This document shows positions 1 through 48,801 of a DNA stretch of 48,801 nt, in pieces. The stretch spans positions 1 to 48,801 of the forward strand of contig NZ_QAAD01000025.1 of the NCBI RefSeq assembly GCF_003046625.1, given 5' to 3'. A model generated the notes under the pieces. The model had not been told where the DNA came from, searched no databases, and saw only the letters and a program-made list of their open reading frames with translations. Origin of the DNA: Mangrovibacterium marinum. GTDB taxonomy: Bacteria > Bacteroidota > Bacteroidia > Bacteroidales > Prolixibacteraceae. Position 1 is the stretch's first letter; the number at the start of each line of letters is the position of its first letter. Both the position numbers and the translations under genes were made by a program.

Positions 1-230
1 TGCAGCACGGTTACTCCGGGAAACACCCACATGGTGGTGCTGACCATGTAGTAGGTATCATCAACCCGAATGACATCGGGATCGGGAAAATCGGCGGGAA
101 TAACCGGATTGGTGTAAGTGCCGTCGCCATTGTCGCTGTATAACTTTTGGGCGTTTACACGGGGCGACAAAACGATTGACGAAACAAGCAATGCAAAAAA
201 ATGCAGAAGCAATTTACTTTTAACTTTCAT
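1..230 (-). CDS. GH43 family glycoside hydrolase, N-terminal part (cut by window edge)
   Basis: The first ~76 residues are visible and the rest lies beyond the left edge. The ATG is at 230-228 and is followed by a Sec signal peptide ending near VNAQK. The mature protein then shows NPVIPADFPDPDVIRV followed by DDTYYMVSTTMW. This is the first blade of a GH43 five-bladed beta-propeller, and the second Asp of the DFPDPD stretch is the expected general base. GH43 enzymes release arabinose, xylose or galactose from plant polysaccharides. It is similar in style to the GH43 encoded at 4037-5632, and it is the last gene of the enzyme operon visible here. The subfamily cannot be set from so short a piece. 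Confidence 0.85.
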   Translation of the reverse strand, partial: MKVKSKLLLHFFALLVSSIVLSPRVNAQKLYSDNGDGTYTNPVIPADFPDPDVIRVDDTYYMVSTTMWVFPGVTVL

Positions 231-477
231 TTTGTTTAGGTTAGAATAAAATTAAAAACAAAAGCTGACCCCGGCTACCGTAAAACCGCTTTTGCTATTC
301 CGGTTAAATTTGGAGGACGGGACGTCAAACTTGCCTTTAAAATTAGCCCAATAAACGCATTCCGTGTTTCAATTGCAGACACAGGATTTTCAATTCGGGA
401 TATTTCGGGAATATCAAGCGGTTTCAGACAAAAATCCAACCGACTTTGTCAAATCCGATGCAAATCTATTCTCGGAT

Positions 478-2427
478 TCAGTTGACGACGACCATCCCGC
501 CGTTACTGGGGATTACGAATTCCAGCTCCTGCTTTTTATTCAATTGAACGGTAGAAACGCTCCCCTGTAAATTTGCATCGTCAGCGAATAGAGTCAACAT
601 CTCTCCTTTCTCCAGCATCGGAAGCTGAACCTTTAATCTCAGTGCTTCAGGTTGAGCATTAATACCAGCAATATACCATTTGTTACCGTGCCGACGTGCC
701 AACAACACGTATTTGCCCGGGTAGCCATCAATATATTTTACTTCGTCCCAGGTTGTGGGAACTTGTTTCATAAAATCGATCGCCCAGGCCGGAGCATCGG
801 TCAAATTGTTTGGCGCTAATGCAAAATGTTGCACTGCACTCTGAAATAACACAGCCGTTGCCAGCGCATACACATCCGAAGTTACCCGCCGGCTTCCCTT
901 ATTAGGTGTATTGTCGGCGTTGTAAAACTCATTCAGGGCGCTTCCTCCAAAATCCATACTACCGACGGTATTCCGAATAAAAGGGTGAATACAAGCATTA
1001 AAGGCTTCCTGATCGCAGCTTCCCTGACCAAAGTGAAGGTTCTCACTTGCCAGCACCGCTTCGCTCGACGCATAATTTGGATACATGCGCTCCCATCCGC
1101 GAGGCAAGGTGCAACCGTGAAAAATAACCATAATCCCAAAATCGTTGGCATCGGTCAAAATATCTTCATACAGCTTCATGGTTTCCTGTTTATCGCCGCC
1201 AAAGAAATCCACTTTAATCCCTTTTATGCCTATGCTTTTCATCCAGGCCATTTCCTGACGACGGACATTTGCTCTGTTCATCAGTCCGCGTGGTCCCTGC
1301 GGCGCATCGTTCCAGTAGCCATTCGAATTGTACCACAAATACAAGCCAACACCTTTTGTTGTGCCGTATTCAGCCAATTCTGCTATTTTATCGCGACCAA
1401 TTTGGGTATCCCAAAGCGCATCAATCAAGATGGTGTTCCAGCCCATGGCTGCACTAAAGTCGATGTATTCTTTTTGAACAGGGAAGGTCGTGTTATTATC
1501 CATTTTGATAATCCAACTCCACGCCCCTTTCGTGTATTGATATTGTTGGGATGGCTCATATTTCGGATTCACAACATCGAAGGGGATCGTTGTTTCCACA
1601 ATCGGAGCTAAGGTTTCGCCAAGGGTAATTGTCCGCCAAGGCGTTTCGCCCGGAAGTTCGATACCCGGCTCCGCTGTTCCGATACCGTTATTTTCGCCTT
1701 GCTGCGGAAACCCAACAGTATACAATCCGCCATCATGCCCTATCAAACGGCTTGCGCAATAGCGGCTGTCAACGCCTGTTTCTGAAATTAATACCCAACC
1801 GTTTTCATTCACTTTAAACAAACAGGGAAAGGTGTAGCCATTTCCATGGCCGTTTTGCCCGATAGCCCCATCCAGCTGGTAAGGCTCTTCGTAACTTGGC
1901 TTGGTTCGGGCATAACCGACCATCGGGGCACTCTGTGGGCACAAAAAAGTAGTCGTTCCTTCGGGAAATGCAAAACCTGTTGCCTCTTCATTAACAACGC
2001 AAGCAAGTCTGTCTTTCTGCGGATATATTTTGTATTTGAAAGCCACATCATTATTCCCCACCCTGAAAACAACATCGAAAGCAGGCTTTCCATCTTTCTG
2101 AAACGAAAACACGGCCTCGTTAGCCTTATAATGAACGGTGCTTGTTTTGATATTCGGGAGTTCATAGGCTCCGCTAATTTCGCTTCGCTTGACATCATCA
2201 AGTAAAGTGATATGGGTTGAAAAATCGCCCACATTGGTTCTCATTCCAAGCGGTGATGATTCCAGAAAGCTTTGCCCGTTTAACGAAATGCTGTAGGCCG
2301 GTTCTCCACCGTCACAGAAGACATGCACTATCAAATTTCCATCGGGGCTGATAACTTCTTGCTTTTCGGCTTTGGCCACCACCACGATGAAGACTGTAAA
2401 AAAAAGTATTAAGATTAGGTTTTTCAT
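478..2427 (-). CDS. GH97 alpha-glycosidase, retaining (alpha-galactosidase-like)
   Basis: This 649-residue protein has a Sec signal (residues 1-20). It then has the three parts usual for GH97: an N-terminal beta-sandwich (about 25-280), a TIM barrel (about 290-560) and a small C-terminal beta domain. The motif IKVDFFGGDKQ puts an Asp (D407) where retaining GH97 enzymes carry their nucleophile. Inverting SusB-type members lack it. The segment NYASSEAVLASEN (about 451-463) should supply the acid/base Glu, probably E462 by offset from the characterised retaining enzyme. Retaining members known to me are alpha-galactosidases, so removal of terminal alpha-galactose is the likely role. It is probably periplasmic. 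It starts 23 bp beyond the end of the upstream esterase, consistent with one operon. Confidence 0.93.
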   Translation of the reverse strand: MKNLILILFFTVFIVVVAKAEKQEVISPDGNLIVHVFCDGGEPAYSISLNGQSFLESSPLGMRTNVGDFSTHITLLDDVKRSEISGAYELPNIKTSTVHYKANEAVFSFQKDGKPAFDVVFRVGNNDVAFKYKIYPQKDRLACVVNEEATGFAFPEGTTTFLCPQSAPMVGYARTKPSYEEPYQLDGAIGQNGHGNGYTFPCLFKVNENGWVLISETGVDSRYCASRLIGHDGGLYTVGFPQQGENNGIGTAEPGIELPGETPWRTITLGETLAPIVETTIPFDVVNPKYEPSQQYQYTKGAWSWIIKMDNNTTFPVQKEYIDFSAAMGWNTILIDALWDTQIGRDKIAELAEYGTTKGVGLYLWYNSNGYWNDAPQGPRGLMNRANVRRQEMAWMKSIGIKGIKVDFFGGDKQETMKLYEDILTDANDFGIMVIFHGCTLPRGWERMYPNYASSEAVLASENLHFGQGSCDQEAFNACIHPFIRNTVGSMDFGGSALNEFYNADNTPNKGSRRVTSDVYALATAVLFQSAVQHFALAPNNLTDAPAWAIDFMKQVPTTWDEVKYIDGYPGKYVLLARRHGNKWYIAGINAQPEALRLKVQLPMLEKGEMLTLFADDANLQGSVSTVQLNKKQELEFVIPSNGGMVVVN

Positions 2428-2450
2428 TTTGAATCGTATTTTATCATGAG

Positions 2451-4016
2451 TTATTCAGCCCAATCGGCACCTTCCGGAGTTCTGCGCCAGCTGAAATAAC
2501 GATCTAGAACTTTTAATGACTCCGAACTTGGAACCGGCCCTATATGTGGCGTCGGCCCCAGGTACATCAGCTGCGGGTTTTCGGCACTGAAGGCTGGCCA
2601 TTCCGGGACACCTTCGCCATTTGGATCGCCGTATTTGGCGAAGTTTGTCCAGTAGGTCCCCATGGCCTCCGAGATTTCCAAATCAGACTCCGAAGTTTGC
2701 GGGTTCGAAGGATCGAGATGCTGGAAAACGTAAACCACATCCTGCCCGTGAGGAGAACCATAACCAAACATCGGCGAATCTTCCGGGTAATCGGGATGCT
2801 GATCGAAATAGTAATAGAAAACCTTCGACTTTCCGGTTTCTGCTTGAAGACGTGCCCAACTCCAGGTATGCCAACCGAAAGCAGCATCCCGCATTAAGTC
2901 GCGTGCAGTTTTCGGCACTGAGCTTTCTCCAACCGGATAAGCAGCAATTAACGAATCGGCAAATTTGCCGTACCGCCTTTTAACCCCTGAAATGTACTCC
3001 GCTGGTGTTCTTTCCCTTGAGAAACTGGCCCCTTCGTCAGAATTATAGCCAATCAAGACAGGCACATCATTATATTTACCGGCTTCATACAATTTATGCT
3101 GGTCATCAGGAATAACATATCCATCTACAATTGGCCAGCCACCCGGCATCGTCCATCCTGCAGGAATCAGTTGGTCTGCATCCAGTTTTCGCAGCTCCTC
3201 AATCGACGACGCTCCGTGTTGTTGTGCATATACTTCACCGTCGAGCTCTGCCTGTCTCAAAGTCTTCATATTCTCGCCCGGATATGTGGTTGGGCGGGTT
3301 GGACCAAATGAACCACCGCTCTGTGAAATTGCCCCGGCAAACAAGCCTTTTGCCAAAGGTGATGCACATAACATGCTCACCGAAATTCCACCAGCCGACT
3401 CACCGAAGATGGTTACTCTCTGCGGATCACCGCCAAACTGACCGATATTGTTTTGTACCCACTTCAGCCCGGCAATCTGGTCGAGCAGCCCATAATTACC
3501 GGAAACGTGCTCCGGACTTTCCGCACTCAGCTCCGGATGAGCTAAAAACCCAAGCTGACCAACGCGATACGCAATACTCACTAAAACAACGCCTTTTTTT
3601 GCCAGCTTAGCCCCGTTGTAAACCGGCTCGGAAGTTGAGCCAAAGCTGAATCCCCCGCCATAAATCCAAGCCAGTACGGGAAGCTTTTCAGTGGTTGATT
3701 TTGCAGGCGTCCAAATATTCAGGTATAGACAATCTTCACTTTTCCCCGATGGTGGGTTGCCGGCCTGCATTGGCGCGGAAGCAAATTCGGTTGTTTGTTT
3801 TATTCCCTCCCAATTTTGAACAGGCTGCGGAGCCTTCCAGCGAAGATCACCGATGGGAGGCGCTGCAAAGGGAATGCCTTTGAAAACGAGCAAGCTGTCT
3901 TCCCGGGTTCCCTGAATCGTTCCTCCTTCTACCTCGACAATTGTCTGTTCTTTAGGGGTACAAAAAGTCATCGAGAACAACAGCAACAAAGTGCCGAAGT
4001 AAGTTATTTGTTTCAT
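2451..4016 (-). CDS. Type-B carboxylesterase (lipoprotein-like)
   Basis: This 521-residue alpha/beta hydrolase belongs to the carboxylesterase type B family. Residues 1-19 form a signal with a possible lipobox (SMTFC), so it may be membrane-anchored. Visible motifs are the oxyanion segment IYGGGFSFG (about 118-126), the nucleophile elbow GESAGG with Ser207, an acidic residue in NSDEGASFSRE and the catalytic His in GSPHGQDVVYVF. Family members hydrolyse carboxylic esters. Within a pectin/hemicellulose locus, removal of acyl groups from the glycan is plausible, but the exact ester is unknown. It sits 20 bp downstream of the GH43 gene and directly before GH97. Confidence 0.9.
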   Translation of the reverse strand: MKQITYFGTLLLLFSMTFCTPKEQTIVEVEGGTIQGTREDSLLVFKGIPFAAPPIGDLRWKAPQPVQNWEGIKQTTEFASAPMQAGNPPSGKSEDCLYLNIWTPAKSTTEKLPVLAWIYGGGFSFGSTSEPVYNGAKLAKKGVVLVSIAYRVGQLGFLAHPELSAESPEHVSGNYGLLDQIAGLKWVQNNIGQFGGDPQRVTIFGESAGGISVSMLCASPLAKGLFAGAISQSGGSFGPTRPTTYPGENMKTLRQAELDGEVYAQQHGASSIEELRKLDADQLIPAGWTMPGGWPIVDGYVIPDDQHKLYEAGKYNDVPVLIGYNSDEGASFSRERTPAEYISGVKRRYGKFADSLIAAYPVGESSVPKTARDLMRDAAFGWHTWSWARLQAETGKSKVFYYYFDQHPDYPEDSPMFGYGSPHGQDVVYVFQHLDPSNPQTSESDLEISEAMGTYWTNFAKYGDPNGEGVPEWPAFSAENPQLMYLGPTPHIGPVPSSESLKVLDRYFSWRRTPEGADWAE

Positions 4017-4036
4017 ATTTTAGGTGCTTTTTGTTT

Positions 4037-5632
4037 TTATTCGTTGTTTGAATCGTTATTGTCTTCATTAACAAGCTGATCGCTCATGTGGAAATAGTCA
4101 AAATCGACAAAGCCTCCTGGATTTTTCGTTGAATAATTGAACAGCCCAAAGCGATAGCCCATAAAGTGCGGCAGGGTATATTCCATTTTCAACTGTTCAC
4201 CGATCTTCGTCCAGTTCTTCCCATCGAGGCTGTAATAAAAATTGGCCATATCTTTGCGATCGATGAAATTGCAGTCCGCTTTTAAGAACACGGTTTGTTG
4301 GGTCAAAGGCATCCGTTCAATTTCGACAGGACTTTCGGTTTGGGCACTAACCATCACCAAATATTTCAATCCATCTTCCGACTTCACGCCTACCTGCCCG
4401 TACTTCTTCTGCAACAAGGCCAGACCGGCAAAATCACCGTCTTTCATATTTGATATATCAATAGATGTTGAACCGGAGCAAACCGGGCCAATGGTCCGTT
4501 GTGTCAACGTATTTCGGGCTTGTAGGAAATCGCCGTCAAGCCTTCCTGTTTTTAGTCTCAAATAACCTTTTCGCTCACGAACGGACCATAGTTCGTTTAC
4601 CGGATTGTGATTCCACTGCCAAACCAGTGGCAGATCTGGATCATTCTTTTTGCGGGTAAATTCATCGGAGTTTACAATTCCGGGAATCAAACCTTTGCTT
4701 GCCGGTAAATCCAGTTCATCGGGAACTTTTCCATCAACCCCCAACAGGGGCCAGCCATCTTCCCAGGTCACCGGAACCAGGTACGGAATCCGTCCAACCG
4801 CTCCGTTGTCGCGAAATAAATATGAAAACCATCGGCCATCGGGAGTATCGATTAAACCACCCTGAGCAACACCTTTATCTTGAAGTGCAATGCGGCCTTC
4901 CCAGGGACCGTCCAAACTTTGCGCACGATGAACAACAACCGTACGCATACCACCACGCGGCCATGTAATATTAAACAGGTAATAGCTGCCGTTAATTTTG
5001 AAAAGCTGTGATCCTTCGGCTCCCAAACCAATATTGGGACCAGCAGGAGCACTGGCATTCTCAATTAAGACCCGTTCGGAACCTTCTCTTAATCCGGAAA
5101 AATCAGCTTCCAGCTCAGCAATCATTAACTTGCCATTTCCCCAAATGATGAACACGCGCCCATCATCGTCGAAAAAGAACGTATGATCATGCAGGCTCGC
5201 ATCGATTGTCGTGAGCATCCATGGCCCCTTTTCAATGTCCTTGGTTGAATAAATGTACGTTTTATGAGTTGTCCCTGAAAATGTTGAAACATAATAAACG
5301 CCGTTTTGGTACCTCAAACAACTGGCCCACGAACCCCGACCATACTCATTCTGCAGATTGTCCAGCTTTGTGGCGTCAACATCAGCCAGGGTTGGATAGA
5401 CATAATTCACCAATTGCCAGTTTACCAGATCTTTCGATTTCATAATCGGCACGCCGGGATTCATGTGCATCGTCGTGCTACTCATATAGTAGGTTTCGCC
5501 GACCCTGATCATCGATAAATCGGGGACATCGGCATAAATAATCGGATTTGTGGCACCTTGTGCCTGACTGGGAATTGAACAAGAAATGTTCAACACCAGA
5601 AACGCTGCAACAACCCAAAAAGAATATTTCAT
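4037..5632 (-). CDS. GH43 (subfamily 12-like) arabinofuranosidase/xylosidase with C-terminal beta-sandwich
   Basis: This 531-residue protein starts with a signal peptide (about 1-25; VLNISC at 14-19 could be a lipobox). The GH43 propeller covers about 28-320. The expected catalytic triad is D38 in YADVPDLS, D149 in SLHDHTFFF and E206 in LGAEGSQL. Residues about 335-525 form the concanavalin-like beta-sandwich (DUF1349/GH43_C2 type) found in two-domain GH43 enzymes. The motif YYMSSTTMHMNPGVPIMKS resembles subfamily GH43_12, whose known members are alpha-L-arabinofuranosidases. Arabinose side-chain removal is therefore the best guess. It lies 55 bp downstream of the DUF3237 gene. Confidence 0.92.
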   Translation of the reverse strand: MKYSFWVVAAFLVLNISCSIPSQAQGATNPIIYADVPDLSMIRVGETYYMSSTTMHMNPGVPIMKSKDLVNWQLVNYVYPTLADVDATKLDNLQNEYGRGSWASCLRYQNGVYYVSTFSGTTHKTYIYSTKDIEKGPWMLTTIDASLHDHTFFFDDDGRVFIIWGNGKLMIAELEADFSGLREGSERVLIENASAPAGPNIGLGAEGSQLFKINGSYYLFNITWPRGGMRTVVVHRAQSLDGPWEGRIALQDKGVAQGGLIDTPDGRWFSYLFRDNGAVGRIPYLVPVTWEDGWPLLGVDGKVPDELDLPASKGLIPGIVNSDEFTRKKNDPDLPLVWQWNHNPVNELWSVRERKGYLRLKTGRLDGDFLQARNTLTQRTIGPVCSGSTSIDISNMKDGDFAGLALLQKKYGQVGVKSEDGLKYLVMVSAQTESPVEIERMPLTQQTVFLKADCNFIDRKDMANFYYSLDGKNWTKIGEQLKMEYTLPHFMGYRFGLFNYSTKNPGGFVDFDYFHMSDQLVNEDNNDSNNE

Positions 5633-5687
5633 ATACTCCGTGTTTTAACTTTAATAATTTCCAATACACCAAACTTAGCAACATTAA

Positions 5688-6227
5688 TTACAAAACCCGA
5701 TACACTCCAATAATCACATAAGGGTCTTCACTCGCTTCTAAAACGGGAATCTCGAGTGTTCCTAAAAATATGGAATGGTTCAGGTAGTCGTATGGGCTTC
5801 CGGCAGGAGCCTCGACATCGACAACAGACTTTACATAAACGAGGCCACCTTCTTCACTGACCAAAGTATGCATCAATGCCTGATTTCGGATTTGAATAAC
5901 AAATCCATCATCGGTTTTGAGAAGATAGCGTGCATCCAGCTCAGTATCACCATCGGGGCGAACCAACTGCCAATCGTCACCACCCGGTAGAACTTCGCCC
6001 TTAATTTTGGGCCCACTGAACGTGCCGCCGGTAACGGGAACCACACGCCGTATTCCCCGTTTACTTTCACCAACAACGAGCATCGTACCAACCTTCACTT
6101 TTGCCTTCCACGTCAGTTCGGTCTTGAAATTCTGATAAATACTTTTTTCACTCTCCAGATCCTTATTCTGAGAAAAAACTTTCCCCGCGACGAAAACAAG
6201 CAAGAGAATTACAAACGCTCTTAACAT
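5688..6227 (-). CDS. Secreted DUF3237 family protein
   Basis: This protein of about 179 residues starts at the ATG at 6227-6225, chosen because it puts the signal peptide (MLRAFVILLLVFVAGKVFSQ) at the very N-terminus. An ATG at 6254 would add nine residues. The mature part matches the DUF3237 (UPF0311) beta-barrel fold, with VTGGTFSGPKIKGEVLPGG, a following DGDTELDARYLL stretch and GFVIQIRNQALM. The family has no settled biochemical role that I know. A secreted copy between two GH43 genes suggests an accessory role in glycan handling, such as sugar binding or isomer conversion, but nothing in the sequence proves it. Confidence 0.85.
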   Translation of the reverse strand: MLRAFVILLLVFVAGKVFSQNKDLESEKSIYQNFKTELTWKAKVKVGTMLVVGESKRGIRRVVPVTGGTFSGPKIKGEVLPGGDDWQLVRPDGDTELDARYLLKTDDGFVIQIRNQALMHTLVSEEGGLVYVKSVVDVEAPAGSPYDYLNHSIFLGTLEIPVLEASEDPYVIIGVYRVL

Positions 6228-6323
6228 GCCCGGGCGAAATGTTATATCCACCATACTATAATCCTTTAATCATTAACGACATCCCCATTAAAAGTCACAG
6301 GGATGACAATTTCCGAGGGTTTC

Positions 6324-7703
6324 TTATTCAAATTTCCACCAATCAAAATTGAACAACTCGCCTTCAGCTCCTTTGAACAGCAGGCAGAGATCGTGAATAC
6401 CGGCAACTGCTTTGACTTTGCCCTTCACGGCTGACCAGTTTTGCCAACCACCCGTATTGCTCACCTTCACGATGCCCAGCAGCTCGCCATTGGGATTGTC
6501 CATTCGGATTTCAATTTGCCCACCTTGTGCCCCCGAAGCCACGCGGGCCACAAACGTTTTGGCGCCTTCTCCGAAATCGACACTGCGCAGCGTCAGGTAA
6601 TCGCCATTGTCAATGTTGGTTACATAAACACCTGATTGACTGTTACCGGCTGTCTTGAGGCCTTCGCTCCAGGCAATTGTTTCGGCTTCAACCTTTTTGA
6701 AAGGACTCAAATTAGTGACGCTTTTGATTACACCTTCTTTGGTTGGAGTGATGAGCGGAATGCGACCATCGGCCTTGTAGGTGAATTGCTCCACACTTAC
6801 CGAGCGCTTAAAGCCCTGTCCTTTCGACAGACTCTGGTCGTGATAGAAGATGTACGAATTTCCGTTGAAGTCGATGATTCCGGCATGGTTGGTAAATGCC
6901 AATTGATCAGCCCGTTTCATGATATGTCCCTGGTAAGTCCAAGGCCCCTCGGCCGTTGGAGCAGTTGAATACGAAATGTACTCGGGAACGCCTTCGGAAG
7001 CGTACACCAGGTAATACAAGCTATTGCGTTTAAAGAACCAAGGCCCTTCGGTGTAAGTGGTTCCGGGGCTACCGTCGGGGGCCGATTTCGAGCCAAAGGC
7101 TTCGGCGGTCATCTCGGTTGAAACAACTCCATTGTCGCCCACGCTTTTGTCGTACGAAACCATATCCTCGTTCAACTTCACATACCACAAAGCGGGGTTT
7201 CCCCAATACAAATAGGCTTGCCCGTTGTCGTCAATGGCAACTGTTGGGTCAATGTCTTGCCAAATATGCTTGCTGTCAACCAGTCGTTTCCCAATCGGGT
7301 CGTGGAACGGGCCGGTTGGCGAATCGGAAACCAACACCGAAATGCCTTCCCCATGAATCGGGACATACAAGTAGAACTTGCCGTTACGCTCAATACATTG
7401 GGGAGCCCAGGCACCGTTGGCTTTGTTCATCGAGCTGAAGTTTCGGAGCGAAGCCACAGCGCCGTGGTCGGTCCAGTTCACCATGTCGTCCGACGAATAG
7501 CAATGCCAGTCGTACATGGTGAAAAAGTTGTTCACCGTTGAATCTTCGTCGTGCGAAGTATACAAGTAAACCGTGCCATTGTACACCATGGGCGCCGGGT
7601 CGGCGGTAAAGGCCGTTTGAACGATGGGATTTTGAGCTTCTGCATCGATAACCGATGCGATCAGAATCCCCAATAATAATAAAGTGAACATTCGATTTTT
7701 CAT
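6324..7703 (-). CDS. GH43 arabinofuranosidase/xylosidase with C-terminal CBM6
   Basis: This 459-residue protein has a signal peptide (1-23) and a GH43 propeller (about 25-325). Likely catalytic residues are D35 in FTADPAPMV, D152 in WQDIDPTVAI and E219 in TYTEGPWFF. Residues about 335-459 form a CBM6: it begins KVEAETIAWSEG, contains GVYVTNIDNGDYLTLRSVDF and ends with the family-typical FNFDWWKFE. CBM6 modules usually bind xylan or beta-glucan ends. The architecture resembles arabinoxylan arabinofuranohydrolases, so removal of arabinose from xylan-type or arabinan chains is the likely role. It precedes DUF3237 in the operon. Confidence 0.93.
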   Translation of the reverse strand: MKNRMFTLLLLGILIASVIDAEAQNPIVQTAFTADPAPMVYNGTVYLYTSHDEDSTVNNFFTMYDWHCYSSDDMVNWTDHGAVASLRNFSSMNKANGAWAPQCIERNGKFYLYVPIHGEGISVLVSDSPTGPFHDPIGKRLVDSKHIWQDIDPTVAIDDNGQAYLYWGNPALWYVKLNEDMVSYDKSVGDNGVVSTEMTAEAFGSKSAPDGSPGTTYTEGPWFFKRNSLYYLVYASEGVPEYISYSTAPTAEGPWTYQGHIMKRADQLAFTNHAGIIDFNGNSYIFYHDQSLSKGQGFKRSVSVEQFTYKADGRIPLITPTKEGVIKSVTNLSPFKKVEAETIAWSEGLKTAGNSQSGVYVTNIDNGDYLTLRSVDFGEGAKTFVARVASGAQGGQIEIRMDNPNGELLGIVKVSNTGGWQNWSAVKGKVKAVAGIHDLCLLFKGAEGELFNFDWWKFE

Positions 7704-7903
7704 TCTGTTTTCTCTTTTTGCTAAAACAACACGACCAATAACCGCCAGCGTGCAAGCCGTGGAAAATGACCTTCCCCGCCGTCATCATTCGCCGTAGATC
7801 CTAAAATTCTACCGGAAACTAATTTTCAAAGCCTCGAAATCAGGAACAAGCCGAAGTGCAAAATATCTCTCCTTCAACTGCAGCCCTTCGACCCCGCAGC
7901 ACC

Positions 7904-9153
<1,250 letters not shown>

Positions 9154-11518
9154 TTATTTTTCCCTGATTTTAATCTGATCAACAAACACCCCTTCGTCCA
9201 AAGCCGTTATTTTAATCGAATGTTGCCATGATGATGTCGGCAGGTGCGTCGTATTACGAATGGCTTGATTACGCAGCACATTTAGTTTCCATTCCTCGCT
9301 GCGCCCTTTTGTGGTATAGTCAACGACCTGGCCCGGTTCTCCATCTATGGCTATCCCATATCTGATTTTGTCTCCGGCGACAGGATGATTCGGCGCTAAA
9401 TTAACCTCAACAGCCAAAGAATCTGAAGTTTGTGACTCAAATTTATAAATCACACTACTCCCCTTCGCCAACTGGATTGCGCCGCGTTGATAGCCAAGTC
9501 CGTGTGCGATTGGTTGACTTCCGGTGAAAGAAGCATAATCGTTTCCATTGAAGGCGGCCAAGGGTTTCAACTCCTCAGCCAAGGGTTCATTGGCAACCGT
9601 TTGGATAACACGCTGAAATACAGCCAAACGTCTTGGTTGGTCATCCATCATTTTATTCCACTTGCCGTCCAGCAGCGAGTTATACTTTTCAGTGAGAGCA
9701 ACGATCTCTTCGTAGGCTGCATCACTCTTACTCCAATCGGCCAGACCGTGGCGGGCTAACTGTCCATACAAATGTTTAAAGTTCATTTCGGCTGCTGCCA
9801 GTACCGGATATTCTATAAGTTCGAACCAGGATGCTTGCTTTTCCAGTGGGATGTTCGCAGCCAAGTGTTTCACCCGATCCGAAATCTGCTGATAGTTACG
9901 AATACGGTTTTCGATGTCTTGCTTACTCCAGGGCAAATCCGAAACAACTTTATAGCCGGGATCGCGTTCTTCGGTGCGGGTATTCCCCATGAATTCCGGT
10001 TTCCGAATGTAAGCCAGGCGATAATATTCATTCATCACCTGAAGCAGGTCATCCGCATTTTCGCGACCAAATTCGCGGGCTAACCAGTCCCAAAGATGCT
10101 TGTCCAGTCCTTCTTTGTTATTTTGAATCGAATCGATACTCCAGGCCATATCCATAAATAGCTCGGTAAGGTACTCGGCCGGTTTGATGTCGCCAACATT
10201 CAGAATCCACATATCGCGGGCACCCTTGTCCCAGGCCATTTTCATTTGTGTATAAAGCTGCGCCGGGTGATTGGTGGCTAACCACAAATAGTCGTGTGGA
10301 CGTCCCCAGTATGAGATGTGATAATACACTCCATTGCCGCCTTTTCGGGCACTTTCAGCACTGTCCGGGTAATGACGGATATAGCCGTAATTGTCATCCG
10401 TCCACATCAGGGTTACATCTTCAGGAACTTCGAGCCCCAGGTTGTAAGCATACAATACCTCTTTGTAGGGAATAAAAACCTGCGAAACCTTTTCTACATC
10501 CGGATTCACATATTTGGCAATCATATCCCGTTGATCTTTAAAAATTTTAGCAATAGCATCACGCTGCTCCCGAATGGATTTTGCGCCTTGCATACGGCCA
10601 TCATGTTCGCCCCTGATGCCAAGGGTGTAAATGTTATCGGAGTTTGAAAGACTCGATACTCGTTCTTCCCAAAACTTTAATACATTCTCGCGATTATTCA
10701 CATAATCATATTTGCCTTCACCTCTTCTTCGCCATTCATAGTTGGCATTGCATGCCATAGGTTCGCAATGTGATGTACCAATGTAAATACCGTATTTATC
10801 GGCCATTTCTTTATTGCCAGGTGTCAGATAAAAAGCCTCTGAGCATTTGTGCATGGCCGGCCACAGTGTGTTTGCGCGCAAACGCAGCAATAGTTCAAAG
10901 ATGCGGGCATGGGTTTTGGGACCAATCTGTCCGTCAACATCCGACGCTTCATAATTTTGGCTGCTCCAGGGCATCAGCCCCCAATCTTCGTCGTTCAGGA
11001 AAATACCTCGGCGGGCAACCGACGGGTATTGAATATCCCGGTAGCCATTTTTCAGGGTAAATGATTCTTTTTCGGACACGGGTGAATCGGCCCACCAAAC
11101 CCATGGGGAAACACCGATCATTCGCGACAGTTCTAACATTCCGTAGGCTGTTCCTCGTTTGTCGCTTCCCAGTACGATCAATTTATCTTCAATTACCTGA
11201 ATCAGAAACGCCTCTTCGTGTGCAGTAAGTTGAGCAATATCGTCCTCGGATACAAAGGTTTCTGCCTTTGCCCCGAAACCGATTGTGCCAAGGTAGATGA
11301 TCCCATCATCGGCCGACAGCTGCAAATCAGCATTAAAAACAGTCGCGTAGTCATGTTGAAACATTTCAAACGCGGTTTTGACAACCTGTTCTTCGTTGCT
11401 ACTCAATACAATTGCCTGTGTTTTTCCACTTCTGAAAACAACATCTGCCCTACTCCCCGAAGGATAAACAAGGGCGATTAATATTAGTAACGTGATTTCT
11501 TTTCAGTATCATAAGCAT
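9154..11518 (-). CDS. GH115 alpha-glucuronidase, signal peptide frameshifted
   Basis: The uninterrupted frame runs from the stop at 9154 back through a TTG at 11406 (750 residues) and continues in frame to about 11500. GH115 enzymes remove (4-O-methyl-)glucuronic acid from xylan or related chains. The conserved block RRGIFLNDEDWGLMPWS (about residues 128-144 from the TTG) and the later LWLATNHPAQLYTQMKMAWD are typical, and the C-terminal domain (about 630-750) is present. The frame upstream of the TTG encodes ITLLILIALVYPSGSRADV, clearly a signal peptide, but has no start codon. The ATGs at 11518 and 11512 are one base out of frame. Deleting one A from the AAAA run (11500-11503) would join them. 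The start lies 11 bp after the preceding gene. As written, export would fail. Confidence 0.85.
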
Positions 11519-11528
11519 TGTTTTTTGT

Positions 11529-12749
11529 TTATTTGCGATAGGCTTTATCTCTTCCAACATCAATGCCATTCCATGCTTTCAGGTTAGTCCATTCCTGATC
11601 AGGTTCCGACCAAAAAGGATGACTTTCCGGCAATCCCAATGGTAACATTACGGCGGTACATAAATAAAGGCTTCCGGTATTGATGTATGGTTCCGACATG
11701 TTGATCTGGCTTCCGGTAAAACCTACTTTTAACCAGCCATTTTCATCAAAATTATTACCGGCATTAAATTGACGGCGCATAACGGCGGTGAGCGCTGACC
11801 GAACCTGCCCGTAAGGTAACTCCAGGGGCAAGATTTCCATCAAAGAAGCTTGTGCCAATCCGTGAAAAACGCCAAATCGATAAACGATTGATCTCCCTAC
11901 TACCGGATAAGTTCCTTCAGGAGATATCAATCGTTCCTGTTGCACAGCAAAACGTGAAAAGCGTTCCTGTTCTGATTTCAGATGCTCAGCCCCTGCCATT
12001 TTGTGTTTTTCAAGTACCGCGAACACATCGGTAAGCATGGGGTGAATCACAAGGCTGTTGTAGTAATCAAAATGAAACCGGGCTCCATCACCATACCATC
12101 CGTCACCTTTATACCATTCATGGCAAAAACGGTTTATTCCGTAATACAATCGGGTGGAATCGCAATCACCGGTAAACTCCAGCATTGCAGCCTCGATCAT
12201 CGATGCGAACAACAGCCAGTTACTTTCTTTGGGAGAAATAGAACGGGTCTTTTCCAATTCGGATATCAGCCGTTGTTGAGTTGTTGCATCAAGCTTGCCC
12301 CATATTTGGGTGGGAGCCCTCAATAGTGCTTGCGCTAAAAAAGCGGCATCAACCAGCACCTGGCTATGCCTGTCATCAAACACCAGGTAATCCGGTGCCT
12401 CCGGATTAACGGCATTCGAGATCCCTTTTGTAACCAGACGGATGTACTTTGACCGAAGCTTACCCTCTGTTGTTGAATCAGCTCCCAGCTCCAGCCAGGG
12501 AGCTATCCCACAGAGTGAACGGCCAACCGCTTCGAGGTAACTTACCTGTTGGCGTAAGGTATCATCCGAAAGCGATTCAAACGGCATGTTCTTCTTCAGT
12601 GTATTTTCGGCGAGATTATTCAAAACCGGATCAACAATGCGCGTCATGGTTTCAATCCAATAAGCTCTGTCTGACTCTTGCTTTTCCTCACATGATGTAG
12701 TAAGAAATAGCGCAAGAAGCACGAACAGATATAAAACGCTATTTCTCAT
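11529..12749 (-). CDS. DUF2264 lipoprotein (possible beta-glucuronidase, GH154-like)
   Basis: This 406-residue protein has a lipoprotein signal (LFLTTSC, Cys20). The body matches DUF2264 (PF10022), an (alpha/alpha)-toroid family: AVGRSLCGIAPWLELG (about 71-86), SPKESNWLLFASMIEAAML and WYKGDGWYGDGARFHFDYYNS. From memory, CAZy places related proteins in GH154, which includes beta-glucuronidases acting on arabinogalactan. I could not check this. Its place between a GH88 and a GH115, both uronic-acid enzymes, supports a uronidase role. The start overlaps the GH88 stop by 11 bp and is preceded by an unusually strong Shine-Dalgarno sequence. Confidence 0.85.
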   Translation of the reverse strand: MRNSVLYLFVLLALFLTTSCEEKQESDRAYWIETMTRIVDPVLNNLAENTLKKNMPFESLSDDTLRQQVSYLEAVGRSLCGIAPWLELGADSTTEGKLRSKYIRLVTKGISNAVNPEAPDYLVFDDRHSQVLVDAAFLAQALLRAPTQIWGKLDATTQQRLISELEKTRSISPKESNWLLFASMIEAAMLEFTGDCDSTRLYYGINRFCHEWYKGDGWYGDGARFHFDYYNSLVIHPMLTDVFAVLEKHKMAGAEHLKSEQERFSRFAVQQERLISPEGTYPVVGRSIVYRFGVFHGLAQASLMEILPLELPYGQVRSALTAVMRRQFNAGNNFDENGWLKVGFTGSQINMSEPYINTGSLYLCTAVMLPLGLPESHPFWSEPDQEWTNLKAWNGIDVGRDKAYRK

Positions 12750-13944
12750 GATACACCTCCTTTAAGCGTAAAAGCGCCTCTACATAGTAATAATCCGCGT
12801 ATGTCAGCGGTGCATCCACCTCCGAATTCTTATTGTGATTTCCCACACTGTGCTTCAAAATAAAGCCTCCGTTTGTTCCAACTTCTGCCAGGTATTCAGG
12901 AGATGTTAAAGAACGAATCTGCTCTTCGGCAAAGCGTAAATAACTTTCTGATTTGTCCGTATTGTCTAATTGACTTAATTCAACAAAAGCAGAAGCCATC
13001 ACGGCAGCAGCCGAGGCATCCCTTTTGGCGTTGGGAATATCCGGAGCATTAAAGTCCCAGTAGGGCACTTTGTCTTTGGGCATATTGGGATGGTTCATAA
13101 TAAAAGAGGCAACACGAACAGCTTGCTCCAGATAAGCCGGATTTCCCGTTTCCCGATACATCATCGTATAACCGTACAATGCCCATCCTTGCCCACGTGC
13201 CCAGGCAGACTCATCGGCATATCCCTGATGTGTCCCCTAAAAATGGGGCATGCCCGTAATTGTATCGTATGAGACGACGTGATAACAACTGTAATCAGGT
13301 CGGAAGTGGTTGATGAGTGTCTTTTGCGCATGTTGATTCGCGATGTCCAGATAGTTAACAACTCCTGTTTCTTTGGCCATAAAGCAAAGAAATTCCAGGT
13401 TCATCATATTGTCAATAATTACCGGGTATTGCCATTTTTTACTGGTTTCCCACGACTTGATGAGCTGCATATTGGGATTGAACCGAGAAGCCAATGACTG
13501 TGCTCCGGTTTTCATCACGTCAAGATATTGTTCGTTTCCGGTCAAGCGATAACCATTCCCAAAACTACAATTCAACATAAACCCAAGGTCATGGTTGGTG
13601 GTAACGTGTTTCGCTTCTTCAACCCGTTCAGTATACATTTGAGCATAGCTCAACAACTCCTTGTCGCTATCTACGCTAAAGAGATACCACAGTGTTCCAG
13701 GAAAAAATCCCGAAATCCACGCCCGGTAATTGCAGGTTTTAAGTATGCTATCTTCAAATGTACGTGGCAGTTCCCCATCTTTATCCTCCAGGCTTTTCGC
13801 CATCAGCAGTGCTTGTTGTTTGGAATTGGCAAGACCTCTTTCAATAACAAGTTCCATCGGCTCCTGTTTGGCACCGCCACAAGAAACAAACGCCAGAGGC
13901 ATCAGAAACGCACAGATGGCTATCATCGTCTTTTTACACTTCAT
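12739..13944 (-). pseudogene. GH88 unsaturated glucuronyl hydrolase interrupted by in-frame TAG
   Basis: GH88 enzymes cleave the unsaturated uronic acid left at the non-reducing end by polysaccharide lyases. The ATG at 13944 starts a lipoprotein signal (AFLMPLAFVSC). Upstream in-frame starts to 13998 exist but are less likely. The first part carries TTNHDLGFMLNCSFGNG and IIDNMMNLEFL, the two Asp motifs of the active site. After MPHF comes TAG at 13239-13237, and the same frame continues with GTHQGYADESAWARGQGW, the most conserved GH88 block, to the TAG at 12741-12739. No shift is needed to join the halves, so this is a single nonsense change. A CAG (Gln) codon turned into TAG is the simplest explanation. 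Without readthrough, the product loses substrate-binding residues and about 40% of its length. Confidence 0.88.
12754..12763 (-). promoter_or_regulatory. Strong Shine-Dalgarno site for the DUF2264 gene
   Basis: Read on the minus strand this is AAAGGAGGTG, a full match to the 16S anti-SD core. GGAGG lies six bases before the ATG at 12749. Bacteroidota genes usually lack SD sites, and I noticed no comparable site before the other starts whose leaders I read. The sequence also encodes the tail (LKEV) of the overlapping GH88. It could let ribosomes load on DUF2264 independently, which matters because GH88 translation ends early at an amber codon. Confidence 0.6.
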
Positions 13945-14050
13945 ACGTTTTACAATCCGTATCATTATTGAATACATATCGCTCATATTCAGAACCAATC
14001 ACAATATAGCTGAAGGCTGCTCCCCAAAAAGGAACCACCTGTATTGAATA

Positions 14051-17026
14051 CTATTCATTCAACGTTTCAAGGAATTCAATCTCGACAATGCGTAGTTCGT
14101 TGTTTGTTTTGTCTCCGCCTTCGGCTTTGTAAAGATCAAGTTCTCCAGCTGTAGCAGCAGCAACTTCCGTAATCTGACCGAAGGCATCTGCATCTTGCGT
14201 TGCTCCTTGCAGACGTATTGTAATGGTGTTGGCTCTAACCGGTTTCACCGAAAGATGGACATATCCCAGGCTTCGGTCTGTTTTACCACTCCAAACCAAC
14301 ACATCTCCGGCATAAACCTCAATAGGATATGAACGACGACGCCATCCTGTCAACTTAATGCAGATATCGTCGATTTCGGCATATCTTTCCAGTTGATAGG
14401 TAATCCATGCCGTACTAAGGTGCCCGTCATTTTTCCACTCGCTTAATTCATTGTCGTCATAGCTGGCGTTCGCATGTTCACTGTCTATCCCAGCAATGGC
14501 ATCTTTAACTCTCACGTCAATCTTTCGATCGACATACGAAGGCGAAGACGGTGTCTCACCACGCTCGAACAGACTCGGTAGCTCGTCAGCCTGGTTGAAC
14601 GTGGTCAAACCATCATGCACTTCAACCGGAATCGTTGAGAACGATACGGATTCACTTCCAAGTCCTTTCGCTGTTGCGTTTAAAGTTACGTTCCCTGCCT
14701 GCACCCCGGAGCGAATTATTACTCTTGTCACGCCGCACTCTACGGGTAACTCTTTGGCCAAAACAAAGTTATCTTCAGCCTGAGCAATTCCGCCACGCCA
14801 CTCGGCAGGACCTTGTAAATCAAAGCTAATCATATCGTTGGCCAACGGACATCTGTTTCCGTCTTTATCAACGACCTCAACCTGTACCATCGCTATATCT
14901 GCTCCATCGGCATAAACACCTTTAGGCCCGTGCATCAAGGTTAGTTTCAATCGATTTGGTTCTCCAACAGTACTGATAGCATACCGACTCTCTTCTTTTC
15001 CTGTCTTATCATAAGCCACAGCTTCAATTTTTCCTTTCTCCCACTGTATCGAATCAAAGGTGAACAAGAAACGGTAATCCTGTTTACCAAAACCTTTCGA
15101 CCGTCCATTGACAAACAACTCTACTTTATCGCCTGTCGAAACAACATACACTGGCTTTACAACCTCGGGCGTATAATTCCAATGACCGATGATGTATGTA
15201 CGGTCCTTTTCCACATCGACCCATCCGTCCCACATCACCTGGTGTGCATAAAAACCATCTTTGGGTATTCTCAACGGATCAACCACGCCGCTGCGGCGAT
15301 AATTCTCTTCACCTCTCCCGTAGGTTTGGGTGTCTGAAAAAACAATCTGTGCGCCTCCGGAGTTAACCCGTCTCCCGGTTCCCGGGCGTTCGCGCCAGTA
15401 GTCGTACCAACGGCGAACAAACTCCACCGCCAATTGATCCTGATTGTGGTTATAAGAACTGGCATCCTGTCCTTTGTGCAATGGTCCAGCTCCCTCTTTA
15501 TGGAATGGATAGCTATATTCGTCCCAATATTTGCGCAAACCTTCGTCGCGGCAATATTCGGTCTGTATCATCGGGTGGTGTTCGCTTTTGTTGATGTAAA
15601 GCATTTCGCCTCCGTATTCTGCCTCCCGAATGTCCAACATCTCACGCGAACCGATTGCCCGTCCGCCGTGAGGATCATATTTATCCCGAACAGCAATCAT
15701 CTCAAGCATGTGCTCCCGGCTGATGGATTCATTTCCTGACTCATAAAAAATGACACTCGGATTATTGCGCATGTAGATAATGGCATCGCGCATTAATTCT
15801 TTACGTTGTTCCCATCGGCGACCATTCGCATCCCGTTCTGCATCACCCGCCGGCATCATCTGAATAACACCGGTTCTATCGCATGATTCCACATCCTGTT
15901 TCCAGGGCGTAACGTGCATCCAGCGGTAGAAGTTAGCATTGTGTTCAAGCATCACCTGGTTCGAGTAGTCGCTCATCCATGCCGGAACCGACATGCCCAC
16001 TCCGGGCCATTCGTTACTGGAGCGTTGTGCATATCCTTTCATCTGCAGCACGCGGTCGTTCAGCCATACTTTACCTTTGCCGAAATGTGTTTTCCGGAAA
16101 CCGGTTCGCGTAATTACTTCATCAACAATTTCACCATCAACAACAAGTCTGGTTTTTACCTGATACAAATAGCCATATCCCCAACTCCAGAAATGGAGTC
16201 CGCCAAGTTCTTTCGATGCTTTCACTGTCGTTGTTTCTCCTGGCTTAATGGTCACCTTTTCTCCATTAAAAAGACCAATTTGTTTTCCTTCGTAATCTAA
16301 AACTTCTACCTGGTAGCCAACTTCCACGGGCTTTTTGTACTCGTTTCGGATTTCCGATTCAGCATTCACAACTGCTTTTCGACTTTGAACCTGAATATCG
16401 GTTGCATATACATAAACGCCGGTCGTCTGCAAATTGCTGTACAGCGGCAATGTTTGATACACTCTGTCGGTCACGTGTAACCACACGTTTTTAGGAATAC
16501 CACCGTAGTTGGCGTTAAAGTTGATGTCGTTCCACTGAAAAAGGCTTCCGGTAGCCCGTTCTTTGTAGCGCCAGTTGCTATCGGTGCGCACGGCAATGAC
16601 GTTTTCACCCCCGAAATTCACATACGGTGTCAGGTCGATTCCGAAAGCCATCACGCCGTTTTCGTGCAAGCCGATATGTTTACCGTTCAAGTAAATATCG
16701 GCAGCTTGACGAACGCCTTCGAACTCGACAAATACTTTTTTCCCTTTGGCTGTGACGGGCAATTTAAAATGTTTACGATACCACGAAACGGTGTCGGTCA
16801 TATTTCGAATATTAACCTTGAAAGCTTCATCCTCATTCCAAGCGTGCGGCAGCGTTACTTTTTTCCAATCGCCATCCGGATAATTGACTGCCTCTGCTCC
16901 TTTAAAATCTCCAACTTTTAACAACCATTCCGGGTTAAAATTGTATTTCGTTCTGTTTGCAGCATTCAGAAATACTGGCGTTAACAACAAAAATATCAGC
17001 AGGTATATCGTTTGTATTCGTTTCAT
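14051..17026 (-). CDS. GH2 family glycoside hydrolase, ~990 residues, with C-terminal discoidin-like domain
   Basis: The start at 17026 gives MKRIQTIYLLIFLLLTPVFL, a clean Sec signal. An ATG at 17092 would add 22 non-signal residues. Domains follow the GH2 order: jelly-roll (about 25-200), immunoglobulin-like (about 205-315), TIM barrel (about 320-620), further beta-sandwiches, and a C-terminal F5/8-type fold (about 860-960) with SYDDNELSEWKNDGHLSTAW. The acid/base is E433 in ESGNESISRE and the nucleophile is E490 in MIQTEYCRDEG. It is clearly paralogous to the GH2 at 26102-29110. GH2 covers beta-galactosidases, beta-glucuronidases and others, and this long type is not assignable to a substrate by eye. 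Beta-galactose or galacturonate removal from RG-I is plausible. Confidence 0.92.
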   Translation of the reverse strand: MKRIQTIYLLIFLLLTPVFLNAANRTKYNFNPEWLLKVGDFKGAEAVNYPDGDWKKVTLPHAWNEDEAFKVNIRNMTDTVSWYRKHFKLPVTAKGKKVFVEFEGVRQAADIYLNGKHIGLHENGVMAFGIDLTPYVNFGGENVIAVRTDSNWRYKERATGSLFQWNDINFNANYGGIPKNVWLHVTDRVYQTLPLYSNLQTTGVYVYATDIQVQSRKAVVNAESEIRNEYKKPVEVGYQVEVLDYEGKQIGLFNGEKVTIKPGETTTVKASKELGGLHFWSWGYGYLYQVKTRLVVDGEIVDEVITRTGFRKTHFGKGKVWLNDRVLQMKGYAQRSSNEWPGVGMSVPAWMSDYSNQVMLEHNANFYRWMHVTPWKQDVESCDRTGVIQMMPAGDAERDANGRRWEQRKELMRDAIIYMRNNPSVIFYESGNESISREHMLEMIAVRDKYDPHGGRAIGSREMLDIREAEYGGEMLYINKSEHHPMIQTEYCRDEGLRKYWDEYSYPFHKEGAGPLHKGQDASSYNHNQDQLAVEFVRRWYDYWRERPGTGRRVNSGGAQIVFSDTQTYGRGEENYRRSGVVDPLRIPKDGFYAHQVMWDGWVDVEKDRTYIIGHWNYTPEVVKPVYVVSTGDKVELFVNGRSKGFGKQDYRFLFTFDSIQWEKGKIEAVAYDKTGKEESRYAISTVGEPNRLKLTLMHGPKGVYADGADIAMVQVEVVDKDGNRCPLANDMISFDLQGPAEWRGGIAQAEDNFVLAKELPVECGVTRVIIRSGVQAGNVTLNATAKGLGSESVSFSTIPVEVHDGLTTFNQADELPSLFERGETPSSPSYVDRKIDVRVKDAIAGIDSEHANASYDDNELSEWKNDGHLSTAWITYQLERYAEIDDICIKLTGWRRRSYPIEVYAGDVLVWSGKTDRSLGYVHLSVKPVRANTITIRLQGATQDADAFGQITEVAAATAGELDLYKAEGGDKTNNELRIVEIEFLETLNE

Positions 17027-17118
17027 ATCTTGTTCGTTTATTTTCTTTGTCAATACCCTCGAATCGCGAATCAACCTCAGAATCATTCGCATCGAACGTA
17101 TCAGTTAGTTTATGTCGA

Positions 17119-19542
17119 TTATTTTGATTGAAGGATTAATGTCGATGTCCCCATATTTTCAGCATCGACCATCAACTTGATTTCCCCTGGTTTTTTCGGA
17201 GCTCGCAGAATAGCCATTGCCCTACCCATAAAAAGAGATGGTTCCAGCGAACCAAAGCTTGCCATATCCATTGGTGAAGCATTCCCTGAAGCGATCATAC
17301 GCCCGGCACCATTACAACTGAGTTTAAGCTTGCGGTCGTTGTTCACCACAACATTTCCGTTGCCGTCAACCAATTCAATAAGAACGTAAGCCAGCTGCTG
17401 ACCATCAGCTTCCAGTGTTGTACGGTCTGATGTCAACCGAAGCGCCACGGGTTCGCCGGTGGTTTCCAAAGCGGCTGTCGCCACATGCTGACTATTGTCA
17501 ACAGCAACTGCTTCCAGTTTTCCGGGTTGATAGGATACTTCGAAAGTGGCCTTGTATTTTTCGTCGGTCGCCTGCTCGCCAATAAGCTCGCCATTGAGGT
17601 AAAGCTTTACGTTGGGCTCGCGGGTGTAAACATTCACTTTTACGGTTTTGCCTTCCATGCCGGGAAAGGTCCAGGACAGTGCTTCATCGGGCCAGCCCCA
17701 GAAACTGACTTTGCGAATTTTACCTTCTGCCACAGGCATTTCAACGGCCATCGTAATTTGCGTTTCGCGCCACAAAATATCCCGATAGTACGACTGCGGT
17801 TTCTTGGTGCCGATCAAATCCAAATCGCCGCACCAGCCATTGAACCAAGGCCAACCCATAAACTGGTGCACATTTTCCTGTGGCGATACTTCTACTGTGC
17901 TTCCCAGGCCCGATTCGCCAAGGTAGTCCATCGCTGTCCAAACAAAATCGCCAACCACATAGGGCAGCGCCTCCACTTTGTCCCAGTTTTCAGATGCCTC
18001 GGTGGCGACACTTTCGGTGCCAATAATCACGCGATCCGGGTATTTCCTGTGCTCTTCCTCATAGAATCGCCAGATGTAGTTGTAGCCCAAGACATCCAAA
18101 TGATACATCGCGTTATCCAGCGGCAGCATCGCTGTGCGGTCTTTATTCCAATGTTTGTTGACACCGGCAGTAATCAAACGGGTACTGTCGTATTTTAAAA
18201 TTTCGTTCTTCAGATACCCGGCGGTTTCTTTTCCTTCCTCGGTGATGCGTTCCCGAATTTCGTTCCCGATGCTCCAAAGAATGACGGAGGGATGGTTGCG
18301 GTCGCGTAGCACCAACGCTTTGATATCCCTGGCACTCCATTCTTTGAAATAGTTATGATAATCATCGGGGTTTTTCCCTCCGTTCCACTGGTCAAAAGCT
18401 TCATCTATAACCAACATCCCCAGCCTGTCGCAGGCATTCATAAAACTCTCCGACATCGGGTTGTGAGCCACCCGAACAGCATTATAGCCATTTTCTTTCA
18501 GCAACCTGATTTTCCGTTCCTCGGCATCGTCGAAAGCAGCAGCCCCCAACAATCCGTTATCATGATGGACACAGCCCCCTTTCAGCAAAAGCGGTTGTCC
18601 GTTCAACTCGAAGCCTTTCTCTACCGAAAACTGAATGGTGCGGATGCCAAAAGAAACCGATAGACGATCCATCTCCTTCCCCGATTGGCTCAATATGATC
18701 CGAGCCTCGTACAGATGGGGCGTTTCGGGCGACCAAAGCAATGGGCTGTTCACCTCCAGTTTAAAACTCGCCTCCCGCTTTGGTGCATTTTCGATGCGGA
18801 TGTTTTTTCCAGACTGAATCACTTCACGACCATCAGGAGCCAAAAGACGAACACTTAGATCGTAATTTCCATCTCCATTAATTACGGTTGCAGAAACCGA
18901 AATGTAAGCCTTGTTATCTTCGATGTTTGCTGTGGCGATAAAAGTCCCCCAATCTTCGAGATAAGTTTTAGGTGTTTTCAGCAGCCACAGATGGCGGTAA
19001 ATACCAGAACCTGAATACCAACGGGAGTTCTGGCCTTCATTCACGACTTTCACCGCAATGACATTCGTCTCGCCAACCGGTTTGCAAAACGACGTGATGT
19101 CGAAACGAAAAGAGCTGTAACCGTAAACATTCGTGTAGGCTTTTTTCCCGTTTACCCACACTTCCGATTGGTTATACACGCCTTCAAAATAGAGCTCATG
19201 TCTCTTCTCCGCATCTTCAGGAGCAACCACAAAGGTTTTGCGGTACCAGCCCTCGCCGCCTACGGTTTGACCGGTTGCAAAACCACCAACACTGGCTTTA
19301 CTGAAAGGACCTACAACAGAATCAGGTATTTGCTCCGCAAGCGGTTCAACCGACCAGTCGTGGGGCAAGTCCACCACCCTCCAGTCAGCGTGATCCAGTT
19401 CCGGGTTTTCTCCGTTTTCAATCGCACCTCTGTGAAAATGCCAATCGGCATCGAATAGTATTTTACGGTCCGGACCATCTGCCTGATGATTACAGGCAGA
19501 CAGCACCAGACCAAAAAATAGTAGTAAGTTGAGTAGTCTCAT
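17119..19542 (-). CDS. GH2 beta-galactosidase-like enzyme (lipoprotein)
   Basis: This 807-residue protein has a lipobox ending at Cys17 (GLVLSAC). The GH2 N-terminal jelly-roll contains WRVVDLPHDWSVE and GGEGWYRKTF, followed by an Ig-like domain and the barrel. The acid/base is E428 in ILWSIGNEIRER and the nucleophile is E510 in VIIGTESVATE. The region after about 600 has a DUF4982-like domain (VNVYTREPNVKLYLNGELIG) and an Ig-like C-terminal domain. This layout is common in Bacteroidota beta-galactosidases, so release of beta-galactose from galactan side chains is the likely role. It is a different subtype from the two ~1000-residue GH2 enzymes. It sits between a CE12-type esterase and the GH2 gene ending at 14051. 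Confidence 0.92.
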   Translation of the reverse strand: MRLLNLLLFFGLVLSACNHQADGPDRKILFDADWHFHRGAIENGENPELDHADWRVVDLPHDWSVEPLAEQIPDSVVGPFSKASVGGFATGQTVGGEGWYRKTFVVAPEDAEKRHELYFEGVYNQSEVWVNGKKAYTNVYGYSSFRFDITSFCKPVGETNVIAVKVVNEGQNSRWYSGSGIYRHLWLLKTPKTYLEDWGTFIATANIEDNKAYISVSATVINGDGNYDLSVRLLAPDGREVIQSGKNIRIENAPKREASFKLEVNSPLLWSPETPHLYEARIILSQSGKEMDRLSVSFGIRTIQFSVEKGFELNGQPLLLKGGCVHHDNGLLGAAAFDDAEERKIRLLKENGYNAVRVAHNPMSESFMNACDRLGMLVIDEAFDQWNGGKNPDDYHNYFKEWSARDIKALVLRDRNHPSVILWSIGNEIRERITEEGKETAGYLKNEILKYDSTRLITAGVNKHWNKDRTAMLPLDNAMYHLDVLGYNYIWRFYEEEHRKYPDRVIIGTESVATEASENWDKVEALPYVVGDFVWTAMDYLGESGLGSTVEVSPQENVHQFMGWPWFNGWCGDLDLIGTKKPQSYYRDILWRETQITMAVEMPVAEGKIRKVSFWGWPDEALSWTFPGMEGKTVKVNVYTREPNVKLYLNGELIGEQATDEKYKATFEVSYQPGKLEAVAVDNSQHVATAALETTGEPVALRLTSDRTTLEADGQQLAYVLIELVDGNGNVVVNNDRKLKLSCNGAGRMIASGNASPMDMASFGSLEPSLFMGRAMAILRAPKKPGEIKLMVDAENMGTSTLILQSK

Positions 19543-19575
19543 TGTATTTTCTTTTTATTGATTTTCTGTTAATTT

Positions 19576-20919
19576 CTAGTTTCCATCGGGTTTTACCAGA
19601 TCAACTGATGGACTCAACGGCCAAAAGAAGTCTTTGAAAGCGTCCGGTTTTCCGGGATCAAAGCCTTTGAAGTCGAGGTATAGGTATTGGGCCAGGCCCG
19701 GATGGTTGTCTTTGATGGAGGCTGCGACACACTTGGCCAGTTCGTAGGCGCCGAATGTACTGAAATGTGTATTGTCGGCCAGGGCCTTTTCCTGGTCTGG
19801 AAAGGTGTTGGCCGAATAATGAACAAACAAATTTTTGGAGTCCTCTTCCCCGTACGCCTCATACAAGGTTTTGGTCATCGCATTTAAGTCGATCAGCTTA
19901 ACATTTTCCTCTTTGGCCAGTTGTCGCATAGCCTCGGGATAGTAGCCCAGGGTGTTAACCAGTTTCCCCGACTCATCGAACTTTCGCCGGTTGGTTGAAG
20001 TCACCAAAACCGGGATGCCACCCTTTTTCCGGGCTTCGTTGATAAAATAGCGGAGTTCATCCTGGTACGTTGTAAATGGTTCGACATGGCATGAACCGGG
20101 TTTCTGATCGTTATGCGCAAACTCGACAAAAAGATAATCACCCGGTTTCATCACACTGATAATTCTCTTCAGCCTGTTTTGGTATTTGAATGAAATCAGC
20201 GTCAAACCGGATTCGGCATGATTGGCCACCACAACTTCCGGTGATAAAAAGCGAGGCAGCATTTGTCCCCATGATGCCCAAGGCTCGTTTCGCTGGTCGG
20301 TTACCGTTGAATTTCCGGCCAAAAAGATGACCGGCAAATCGTTGGCTTCCTCGATGACTATTGACGAAACCGAAGGCCGTGAACCATTGAATTCCAGACA
20401 AAGATTATTGTCCCAGTTTTTCGAACCGATCTCCCGTTCCTTCAACCTGACACGCAAAGTATCGTTAATCTCGGGGCGGCGAACATCCACCACAATCGTC
20501 TTTTCAATGGTTTGTCCTTTCTCAGTCTCGACATTTTCGAGCATTAATCGGCGCGACTCGGCTTTGACCGTTGTTGCCGATTCATGGGCACTGCTACCCA
20601 GGGTAAGCTTAATTTTATACCTTCCCTCGTCCAGATTTATCCGGAAATAAAAGGCCTGATCGGATGTAATGCAGTCGGAAGTGCGGGCATCGCCTTTTCC
20701 GGCTTCAGTTGAATACAGCTTGCCTTCGGGGCAAATCAATCCATATCCTAAACTGTCGGAATACGCAGTCTCGGATGTGACGGCTACAAATTCTTTATGC
20801 ACTTTTCCGTTTCCGAGGTCGAATTTCCATTGCTTGTTAGTTGCTGCGCAAAGCGGGTTTGTCACCTGCATTAAATACAGCACAAACGCCGCTGTTAAAA
20901 TCTTTACTGTCGTGAACAT
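19576..20919 (-). CDS. CE12-like rhamnogalacturonan acetylesterase with N-terminal beta domain
   Basis: This 447-residue SGNH hydrolase has a signal peptide (about 1-26) and an N-terminal beta-sandwich (about 28-190). The latter begins KQWKFDLGNGKVH, which resembles the galactose-binding-like domain seen in longer rhamnogalacturonan acetylesterases. The catalytic part shows the SGNH blocks: FLAGNSTVTDQ (Ser204), NHAESGLTL (Gly), FVEFAHNDQKPG (Asn) and the C-terminal DNTHFSTFGAYELAKCV (Asp and His). CE12 enzymes remove acetyl groups from galacturonate in RG-I, which opens the backbone to PL11. A second, single-domain CE12-like gene lies directly upstream. Confidence 0.92.
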   Translation of the reverse strand: MFTTVKILTAAFVLYLMQVTNPLCAATNKQWKFDLGNGKVHKEFVAVTSETAYSDSLGYGLICPEGKLYSTEAGKGDARTSDCITSDQAFYFRINLDEGRYKIKLTLGSSAHESATTVKAESRRLMLENVETEKGQTIEKTIVVDVRRPEINDTLRVRLKEREIGSKNWDNNLCLEFNGSRPSVSSIVIEEANDLPVIFLAGNSTVTDQRNEPWASWGQMLPRFLSPEVVVANHAESGLTLISFKYQNRLKRIISVMKPGDYLFVEFAHNDQKPGSCHVEPFTTYQDELRYFINEARKKGGIPVLVTSTNRRKFDESGKLVNTLGYYPEAMRQLAKEENVKLIDLNAMTKTLYEAYGEEDSKNLFVHYSANTFPDQEKALADNTHFSTFGAYELAKCVAASIKDNHPGLAQYLYLDFKGFDPGKPDAFKDFFWPLSPSVDLVKPDGN

Positions 20920-20945
20920 ATCTGGTTTATTCTTTGGGTGTTATT

Positions 20946-21668
20946 TTATTTAAAATACTTAGCCAACGGGAGTTGATCCGATTTTACCTGCGCAACAAAA
21001 AGCCCGGCAATTACTTTTGCTCCATTTACATTCAGGTGGGTTGAATCTTGTTTCCGGGTGGTATAATTATAGATTTCCTGGGATGCCAACGGCCCCATCT
21101 TTGTCACCAACTCCCGCGAAAGCGACTCCAGATCGATGTAAGGTGTCTGGGTTTCTGTTGCGATTTCCCGGGCTGCAACGATATAATCACCATGAGTATC
21201 TTTCAGGCTTCCATCGAGACGAAACTGGCGGCGGACAATTGATGAACAAACAATGGGAGTTGCACCTTTCAGCCTTGTTTCGTTGATCATCGTTTTCAGA
21301 TTCTCTTTAAATGTACCAAACGCCACAGTGTGCAATCTCTCATCTGCTTTTTCATCATTGTGCCCAAACTGAATGATTACAAAATCGCCCGTCTCCAGGC
21401 TATCCTGAACGACTTGCCAGCGTCCTTCATCCAGAAAACTTTTGGTGCTCCGCCCACTGGCAGCATGATTGTGAACGGTGGCTCTCCCGGTCACATAAAG
21501 CTTTAAGCCTTCGCCCCATCCCGATTCAGGCGCACGCGACGGCTTTTTCCAGGCCATGGTGGAATCACCCACCAGCCATATATGCGTAGCTCGTTGTTCT
21601 CGGCAAGAAACCAGCAGGAGTATGAACATTAAAAAAGAAAAGCAGCTGATGAATTTTTGTCTAAACAT
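20946..21668 (-). CDS. CE12-like rhamnogalacturonan acetylesterase, single domain (lipoprotein)
   Basis: This 240-residue SGNH hydrolase has a lipoprotein signal (LLLVSC, Cys22). The conserved blocks are IWLVGDSTMAW (Ser36), HNHAASGRSTKSFLDEGRW (Gly), VIIQFGHNDEKA (Asn) and DSTHLNVNGAKVIAGL (Asp/His). Its length fits a minimal CE12 enzyme without accessory domains. It probably deacetylates rhamnogalacturonan fragments at the membrane surface or in the periplasm. The pairing with the two-domain CE12-like gene at 19576-20919 suggests different acetyl positions or cell locations, which is inference. Only 11 bp separate it from the CE6-CE4 gene upstream. Confidence 0.92.
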   Translation of the reverse strand: MFRQKFISCFSFLMFILLLVSCREQRATHIWLVGDSTMAWKKPSRAPESGWGEGLKLYVTGRATVHNHAASGRSTKSFLDEGRWQVVQDSLETGDFVIIQFGHNDEKADERLHTVAFGTFKENLKTMINETRLKGATPIVCSSIVRRQFRLDGSLKDTHGDYIVAAREIATETQTPYIDLESLSRELVTKMGPLASQEIYNYTTRKQDSTHLNVNGAKVIAGLFVAQVKSDQLPLAKYFK

Positions 21669-21679
21669 GAATGGTATTT

Positions 21680-23485
21680 TTATTTCAATTTCACTTGTAT
21701 TTCACCGCCATAGGGATCAAAGTCAAACAAAGCTTTATCGCGGTCAATTTTTACAGCAATCGTTTTGCCGTCTTGCTTTACACGAATGTTTTCAATGCCT
21801 TTTTTATTCACCACCATGGTGAGCGGCTGACAAAACAAACGCTGGTCGAGCGAGAGCGATGGAATAATGTACGTTTTCTTTCCTTGCGCTTTGGTCGTGA
21901 GCTTTATGGAATCGCGTTCGGTTGAATAGGCTGCTACATCGCGGAAAGTGGCCACCCAAATTTGGTCTTCCAACTTTTTAACCTCCGTTAAATGGTTCCA
22001 TAAAATGGTATCCGACTTGAAAATATCATACCCTTCGTTGATGCCATGTGTCATGGTCACCCACCAGGAATGATCCTGAAGAAGACTTCCAATTTTCGCC
22101 TTCAATTTTTCGGGGCTTGCTTTTCCGCCCAACGATTGCTGACTGATCCGGGTTCCCACCCTATTCTCGGAAGCCAGACGAATAGCCATCTCATTTTTCC
22201 GGTTTCCCGCATAACAGTAGGTAACCGGTCTGACGCCCACCCGGGTCTCAATTGCGCTGTCATTTTTTTCGATTTCGATGCGCGCCTCCTCCTCGGTACA
22301 TTTTGTCAGGTTTTTGTGAGCCCAGCCATGGTTGGAGATCTCCTGCCCGGCGTCGGCCATTTCCTTTAGCTGCGCCCACGAAATACGCGGAAGCTTGTTT
22401 ACCAAGCCCTCTTTCTCGGCTTTGTCAATGGTATTCCCGTTTACCCAAAAGGTTGCCTCAAATCCCAGTTCTTTCAGTTTGGGGAATACCAGGGTATAAT
22501 GCTCCAAAGTACCGTCGTCGAAAGTGTAACTGATGGCACAGCTTTTATCATCTTTGTATTTTGCCACGCTGAAATCAGGGCGGTTTCGATACTGAATGCT
22601 GTCCAAAACGGCATACATTTTCTGCCCCAGGTACTCGGCCGACCGGGCATTGAAATGCGTGCGGTCCTTTTGCAACTCCTGTGCCGACATGTCGATCAAC
22701 CAGGCATTCGGATCTTCTTTCGCTTTGCGCTGCTGAGCCTCTTCGATCCCCTGCCGAAAATGACGGTTCGATTTTGGGATCGATCCAAAAACGAAGGGTA
22801 GAGCCGAATAATCCTGCCCCGTTTTCGCTGTCAGATGATTCCGCACGTAAGCGACCACCGCCTTCAGGTTCTCATAATACTGTTCCTCGTACCGGTCGTC
22901 GCTTTCGCCCTGGTGCCACAAAAAAGCATCGATCGTGTAGCCGTTTTCCAGTTTGGACAAGGTGCTGTCAATCGCCGCATCAATGCTTTCAGTGAAAGAC
23001 TTCAAAAGCGATTTTCCACCCTTTTCAAAGGAGCTTGTATTGGCGAGCCACGCCGGATTTGCAGACCAAAAGCGACCTTTCACGGTATCGTTGGGATACT
23101 GAATCGAAGTTCCCCCAACAGCATATTTTATCACATAAAACTCTTCTTGCAACGCTTGCTCCAAGAGATAGTAAGTTACGGCATCGTAAGTCCAAAGCCC
23201 TTCGGTGATCCGGCCCTTGGGGAAGTACGATTCAAAATGTCCGTCGTTGCGGTTCTGCGAAATCTGGCAATACCGGTAAGCTCCTGTTTTAAAATCAACA
23301 GTATCGGTGGCAAATTGCTTGATATAACCGGGTAACTCAGCATTGTTCACTCGCCCGTCGGTATTCGACTGCCCGGCAGTGATAAAAACATGAGCAGGCT
23401 TTTGAGCAAACAGCTTCGCCGGTACAAGCAGGTTAACAACCAATAAAAGCGAAGCAAGAATTATTTTTTTATCCATTTTTTTCAT
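21680..23485 (-). CDS. Two-domain esterase: CE6/SASA acetylesterase fused to CE4 polysaccharide deacetylase
   Basis: About 601 residues. ATGs at 23506, 23485 and 23476 are all possible; the last two place the signal peptide (IILASLLLVVNLLVPAKLFAQ) at the end. Numbering below is from 23506. Residues 38-305 form an SGNH/CE6-type domain with ITAGQSNTDGR (Ser47), LWHQGESDD (198-204) and DRTHFNARSAEYLG (Asp281, His284). Residues about 312-510 form a NodB/CE4 domain with YTFDDGTLEHY (D330, D331), the metal-binding HxxxH in SNHGWAHKNLT (H393, H397) and MTHGINEG. A small beta domain ends the protein. Both families remove acetyl groups, here in one polypeptide. Confidence 0.9.
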   Translation of the reverse strand: MKKMDKKIILASLLLVVNLLVPAKLFAQKPAHVFITAGQSNTDGRVNNAELPGYIKQFATDTVDFKTGAYRYCQISQNRNDGHFESYFPKGRITEGLWTYDAVTYYLLEQALQEEFYVIKYAVGGTSIQYPNDTVKGRFWSANPAWLANTSSFEKGGKSLLKSFTESIDAAIDSTLSKLENGYTIDAFLWHQGESDDRYEEQYYENLKAVVAYVRNHLTAKTGQDYSALPFVFGSIPKSNRHFRQGIEEAQQRKAKEDPNAWLIDMSAQELQKDRTHFNARSAEYLGQKMYAVLDSIQYRNRPDFSVAKYKDDKSCAISYTFDDGTLEHYTLVFPKLKELGFEATFWVNGNTIDKAEKEGLVNKLPRISWAQLKEMADAGQEISNHGWAHKNLTKCTEEEARIEIEKNDSAIETRVGVRPVTYCYAGNRKNEMAIRLASENRVGTRISQQSLGGKASPEKLKAKIGSLLQDHSWWVTMTHGINEGYDIFKSDTILWNHLTEVKKLEDQIWVATFRDVAAYSTERDSIKLTTKAQGKKTYIIPSLSLDQRLFCQPLTMVVNKKGIENIRVKQDGKTIAVKIDRDKALFDFDPYGGEIQVKLK

Positions 23486-23655
23486 TCGGTTTAGCTTACT
23501 GAACATTCACGTTGTTCCAAATTGAATTGTCTATCAAGGAAAGGTTATCATCACGATTCGCGGCACGGATCTGTCGGTTTTAAAAGCTAAAATCATCTGA
23601 TGACCGTTCGTTTTAACATTGAAATAAAGGCCGCGCAACTATTTTGCAGACGTGA

Positions 23656-25773
23656 TCAGTTTTTGATTACAGTGACCGCCTGCATTGTCCCGTCCGAGCA
23701 TATCCGAAGCACATACATTCCGGGAGCAAGTCCTTTTAGGTTGACTTCTATCAACCGATCGGAAGACTCGGTGGATGAGATCTTTGTTCCCATAGCCGAG
23801 TAAAGTTCAACTGTCTTAGGGCTGCTTGCCGACACGGAAATAGTCACAAAATCCTTCGCCGGATTCGGAAATACGACGAGTTCATTTCGAGCCTTGTCAA
23901 TCTCATCCGAACTTGTTGGGACTGAATCGTCAGGGTCGTACTTAATGGTATAAATGTTTGGCACAGGTGCTGGCTCGGGAAAGTAGTAACTTACATTGGC
24001 CGGTTGGTTGTAACCGATATTCTGAGTAGCCACCTGCATGCGGTAGGCCGGGTCATGCATCAGGGTATAGTTCTTTCTTTCCGTCGGGAACCAGGACGAG
24101 AAGATAAAAAGCTGCGTGCTTTCAGCATCGCGGATCACGATCTCTTCCCTCCAATCGCCTACGATATCAGCAACCAAATTCATATCTTTTTTGGTGCTGT
24201 GAATTGTCGATGCCCCGTAGTAATAAGCAGTAAGAATCCGGTTTCCCTTACCATCAGTTATGTTGTCCACGGTATTCCCGTTTCTTAATTCTTTTTGCAC
24301 ATCGCCGTCAAAGTAAAGCGGCTGACAATAGGCGTTGTAGGTTGTTTCCAACAAACGACCTTTACTGTCGTAGTTTCCCATACCAATTGCCGAAATCTCA
24401 GCTCCGGGGTAACGCGAATCGACATCGGCAGCCCAAGCCCGCCCAACATCTCCCGAATCCAGGCCTTCCCAGATAATTTCGCCGGTTGCCGCGTCACGCA
24501 TCGAGATACCATAGGTTGAATTTTCGTGGGGCTGAAAAAATTCCAGCCCGGGGCGATCCGGGATGAGGTCGCCCAGCGCATGTGAATCGCCATGGCCACG
24601 CCCGGTGGTGTACAGGCCGTTGCCATCATGATCGATCGCGCAAGCTCCGTAGATCAATTCATCCGAACCGTCGCCATCCACATCACCGACACAAACGCCG
24701 TGATTTCCCATACCCTCATAAGCTTTATAATCCGGATTATCTTTGGTATCGAAAGTCCAGACCTGAGTTAAATCCTGGCCGTTCCAGGTAAACGCCGCCA
24801 TTGCAATACGGGTATAAATACCTCTTCCGAAAACAAGCATGGGTCCCAGGTCTTTGTGGTAAAGTACGGCTGATTTTATCGAACTGGCGCGATAGCCTCG
24901 GCCATCTCCCCAGGTCGCGTCCTGTTCTCCAATGGGGCCTATCGCCGGGAAATAATCAACTGTTTTCAATTCCTTCCCTGTGGCACCGTCAAAAACAGTC
25001 AGGTAGGCCGGATCAACCTGCAGATGGCCGCTGGATGAGCGAAGCACCAATTGCTGGTCGTTATCTTCCGCCGCAGGCCCTGTGCTTAAAAATGCTCCGG
25101 TTCCATCAACGGTTCCGGGTCCGGTTTTGCAGGCCACCTCTGCTTTACCGTCTTCGTCCAAATCGTAAACCATAAAACCAAGTTTTACAGCAGATGTATT
25201 TGGGCCTGCGTTAATCCGCCACAAACTGTTTCCCTCCAGGTCTATGGCTTCCAGAAATGAGTTCTTCAGCGTTGATGATTCCCATTCGAAAATCAATTCG
25301 TATTGCCCGTCGCCGTCCAGGTCGCCAACACTCATGTCGCCCGCTGAAAAAGTCGCCCCTTCCAATACCGGGGGTGCTGGCAGCGGTATGCGTTTAAACG
25401 CGAGTTTTCCTTTGGAAGCATAATTTTCAAGTGGATCTTGCTGTGCCCACGCCTCAAACTCGCCGGAAATTTCAACAGCTTCGCCATTTACAATTGTTTC
25501 AACCGAATATTTGTCGGTAACCGATCCGCTTGCATCCGTGTAATTACTGGCACCATCAATCGGGTTTTCATTTATTTTCTCACCGTTTCGATATAGGTTG
25601 AAAGCTACATCCGCCGGATCGGTACCCAGCATGCGCCAAGTGAGATAAATTCCGTTTTTAGTTTCCAGGGGAACGATACTCCGGTTTAGGTATTCCATCG
25701 GTCGTTGACTGAAAACCGGGCCGGAGGAACACCCAATCAGCAGTAGTAAAAGTAGTAGTTGTTTAGTTTTCAT
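23656..25773 (-). CDS. PL11 rhamnogalacturonan lyase with T9SS sorting domain
   Basis: This 705-residue protein has a signal peptide with a Cys (LLIGCSSGP). The mature N-terminus RPMEYLNRSIVPLETKNGIYLTWRML and the eight-bladed propeller (about 120-600) with Ca-binding repeats (VGDLDGDGQYELIFEW, YDLDEDGKAEVACKTG, VGDVDGDGSDELIYG) mark PL11. These lyases cut the RG-I backbone between rhamnose and galacturonate and leave unsaturated ends. Residues about 630-705 (ELVVFPNPAKDFVTISV, then GLAPGMYVLRICSDG) form a type A T9SS C-terminal domain. Export across the outer membrane is therefore expected. It is the second gene after the proposed HTCS-controlled promoter. Confidence 0.95.
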   Translation of the reverse strand: MKTKQLLLLLLLIGCSSGPVFSQRPMEYLNRSIVPLETKNGIYLTWRMLGTDPADVAFNLYRNGEKINENPIDGASNYTDASGSVTDKYSVETIVNGEAVEISGEFEAWAQQDPLENYASKGKLAFKRIPLPAPPVLEGATFSAGDMSVGDLDGDGQYELIFEWESSTLKNSFLEAIDLEGNSLWRINAGPNTSAVKLGFMVYDLDEDGKAEVACKTGPGTVDGTGAFLSTGPAAEDNDQQLVLRSSSGHLQVDPAYLTVFDGATGKELKTVDYFPAIGPIGEQDATWGDGRGYRASSIKSAVLYHKDLGPMLVFGRGIYTRIAMAAFTWNGQDLTQVWTFDTKDNPDYKAYEGMGNHGVCVGDVDGDGSDELIYGACAIDHDGNGLYTTGRGHGDSHALGDLIPDRPGLEFFQPHENSTYGISMRDAATGEIIWEGLDSGDVGRAWAADVDSRYPGAEISAIGMGNYDSKGRLLETTYNAYCQPLYFDGDVQKELRNGNTVDNITDGKGNRILTAYYYGASTIHSTKKDMNLVADIVGDWREEIVIRDAESTQLFIFSSWFPTERKNYTLMHDPAYRMQVATQNIGYNQPANVSYYFPEPAPVPNIYTIKYDPDDSVPTSSDEIDKARNELVVFPNPAKDFVTISVSASSPKTVELYSAMGTKISSTESSDRLIEVNLKGLAPGMYVLRICSDGTMQAVTVIKN

Positions 25774-26101
25774 TCGTTTAGTATTTCATTCGTAGTGTAG
25801 TCGTCGTGTGCGTTCGGCGTTTTCATCCCGAACGGTCAACAGCAGCAGCGTGTCAGGTCAAAGAATCCCGCTACGGTGTTCCCTTTTTCCGATACAAATC
25901 CTGACCGAATAAGCCAACCATGCTGCCGACGGAAAAGTCCGTCCAACCACCGGCAAAAGCTCGTGGAAGGACCGACTTGTGGTGTAGCCACATTAGTAGT
26001 AGTAGTTGTAGTAGATTATAATTGTGTAAAAAAGCCATTCAATAGTAGTTTGCCATTGCCGTGAGCTTATCAGCATACAGAAAGAGGCTCGACGAGATCA
26101 G
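25774..26101. other. 328-bp gap between the first GH2 and PL11
   Basis: No gene is recognisable. On the minus strand it contains a small hairpin (6-bp stem GACGGA/TCCGTC, 25928-25943) and a run of TAG trinucleotides (25994-26014). A T-run after GAATGGC (near 26030) follows no convincing stem, so termination after GH2 is unproven. I found no TAnnTTTG element and no CTTGAC array like the one before GH2. A long leader RNA for PL11 is one option. Confidence 0.5.
25994..26014. repeat. Short TAG trinucleotide repeat
   Basis: The plus strand has four consecutive TAG units, then TTG and two more TAG units. A similar AGTAGT pattern occurs in the PL11 signal-peptide codons (about 25742-25760). It is too short to call a functional microsatellite, but such tracts can slip in replication. 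Confidence 0.5.
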
Positions 26102-29100
26102 CTATTCAGCGACCTTCTGAAAAATCTCCGCTTCAACGATCCGAAGCTGACCTTCGGTGTTCAAACCTTCCGGGTCTTTAAATCCGTCGAGCTCTTTGTT
26201 TCCGCTCAGTTCGATCATATTCTGGAAAGCATCTTCCTCGACGCCAGCACCGGTTAGTTTGATGGTCACGGTTTTACCAACGGTCGGTTTTACCGGGATG
26301 GTGATATACCCGAGGCTACGTTCCGTTTTGCCTGACCATACAGTCTGGTCGCCAACTAAAATATCGATCGGGTACGACTGCCGTCTCCAGCCGGTCATTT
26401 TCAGCGAGATCTCATCAATGCGGGCTTCATCGGCCAGCTCGTAGCTGATCCATCCCGTGGATAATAGTCCGTCGTTGGTCCACTCGCTCAGTTCATTGTC
26501 ATCGTAACTCTGAATTGCTTTATCCTGGTTTGCTCCGGCTTTCACAGCGACAATTTCGAGAGTTTTGCGGGTAACTTTGTACGAAGGTGTCAATGGTGTC
26601 GGCCCTTTCTCCAGGTTGGTCGGTAAACCTGCTGATGGTAACTGGCGACTCAGGCCGTTCTCTACCGCAAAGGGTAGGGTCTCAAAATCAATCTTCGCTG
26701 ATTTCAATCCTTCAGCAGAAGCTTTCACCGTTACTTTACCGGCTTTGGTTGTTGAACGAATAAACGCGCGGTTCACACCACACTCCACCGGGAGCGTTGT
26801 TGAACCAATGTAGTTGTTTGGTCCTTCGGCAATGCCACCCAACCACTCACCGGCTCCGCTCAACTCGAAATCAATTTTATTCAGGGCTGTCGGGCAACGT
26901 TGGCCGTTTTTGTCAACCACTTCAACCTGAACAATAGCCAGGTCAACGCCATCAGCTTTAAAACCAACCGGCGACTGAATGCTTGTCAGCTTGATGGCAT
27001 AAGGTTCACCAGCCGTTTGAATCCGATCTTCAGAAACCACTTCGCCTGCCTTGTTATAAGAAACGGCTTTGATTTCACCGGCTTCCCATTTAATGTCGGG
27101 GAAGGTGTACAGGAATCGGTAAGAATTTTCGCCCAATCCTTTTGATTTTCCGTTGACAAACAATTCAACCTGAGTGCCACCCGAAACCACATAGATTGGT
27201 TTCACCGTGCCCGGTTCGTAGTTCCAGTGCCCGATAATGTGGGTTAGCTGCTTTTCCAGGTCGACCCAACCGGCCCAGATGACTTGCTGGGCGTAGAAAT
27301 TATCTTTCGGAATACGCATTGGGTCAACCTCGCCGCTACGACGGTAATTTTGTGCCCCGCGATAATGGGTGTTGCTGTCCGAGAAGATGATCTTGGCGCC
27401 GCCACTGCTCACCCGTGTTCCGGTTCCGGGGCGTTGTTCCCAGTAATCGAACCAGCGAACCACATTTTCAATCGCGTGCGAATCCTGATTGTGATTGTAA
27501 GCACTTGCATCGGTTACTTTGCTCCCGTTAATGTTGTGGGCATAGGTACCGCCCTCCCCGTTCTTGTGATACGGTGGTGTAAATTCGTCCCAGTATTTGC
27601 GCAGACCTTCGTCGCGCGAGTATTCGGTGGCAAACAAGGGTTTTCCGGCACTCTTATTAATGTAGAGCATTTCGCCACCATATTCGGCAACTTTGCTGTC
27701 CAACATTTCGCGACTGCCAATGGCCCTGCCCCCGTGCGGATCGTAGGTATCGCGAATTTGTTTGAGTTCGGCCATGTGACTTTCGCTGATGCTTTCATTT
27801 CCACCTTCGTAAAACAGGATACTTGGGTTGTTGCGGTTGTAAATGATGGCATCGCGCATTACCTCGCAACGTTGTTCCCAGCGACGGCCGGTCACGTCTT
27901 TTTCCGAGTCACCGGCAGGCATCGCCTGGATCAATCCGACCCGATCGCACGACTCCACATCCTGTTTCCACGGACTGGTGTGCATCCAGCGCACATAGTT
28001 GCCACCCGACTCAATCATCAGTTTATTGCTGTAATCGCTCAACCACGCCGGAACCGACATCCCCACCGAAGGCCACTCGTTGCTGGTGCGTTGGGCGTAT
28101 CCTTTCATCATAAGTACCCGGTCGTTCAGGTAAACCATGCCGTTTTTGAATTCGGTTTTGCGAAAGCCGGTCCGAACAGGCACTTCTTCAACGACTTTCC
28201 CGTCGACAAGCAGTTTCGATTTTACGGTATATAAATAACCATAACCCCAGCTCCAAAATTCCAATCCGCTGATGCTATCCTGCGCTGTGATGGTTTGGAT
28301 TCCGTTGGGTGAAATCATTCGTTGGGTTCCATCAAATTTAGCAACTTGCTTACCATCCAAATCTTCAACCGTAATCTGTAAGCCGGCAGCCACTGCTTTA
28401 CCAGATTCATTTTTCACTTCAGACTGAACATGCACAGTGGCCGACTTTCCTGGAATATCGAAATCAGAGGCATAAACGTAAACCCCGGTTGTTCCCAGGG
28501 TTGAAAACAAAGGCAAGGTTTGATATATTGAACCGGCCGTGTGCAACTTCACATTTTTCGGAATACCGCCATAATTGGCATTGAAATTTTTATCGTTCCA
28601 CTGGTAGCGCTGGTTGTAGAATCGTTCGCGGTAATCCCAGGCATTATCGGTACGAACGGCCACCACATTCTCTTGCGGATAAGGTTTTACCAAATCGGAA
28701 ATATCCAGGCCAATCGCTGTGATACCATTTTCGTGCAGGCCGACTTTGACTCCATTTACATAGAACTCGCCCGCCTGACGGACTCCTTCAAACTCCAAAA
28801 AGATTTTTGTATTCTGATCGTCTTTCGGCAAAACGAAGGTTTTGCGGTACCAGGCAATTCCGGTTGACAGTTCGGTGATGTCTTTCAGGAAGGCTTCATG
28901 CTCATTCCAGGCATAGGGCAGCGTAACGTTTTTCCAACTCGAATCGTCGAAACCAACCTGGTCGGCCCCTTCAGCATCGCCGATAAACAGTTTCCAATCG
29001 GGATTGAAGTTATAGGTGTGGCGGCTTCCCTGCGCCACCGCATTCAGATTAAATACGACTGCCAGAATAAAAAATAAGACTCGGATCCTGTTTGGTCGAC

Positions 29101-29110
29101 TGTGCTCCAT
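26102..29110 (-). CDS. GH2 family glycoside hydrolase, ~1000 residues (first gene of the enzyme operon)
   Basis: The start is ATG at 29110; a GTG two codons earlier (29116) is also possible. Positions below count from the GTG. The signal peptide runs to about residue 29 (NLNAVAQG). The domain order matches the GH2 at 14051-17026: jelly-roll (about 33-205), Ig-like (about 210-315), barrel (about 320-620), beta-sandwiches and a C-terminal discoidin-like domain with SYDDNELSEWTNDGLLSTGW. The acid/base is E441 in YEGGNESISES and the nucleophile is E498 in FATEYSRDEG. The two long GH2 proteins share many blocks, including YDPHGGRAIGSREMLD, so they arose by duplication. The gene lies immediately downstream of the CTTGAC repeat array and -7 element, so it is probably the first and most directly regulated gene. 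Confidence 0.92.
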   Translation of the reverse strand: MEHSRPNRIRVLFFILAVVFNLNAVAQGSRHTYNFNPDWKLFIGDAEGADQVGFDDSSWKNVTLPYAWNEHEAFLKDITELSTGIAWYRKTFVLPKDDQNTKIFLEFEGVRQAGEFYVNGVKVGLHENGITAIGLDISDLVKPYPQENVVAVRTDNAWDYRERFYNQRYQWNDKNFNANYGGIPKNVKLHTAGSIYQTLPLFSTLGTTGVYVYASDFDIPGKSATVHVQSEVKNESGKAVAAGLQITVEDLDGKQVAKFDGTQRMISPNGIQTITAQDSISGLEFWSWGYGYLYTVKSKLLVDGKVVEEVPVRTGFRKTEFKNGMVYLNDRVLMMKGYAQRTSNEWPSVGMSVPAWLSDYSNKLMIESGGNYVRWMHTSPWKQDVESCDRVGLIQAMPAGDSEKDVTGRRWEQRCEVMRDAIIYNRNNPSILFYEGGNESISESHMAELKQIRDTYDPHGGRAIGSREMLDSKVAEYGGEMLYINKSAGKPLFATEYSRDEGLRKYWDEFTPPYHKNGEGGTYAHNINGSKVTDASAYNHNQDSHAIENVVRWFDYWEQRPGTGTRVSSGGAKIIFSDSNTHYRGAQNYRRSGEVDPMRIPKDNFYAQQVIWAGWVDLEKQLTHIIGHWNYEPGTVKPIYVVSGGTQVELFVNGKSKGLGENSYRFLYTFPDIKWEAGEIKAVSYNKAGEVVSEDRIQTAGEPYAIKLTSIQSPVGFKADGVDLAIVQVEVVDKNGQRCPTALNKIDFELSGAGEWLGGIAEGPNNYIGSTTLPVECGVNRAFIRSTTKAGKVTVKASAEGLKSAKIDFETLPFAVENGLSRQLPSAGLPTNLEKGPTPLTPSYKVTRKTLEIVAVKAGANQDKAIQSYDDNELSEWTNDGLLSTGWISYELADEARIDEISLKMTGWRRQSYPIDILVGDQTVWSGKTERSLGYITIPVKPTVGKTVTIKLTGAGVEEDAFQNMIELSGNKELDGFKDPEGLNTEGQLRIVEAEIFQKVAE

Positions 29111-29199
29111 TTTCACGTGTATTAGTTAGATTGACTTTTAAGTTGTGCATTCCGGCTCATTTTTTTGAATGCTGCCACCGGGCAATGCAGAAACATTTT

Positions 29200-29207
29200 C
29201 AAAGCTA
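29200..29207 (-). promoter_or_regulatory. Candidate Bacteroidota -7 promoter element (TAGCTTTG)
   Basis: Read on the minus strand the site is TAGCTTTG, an exact fit to the TAnnTTTG -7 consensus. It lies about 90 bp before the GH2 ATG at 29110. There is no good TTTG -33 box at the normal distance. The CTTGAC array ends about 20 bp upstream, where a -33 box would be, which suits an activator-dependent promoter. A transcript start near 29193 is predicted, which is inference. Confidence 0.6.
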
Positions 29208-29227
29208 ACTGATCAAGCTTAAAGCGG

Positions 29228-29264
29228 CTTGACAATTCTTGACGCCGACTTGACAAAACTTGCC
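29228..29264 (-). promoter_or_regulatory. Four helically phased CTTGAC-like repeats, candidate HTCS operator
   Basis: On the plus strand CTTGAC starts at 29228, 29238 and 29249, and CTTGCC starts at 29259. The spacings are 10, 11 and 10 bp, about one DNA turn each, so all copies face the same side of the helix. AraC-type regulators, including the DNA-binding part of HTCS proteins, often bind such direct repeats beside the promoter. The array lies between the HTCS gene and the first gene of the enzyme operon, directly upstream of a -7 element. Binding by this HTCS is inferred from position. Confidence 0.65.
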
Positions 29265-29291
29265 ACAGCTAAAAAGAGCCGAGTCAAAGCA

Positions 29292-32200
29292 TTAATTTTC
29301 AGCCAAAAACTGCGACGGGCTTTTACCAAATTGTTTGCTGAAGCTGCGTGAAAACGTAGATAATTCGTTGTAACCAACTTCGAAAGCAACGTCAGAAATA
29401 CTCATCTCCTTTTTCAGCAAAAGCTCCTTGGCCCGGTTCATCCGGATGGAGGTGATGAATTGGTGAACTGTTTGACCAGTGAGTGCATCCAGTTTTCGGT
29501 ATAGTTGCCGCTGGCTGAGGTTCAGTTTTTCGGCCAACACATCGGAATTAAATCCTTCGACATTCAGATTTTCCTGAACCAGCCCGATTGCTTTGCGCAA
29601 GAATTCCTGTTCGAGATCAAGCTCCGGTTTTGCGTCGAGCAGCGGTTCACCGGCCTGTTGAAACTGCTGCTGCACTTTCCGGCGATTTTCCACCAGGCTT
29701 TTCACCTGTGCTTTCAGTACCGAACTGTTAAACGGCTTGGTCATGTAGGCATCCGCTCCTTTTTCCAGACCTTCAATTTTAAACTCGTGCGCCTGCCGGG
29801 CAGTCAGTAAGATTACCGGAATGTGGCTGGTTCGGATGTCAGACTTGATTTTTTTACAAAACTCTATGCCATCCATTTCGGGCATCATCAGGTCGCTGAT
29901 GATAATGTCGGGCACCAGGTTCGTCGCTTTCTGTTTGGCTTCTTTCCCATTTTCTGCCGTTTCAATTTTAAACAAGTCCTGTAATTCTTTCTCCAGGTAA
30001 TTCCGAATTTCCGGATTGTCGTCGACAATCAGTAGCAAGGGCTTCTCCGATGTATATTCCTGCCCGGCTTGTTGATTCAAAGGCACTTCCTCAGCAACCG
30101 GGACGACTTGTTCTCCAGCTTGCTGTTCATCCTCCAGCGGCAGCTCTACAATAAACCGGCTACCGTGCCCGGGTTTACTTTCCACCCGGATTGTTCCGCC
30201 CATCAGTTCGACCAACTTTTTGGTCAACGCCAAGCCGATACCGCTGCTACTTCCTTCATAGCTTTTGTTGGCAGCAATGCGAACAAAAGGACTAAAGATC
30301 GTTTGCTGCGCATCGTCCGGGATTCCGATCCCCGAGTCGTTGACTGACAACACCAGCGTCTTACGGCTTCCGACAGACTGGTCCGCGGCCTTGCGCTCTT
30401 GCACATCTACCTGAACAGTCCCTTCATCGGGCGTATATTTGATGGCGTTGCCCAACAGATTGAAAAGAATCTTTTCAAACTTATCCTGGTCGATCCTTCC
30501 CCAAACGGAAGGTTCTGATGCGTGAAAGCTCAGTTCGATTTGCCGGCGACGGGCGCGCATCTGAAACGAACCGGTAATCTGCCGGGCAAATTCAACCCAA
30601 TCGGTATAGGTCGGGTTTAAGGTTTCGTTTTGTGTTTCAATTTTCCGGAAGTCGAGCAATTGATTAATCAGGCTCAATAAACGGGTCGCATTTCGGTGAA
30701 TAATCTGAAGGTAGTCTCGCTGTTTATCCGGTGGCACATTCCCTTCTGAAAGCTTTTCAACCGGATCTAAAATCAGGGAAAGCGGCGTTCGCAATTCGTG
30801 TGAGACATTGGTATAAAATTCAAGTTTTACATTGTCAACGGCCCTTATTTTTTCTTTTTCGACCCGCTCCAGCGCCAGCTGACTGCGAAATTTCTCCTTT
30901 GCCAACAAGTAATAATAGATCGCTATCAAAACCGCCACTATTATCGAAACATAAAATGCCCAGGCAAATGAACTCGCCCAGAAAGGCGGCTTAATTCGAA
31001 TCAGGATCCGCGCTTGCTCATCCGACCAGGCGCCATCCGGATTGGCAGCTTTCACCTTCAACACATAACGCCCTGCAGGTAGGTTCGAGTAAACAGCCTT
31101 TGCATTGGCAGCTCCCGTTTCAATCCAGTTCTTGTCAAAACCCTCCAGCTTGTAACGGTAGCGATTGTTTGCCGGCTCGGCATAACTCAATGCCGCAAAC
31201 GACAAGGCAAAACTTCGTTCCCAAAACGAGAAAGTCAGCTCGTTGGTATGGGCTAACGCCTGTTCGAGCAATACCCGCCCCCTCCATTCTTCCCCAATCG
31301 CCACTTCCGAGTTCAAGACTTCCAGTGCCGTGAAACGCACAACCGGTGCAATCGGATTCAATTTTATCCCGGAAGGCTGAAAAGACAACCAACCACTTTG
31401 TGCTCCAAAATAAATCTGTCCGGTTTCCGGATTTTTATAGCAACTGTTATCCAGAAAACTAATTCGTTCTTTATCGACCAAAGGATCGAAATGCCTCAGC
31501 TCATCCGATTTCTTGTTATACCGGGCCAAACCGGCTTTGTGGCTAATCCAGATATTTCCGTTAGCGTCGCCCGTGACAGCCGAGATGTAGCCATCGGACA
31601 ATCCACTGTTTTCAGGCATTACATGAACCTCACCCTCGGGATCAAGGTAACATAAGCCATTTGACGTTCCTGCCCAAATAAGCCCTTCGTCGTCTTCGTA
31701 GAGGCAATAAACCCGGTTGCCGGGCAGCCCCCGAACGGAGTCATGCTTGTTGCGGTAGGAAATAATTTCTTCTCCCAAGCGCTTTCCCGCTCCTTGCTTC
31801 AGACAAATTAGCCCACTCCCTTCTGTCGCCAGCCAAAGGTTTGCCTGTCGGTCAAACAACATCGCCATAACGCTGCGCTCACCAATGTGGGATGATAGGT
31901 CGAACCATTCAAACTGATCTTTTTCGGGGATATAGCGCGCAATGCTTCCGTAGAGACCTGCCCAGAGTTGCCCTTTGTCATCGCAACAAAAAGTAAAAAC
32001 CGAATTAGGCATATCGGCATTAAACAGCTTTCTGGGACTGTACGATTTCAGTTGATTCCGTTGAGGGCTGTAGCGATGCATTCCCCGGACACTTCCAAAC
32101 CAGATATTCCCCTTGCCATCGGGAACAATTGCCCGGGTGCGAAGCAGATTGTCACCTCCCGGAACCACATCGGCCATATCAACAGATCTACCGGTTTGCT

Positions 32201-32975
32201 TATCCAGCTTTCTTACATTTCTATAATTTCCAGCCAACCAAAGGTACTTATCGTCCTCATAAATAGCCCGGATCGCGTTATTTTTCCATATTCCCTGTTC
32301 TTCAAACCGGGTGTATTGAAAATTGAAGGGTTTGCGATTGAGATCGGCTTTGTTGATGTCTCCGTTGGCCATGCCCACCCACAATATTTGCTGATCATCC
32401 AGGAAAATCCACGAAGCGAAATCGTCAGATAGCGCCCCGGGCTTGCTCAAGTCGTTTACAACTTGCTTTTTCAGCCCGGTTTGAAGATTATATTGCCAAA
32501 GGACTCCATCGTCCAGCTCCCATTGCATATTCGCATAGGTAACCTGCTTCCCTTTAGCGATTGACTCAAGCGCCTTTTCATACAAATTAGAATAGTTAGC
32601 GGTGGCTGCCTTTTCAATCTTCTGAAAGCTTTCCTGAAGAGGATCGTAGCGCCGTAATTCCCTGTCAAAACCCATCACAATCAGCTCGCCCGCATCATCC
32701 GGAAAGATGGTTCGGATTCGGTTTGAAGAAATTCCATTTTCGTCCGATTCCGTATTTCGAAAGATTTTGAACTGTATACCATCGAAGCGAAACAATCCGT
32801 CCCAACTACCAAACCAGACGAACCCGTCTTTGTCCTTCACAATTCCCATTATTGCAGTATGTGGCGTATCCGGCCCGGCTACAACTTTCTCAAAGTACAG
32901 ATTCCCGGGCTGCTGGCTGAAGCCAAATAACGATTGCATTAGCAAAAAGGACAGCAGGAGATATTGGTATTTCAT
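29292..32975 (-). CDS. Hybrid two-component system regulator (HTCS)
   Basis: This 1227-residue one-protein sensor and activator has a signal peptide (about 1-20) and a periplasmic propeller of Reg_prop repeats (about 35-540, e.g. DGFVWFGSWDGLFRFDG and GLIWAGTSNGLCYLDP). A Y_Y_Y domain (about 580-660; YRYKLEGFDKNW) and one membrane segment (about 671-691) follow. The cytoplasmic part has HisKA with His726 in NVSHELRTPLSLIL and a HATPase (N-box LLGNAIKYTPD, G-box SGIGIPDDA). Next come a receiver domain (about 977-1095) with the D985/D986 pair, phosphoacceptor D1028 in DLMMPEMDG and K1080, and a C-terminal AraC-type HTH (about 1125-1225). Such proteins sense an oligosaccharide and switch on their locus. 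All key residues are present. The adjacent PL11/CE12 genes point to an RG-I fragment as the signal. Confidence 0.96.
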   Translation of the reverse strand: MKYQYLLLSFLLMQSLFGFSQQPGNLYFEKVVAGPDTPHTAIMGIVKDKDGFVWFGSWDGLFRFDGIQFKIFRNTESDENGISSNRIRTIFPDDAGELIVMGFDRELRRYDPLQESFQKIEKAATANYSNLYEKALESIAKGKQVTYANMQWELDDGVLWQYNLQTGLKKQVVNDLSKPGALSDDFASWIFLDDQQILWVGMANGDINKADLNRKPFNFQYTRFEEQGIWKNNAIRAIYEDDKYLWLAGNYRNVRKLDKQTGRSVDMADVVPGGDNLLRTRAIVPDGKGNIWFGSVRGMHRYSPQRNQLKSYSPRKLFNADMPNSVFTFCCDDKGQLWAGLYGSIARYIPEKDQFEWFDLSSHIGERSVMAMLFDRQANLWLATEGSGLICLKQGAGKRLGEEIISYRNKHDSVRGLPGNRVYCLYEDDEGLIWAGTSNGLCYLDPEGEVHVMPENSGLSDGYISAVTGDANGNIWISHKAGLARYNKKSDELRHFDPLVDKERISFLDNSCYKNPETGQIYFGAQSGWLSFQPSGIKLNPIAPVVRFTALEVLNSEVAIGEEWRGRVLLEQALAHTNELTFSFWERSFALSFAALSYAEPANNRYRYKLEGFDKNWIETGAANAKAVYSNLPAGRYVLKVKAANPDGAWSDEQARILIRIKPPFWASSFAWAFYVSIIVAVLIAIYYYLLAKEKFRSQLALERVEKEKIRAVDNVKLEFYTNVSHELRTPLSLILDPVEKLSEGNVPPDKQRDYLQIIHRNATRLLSLINQLLDFRKIETQNETLNPTYTDWVEFARQITGSFQMRARRRQIELSFHASEPSVWGRIDQDKFEKILFNLLGNAIKYTPDEGTVQVDVQERKAADQSVGSRKTLVLSVNDSGIGIPDDAQQTIFSPFVRIAANKSYEGSSSGIGLALTKKLVELMGGTIRVESKPGHGSRFIVELPLEDEQQAGEQVVPVAEEVPLNQQAGQEYTSEKPLLLIVDDNPEIRNYLEKELQDLFKIETAENGKEAKQKATNLVPDIIISDLMMPEMDGIEFCKKIKSDIRTSHIPVILLTARQAHEFKIEGLEKGADAYMTKPFNSSVLKAQVKSLVENRRKVQQQFQQAGEPLLDAKPELDLEQEFLRKAIGLVQENLNVEGFNSDVLAEKLNLSQRQLYRKLDALTGQTVHQFITSIRMNRAKELLLKKEMSISDVAFEVGYNELSTFSRSFSKQFGKSPSQFLAEN

Positions 32976-33303
32976 TGTTGACGGTTTATTGGTGAGGCTA
33001 AATTAGTAAATCAATAAAATGTAGAATATTTTCCGCAGCTGTTTTATTACAAAGCAACTATTTTGCGATCCCGCGACCAAAAGAGATCGAGATACAGCTG
33101 CAATCGACAACACCAGTAGAAGGTATTCGGCTCCGGCATACAAATCCAAATTGCCAAGCTGAATATTCACCTCTTCAGCCCAAGTCTTCGGAACCGGTCT
33201 ATACAAAAAAACCATGAAACCTGTCGGGTTCCATGGCAGTTCGTAAAAACAAAATCGATGCTATTATTAAAACGGACTATTTACAATTTCAAATCATTAC
33301 GAA
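32976..33303. other. 328-bp gap between the serine dehydratase gene and HTCS
   Basis: This gap holds the terminator of the upstream operon (33205-33236) and presumably the HTCS promoter. AT-rich sequence lies at 33000-33060. No exact TAnnTTTG element with a spaced TTTG box was found; a weak TACATTTT lies near 33017. A 70-codon minus-strand frame (33003-33215) has no recognisable features and starts inside the terminator, so I do not call it a gene. Confidence 0.5.
33205..33236 (-). terminator. Intrinsic terminator after the serine dehydratase gene
   Basis: On the minus strand CCATGGAACC (33236-33227) can pair with GGTTTCATGG (33221-33212) around a 5-nt loop, a 10-bp stem with one A-C mismatch. 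Seven T residues follow directly. It lies about 70 bp after the stop at 33304. This is the clearest terminator in the window and separates the SusC/D-type operon from the HTCS gene. Confidence 0.8.
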
Positions 33304-34587
33304 TTATTTACTGGTCATGATTTTCAGAATCATTTTATCGACATCCCCCATTCCTGTACTACCAATATCGGTGAGGTTTTTGATTGTTTTATCCACATCG
33401 GCATCGGCAATTCCTTCCAGGGAGCTGATCACCTTGTTATCCATGGCCATCATCGCCGAGAATACTGCTGATGAAACTGAACTTGATACTTTTAACGCAC
33501 AACTAGGCTTGGCGCCGTCGCATAACATACCGGTTATGTTCCCGATCATATTTTTCACCGCATAAGCCACCTGGTCGCGGTTACCGCCCATCAAGTGGGT
33601 AATTCCGCAGGCTGCGCCAATACCTGCGACGGTAACGCCACAGAGCGCCGACAAGCGTCCCAACCGACGTTTGATGTAAATGACCATTAAATGGCTAAGC
33701 ACCAGGGCACGCACCAAATCATCTTCAGGCTTTTGCATTTCTTCGGCAAAAACAACCACCGGCAATGTGCAGGTAATCCCCTGGTTACCACTCCCCGAGT
33801 TGCTCATCACCGGCACCATTGCACCGGCCATCCGCACATCGCAGGCCGAGGCTGTAACGGCTACCAATCGGTTGTAGACACTGCTCCCCATCAGATGGCG
33901 GAAGGATTCATTTTCGATCACGCGGGCTACCGAATGCCCAAAGGTTCCTTTTCTGGATTCCTCGGCCGCCATTTTATTTAGCCGGGCAGCTTCCAGCATG
34001 AAGTGCAATTCTTCGACTGGCGCTTGCAAGGCAAAATCGTATATCCGGTTGAAGTCCAATTGGACTTCATTGCTGTCTACCTGCTGGAAGTTTCCATTCG
34101 TAAACCCGTCATGAATCACGTCCCCGTTCAACTCCACATAGGCAATGTTATTATGACTTCCGCATATAATGACCTTTGCCTCTCCCCGGGCTCCGAAACA
34201 ACGCGCTTCGATATACAGCTTATCGAGAACATCTTCTTTTAACTCAACAGAAGTTCGCTTTTCATCAACAATCTTCTTCGCTTCGGCCAAAGACTCCGGA
34301 TCCATATCTTTTAGTACTTCCAGTCCATATTCCGACTTTCCAACGACCATCCCCAGCGCAATTGCAATGGGCAGGCCAATCATTCCGGTTCCGGGAATGC
34401 CCACGCCCATTGAATTTTTTAAAATATTCCGACTCAGAAACAGCTCAGCACGAATCGCTTCTTCCTGAAGAACCTCTCTTGCTTTAGTCACTGCTAGGGC
34501 AACCGCAACCGGTTCGGTACAGCCGATTGCCGGGACCACTTCCCGATGAAGCAAATCAAGTAATTCTGATGTATTTTCAAGCACCAT
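33304..34587 (-). CDS. L-serine dehydratase / cysteine desulfidase family protein (UPF0597, CyuA-like)
   Basis: This 427-residue cytoplasmic protein matches the UPF0597/SDH-alpha family. These are Fe-S-dependent lyases that deaminate L-serine or split L-cysteine to pyruvate, ammonia and sulfide (E. coli CyuA/YhaM). Visible motifs are VPAIGCTEPVAVALA (Cys23), SNSGSGNQGITCTLP (Cys273), ALCGVTVAGIGAACGITH (Cys316, Cys327) and GMLCDGAKPSCALK (Cys356, Cys363). These cysteines should hold the cluster and act in catalysis. Length is normal for the family. The gene is the last of the operon, 11 bp after the protease gene, with a terminator behind it. Serine and cysteine substrates cannot be told apart by eye. 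Confidence 0.9.
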   Translation of the reverse strand: MVLENTSELLDLLHREVVPAIGCTEPVAVALAVTKAREVLQEEAIRAELFLSRNILKNSMGVGIPGTGMIGLPIAIALGMVVGKSEYGLEVLKDMDPESLAEAKKIVDEKRTSVELKEDVLDKLYIEARCFGARGEAKVIICGSHNNIAYVELNGDVIHDGFTNGNFQQVDSNEVQLDFNRIYDFALQAPVEELHFMLEAARLNKMAAEESRKGTFGHSVARVIENESFRHLMGSSVYNRLVAVTASACDVRMAGAMVPVMSNSGSGNQGITCTLPVVVFAEEMQKPEDDLVRALVLSHLMVIYIKRRLGRLSALCGVTVAGIGAACGITHLMGGNRDQVAYAVKNMIGNITGMLCDGAKPSCALKVSSSVSSAVFSAMMAMDNKVISSLEGIADADVDKTIKNLTDIGSTGMGDVDKMILKIMTSK

Positions 34588-34598
34588 GGTATTGATCT

Positions 34599-35507
34599 TT
34601 ATTGAATGAGTTTTTTTAATGAAGCGACTGGAATAGCTGTTTTAACAACCATTTGCACCGGTTTGTCGGGTAATCCCGTGTGAAACAGAGTGCGCGTAGC
34701 CGAGACGGTGCCAATCACATTTCCGGCTGTGTTTACAATAGCAGCGCCGCTCGAACCGGTTGCAAAATCGGCAGAGATGGTCATCACATCTCGCCCGATC
34801 GTACTTTTCCCATCGAAGGTCGGAAACCCGATATTTTGTTTCCCGGTTACAATCCCCTGCGAAAGCGTATAGTACATGCCCTGCGGATGGCTGACGATAA
34901 AAGCATCATCGCCGATTTCGGCTTCCTCTGCCAACGACAAAAACGGAAGTTTTTCATTGGATGTATCCAGCTGCAAAATAGCCAGGTCGTACTCGGGTGC
35001 GGCCAGCAAAACTTTACGAACGGCCAGGGTGCGTCCATCGTGCATACAAGCGACAAAAGCTTGCGGTTTGAAATGTCCATCCCGGTTCATGAAGTAATTC
35101 AGCACATGATAATTCGTAACACAAACACCTTCGGGCGAAATCAGGTAGCCGGTGGCCGGGAAAATGTGCAGCTGATCGCAATTATCGCACAAACAGGCAT
35201 CGGTCATTATAACAGTTGCAGCAGCAACTTTGCGATACAAATCGGGGGTGGACAATCGCTTTTCATTTTTTTTCTGATGCAAACTCAACTTTACCGGGCC
35301 GACATTTGGAGCCGCTTGCTCCCGGGCTTCTTCCTGGCTGACACTGGTTCCGGCCTTGATGATTGAATCAGCCTGTTCAATGAGTGGTTTCTCCCAGTCC
35401 GTCCACTGATTGGGATAGCTTTGCGCAGCCGCTTCTCCTCCTCGGGTAACGAGTCCGCAAAACAACAGATAAACGGCCAGCAACTTCAACTTAGTTATTC
35501 TTTTCAT
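34599..35507 (-). CDS. Secreted trypsin-like serine protease
   Basis: This 302-residue protein has a signal peptide (about 1-29) and a short helical stretch to about residue 90. The trypsin-like fold follows: His134 in VCVTNYHVLNY, Asp174 in APEYDLAILQLD and Ser253 in ATGSSGAAIVN. The order and spacing fit a DegP-like peptidase domain, with no PDZ domain. A cysteine cluster CLCDNC (105-110) sits at the start of the domain and could form disulfides or bind metal. It is probably periplasmic or surface-exposed. It lies between a TlpA-type protein and a serine/cysteine lyase in a SusC/D operon, which suggests a part in breaking down imported peptides. That role is inference. Confidence 0.88.
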   Translation of the reverse strand: MKRITKLKLLAVYLLFCGLVTRGGEAAAQSYPNQWTDWEKPLIEQADSIIKAGTSVSQEEAREQAAPNVGPVKLSLHQKKNEKRLSTPDLYRKVAAATVIMTDACLCDNCDQLHIFPATGYLISPEGVCVTNYHVLNYFMNRDGHFKPQAFVACMHDGRTLAVRKVLLAAPEYDLAILQLDTSNEKLPFLSLAEEAEIGDDAFIVSHPQGMYYTLSQGIVTGKQNIGFPTFDGKSTIGRDVMTISADFATGSSGAAIVNTAGNVIGTVSATRTLFHTGLPDKPVQMVVKTAIPVASLKKLIQ

Positions 35508-35563
35508 TGTCTTATAATTATTCCTAAAATCAAACTCAAATGCCCTTTCAACCGGGCATAGAA

Positions 35564-35617
35564 AAGCCCAGCCAGCAGATCCTAAAATAGACTTGAAGAA
35601 TCCTGCCAGCCGGGCTT
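35564..35617 (-). terminator. Hairpin between the TlpA and protease genes
   Basis: On the minus strand AAGCCCGGCTGGCAG (35617-35603) pairs over 15 bp with CTGCTGGCTGGGCTT (35578-35564), using three G-U pairs, around a 24-nt loop. A short T-rich stretch (TTTTC) overlaps the end. It lies about 22 bp after the TlpA stop. It could partly end transcription and lower expression of the protease and lyase genes, or protect the upstream mRNA. A smaller TGCCC/GGGCA stem follows (35541-35558). Confidence 0.6.
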
Positions 35618-35639
35618 ATCTATTCTCAACTACGTCATC

Positions 35640-36800
35640 CTAGTCTCCCAGTATTTCTTCCAACTTTTTGCCTAGATCTTCGCCCCGAACATTGTCGGCG
35701 ATCAGGCGGCCTTCGTTATCAATCAGGTAAGTTGTAGGAACGGCTTTCACTTTGTAGAGCGATGATACTTCCAGGTCGTTGAAGTTTGGCCACTTCAGGC
35801 CTTCTTCTTCCAGGGCTTTGGCCCAGGCTTTCGGGTCTTTATCGATTGAAAAGCCGATCACCTCAAATCCTTTGGAAGCATATTTTTCATAGTTCGCTTT
35901 TACATTTGGAAGTTCTTTACGGCAAGGCACACACCACGACGCCCAGAAGTCAATCAAAATCACTTTTTTGTCCTTAATCAACTCATTTAAGGTGCATTGC
36001 TTTCCATTCTTATCGGTTGTGGTGAAATCCGGTACTTTTTCGCCTGTCCGGTTGGCAGGATACAAGTCCTCGGCCACCATTTTACCGTAATAGCTATTTT
36101 TTGCCTCTTCCGACATGGCGTCGAACGTCGGGCGGACTTCGGAAGTAAAGTACGAGTACAGGTTCAGCATCATCAACGGCCCCCAGAAGGTTTCTTTGTT
36201 ATCCTCGAACACCTGGTTGTAACGTTTCTCCACTTCAGCGAAAAAAGCATTCTCCGCCTGCACATAGTCCTGATAAGCAGGCAGGTTTTTGATGGAATCC
36301 ATCCGGGCCTGGTCCTTCTCACCCCGCGCTTTGCCGTACATGGCCTGAACGTCGGCATAACGTTCGTTTTTCTCTTCGAATAATTTATTCAGCCCTTCCC
36401 TTACGGCCATTTGGCTTTTAAAGTAGTTGTGGCTTTCAGATCCTGTCACCTCCATTTTGTCGAAGGCCTGAGTTGTTGCGCCATCGTTCCCGGGGCGCTT
36501 TTTTACCGTACCTTTTACGCTGATGGAGTTGTTTTCAACCATCAACTGGAAATAGTCTTCCTTGTCTCCCAAAACCAGAAAGTACAAGCGTGGCTCCGGA
36601 ACCGTTCCTGCGAAATGAAATTTTCCGCCTTCGATCGTCGTTTCAGCTTCGGGTTTTACGTCGTATTTGGCAAAAGGCACCAGGGCAATTTTTGTCCCGT
36701 CGGCGGCTTCGCTTAACTCGCCTTCAATCTTGTAGCCACGGCTACATCCCAGGCTGCAAATGATGAGCAAGCCTAAAAATCCTGTTAATAATTTCTTCAT
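35640..36800 (-). CDS. TlpA-type thioredoxin lipoprotein with DUF4369 domain
   Basis: This 386-residue protein has a lipobox at Cys19 (CSLGC). Residues about 22-115 form a DUF4369 beta-sandwich (YKIEGELSEAADGTKIAL), about 125-245 are mainly helical, and about 252-386 form a thioredoxin/AhpC-TSA domain with WASWCVPCRKELP (Cys290, Cys293) and a cis-Pro near VKAVPTTYLID. TlpA-like proteins reduce or exchange disulfides outside the cytoplasm. It follows the PKD-like lipoprotein by 24 bp. Placed in a SusC/D operon with a protease and a serine/cysteine lyase, it may reduce disulfides in imported proteins or peptides, which is inference. Confidence 0.93.
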   Translation of the reverse strand: MKKLLTGFLGLLIICSLGCSRGYKIEGELSEAADGTKIALVPFAKYDVKPEAETTIEGGKFHFAGTVPEPRLYFLVLGDKEDYFQLMVENNSISVKGTVKKRPGNDGATTQAFDKMEVTGSESHNYFKSQMAVREGLNKLFEEKNERYADVQAMYGKARGEKDQARMDSIKNLPAYQDYVQAENAFFAEVEKRYNQVFEDNKETFWGPLMMLNLYSYFTSEVRPTFDAMSEEAKNSYYGKMVAEDLYPANRTGEKVPDFTTTDKNGKQCTLNELIKDKKVILIDFWASWCVPCRKELPNVKANYEKYASKGFEVIGFSIDKDPKAWAKALEEEGLKWPNFNDLEVSSLYKVKAVPTTYLIDNEGRLIADNVRGEDLGKKLEEILGD

Positions 36801-36824
36801 TGTAATCGTCTATAAATTAAAAAA

Positions 36825-38378
36825 TCAAATACCTACTTTCATCCTGACAATTTTCCCGTAGCCTTCAGTTACGCTTGGGTTAGGCCCCGGCAAGCCAAAC
36901 ATCATCCCCCAAAACCAATCCAGTTTACCGGAGTACGGGTCGATTTCGCATTCCACGATTTTACCGTTTTTCGACGCCTCGTTCCAGGTTGCAAACCAGT
37001 AAACACGACCTCCCGTAGGGAAACCTTTCGCCGGGATACTGTACATCGCTGTAACTTCATCTCCTTCGGGCAAATCGTAAACCTTATTTGAAGTTGTTTC
37101 GCCCGAAGTGATTGAGAAACCGTAAATGGCTTTGTCGGTTGCGTAGTGGAAGGTAGTGCCGGATGACTCGGCATAGAACATGGTCGCGTTTTCAATGTCC
37201 TCACAAGCCGACAGATCGATTTTGGAGCGAGAACCATTCCCCGACAGGTCGCTGTCGTCGGAAGCCCACAGGTTGTATAACCACAAAGCCATTTTCCCGT
37301 CTTCGTCTCGGAGAACAACACCCGTATAATCGCCATTGTAGGTGAACATAGCCAGGGGGAGCGAGGGCAAATTACGGGCATCGACATAAGCGCCGGCGCT
37401 TGCTGCCCCGTATTTGCTGAAGCTTGTGCCGCCGGTGTAATACCGCATAAACGACTTGCTCTCTTCGTCGAAGATGACACATGCAGCTCCCGAACTGTTC
37501 GAGTATCCCTTTTGGGTAATGTACGGGAACGCTTCGTAGTCGCCGGAAATAGCGGAGGAGAATTTACGATCGTTGCTAAGATTATTGTTGATCACGTGCA
37601 ACTTTCCGTCGTTAACCAGCAGTTCCTGGTTTTTCACATATTGATATTCCCGGGCATTCAGGCTTGGAGCGGAGTAAAACATCTCGTCAAAATTCTCCAT
37701 GGTCAGGAAATCATTTTTATCCAGACGACGCCCTTCCTGGTTGGTAAATGCATAATAATAGCCTTTACTGCAATAACCAAAGGTTGATGGAGAACCAGGA
37801 ATCATACTGCCCGTCTTCTCACTGTAAAAGTGTTGTTTGGTTTCGGCACTGAAGATCAATGCCAATGGCGTGTAGTAAATATCAATATCCGTGTTTCCGT
37901 CATATTCAGTTAAACACATCAATCCATAAAAAGAGCTGGCCGAAACGACATTCAGGTAATTACTGTGGTTCGGATAAATGTTGTCTGACAAGCCCAACAC
38001 GGTGTCCTTCACTTCCAGGTAGTATCTGTAGCCCCCCGGTTCAACATCCACAATCCAATCCAGGTCTAATGTGTGTGCAATGGTATCCGGAGCCGGATAT
38101 TGGGTCGTATTTCCAACGATCTCTGTTTCATAAGGGAAAGGCAACAGAAACCAGGTGTAACTTAAGTTTTCGGGATGAGCATAATCCACCATGGGATTCA
38201 CTTTTATGGTATCACCCAGGTGAACCGTAAAATAAGGACTGGCCTTAGTAACACCAGTCGTATCGATTGCCAACTCGTCAGCATCAATATAATCGTAGTT
38301 TCCGTGGTCTTTGTAACACGAGGGCACCAGTGCTGCAATCGCGAGCGTGAGCAATATGGCAAAGAATAATTTTCTCAT
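36825..38378 (-). CDS. PKD-like family surface lipoprotein
   Basis: This 517-residue protein has a lipobox ending at Cys21 (AALVPSC) followed by YKDHGNYDYIDADE, the usual start of the PKD-like lipoproteins found next to SusC/D genes. Residues about 45-145 look like a PKD/Ig-type domain (LSYTWFLLPF, then GGYRYYLEVKD). The rest, with repeats such as FYGLMCLTEYDGNTDIDIYY and GKMALWLYNLWASDD, suggests a beta-propeller. It probably binds the substrate at the outer surface alongside SusD. No catalytic motif is visible. It lies 26 bp after the DUF4843 gene. Confidence 0.88.
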   Translation of the reverse strand: MRKLFFAILLTLAIAALVPSCYKDHGNYDYIDADELAIDTTGVTKASPYFTVHLGDTIKVNPMVDYAHPENLSYTWFLLPFPYETEIVGNTTQYPAPDTIAHTLDLDWIVDVEPGGYRYYLEVKDTVLGLSDNIYPNHSNYLNVVSASSFYGLMCLTEYDGNTDIDIYYTPLALIFSAETKQHFYSEKTGSMIPGSPSTFGYCSKGYYYAFTNQEGRRLDKNDFLTMENFDEMFYSAPSLNAREYQYVKNQELLVNDGKLHVINNNLSNDRKFSSAISGDYEAFPYITQKGYSNSSGAACVIFDEESKSFMRYYTGGTSFSKYGAASAGAYVDARNLPSLPLAMFTYNGDYTGVVLRDEDGKMALWLYNLWASDDSDLSGNGSRSKIDLSACEDIENATMFYAESSGTTFHYATDKAIYGFSITSGETTSNKVYDLPEGDEVTAMYSIPAKGFPTGGRVYWFATWNEASKNGKIVECEIDPYSGKLDWFWGMMFGLPGPNPSVTEGYGKIVRMKVGI

Positions 38379-38404
38379 AATTCGAATAATTTTGAAAGTA
38401 GCTG

Positions 38405-39109
38405 TTAAAACGTAATTAAGTTGCCGTCCTCATCGGTTAAAGGATCACCCGGGTGCTCCAGGTTATACACCCGAAGCGCTTCGGCCAACTGAATCTGGTA
38501 GTTTTTCAACTGTGCCCAGCTTAATACATCCGTGTCAAACGATCCGGTATTCAAGACATCGATAATGAAGCGATATTTTGTGAGACTGTACTCGCCAAAG
38601 AACTCTTCCAGGTCACTCCAATTATTGGGTTTCGACAGGATATCGGACCATTTCAGCAACAAGTGATTTTGCTCGTTCACTCCGACTCCGAAATCAGCAT
38701 TCCCTTTCACCTGAATGTACAAGCTCACTTGTGTTGCTTGCAATTCTTCGGTTCGGTTAACAACCACCGGAAGCGTTGCCGAATAGGAACCGGCAGGAAT
38801 GATCACCGATTCGGGGAAAGAATACATGCCGGTTTCGGCAGTCGATAAAGCCGGATCAATTTCAAACTCCGCTGTCCGGTCTGCATCCGAAGCCTCTCCC
38901 ATCACATAAACGGTAACCTCAAAAGTGGTGTCGGTAATTGTGGAACTGTAATTCGCGAATGAAAATTCCAGCGAATCGGTTCCAAGTGTCCATACTTCCG
39001 GCCCCTCCATTCTCAGCCGGGCTTCCGAGTTAAAATAAAACGGATCGTTTTCGCAGGCAACCAGCGCTATTAAAGCGGATATTGCCAGATATAGTTTTAA
39101 TCTTTTCAT
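38405..39109 (-). CDS. DUF4843 lipoprotein
   Basis: This protein has about 234 residues. The ATG at 39109 starts MKRLKLYLAISALIALVACEND, a standard lipoprotein signal; an ATG at 39127 would overlap the SusD stop. The body is beta-rich, with SLEFSFANYSSTITDTTFEV and a Calx-beta-like run of acidic strands (AEFEIDPALSTAETG). DUF4843 proteins regularly follow SusD and precede a PKD-like lipoprotein, as here, so this is a conserved accessory of that SusC/D type. Its function is unknown, but surface binding beside SusC/D is likely. Confidence 0.88.
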   Translation of the reverse strand: MKRLKLYLAISALIALVACENDPFYFNSEARLRMEGPEVWTLGTDSLEFSFANYSSTITDTTFEVTVYVMGEASDADRTAEFEIDPALSTAETGMYSFPESVIIPAGSYSATLPVVVNRTEELQATQVSLYIQVKGNADFGVGVNEQNHLLLKWSDILSKPNNWSDLEEFFGEYSLTKYRFIIDVLNTGSFDTDVLSWAQLKNYQIQLAEALRVYNLEHPGDPLTDEDGNLITF

Positions 39110-39126
39110 TGTTCCTGGTTTTAACA

Positions 39127-40575
39127 TTAGCGGTTGCCAAATTCAACTTCATTATCCGGCATCGGCCAAACGTACACCGCATTGTTGGCTGCAACCGATG
39201 AACCCTCAATGGTGCCAATATTCAAGCGTTTGTAGTAAAAGAACAGCTGTCCTTCACCTAAAAACTCCTTGCGGTATTCCTTAAAAATTTCTTCCTGAAT
39301 TTCAGTAGCAGTCAGGCTTTCCGGCAATTCATTATCGGTTGAAATATTTCGGTACGAACGCACTTCATTCAACAACTCGACGGCACGCGCCGGATTGGTT
39401 TCCTTTTCGGCTTCGGCCGCGATGTAGTAAATTTCCGACTTGCGAATTACCGGCATCATGTCTTTAAAATCATCATACTGGTGATATTTCCAGAGATACT
39501 GATTTTCGCCGTCGTACTGAAAACCGAACAAGGAGCGGAAATCATTTCCCAGCCCTTTCGAGGATTTCTCGAAGATTTTATCCAGACTTTCTTCCGTAAA
39601 GTAGAATGAATTTGCACCAGCCTCCTCGGTGAAATAAGCGTCAACATAGTCCAGCATATCCGGAATATTCAGCCGAAAAACCAACTCCGGCGTATAAAGG
39701 CGGTTCACCTGATCGTTGGGTGGGCCCTGTACTTGGGTAAAGTGTACCCAGCCAGCGGGTGAGCTATTTCCATCTTCGTAGTCGGTGATCACTTCTTCGG
39801 CTACTTCTGCCGCATTGGTTAAATCACCTTTCCAAAGGTAGGCCCGGGCCAGAGTTTGCTTTGCCGCATAATAGTTGAAAAAGTAATGGCGCTCCTCTGA
39901 AAATGAATACGGACTATCACCAATACGCAGCGAGTCGGTTTGTAAATAACTAACAGCGTCTTCCAAATCAGCAATAATCAAATCCATCGTTTCATCAACC
40001 GTTTTTTGCGGTGTTATTGAAGGATCATAAGCAGTTACATAAGGTACAGCCAATGCTTGTGCATTGCTGGCCGGGCTTGGTGAAAAAGCTTTCAGCAATT
40101 CGAAATGTAAAAATGCCCGCAGGCCTAAAGCCTCTCCGCGATACAGATTGTAATGGTTCGCCGTAAATATGGTCGAATCAACGGTATTGTAATACTCCAG
40201 CATCACGTTCAGATTGGCAATACAATTGTAAGCCGTACTCCAGACATTGTTGATTCGTGATTTAACTCCCGAGTTCTCGTAATCGTATTGGGCTGCATAC
40301 CGATAGGTATTCGTCGCGTCCATATCGTAGTTTTGCGACAGGACCTCGGCCAGGCCAAAAGTCATTTCGCGACCATACAAAGCTCCGGTTGCCATTTCGG
40401 AGTACACACCGGTCAATTGGTCGTAGAATCCGCTCTCGCGGCTGAAATGCTCGTCGGTAAGGATTTGGGATTTCGGGCTAACATCGAAGTAGTCCGAGCA
40501 GGAAGCCATCGACAGGGCCAGTACGCTGCCTGCGAATAGTTTACCCGTTATTTTTAGTATTGAAAATCGTTTCAT
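39127..40575 (-). CDS. SusD/RagB family nutrient-binding lipoprotein
   Basis: This 482-residue protein has a lipobox at Cys26 (LALSMASC) followed by SDYFDVSPKSQI, typical of SusD/RagB. Helical TPR-like segments include YRGEALGLRAFLHFELLKAF (about 143-162) and QTLARAYLWKGDLTNAAEVAEE. The C-terminal region has the family block EEIFKEYRKEFLGEGQLFFYYKR. SusD proteins sit as a lid on the SusC transporter and bind the incoming ligand. The gene is 12 bp downstream of its SusC partner. Neighbouring genes suggest a RagB-like peptide role rather than a glycan role, but binding residues cannot be read from sequence. Confidence 0.95.
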   Translation of the reverse strand: MKRFSILKITGKLFAGSVLALSMASCSDYFDVSPKSQILTDEHFSRESGFYDQLTGVYSEMATGALYGREMTFGLAEVLSQNYDMDATNTYRYAAQYDYENSGVKSRINNVWSTAYNCIANLNVMLEYYNTVDSTIFTANHYNLYRGEALGLRAFLHFELLKAFSPSPASNAQALAVPYVTAYDPSITPQKTVDETMDLIIADLEDAVSYLQTDSLRIGDSPYSFSEERHYFFNYYAAKQTLARAYLWKGDLTNAAEVAEEVITDYEDGNSSPAGWVHFTQVQGPPNDQVNRLYTPELVFRLNIPDMLDYVDAYFTEEAGANSFYFTEESLDKIFEKSSKGLGNDFRSLFGFQYDGENQYLWKYHQYDDFKDMMPVIRKSEIYYIAAEAEKETNPARAVELLNEVRSYRNISTDNELPESLTATEIQEEIFKEYRKEFLGEGQLFFYYKRLNIGTIEGSSVAANNAVYVWPMPDNEVEFGNR

Positions 40576-40587
40576 AATCGTTCCGGA

Positions 40588-43500
40588 TTAAAAGGTTGCT
40601 TGAATGGTGAAAGTTGCATTACGGGCAAACGGATACGAGGTACCACGTTCGGTTTTCACGGATGAGATCACGAAGATGTCGTTCAGGTTGACGCTCAATC
40701 GCAATTGTTGCAAGAAAGATTTTTGAACCAGGCTCGTCTCGCGGAAATCGTAGTAAACGTTCACCGACGAAAGTGTCAGCGTGTTGTTATCTTCCACAAA
40801 GCGAGTGGTCGGGCGCGTGTAACTTTTATCGGTGATGGCCTTGAAGCGGGCTAAATCACCTTCTTGCTGCCAACGATCGGTAAACACTCTTCGATCAACA
40901 TTATAGGCAACATCAGCATTTTCAACTTTGTCCACCAAGGTTGAATTGTAAATCTGACCACCCAAGCGGTAGTAGAATGAGATGTTACAACCGATGTTTT
41001 TAAATTCGCCGCTGATGCCCAGGTTACCGGTTACATTAGGCATGGCATCGCCTGCGGCAATCTGGTCGTTGGCATCCCACTCGTAGGTTGTTGTACCATC
41101 TTTCTTCACAAAAATTTCCTGTCCGTTTTGCGGATCAATTCCTAAAGACTGCACCGCCCAAATTGTATTGATCGACTGCCCTTCAACGTAACGAACCGAT
41201 GGCGTTGTGATGTCGTCGTAGTTTGTCGATGTTTCAGCTTCACTTTTGGTTTCATCCTGCGTGTCGTTGAAAGCTTTCAAACTGTTCGAAATCTCTTTCA
41301 ATTTGTTTTTGTTATGAGCAACCGACACGTACAAATTCAAGAAGTCACGACTTGTTTTGCTTTGATAAGCCCGCACATTCAGGTTGGCTTCAATCCCTTT
41401 GTTCTCCGTTTTACCCAGGTTGGCCCGGTAATAGCCAAATCCGGTTGACGGCGGAAGAGTCACATCGGTTAACATATCTTCTGTATTTGCGACATAGTAG
41501 TCAAAACGTCCACTAATACGGTTATGCGCCAAAGCAAAATCAAGACCGACACTCTTGTCGTATTTTGACTGCCATTTCAGATCAGGATTAGCCAAACTTA
41601 CAAGATACGAACCGATATTTCCGTAATAACTTGTATTTGTATAATATCGCAGGGTCGATAGGGCTTCGTAAGTATTAAACCCTTGAGAACCGGTGTACCC
41701 AACCGAGAAACGCAGCTTTAGCAGGCTAATAAAGGGGCTGTCGGCCAGGAATGTTTCCTTGTGCATGTTCCATCCGGCACCTAGCGACCAAAATGTTCCC
41801 CAACGTTTATTGCTGCCGTATTCCGACGAACCGGACAGACGATAGTTGGCATCAAACAAATAACGCTCGTCGAAAGAATAGTTCGCCGACAGTAAAGCTC
41901 CGGCAGTATGGCTGATCCCTTCTGTTCCGGTTGGCTTGCCGCCTTCAGCATACTGCACGGCAAAAATAATATGATCCATGTAGTCATTCGGGAAGCCTTC
42001 AGCACTGTAGGCAACCCGGTCGTAACTATTGCTGGCAAAATTAACCTGACCGTTCGTAAACAGCAGGTGCTTTCCTTTCACAAACGAATAGTTTACACCC
42101 ATATCGCCATTTATATAATGTGTCCGTCCATTTGATTGAACGTAACTTCCTTTTTTCAGGACATCAGTGTAATTCAGGAAATCAGTATGAGAAGCCGGTT
42201 TAAACAGGTCAGTTCGGGATTCTTTAGCGCTAACGCCCAAACGACCAACCACTTTCAATCCTTGCCGGACTGTCCACTCACCATAGAAGTTGTTGGAGAT
42301 ATCGGTATAGGTTGAACGATCTGTTGTATTGATCGTTGTGTTCCAGATTGGGTTTGCTTCCAGTGTTCCGTTATAGTTATATGACTGGACCATATTGCCA
42401 TTCTCGTCGTACAAGCGACTGTAAGGGTTCATCAGCGCGTACTGACTGAAGGTCCCATAAGGCGAATTATTACTTTCATTATAAGTAACAGCCAAACGGT
42501 TACGAAACAAGATGTTCTTTTTACGGTAAGTTAAGGTAATGCCACCGGCAAAAGTCTCGCGATCAGAGCCTTTCATGGCACCGGCAACGTTGTTGTAAAA
42601 AAGGTCGACACCGTAGAGCATGACATCGTCGCCACCATCGATATAAACCGAGTGCTTTTGGCCAACGCCTGTTCGTACAGGTTGCGCCAGCCAATCGGTA
42701 TCCACCCCGCGCAAAACTTCCAGCATTTTATTGTTGTACGTTTTATTCAGCGACAATTGCGTGACATAGTTGTCGGAGCTGTAAAGGCCGGCCAAACGCT
42801 CAACTTCGAGCTTTTCAGCAGCGTTGGCCAGATCGTAACTGGTCAGATCGGGCATCTCAAGCGACAAGCCACCATTGTAAGTTACACGAAGCTTGCCTCC
42901 TTCGGGCCGGCGTGTTTCAACAACGACCACCCCATTCGCACCCTTTGAGCCGTAAATTGCTTTTGCAGTAGCATCTTTCAACAGGGTGATGCTCTCAATC
43001 ATATTGATGTCCAGGTCCTTTACCTTTTCTATCGTGGTTTCGAAACCATCTAAAATGAAAAGCGGTTGGTTTGGATCATTTTCATACTGGCTTTGAAAGT
43101 TTTGCGAAATTGAACTGGTTCCGCGCATCTGATAGGTTGCAGTGGCATTCGGATCGGACCCGGCAGCAAGGTTGTCAACTTTCACAAACGAAGGATCGAT
43201 ATTTGCCAGGCCACTCAAAACGTTTTGCGTACTCATTTTCAGCAACTCGTCGCGTTTAACTGTCGTCACAGCGCCTGTGTATGTGTTGGCTTTACGGGTA
43301 AAAGCCCCGGTTACAACGACCTCCGAAACGTCTTGCGTGTCCGGCTTCAGGGTTAAACTGATTTGTGACTGACCATCGACAGCAACTTCTTCGAGTTTCA
43401 TTCCGATGAATGAAAACTGAATGACCGCATCAGCCGGGAAATCCGCTTTCAGGCTGTAATTCCCTTTGTCGTCGGTAAACACACCAATGTTGGTGCCTTT

Positions 43501-43950
43501 CAACCGAACCGTTACCCCGGGAATTGGCTGGTTGTTGGAGTCAACCACCCGGCCCGTGATCACTTTCTTTTCCTGAGGCAACTGGTCGGTTTGCTCCATC
43601 TTGCGGATCACAATCACATTCTGCTCCACCACATAGGTCAGCCCGGTGCCTTGTAAACAGCTGGCCAAGGCATCCTGCACCGTTTCGCCGGAGATGTTCA
43701 CATTGATTTCTCCGACTGCCTTCAATTCTTCCGCATTGTAAGCGAAAATAAATTCCGACGATTTCTCCAACTCCCAGATAACCTCTTGGAGCGAAGCATT
43801 CTTCATCGTCAACCTGATGACATTATTTTGCATCATCGCATAAGCCTTTCCATTGGAAATGAAAGGAATAAGCAGCAACAGCAAGCATAGCTTAAGCGCG
43901 TACTTCCTCATTTCGCCACGGGGGCAAACATTACAGAGTTTTCTTTTCAT
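40588..43950 (-). CDS. SusC/RagA TonB-dependent outer membrane transporter with STN domain
   Basis: This 1120-residue protein has a signal region to about residue 38. An ATG at residue 14 (MRKYALKLCLLLLLIPF) gives a cleaner signal peptide. Residues about 42-117 form an STN (secretin/TonB short N-terminal) domain, which marks transporters that signal to an ECF sigma through FecR. Residues about 128-205 form the CarboxypepD_reg-like domain (ITGRVVDSNNQPIPGVTVRL), the plug is about 210-350 (VLSGLANIDPSF; LKDATAKAIYGSKGANGVV) and the rest is the 22-strand barrel, ending in aromatic FTIQATF. The sigma and anti-sigma genes lie directly upstream, so the whole signalling chain is present. Confidence 0.96.
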   Translation of the reverse strand: MKRKLCNVCPRGEMRKYALKLCLLLLLIPFISNGKAYAMMQNNVIRLTMKNASLQEVIWELEKSSEFIFAYNAEELKAVGEINVNISGETVQDALASCLQGTGLTYVVEQNVIVIRKMEQTDQLPQEKKVITGRVVDSNNQPIPGVTVRLKGTNIGVFTDDKGNYSLKADFPADAVIQFSFIGMKLEEVAVDGQSQISLTLKPDTQDVSEVVVTGAFTRKANTYTGAVTTVKRDELLKMSTQNVLSGLANIDPSFVKVDNLAAGSDPNATATYQMRGTSSISQNFQSQYENDPNQPLFILDGFETTIEKVKDLDINMIESITLLKDATAKAIYGSKGANGVVVVETRRPEGGKLRVTYNGGLSLEMPDLTSYDLANAAEKLEVERLAGLYSSDNYVTQLSLNKTYNNKMLEVLRGVDTDWLAQPVRTGVGQKHSVYIDGGDDVMLYGVDLFYNNVAGAMKGSDRETFAGGITLTYRKKNILFRNRLAVTYNESNNSPYGTFSQYALMNPYSRLYDENGNMVQSYNYNGTLEANPIWNTTINTTDRSTYTDISNNFYGEWTVRQGLKVVGRLGVSAKESRTDLFKPASHTDFLNYTDVLKKGSYVQSNGRTHYINGDMGVNYSFVKGKHLLFTNGQVNFASNSYDRVAYSAEGFPNDYMDHIIFAVQYAEGGKPTGTEGISHTAGALLSANYSFDERYLFDANYRLSGSSEYGSNKRWGTFWSLGAGWNMHKETFLADSPFISLLKLRFSVGYTGSQGFNTYEALSTLRYYTNTSYYGNIGSYLVSLANPDLKWQSKYDKSVGLDFALAHNRISGRFDYYVANTEDMLTDVTLPPSTGFGYYRANLGKTENKGIEANLNVRAYQSKTSRDFLNLYVSVAHNKNKLKEISNSLKAFNDTQDETKSEAETSTNYDDITTPSVRYVEGQSINTIWAVQSLGIDPQNGQEIFVKKDGTTTYEWDANDQIAAGDAMPNVTGNLGISGEFKNIGCNISFYYRLGGQIYNSTLVDKVENADVAYNVDRRVFTDRWQQEGDLARFKAITDKSYTRPTTRFVEDNNTLTLSSVNVYYDFRETSLVQKSFLQQLRLSVNLNDIFVISSVKTERGTSYPFARNATFTIQATF

Positions 43951-43998
43951 ACTAACAAATTATGGTTTTGGGTAAATTTTTCTTGTCGTTTCGACTAT

Positions 43999-45180
43999 TT
44001 AATGAGATGCGTGACGGACCGTGATTACCCGATCATTAATCGACATGGTTAGTAAACCATTTGCCTCAAACACCTTCAACAGAGGTTCGATGTTGCTGTA
44101 CCGATCTAAATTACAGCCGAAGGTCATTTTCCGCAGATCGTCGTCTTCATAAATGACCTTTACATCATACCAACGCTCTACATTGCTCATAATTTCGTCG
44201 AGAGGACGGTCGCGGAAACGAATGCGTCCATTGCGCCAGGCTGTTGCAAAGGATACATCGACCGTCTGTTTCGTTAACCGACCCGACCGGATCTCCAAGG
44301 CAGCCTGTTCCCCGGGAACCAAGATTGTACTTTCTCCATCGGCGGTGCTTGCACTAACCGAACCATTCACCAGCGTGGTATATACTGCGGGTTCATCTTT
44401 GTAAGCTGAAATGTTGAACTCGGTTCCCAGCACACGAACATCCATTCCCCCGGCATTGACAATAAACGGCTTGGCTTTGTTGTGGGCTACTTTAAAATAA
44501 GCCTCGCCCTCCAGTTCCACTTTCCGGATATTACCCTCAAAATTGACCGGAAACCTGAGGCGCGAATCGGCGTTCAGGGAAACCTCTGTCCCGTCACTCA
44601 GCGTCAAAACGTATTCGCCTCCGCGCGGCACAATTAGTTGGTTATACACCGGTTTGGCTGCCTTTTCTGTTTTTAACTGTTCGTAGGCCAAGTGTTTTTC
44701 AGAAAGCTTTAGCTCTGCTCCTGTTTCAACCCGCAGCGCATTTTCCTCGATATCATTTAAACGAATCGCTTTTCCATTGTCCAGAACAAGTGTTGCCTGG
44801 CTAAATCCGGGTGAGATTTCAGGCAGCTCATTTCGTTTAAATACGTTCAAATTATCGCTAAACAAATAGCCCATGACGATTGCAATCGGTAAAATCACGG
44901 CTGCTGCATATTTGATCCAGACCGGCATCAGGCGGCGCTGCTTCTTACCACGCTGCTTTTTCTTTAAACCAGCCCAAGCCGATTTGGAGTCGATCTGTTT
45001 CAGCGCTTCAAGTTTTTTTAATTTGAAAGGCTCGGCGGAAATCTGAGCATACCACTCCCGATTCTCTTCCGACTCGGCCAACCAACCGTCTAAGACAGAC
45101 TGTTCCTCTTGGTTCAGCTGCCCGGCCAACGACTTTCCAACCAAGGCTGCAATATCAAAATGGTACTTTTCAAGACTCAT
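43999..45180 (-). CDS. FecR family anti-sigma factor
   Basis: This 393-residue inner membrane protein has a cytoplasmic N-terminus (1-85) with LNQEEQSVLDGWLAESEENREWY, the anti-sigma part. One membrane segment (about 86-107; VWIKYAAAVILPIAIVMGYLF) follows. The periplasmic FecR domain (about 180-275) has LIVPRGGEYVLTLSDGTEVSLN and VKVAHNKAKPFIVNAG-like strands, and the C-terminal DUF4974 domain (about 315-390) has FRDRPLDEIMSNVERWYDVKV. The periplasmic end should touch the STN domain of SusC and release the sigma factor when ligand binds. Gene order sigma, anti-sigma, SusC is the usual one. The 200-bp gap after the sigma gene may hold a promoter, but I saw no clear element. Confidence 0.95.
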   Translation of the reverse strand: MSLEKYHFDIAALVGKSLAGQLNQEEQSVLDGWLAESEENREWYAQISAEPFKLKKLEALKQIDSKSAWAGLKKKQRGKKQRRLMPVWIKYAAAVILPIAIVMGYLFSDNLNVFKRNELPEISPGFSQATLVLDNGKAIRLNDIEENALRVETGAELKLSEKHLAYEQLKTEKAAKPVYNQLIVPRGGEYVLTLSDGTEVSLNADSRLRFPVNFEGNIRKVELEGEAYFKVAHNKAKPFIVNAGGMDVRVLGTEFNISAYKDEPAVYTTLVNGSVSASTADGESTILVPGEQAALEIRSGRLTKQTVDVSFATAWRNGRIRFRDRPLDEIMSNVERWYDVKVIYEDDDLRKMTFGCNLDRYSNIEPLLKVFEANGLLTMSINDRVITVRHASH

Positions 45181-45381
45181 ATATTCTTTTTTATTTTCTG
45201 CATTGACAATCCTATAACACTTGGATACAAAAACAGGGTACGTCGAAAATTATCTTTTTTGTAATATTCTTAAAAAAGGTCGATAAATTGCCACAAATAC
45301 AGCCCTTCAGGTTTCAATAAAGTGAAATTAACGCCCCCAAAGTCACATTGTGAAAACGAGAATGAATGGTCGGGATATTTT

Positions 45382-45951
45382 CTACTGAAACAAAATGCAA
45401 GACACCAGAAAAACCAGCAAACTCTGCTCGTTCAGGCTTTCCCGTAATTTTTTGTAAGCTCGCTTTTTATACGCCTGGACCGCGTGTTCCGAGAGTTCCA
45501 TTTTTTCGGCAATTTCGCTGTTTTTGAGCCCCATCAAGGCATGTTTAATCACCAATCGCATTTGCGGGGGCAATTGCTCCACTGCCTGGTAAAGAATGCG
45601 GTAAGCTTCTTCTTCCATTAGGTATTGAAGAAATTTTTCGTCCGCCTCAACGTCGGCTCCTTCTTGAATTTTTGCCAGTTTTTTGCGGTCGCGCAGGTAG
45701 TTCAAACAGCTATTGCGGGTAACAAGGTATAGATAGGATTTAATTTTGTAAGCATGATCGAAGTCGATGTGTTTATCCCAGTACTTTATGAAGGTATCCT
45801 GAACAATATCTTCCGCAGCATGCTGGTCTTCGACGTATTTCAAGGCAAACAAACAGAGCGAAGGGTAGAAATGATCGAAAAGCGAATGAAACGCAATTTC
45901 ATCTCCTGCTTTTAGTCTCCCTACCAGTAATTCAATTCCCTGTATGCCCAT
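45382..45951 (-). CDS. ECF RNA polymerase sigma-70 factor
   Basis: This 189-residue sigma factor carries only regions 2 and 4, as in ECF types. Region 2 (about 20-85) includes SLFDHFYPSLCLFALKYV and AAEDIVQDTFIKYWDK. Region 4 (about 125-180) includes LPPQMRLVIKHALMGLKNSEIAEKMELS with the helix-turn-helix. It belongs to the Bacteroidota sigma-70 family paired with FecR and STN-type SusC proteins. It should drive the transport operon downstream when released by FecR. Confidence 0.95.
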   Translation of the reverse strand: MGIQGIELLVGRLKAGDEIAFHSLFDHFYPSLCLFALKYVEDQHAAEDIVQDTFIKYWDKHIDFDHAYKIKSYLYLVTRNSCLNYLRDRKKLAKIQEGADVEADEKFLQYLMEEEAYRILYQAVEQLPPQMRLVIKHALMGLKNSEIAEKMELSEHAVQAYKKRAYKKLRESLNEQSLLVFLVSCILFQ

Positions 45952-46174
45952 GTTCCAATAACAAATTCGGCTTAATAATAGTTAAAATTTGGGAGAGGCT
46001 CTCTGTGAATCCGAAAAACACTCCTTCGGGTTAAGCCAATGTAACCTGCTGTTTCCGGTACCGGATCATAAACGGACTCCCGTAAATACCGATATGCCCG
46101 GACAGCAAAAATTTGCATTCCATTCTACTCTCGTTCAGCATAAAATAACCGGGAAATAGCAAAACAGCCTGCCG

Positions 46175-46227
46175 AATCTGACATAGCTGAGTTGCAAAGT
46201 GCAACTCAGCTATGGAAAAGGCAGATT
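46175..46227 (-). terminator. Long perfect hairpin after the clan GH-G-like gene
   Basis: CATAGCTGAGTTGCA (46182-46196) and TGCAACTCAGCTATG (46200-46214) form a perfect 15-bp stem with a 3-nt loop. AATCTG/CAGATT arms (46175-46180 and 46222-46227) extend it across an internal loop. It begins a few bases after the stop of the gene at 46234. A T-run does not follow directly, so it may act as an mRNA 3' stabiliser, a weak or bidirectional terminator, or a protein site upstream of the sigma gene. Confidence 0.6.
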
Positions 46228-46233
46228 ATTCTC

Positions 46234-47853
46234 TTAGAATTTGTTTTTCCCTTTTTGAATTATCAGCTGTTCCCCGCCTCCATCCCAAAACAGGTTGAGC
46301 TTTAGCTCTATGTTCGATTCTATTTCAAGAACAGGCTTTTCTGATGGTGAATTTCTTGTAAAACATTTAAACGAAAGCAAGCCCTCCTTCCCCATTGGAT
46401 ATCTTTCAATACCATGCTCCTCTAAAAGGTTAATCTTCCAATTAACGCTTTTTTCAGGCAAATTGACGTTGATTCCGAATACACCTTCAAAAAGCACAGC
46501 AATTGGAGGCAAGCCTGTCCATCCTACAAAATCGGGGCGTGCTAACAGGCCTGGGTTTGCACTTTCCGGTGCATAATACTCCCAAAAGGTTCCGGTATCT
46601 CTGAATACCTGAAGAATCTGATCGTGATGCCGACGTGCAATGTTAAAAGCCTGCTTATCATAGCCGTTTTTCTGAAGCCCTTTAATAATCATGAAATTTG
46701 TTGGGGCCCAGATTCCTCCCTGCCAGTACCGACCATCAGTTTGATATTTTTCATGGTCGGCAGAAAGAGAAGGAACCGGAAATTTGCGATTAAATGTATT
46801 TGTGTCATTCAGATGATTTACAAGTTTATCCAATTGGGATTTATCCAACACATCGGCAAGCAAAGCCCAATACGCACCTACCCCTTTTGTAATACTCAGG
46901 CTTCCGTCGGCAAAGCTGTCATATAAAAAGCCAGATTTCTCATCCCAAAGATGTTCTCTAATGTAAGAGCTCAGTAGGCCTATTTCATCTTCAATATCTT
47001 CAATTTCCTGCCAGCGCTCAAGTACAAAACCAAATTTCAATAATATTTTATCTACCATCAATTGCTGTAAACAGGCATCAAGCCAAACCATGTGCCCATG
47101 ACTGTATATTAGATTATACTCTTTAGGAACACGTGGCATATTGTCCATGCCTGTTCCCCAACCGCTGGTCCAGTACGATCCGTCTCGCCAGGTACGGTTC
47201 AGACGCAACCAACGACTAAATGCAGCTAACGCAGGGAAGATCATGTTCACACGGTCCCAATCGCCAAAATGGTTGTAATATTCCAATTCAGACCACGGAA
47301 TAATATTGGGGCCAGTACTTACCGGATCGTAACGATGAAAAGCATCATCGCCGGAAGCCATAATTTCACGGCAGATAAAACCGTCGAGATGCTGTAGAGA
47401 GTAAAAATTATTGAGTGTTTGCTGAAAAGGGAATAAACGACTTCCATAACGGGCAAACATGGTAATAAAGGCAGAATCCCACATAAAAATATTACCATTG
47501 TATGCCGTATCAAGGTAGCTCGAAACAAATCCTGAACCAGGTTCCGGTTTACGAACATGACCAATCCCTATTTCCCAAGCTTTCCAATACATATCGATGG
47601 CGTCATCGTGTCCTTTCCAGAAAGGAGACGGTAATACTTTCTTCCCATTTTCAAATGACGGTGGCTCTATCAAATCAGGATCCATTCGCCGGAATTCATT
47701 TTCTGCAACAAAACTGTTTTTTACATAGGTATTTTTATATGGCAATTTATACTCTGATTTTCTTTCTTCGGCTTTAAGTACGATAGGAGCAAGAGACATT
47801 GCAGATCCTGCCAGCGCGCTTTTCTTCAAAAAGTTACGTCGATTTGTTCTCAT
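46234..47853 (-). CDS. Tat-exported (alpha/alpha)6 glycosidase, clan GH-G-like (GH37/GH63 relatives)
   Basis: This 539-residue protein has a twin-arginine signal (RRNFLKKSALAGSAMSLAPI), so it is exported folded. The body shows the (alpha/alpha)6 pattern of trehalase and GH63 enzymes: NIFMWDSAFITMFARYG (121-137), SGWGTGMDNMPR with the likely general acid D237, YWQGGIWAPTNFMIIKGL, and TFWEYYAPES with PDFVGWTGLPP near the C-terminus, which should supply the base. Clan GH-G enzymes hydrolyse alpha-glucosides, alpha-mannosides or mannosylglycerate-type compounds, and I cannot choose among these. A ROK kinase gene lies 31 bp upstream, so the released sugar may be phosphorylated by its neighbour. 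Confidence 0.8.
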   Translation of the reverse strand: MRTNRRNFLKKSALAGSAMSLAPIVLKAEERKSEYKLPYKNTYVKNSFVAENEFRRMDPDLIEPPSFENGKKVLPSPFWKGHDDAIDMYWKAWEIGIGHVRKPEPGSGFVSSYLDTAYNGNIFMWDSAFITMFARYGSRLFPFQQTLNNFYSLQHLDGFICREIMASGDDAFHRYDPVSTGPNIIPWSELEYYNHFGDWDRVNMIFPALAAFSRWLRLNRTWRDGSYWTSGWGTGMDNMPRVPKEYNLIYSHGHMVWLDACLQQLMVDKILLKFGFVLERWQEIEDIEDEIGLLSSYIREHLWDEKSGFLYDSFADGSLSITKGVGAYWALLADVLDKSQLDKLVNHLNDTNTFNRKFPVPSLSADHEKYQTDGRYWQGGIWAPTNFMIIKGLQKNGYDKQAFNIARRHHDQILQVFRDTGTFWEYYAPESANPGLLARPDFVGWTGLPPIAVLFEGVFGINVNLPEKSVNWKINLLEEHGIERYPMGKEGLLSFKCFTRNSPSEKPVLEIESNIELKLNLFWDGGGEQLIIQKGKNKF

Positions 47854-47884
47854 TTGTCGTTTTTAAATTAATGTTCAACTTCGG

Positions 47885-48691
47885 TTAACGGCAAAGGGCT
47901 GCCGCTCCGTAAATCGCGTGATCATCTTTTTCTGAGATCCGAATCTCCAATTTATTTGCCGATTTGGAATAAGGAAAATCAGTTATTGCCATCCGCATTG
48001 CATCTTTGAAGAATGGAAATGTTTTTGCAACAGAACCGCCAAAAACAATCATTTGCGGATCGACAGTAGCCATTACAAGTTTTACGAGTTGACCGATATG
48101 AAAACCAAAGTCGTTAAACACTTTTAGCGATGAAGGATCTCCTTCTTTTGCCTTCTCGTAAAATTCCTGACCACTATGACCACGCTTCTGAAAATACATT
48201 CCACTACAATAATGTTCATAGTCAGAATTGAGATAAGGGACAATGCAGAATTCTCCTGATCCACAGTTGGCATCTTTTAAAAGCCTACCGTTTTGAATGA
48301 TTCCAGCACCCAAACCGGTTCCCAACGTTACGCCAACAAAATGCTGAAAGTCTTTACCTTCTCCATAAATTTTTTCGCCAATGGCAAAACAGTTGGCATC
48401 GTTATTCACAAAAACCGGAAGATTCAGTTTCTCTTCCAGCAAACTTTTAATGGGCACCTCTTTCCACGCAGGAATATTCATTACATCATAAACAATTCCT
48501 TTTTCCACGTCAACAATACTCGGAATACCAATGCCAATGGCACTTGTGTTATAAGTAACAACTTTCGAAATGGTTTCAACAATAGCATCTACCACCACCA
48601 TTGCATCATAAGCTTTTGGCGTGGGACTAACTGCTATTTCTTCAATTTTCTCGTTTCCTACGCGTCCTACTTTTATGGTTGTTCCACCCAA
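47885..48691 (-). CDS. ROK family sugar kinase, 5' end disrupted
   Basis: The body is a standard ROK kinase of ~268 residues. It has the phosphate-binding DLGGTTIKVG at the N-terminus, VFVNNDANCFAIGE with the catalytic Asp, VGVTLGTGLGAGII and a C-terminal MIVFGGSVAKTFPF. The usual zinc motif (CxCGxxGCxE) is replaced by NSDYEHYCSGMYF, so this is a zinc-free subtype. The frame continues upstream from the TTG at 48691 (VAVPVIGIDLGG) to a stop at 48739-48737 but has no ATG or GTG. The ATG at 48720 is out of frame and meets TAG at once. An IS3-type transposase gene begins at 48763 on the other strand, so the true start was probably cut off by the insertion. Glucose- or amino-sugar-type kinases and repressors share this fold; no HTH is seen, so kinase is favoured. 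Confidence 0.85.
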   Translation of the reverse strand: MGGTTIKVGRVGNEKIEEIAVSPTPKAYDAMVVVDAIVETISKVVTYNTSAIGIGIPSIVDVEKGIVYDVMNIPAWKEVPIKSLLEEKLNLPVFVNNDANCFAIGEKIYGEGKDFQHFVGVTLGTGLGAGIIQNGRLLKDANCGSGEFCIVPYLNSDYEHYCSGMYFQKRGHSGQEFYEKAKEGDPSSLKVFNDFGFHIGQLVKLVMATVDPQMIVFGGSVAKTFPFFKDAMRMAITDFPYSKSANKLEIRISEKDDHAIYGAAALCR

Positions 48692-48720
48692 ATCAATCCC
48701 AATAACTGGAACTGCTACAT

Positions 48721-48801
48721 TTGACTGGACGGTAGGTTAAGTATAATTTATTTACCTATATTATGAGTCCTATGAGAAAGAAGTTTGACAAAGAATTTAA
48801 G
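48721..48801 (+). mobile_element. Left end of an IS3-family insertion sequence (partial)
   Basis: A plus-strand transposase start lies directly beside the damaged ROK start. The element's left boundary should fall close to 48721, where the ROK-like frame loses sense. The terminal inverted repeat cannot be confirmed because the other end is outside the window. Confidence 0.55.
48763..48801 (+). CDS. IS3-family transposase OrfA, N-terminal fragment (cut by window edge)
   Basis: Thirteen codons are visible: MSPMRKKFDKEFK. The RKKFDKEFK stretch is the typical opening of IS3-family OrfA proteins, whose helix-turn-helix follows. An internal ATG at 48772 could also be the start. It is the only plus-strand gene in the window. 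Confidence 0.7.
   Translation, partial: MSPMRKKFDKEFK

Follow-up and report, generated by a model that had tools for sequence, protein, structure and literature searches.

The nearest literature on HTCS operators includes a prediction published in 2013 (PMC3878776) and a domain study of 2024. For 16 HTCS motifs of B. theta, Ravcheev et al. (2013) proposed a direct-repeat structure in which tandem sites are on average 21 bp apart and a dimer is bound on one face of the DNA (PMC3878776). When the HTCS BT1754 was studied by ChIP-seq, no peak was stronger than the one at the 3' region of the BT1754 gene itself (PMC3404733). EMSA with receiver plus DNA-binding fragments of two HTCSs on PUL promoters, together with phosphorylation control, has been reported, and the S/CHIP motif of the HTCS receiver was tied in the same report to an inhibition that is relieved by phosphorylation (PMC11253607). 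Bacteroidota are described as being without a classical sigma-70 (PMC7366714); their sigma-ABfr promoters carry a -7 box that spans -12 to -5 (PMC9723704) and an element placed around -33 (PMC7366714).

Here we analyzed a stretch of 48,801 nucleotides from Mangrovibacterium marinum (NZ_QAAD01000025.1, forward strand, positions 1 to 48,801; hereafter the window), in which a sequence-only reading had pointed to a phased array of CTTGAC hexamers as the likely HTCS switch of an enzyme operon. The genes concerned and the array are as follows.

29292..32975, minus strand: HTCS gene, 1227 aa, with Reg_prop, Y_Y_Y, HisKA, HATPase_c, Response_reg and HTH_18 (Pfam)
29228..29264, minus strand: four-box array GGCAAG TTTT GTCAAG TCGGC GTCAAG AATT GTCAAG, candidate HTCS operator (sequence; single in its genome)
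26102..29110, minus strand: first operon gene, a GH2 family glycoside hydrolase, ATG at 29110 (domain search)
23656..25773, minus strand: PL11 rhamnogalacturonan lyase (domain search)
21680..23506, minus strand: SASA esterase / polysaccharide deacetylase domains (domain search)
19576..21668, minus strand: two GDSL-like esterase genes (domain search)
14051..19542, minus strand: two more GH2 genes (domain search)

The array resembles the predicted B. theta operators in that two direct-repeat sites, spaced by about 21 bp, precede polysaccharide utilisation genes with an HTCS in the locus, and HTCS_Rgu-1 and HTCS_Rgu-2 have a substrate kind, rhamnogalacturonan, in common with the window (PMC3878776). 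Unlike those operators, the half-sites within a unit of the window are alike and form a four-step 10-11-10 ladder, and the genes behind its promoter include no SusC/SusD pair (PMC3878776). The likeness to the motifs of that report is one of geometry and context, the core TGTCAAG standing outside the comparison with their logos (PMC3878776). The binding region of BT1754 is placed relative to its own HTCS gene as the array is, but it belongs to a fructan locus, and the likeness is one of position (PMC3404733). The promoter has the exact TAnnTTTG of sigma-ABfr promoters, with the array where their TTTG at -33 belongs (PMC7366714, PMC9723704). XylRA and E. coli XylR-type AraC sites also offer a direct-repeat site to an AraC-type domain, whereas XylRA, as described in that report, has a LacI-like ligand domain, an AT-rich motif in Vibrio and no two-component system (PMC12125979).

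The HTCS is complete in one chain, with propeller, HisKA, HATPase, receiver and AraC-type HTH all above the Pfam cut-offs. Its translation carries a SHIP motif in the receiver domain (TSHIPVILLTA), and the structure nearest in sequence to its DNA-binding domain is 12aw, whose chain is named hybrid two-component system protein. Elsewhere in the window, genes for thioredoxin-like, PKD-like, DUF4843, SusD-like, TonB-dependent receptor and FecR proteins lie on the minus strand at 35640-45180, a cluster that is probably under sigma/anti-sigma control and unrelated to the HTCS. The GH97, carboxylesterase, GH43, esterase and GH115 genes at 478-11406 point to a xylan-type set, which lies downstream of the genes of rhamnogalacturonan type.

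The four-box array and its promoter

The HTCS gene and the GH2 gene, both on the minus strand, are parted by a gap of 181 bp (29111-29291), and the array sits in it between the stop side of the HTCS gene and the GH2 ATG, so that it precedes the first GH2 gene as had been claimed. On the plus strand the boxes are CTTGAC at 29228, 29238 and 29249 and CTTGCC at 29259, and the coordinates of all four bear out exactly the hexamers and the start-to-start spacing of 10-11-10 given by the sequence-only reading. On the operon strand (minus) they read GGCAAG-4-GTCAAG-5-GTCAAG-4-GTCAAG from 29264 to 29228.

Neither the CTTGAC hexamer (37 observed versus 45.75 expected) nor TAnnTTTG (39 versus 35.55) is over-represented in the window; the oddity of the array lies in its arrangement. 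When an array was defined as any four hexamers at 10/11 spacing with agreement at 23/24 positions, that of the window was the only 10-11-10 case within 1.21 Mb of loci, the rest being 11-11-11; it was met again in L205, which is a second copy of the same place. No second array of at least 17/24 was found in any intergenic stretch of the window. Three exact GTCAAG at 4/5 spacing occur at one place in the organism's own 4.6-Mb genome, and so does the four-box array when up to 3 mismatches are allowed. Strict 11-11-11 four-box arrays were seen in L195 (AGTAAG, 5782), L203 (ATCTAT, 4803) and L204 (TACCCT, 5702), each within 2.1 kb of HTCS genes of other genomes.

The stronger period of the array is 21 bp: it contains 17-nt direct copies, 82% identical, at a spacing of 21, and its two 21-bp units match at 15/21 positions in direct reading. 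An AraC-type domain has two helix-turn-helix motifs, which occupy two major grooves about 10.5 bp apart, so that four boxes would correspond to two monomers arranged head to tail. Two tandem 21-bp units describe the array better than four separate boxes do, and we infer one 21-bp site of two half-sites per regulator monomer, bound as a dimer. A multimeric AraC-type domain had been suggested for these one-turn repeats; the AraC-type HTH_18 is indeed present, while two 21-bp sites per dimer would be preferred over four subunits. The elements of the promoter are as follows.

29244..29264, minus strand: distal 21-bp unit, putatively for the first regulator monomer (17-nt repeat at spacing 21; lag-21 peak near HTCS genes)
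29223..29243, minus strand: proximal 21-bp unit, putatively for the second monomer, its second box (29233-29228) being -38 to -33
29200..29207, minus strand: TAGCTTTG, -7 element of sigma-ABfr type, matching the TAnnTTTG consensus (PMC7366714, PMC9723704)
29195, minus strand: predicted start of transcription (+1), provided that the -7 box is -12 to -5
29111..29195, minus strand: predicted 85-nt leader, with no significant RNA fold (z 0.41)

The exact TAnnTTTG had been placed about 20 bp from the array and lies exactly 20 nt after its last box; from TAGCTTTG to the GH2 ATG there are 89 nt. The predicted start at 29195 is two bases off the earlier prediction of 29193. By this placement of the -7 box, the array reaches from -69 to -33, of which the last box takes up -38 to -33. 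While TAnnTTTG is present at -7, a TTTG at about -33 is absent, the stretch from -40 to -25 reading TTGTCAAGCCGCTTTA. The earlier claim that the array covers the position of a missing -33 box therefore holds; an activator at the array would do the job of the -33 element, and replacement of that box fits the sequence. A sigma-70 reading of TTGACA on the plus strand was rejected, as no promoter-like site was found there.

Direct repeats beside HTCS genes at large

A wider comparison covered 85 HTCS genes, namely that of the window, nine more from its own genome and those of relatives, with 382 intergenic regions within 6 kb. The first 50 of 80 loci (L032-L081) from a peptide-pattern scan of genome contigs were used, 85 of 100 loci yielded a usable HTCS gene, and 17 added loci gave 16 more. 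Identical 9-mers were found at lag 21 in 17/382 regions, compared with 0-6 at each other lag from 9 to 60, and the excess in these regions persists with mismatches allowed. Regions more than 6 kb from an HTCS also peak at lag 21 (17/81 at 12/18 matches; other lags 0-10) and thus are not a clean negative control, perhaps due to their location in the same loci. Because some of the lag hits in the first counts were simple repeats, low-complexity stretches were excluded from the later ones (the -7-box, 52-gap and 13-locus counts), while the first 9-mer and mismatch counts include some simple repeats.

A co-directional gap of 60-900 bp lies directly 3' of 52 of the 101 HTCS genes; those left out were not co-directional (33), had short gaps (11), stood at a contig end (3) or either had gaps over 900 bp or were duplicates (2). 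Repeats with 12/15 matches or better were found in these 52 gaps at lag 21 in nine, the window among them, and at lag 20 in four; each remaining lag between 15 and 45 gave 0-2. A lag-21 repeat with TAnnTTTG 8-36 nt downstream was present in nine regions, including the window, versus five for lag 22, three for lag 23 and 0-1 for each remaining control lag between 16 and 33. A further HTCS gene of the organism is preceded by several imperfect 21-22 bp CCCCGAGCAGTTTGA-like copies (L158, 6871-7000, C6), a run that is an HTCS site in multiple copies or else a minisatellite.

The array as a widespread exact motif was a rejected candidate: three GTCAAG at 4/5 spacing gave 3 matches versus 3 for the control in 393 genomes of the order and are not enriched. 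Besides the window, the matches are a minisatellite of GGCAAG/GTCAAG in G300 and one place in G500, and no HTCS gene was recognised around these two. The four-box pattern at 17/24 or better was found at 20 places in 2.22 Mb of loci, among which only the window (in two registers) and G356/G436 (17/24) fall in HTCS 3' gaps; with so few there, the score alone is weak evidence. The pattern TGWCAA-5-YGWCA-5-TGWCAA gave 18 matches in the 393 genomes versus 0 for the reversed control, comprising eight ATGACAAT-like simple repeats, five inside predicted genes, four beside an HTCS (window, G356, G436 and G203) and one elsewhere. The G203 match lies in a convergent gap and was left out of the support; the window, G356 and G436 are built purely of GTCA boxes. 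Ladders of ATGACAAT with a 10-11 bp step occur at G000:C1:95281-95307 and G000:C11:148988-149014 (L283, L291), with similar ones in G191, G296, G316, G328 and G457; they all look like simple repeats. In the organism's own genome, no further targets, such as a second site for a SusC/SusD operon, were found above control (5 places with that of the window, control 5).

Distant relatives and competing explanations

A search of 140 genomes of the family and 393 of the order gave no orthologue of the HTCS, the best full-length identity there being 38%; in the contig scan by peptide patterns, the best among the matches listed was 34% over the full length and 39% over a segment. Twelve loci (one partial) with short HTCSs, 33-38% identical and 1207-1277 aa where complete, make up with the window a 13-locus set, from which L271 and L272, with long HTCSs, were left out; G436 is in it twice (L268 and L274, the latter a partial gene), and the divergent gaps of L165 and L266 were picked after inspection. 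An 11/14 repeat at lag 20 or 21 in the adjacent promoter was found in 7/12 relatives (8/13 with the window), which are L032, L165, L235, L266, L267, L269 and L274. At control lags the 13 loci gave three at lag 19, one each at lags 14 and 45 and none at the rest of 14-45. Weaker 10/14 repeats at lag 20 are present in L236 and L273, and none passing at lag 20/21 in L166, L268 and L270. An exact TAnnTTTG follows the repeat by about 22-25 nt in L032, L165, L235, L236 and L273, and by 21 nt in the window; it lies somewhere in the gap in L268 and is absent just after the repeat in L266, L267, L269 and L274.

Gene neighbourhoods similar to that of the window were found in several of these genomes. 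In G729 and G548 the HTCS is followed by a GH2 61% identical to that of the window, with a lag-20 repeat and TAAATTTG downstream in both; in G212 it is followed by a GH2 65% identical to the third GH2 of the window, and in G427 it is divergent from a PL11 (54% identical).

The closest counterpart of the array is TTTACA-4-GTCAAG-5-GTCACA-4-GTCAAA in the HTCS 3' gap of G356 and G436, spaced 10-11-10 like that of the window. From this array there are 21 nt to a conserved TTAATTTG, one base off the -7 consensus, and an exact TAnnTTTG after the array is absent in both genomes; when the two are aligned, conservation is seen in the array and in the TTAATTTG region but not in the intervening stretch. 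TGTCAA-N15-TGTCAA was found at three places in 4.44 million strand-bases (126 loci), in the window, G356 and G436, all in HTCS 3' gaps, and TGWCAA at lag 20 or 21 at seven places, five of them in promoter gaps (adding G427 and G458). Since G356 and G436 are of one genus, in another family, they count as one independent case, and the core TGTCAA was chosen after viewing the sequences, so that this is good support, not proof.

The HTCS of G002, a genome of the same genus, is 37% identical (48-51% in the DNA-binding domain) and adjoins a PL11, and no GTCAAG array or lag-21 repeat was found in the gap between them. By eye, this gap (L166, 5234-5405) shows a TCTTGAT repeat 42 bp apart, which is two 21-bp steps. 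The array and a lag-21 repeat are both absent from the G162 gap. The hexamers had been expected to recur at related loci, and the outcome is mixed: G356 and G436 have them, whereas G002 and G162 do not, the loci compared being those of distant relatives, not orthologues. Box sequence does not track the similarity of the DNA-binding domain, as that of G356/G436 is 32-33% identical to the window's and yet the core is common.

The enzyme genes offer a second comparison. GH2 orthologues are 76-82% identical in G001, G002, G003, G139, G162 and G037 and 68% in G164 (140 genomes of the family). Upstream DNA of six of the seven was compared, with 1500 bp for each except G162 (692 bp); in G002 the contig ends and leaves none. 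These six (68-82%) have no array upstream (best 13-14/24) and no HTCS-like stretch (blastp, E up to 1e-3), and this joint absence supports the view that array and HTCS form a pair. Another, more distant GH2 of G162 (56%; L121) follows, after a short gap, an AraC-type regulator fragment 24% identical to the C-terminal part of the HTCS, and the array is absent before it (15/24).

Could the array serve a different regulator, be it another AraC-type protein, another HTCS or one of LytTR type, with the neighbouring HTCS as a bystander? Direct repeats near 21 bp are not confined to HTCSs, and LytTR-type response regulators use direct repeats of similar period. The boxes do not follow the DNA-binding domain of the window's HTCS, and the same-genus G002 is without them. 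Against this, lag-20/21 repeats recur beside homologous HTCS genes, the array is missing upstream of 6/6 GH2 orthologues that are without an HTCS in the upstream DNA compared, and its single site in the genome is as expected of a local regulator, so that we regard a foreign regulator as unlikely.

If the array is an HTCS operator, it might mainly repress or serve autoregulation instead of activating in the class II manner. Some HTCSs are reported to repress, namely BT0366 at distal PULs (PMC3404733) and BT2391 (PMC11253607), and the array overlaps the region of the polymerase. However, it stops at -33 and leaves the -7 box free, the absence of TTTG at -33 suits an activator-dependent promoter, and the SHIP motif of the receiver is of the kind linked to an inhibition lifted by phosphorylation (PMC11253607); a mainly repressing site is thus very unlikely.

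A chance or mutational short tandem repeat devoid of a regulatory role is more improbable still. Simple repeats of 10 or 11 bp do exist in Bacteroidales DNA, as in the 11-11-11 arrays and TGACAA ladders, but such an array arose in 0/20,000 first-order resamples of the 181-bp gap, the differing spacers and the 10-11-10 spacing are unlike a slippage array, and some relatives share the placement with respect to the -7 box and the HTCS stop. An RNA-level element (terminator, attenuator or riboswitch) with read-through from the HTCS gene is very improbable: same-strand genes 181 bp apart would allow it and 29200-29291 folds somewhat better than shuffles (z -1.24), but no terminator-like site was found, nothing in the window matches Rfam at gathering scores, and the fold of the leader is not significant.

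Proposed mechanism and reach

In our judgment the array is very probably the operator of the neighbouring HTCS, which would bind it head to tail at about -69 to -33 and activate the enzyme operon. The earlier proposal of an HTCS switch for that operon is, on sequence grounds, the best reading, given the complete HTCS, the 21-bp geometry and the same-place sites in relatives. Like the predicted HTCS operators, the array consists of two direct-repeat sites spaced by about 21 bp and precedes a PUL operon beside an HTCS.

The periplasmic propeller sensor would bind a ligand, probably a rhamnogalacturonan-I fragment, since PL11, GH2 and esterase genes adjoin. The fused kinase would then phosphorylate the receiver, and the AraC-type DNA-binding domain would be set free. 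Two such domains would line up head to tail along one face of the DNA and would each take one 21-bp unit, in which the two helix-turn-helix motifs would enter successive major grooves, that is, two boxes. The complex would fill -69 to -33 and touch the sigma-ABfr RNA polymerase instead of a -33 element, and transcription of the GH2-PL11 operon, whose predicted extent follows the gene list above, would start by way of TAGCTTTG as the -7 box.

A trait unusual for an HTCS site is that all four half-sites are nearly alike. Both helix-turn-helix motifs might read GTCAAG, which would make the operator a near-uniform ladder with a 10.5-bp step on which the dimer docks in more than one register, tuning output; we consider this doubtful. 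If it were true, the registers would be one helical turn apart with just one abutting the polymerase, and output could depend on the register of occupancy and not on occupancy alone. In other HTCS sites lag 10 shows only a weak rise (z 2.2, window excluded), so that uniform ladders would be a special variant; a general 10-bp half-site periodicity across HTCS sites was tried, and the signal was weak. The divergent PL11 promoter of G427, with TGACAA/TGTCTC/TGACAA/TGTCAA at 11-10-11 (by eye), may be a second ladder case.

The design was already proposed for Bacteroides, and the site is ordinary for HTCS operators. The window adds a short operator candidate for one HTCS, in a genome that is not among the 11 Bacteroides genomes on which the prediction of 2013 was made. 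A simple comparison, looking for lag 20-21 repeats beside HTCS genes that are often then followed by TAnnTTTG, detects the rule in other families and orders, and it could aid the pairing of orphan HTCS genes with their operators.
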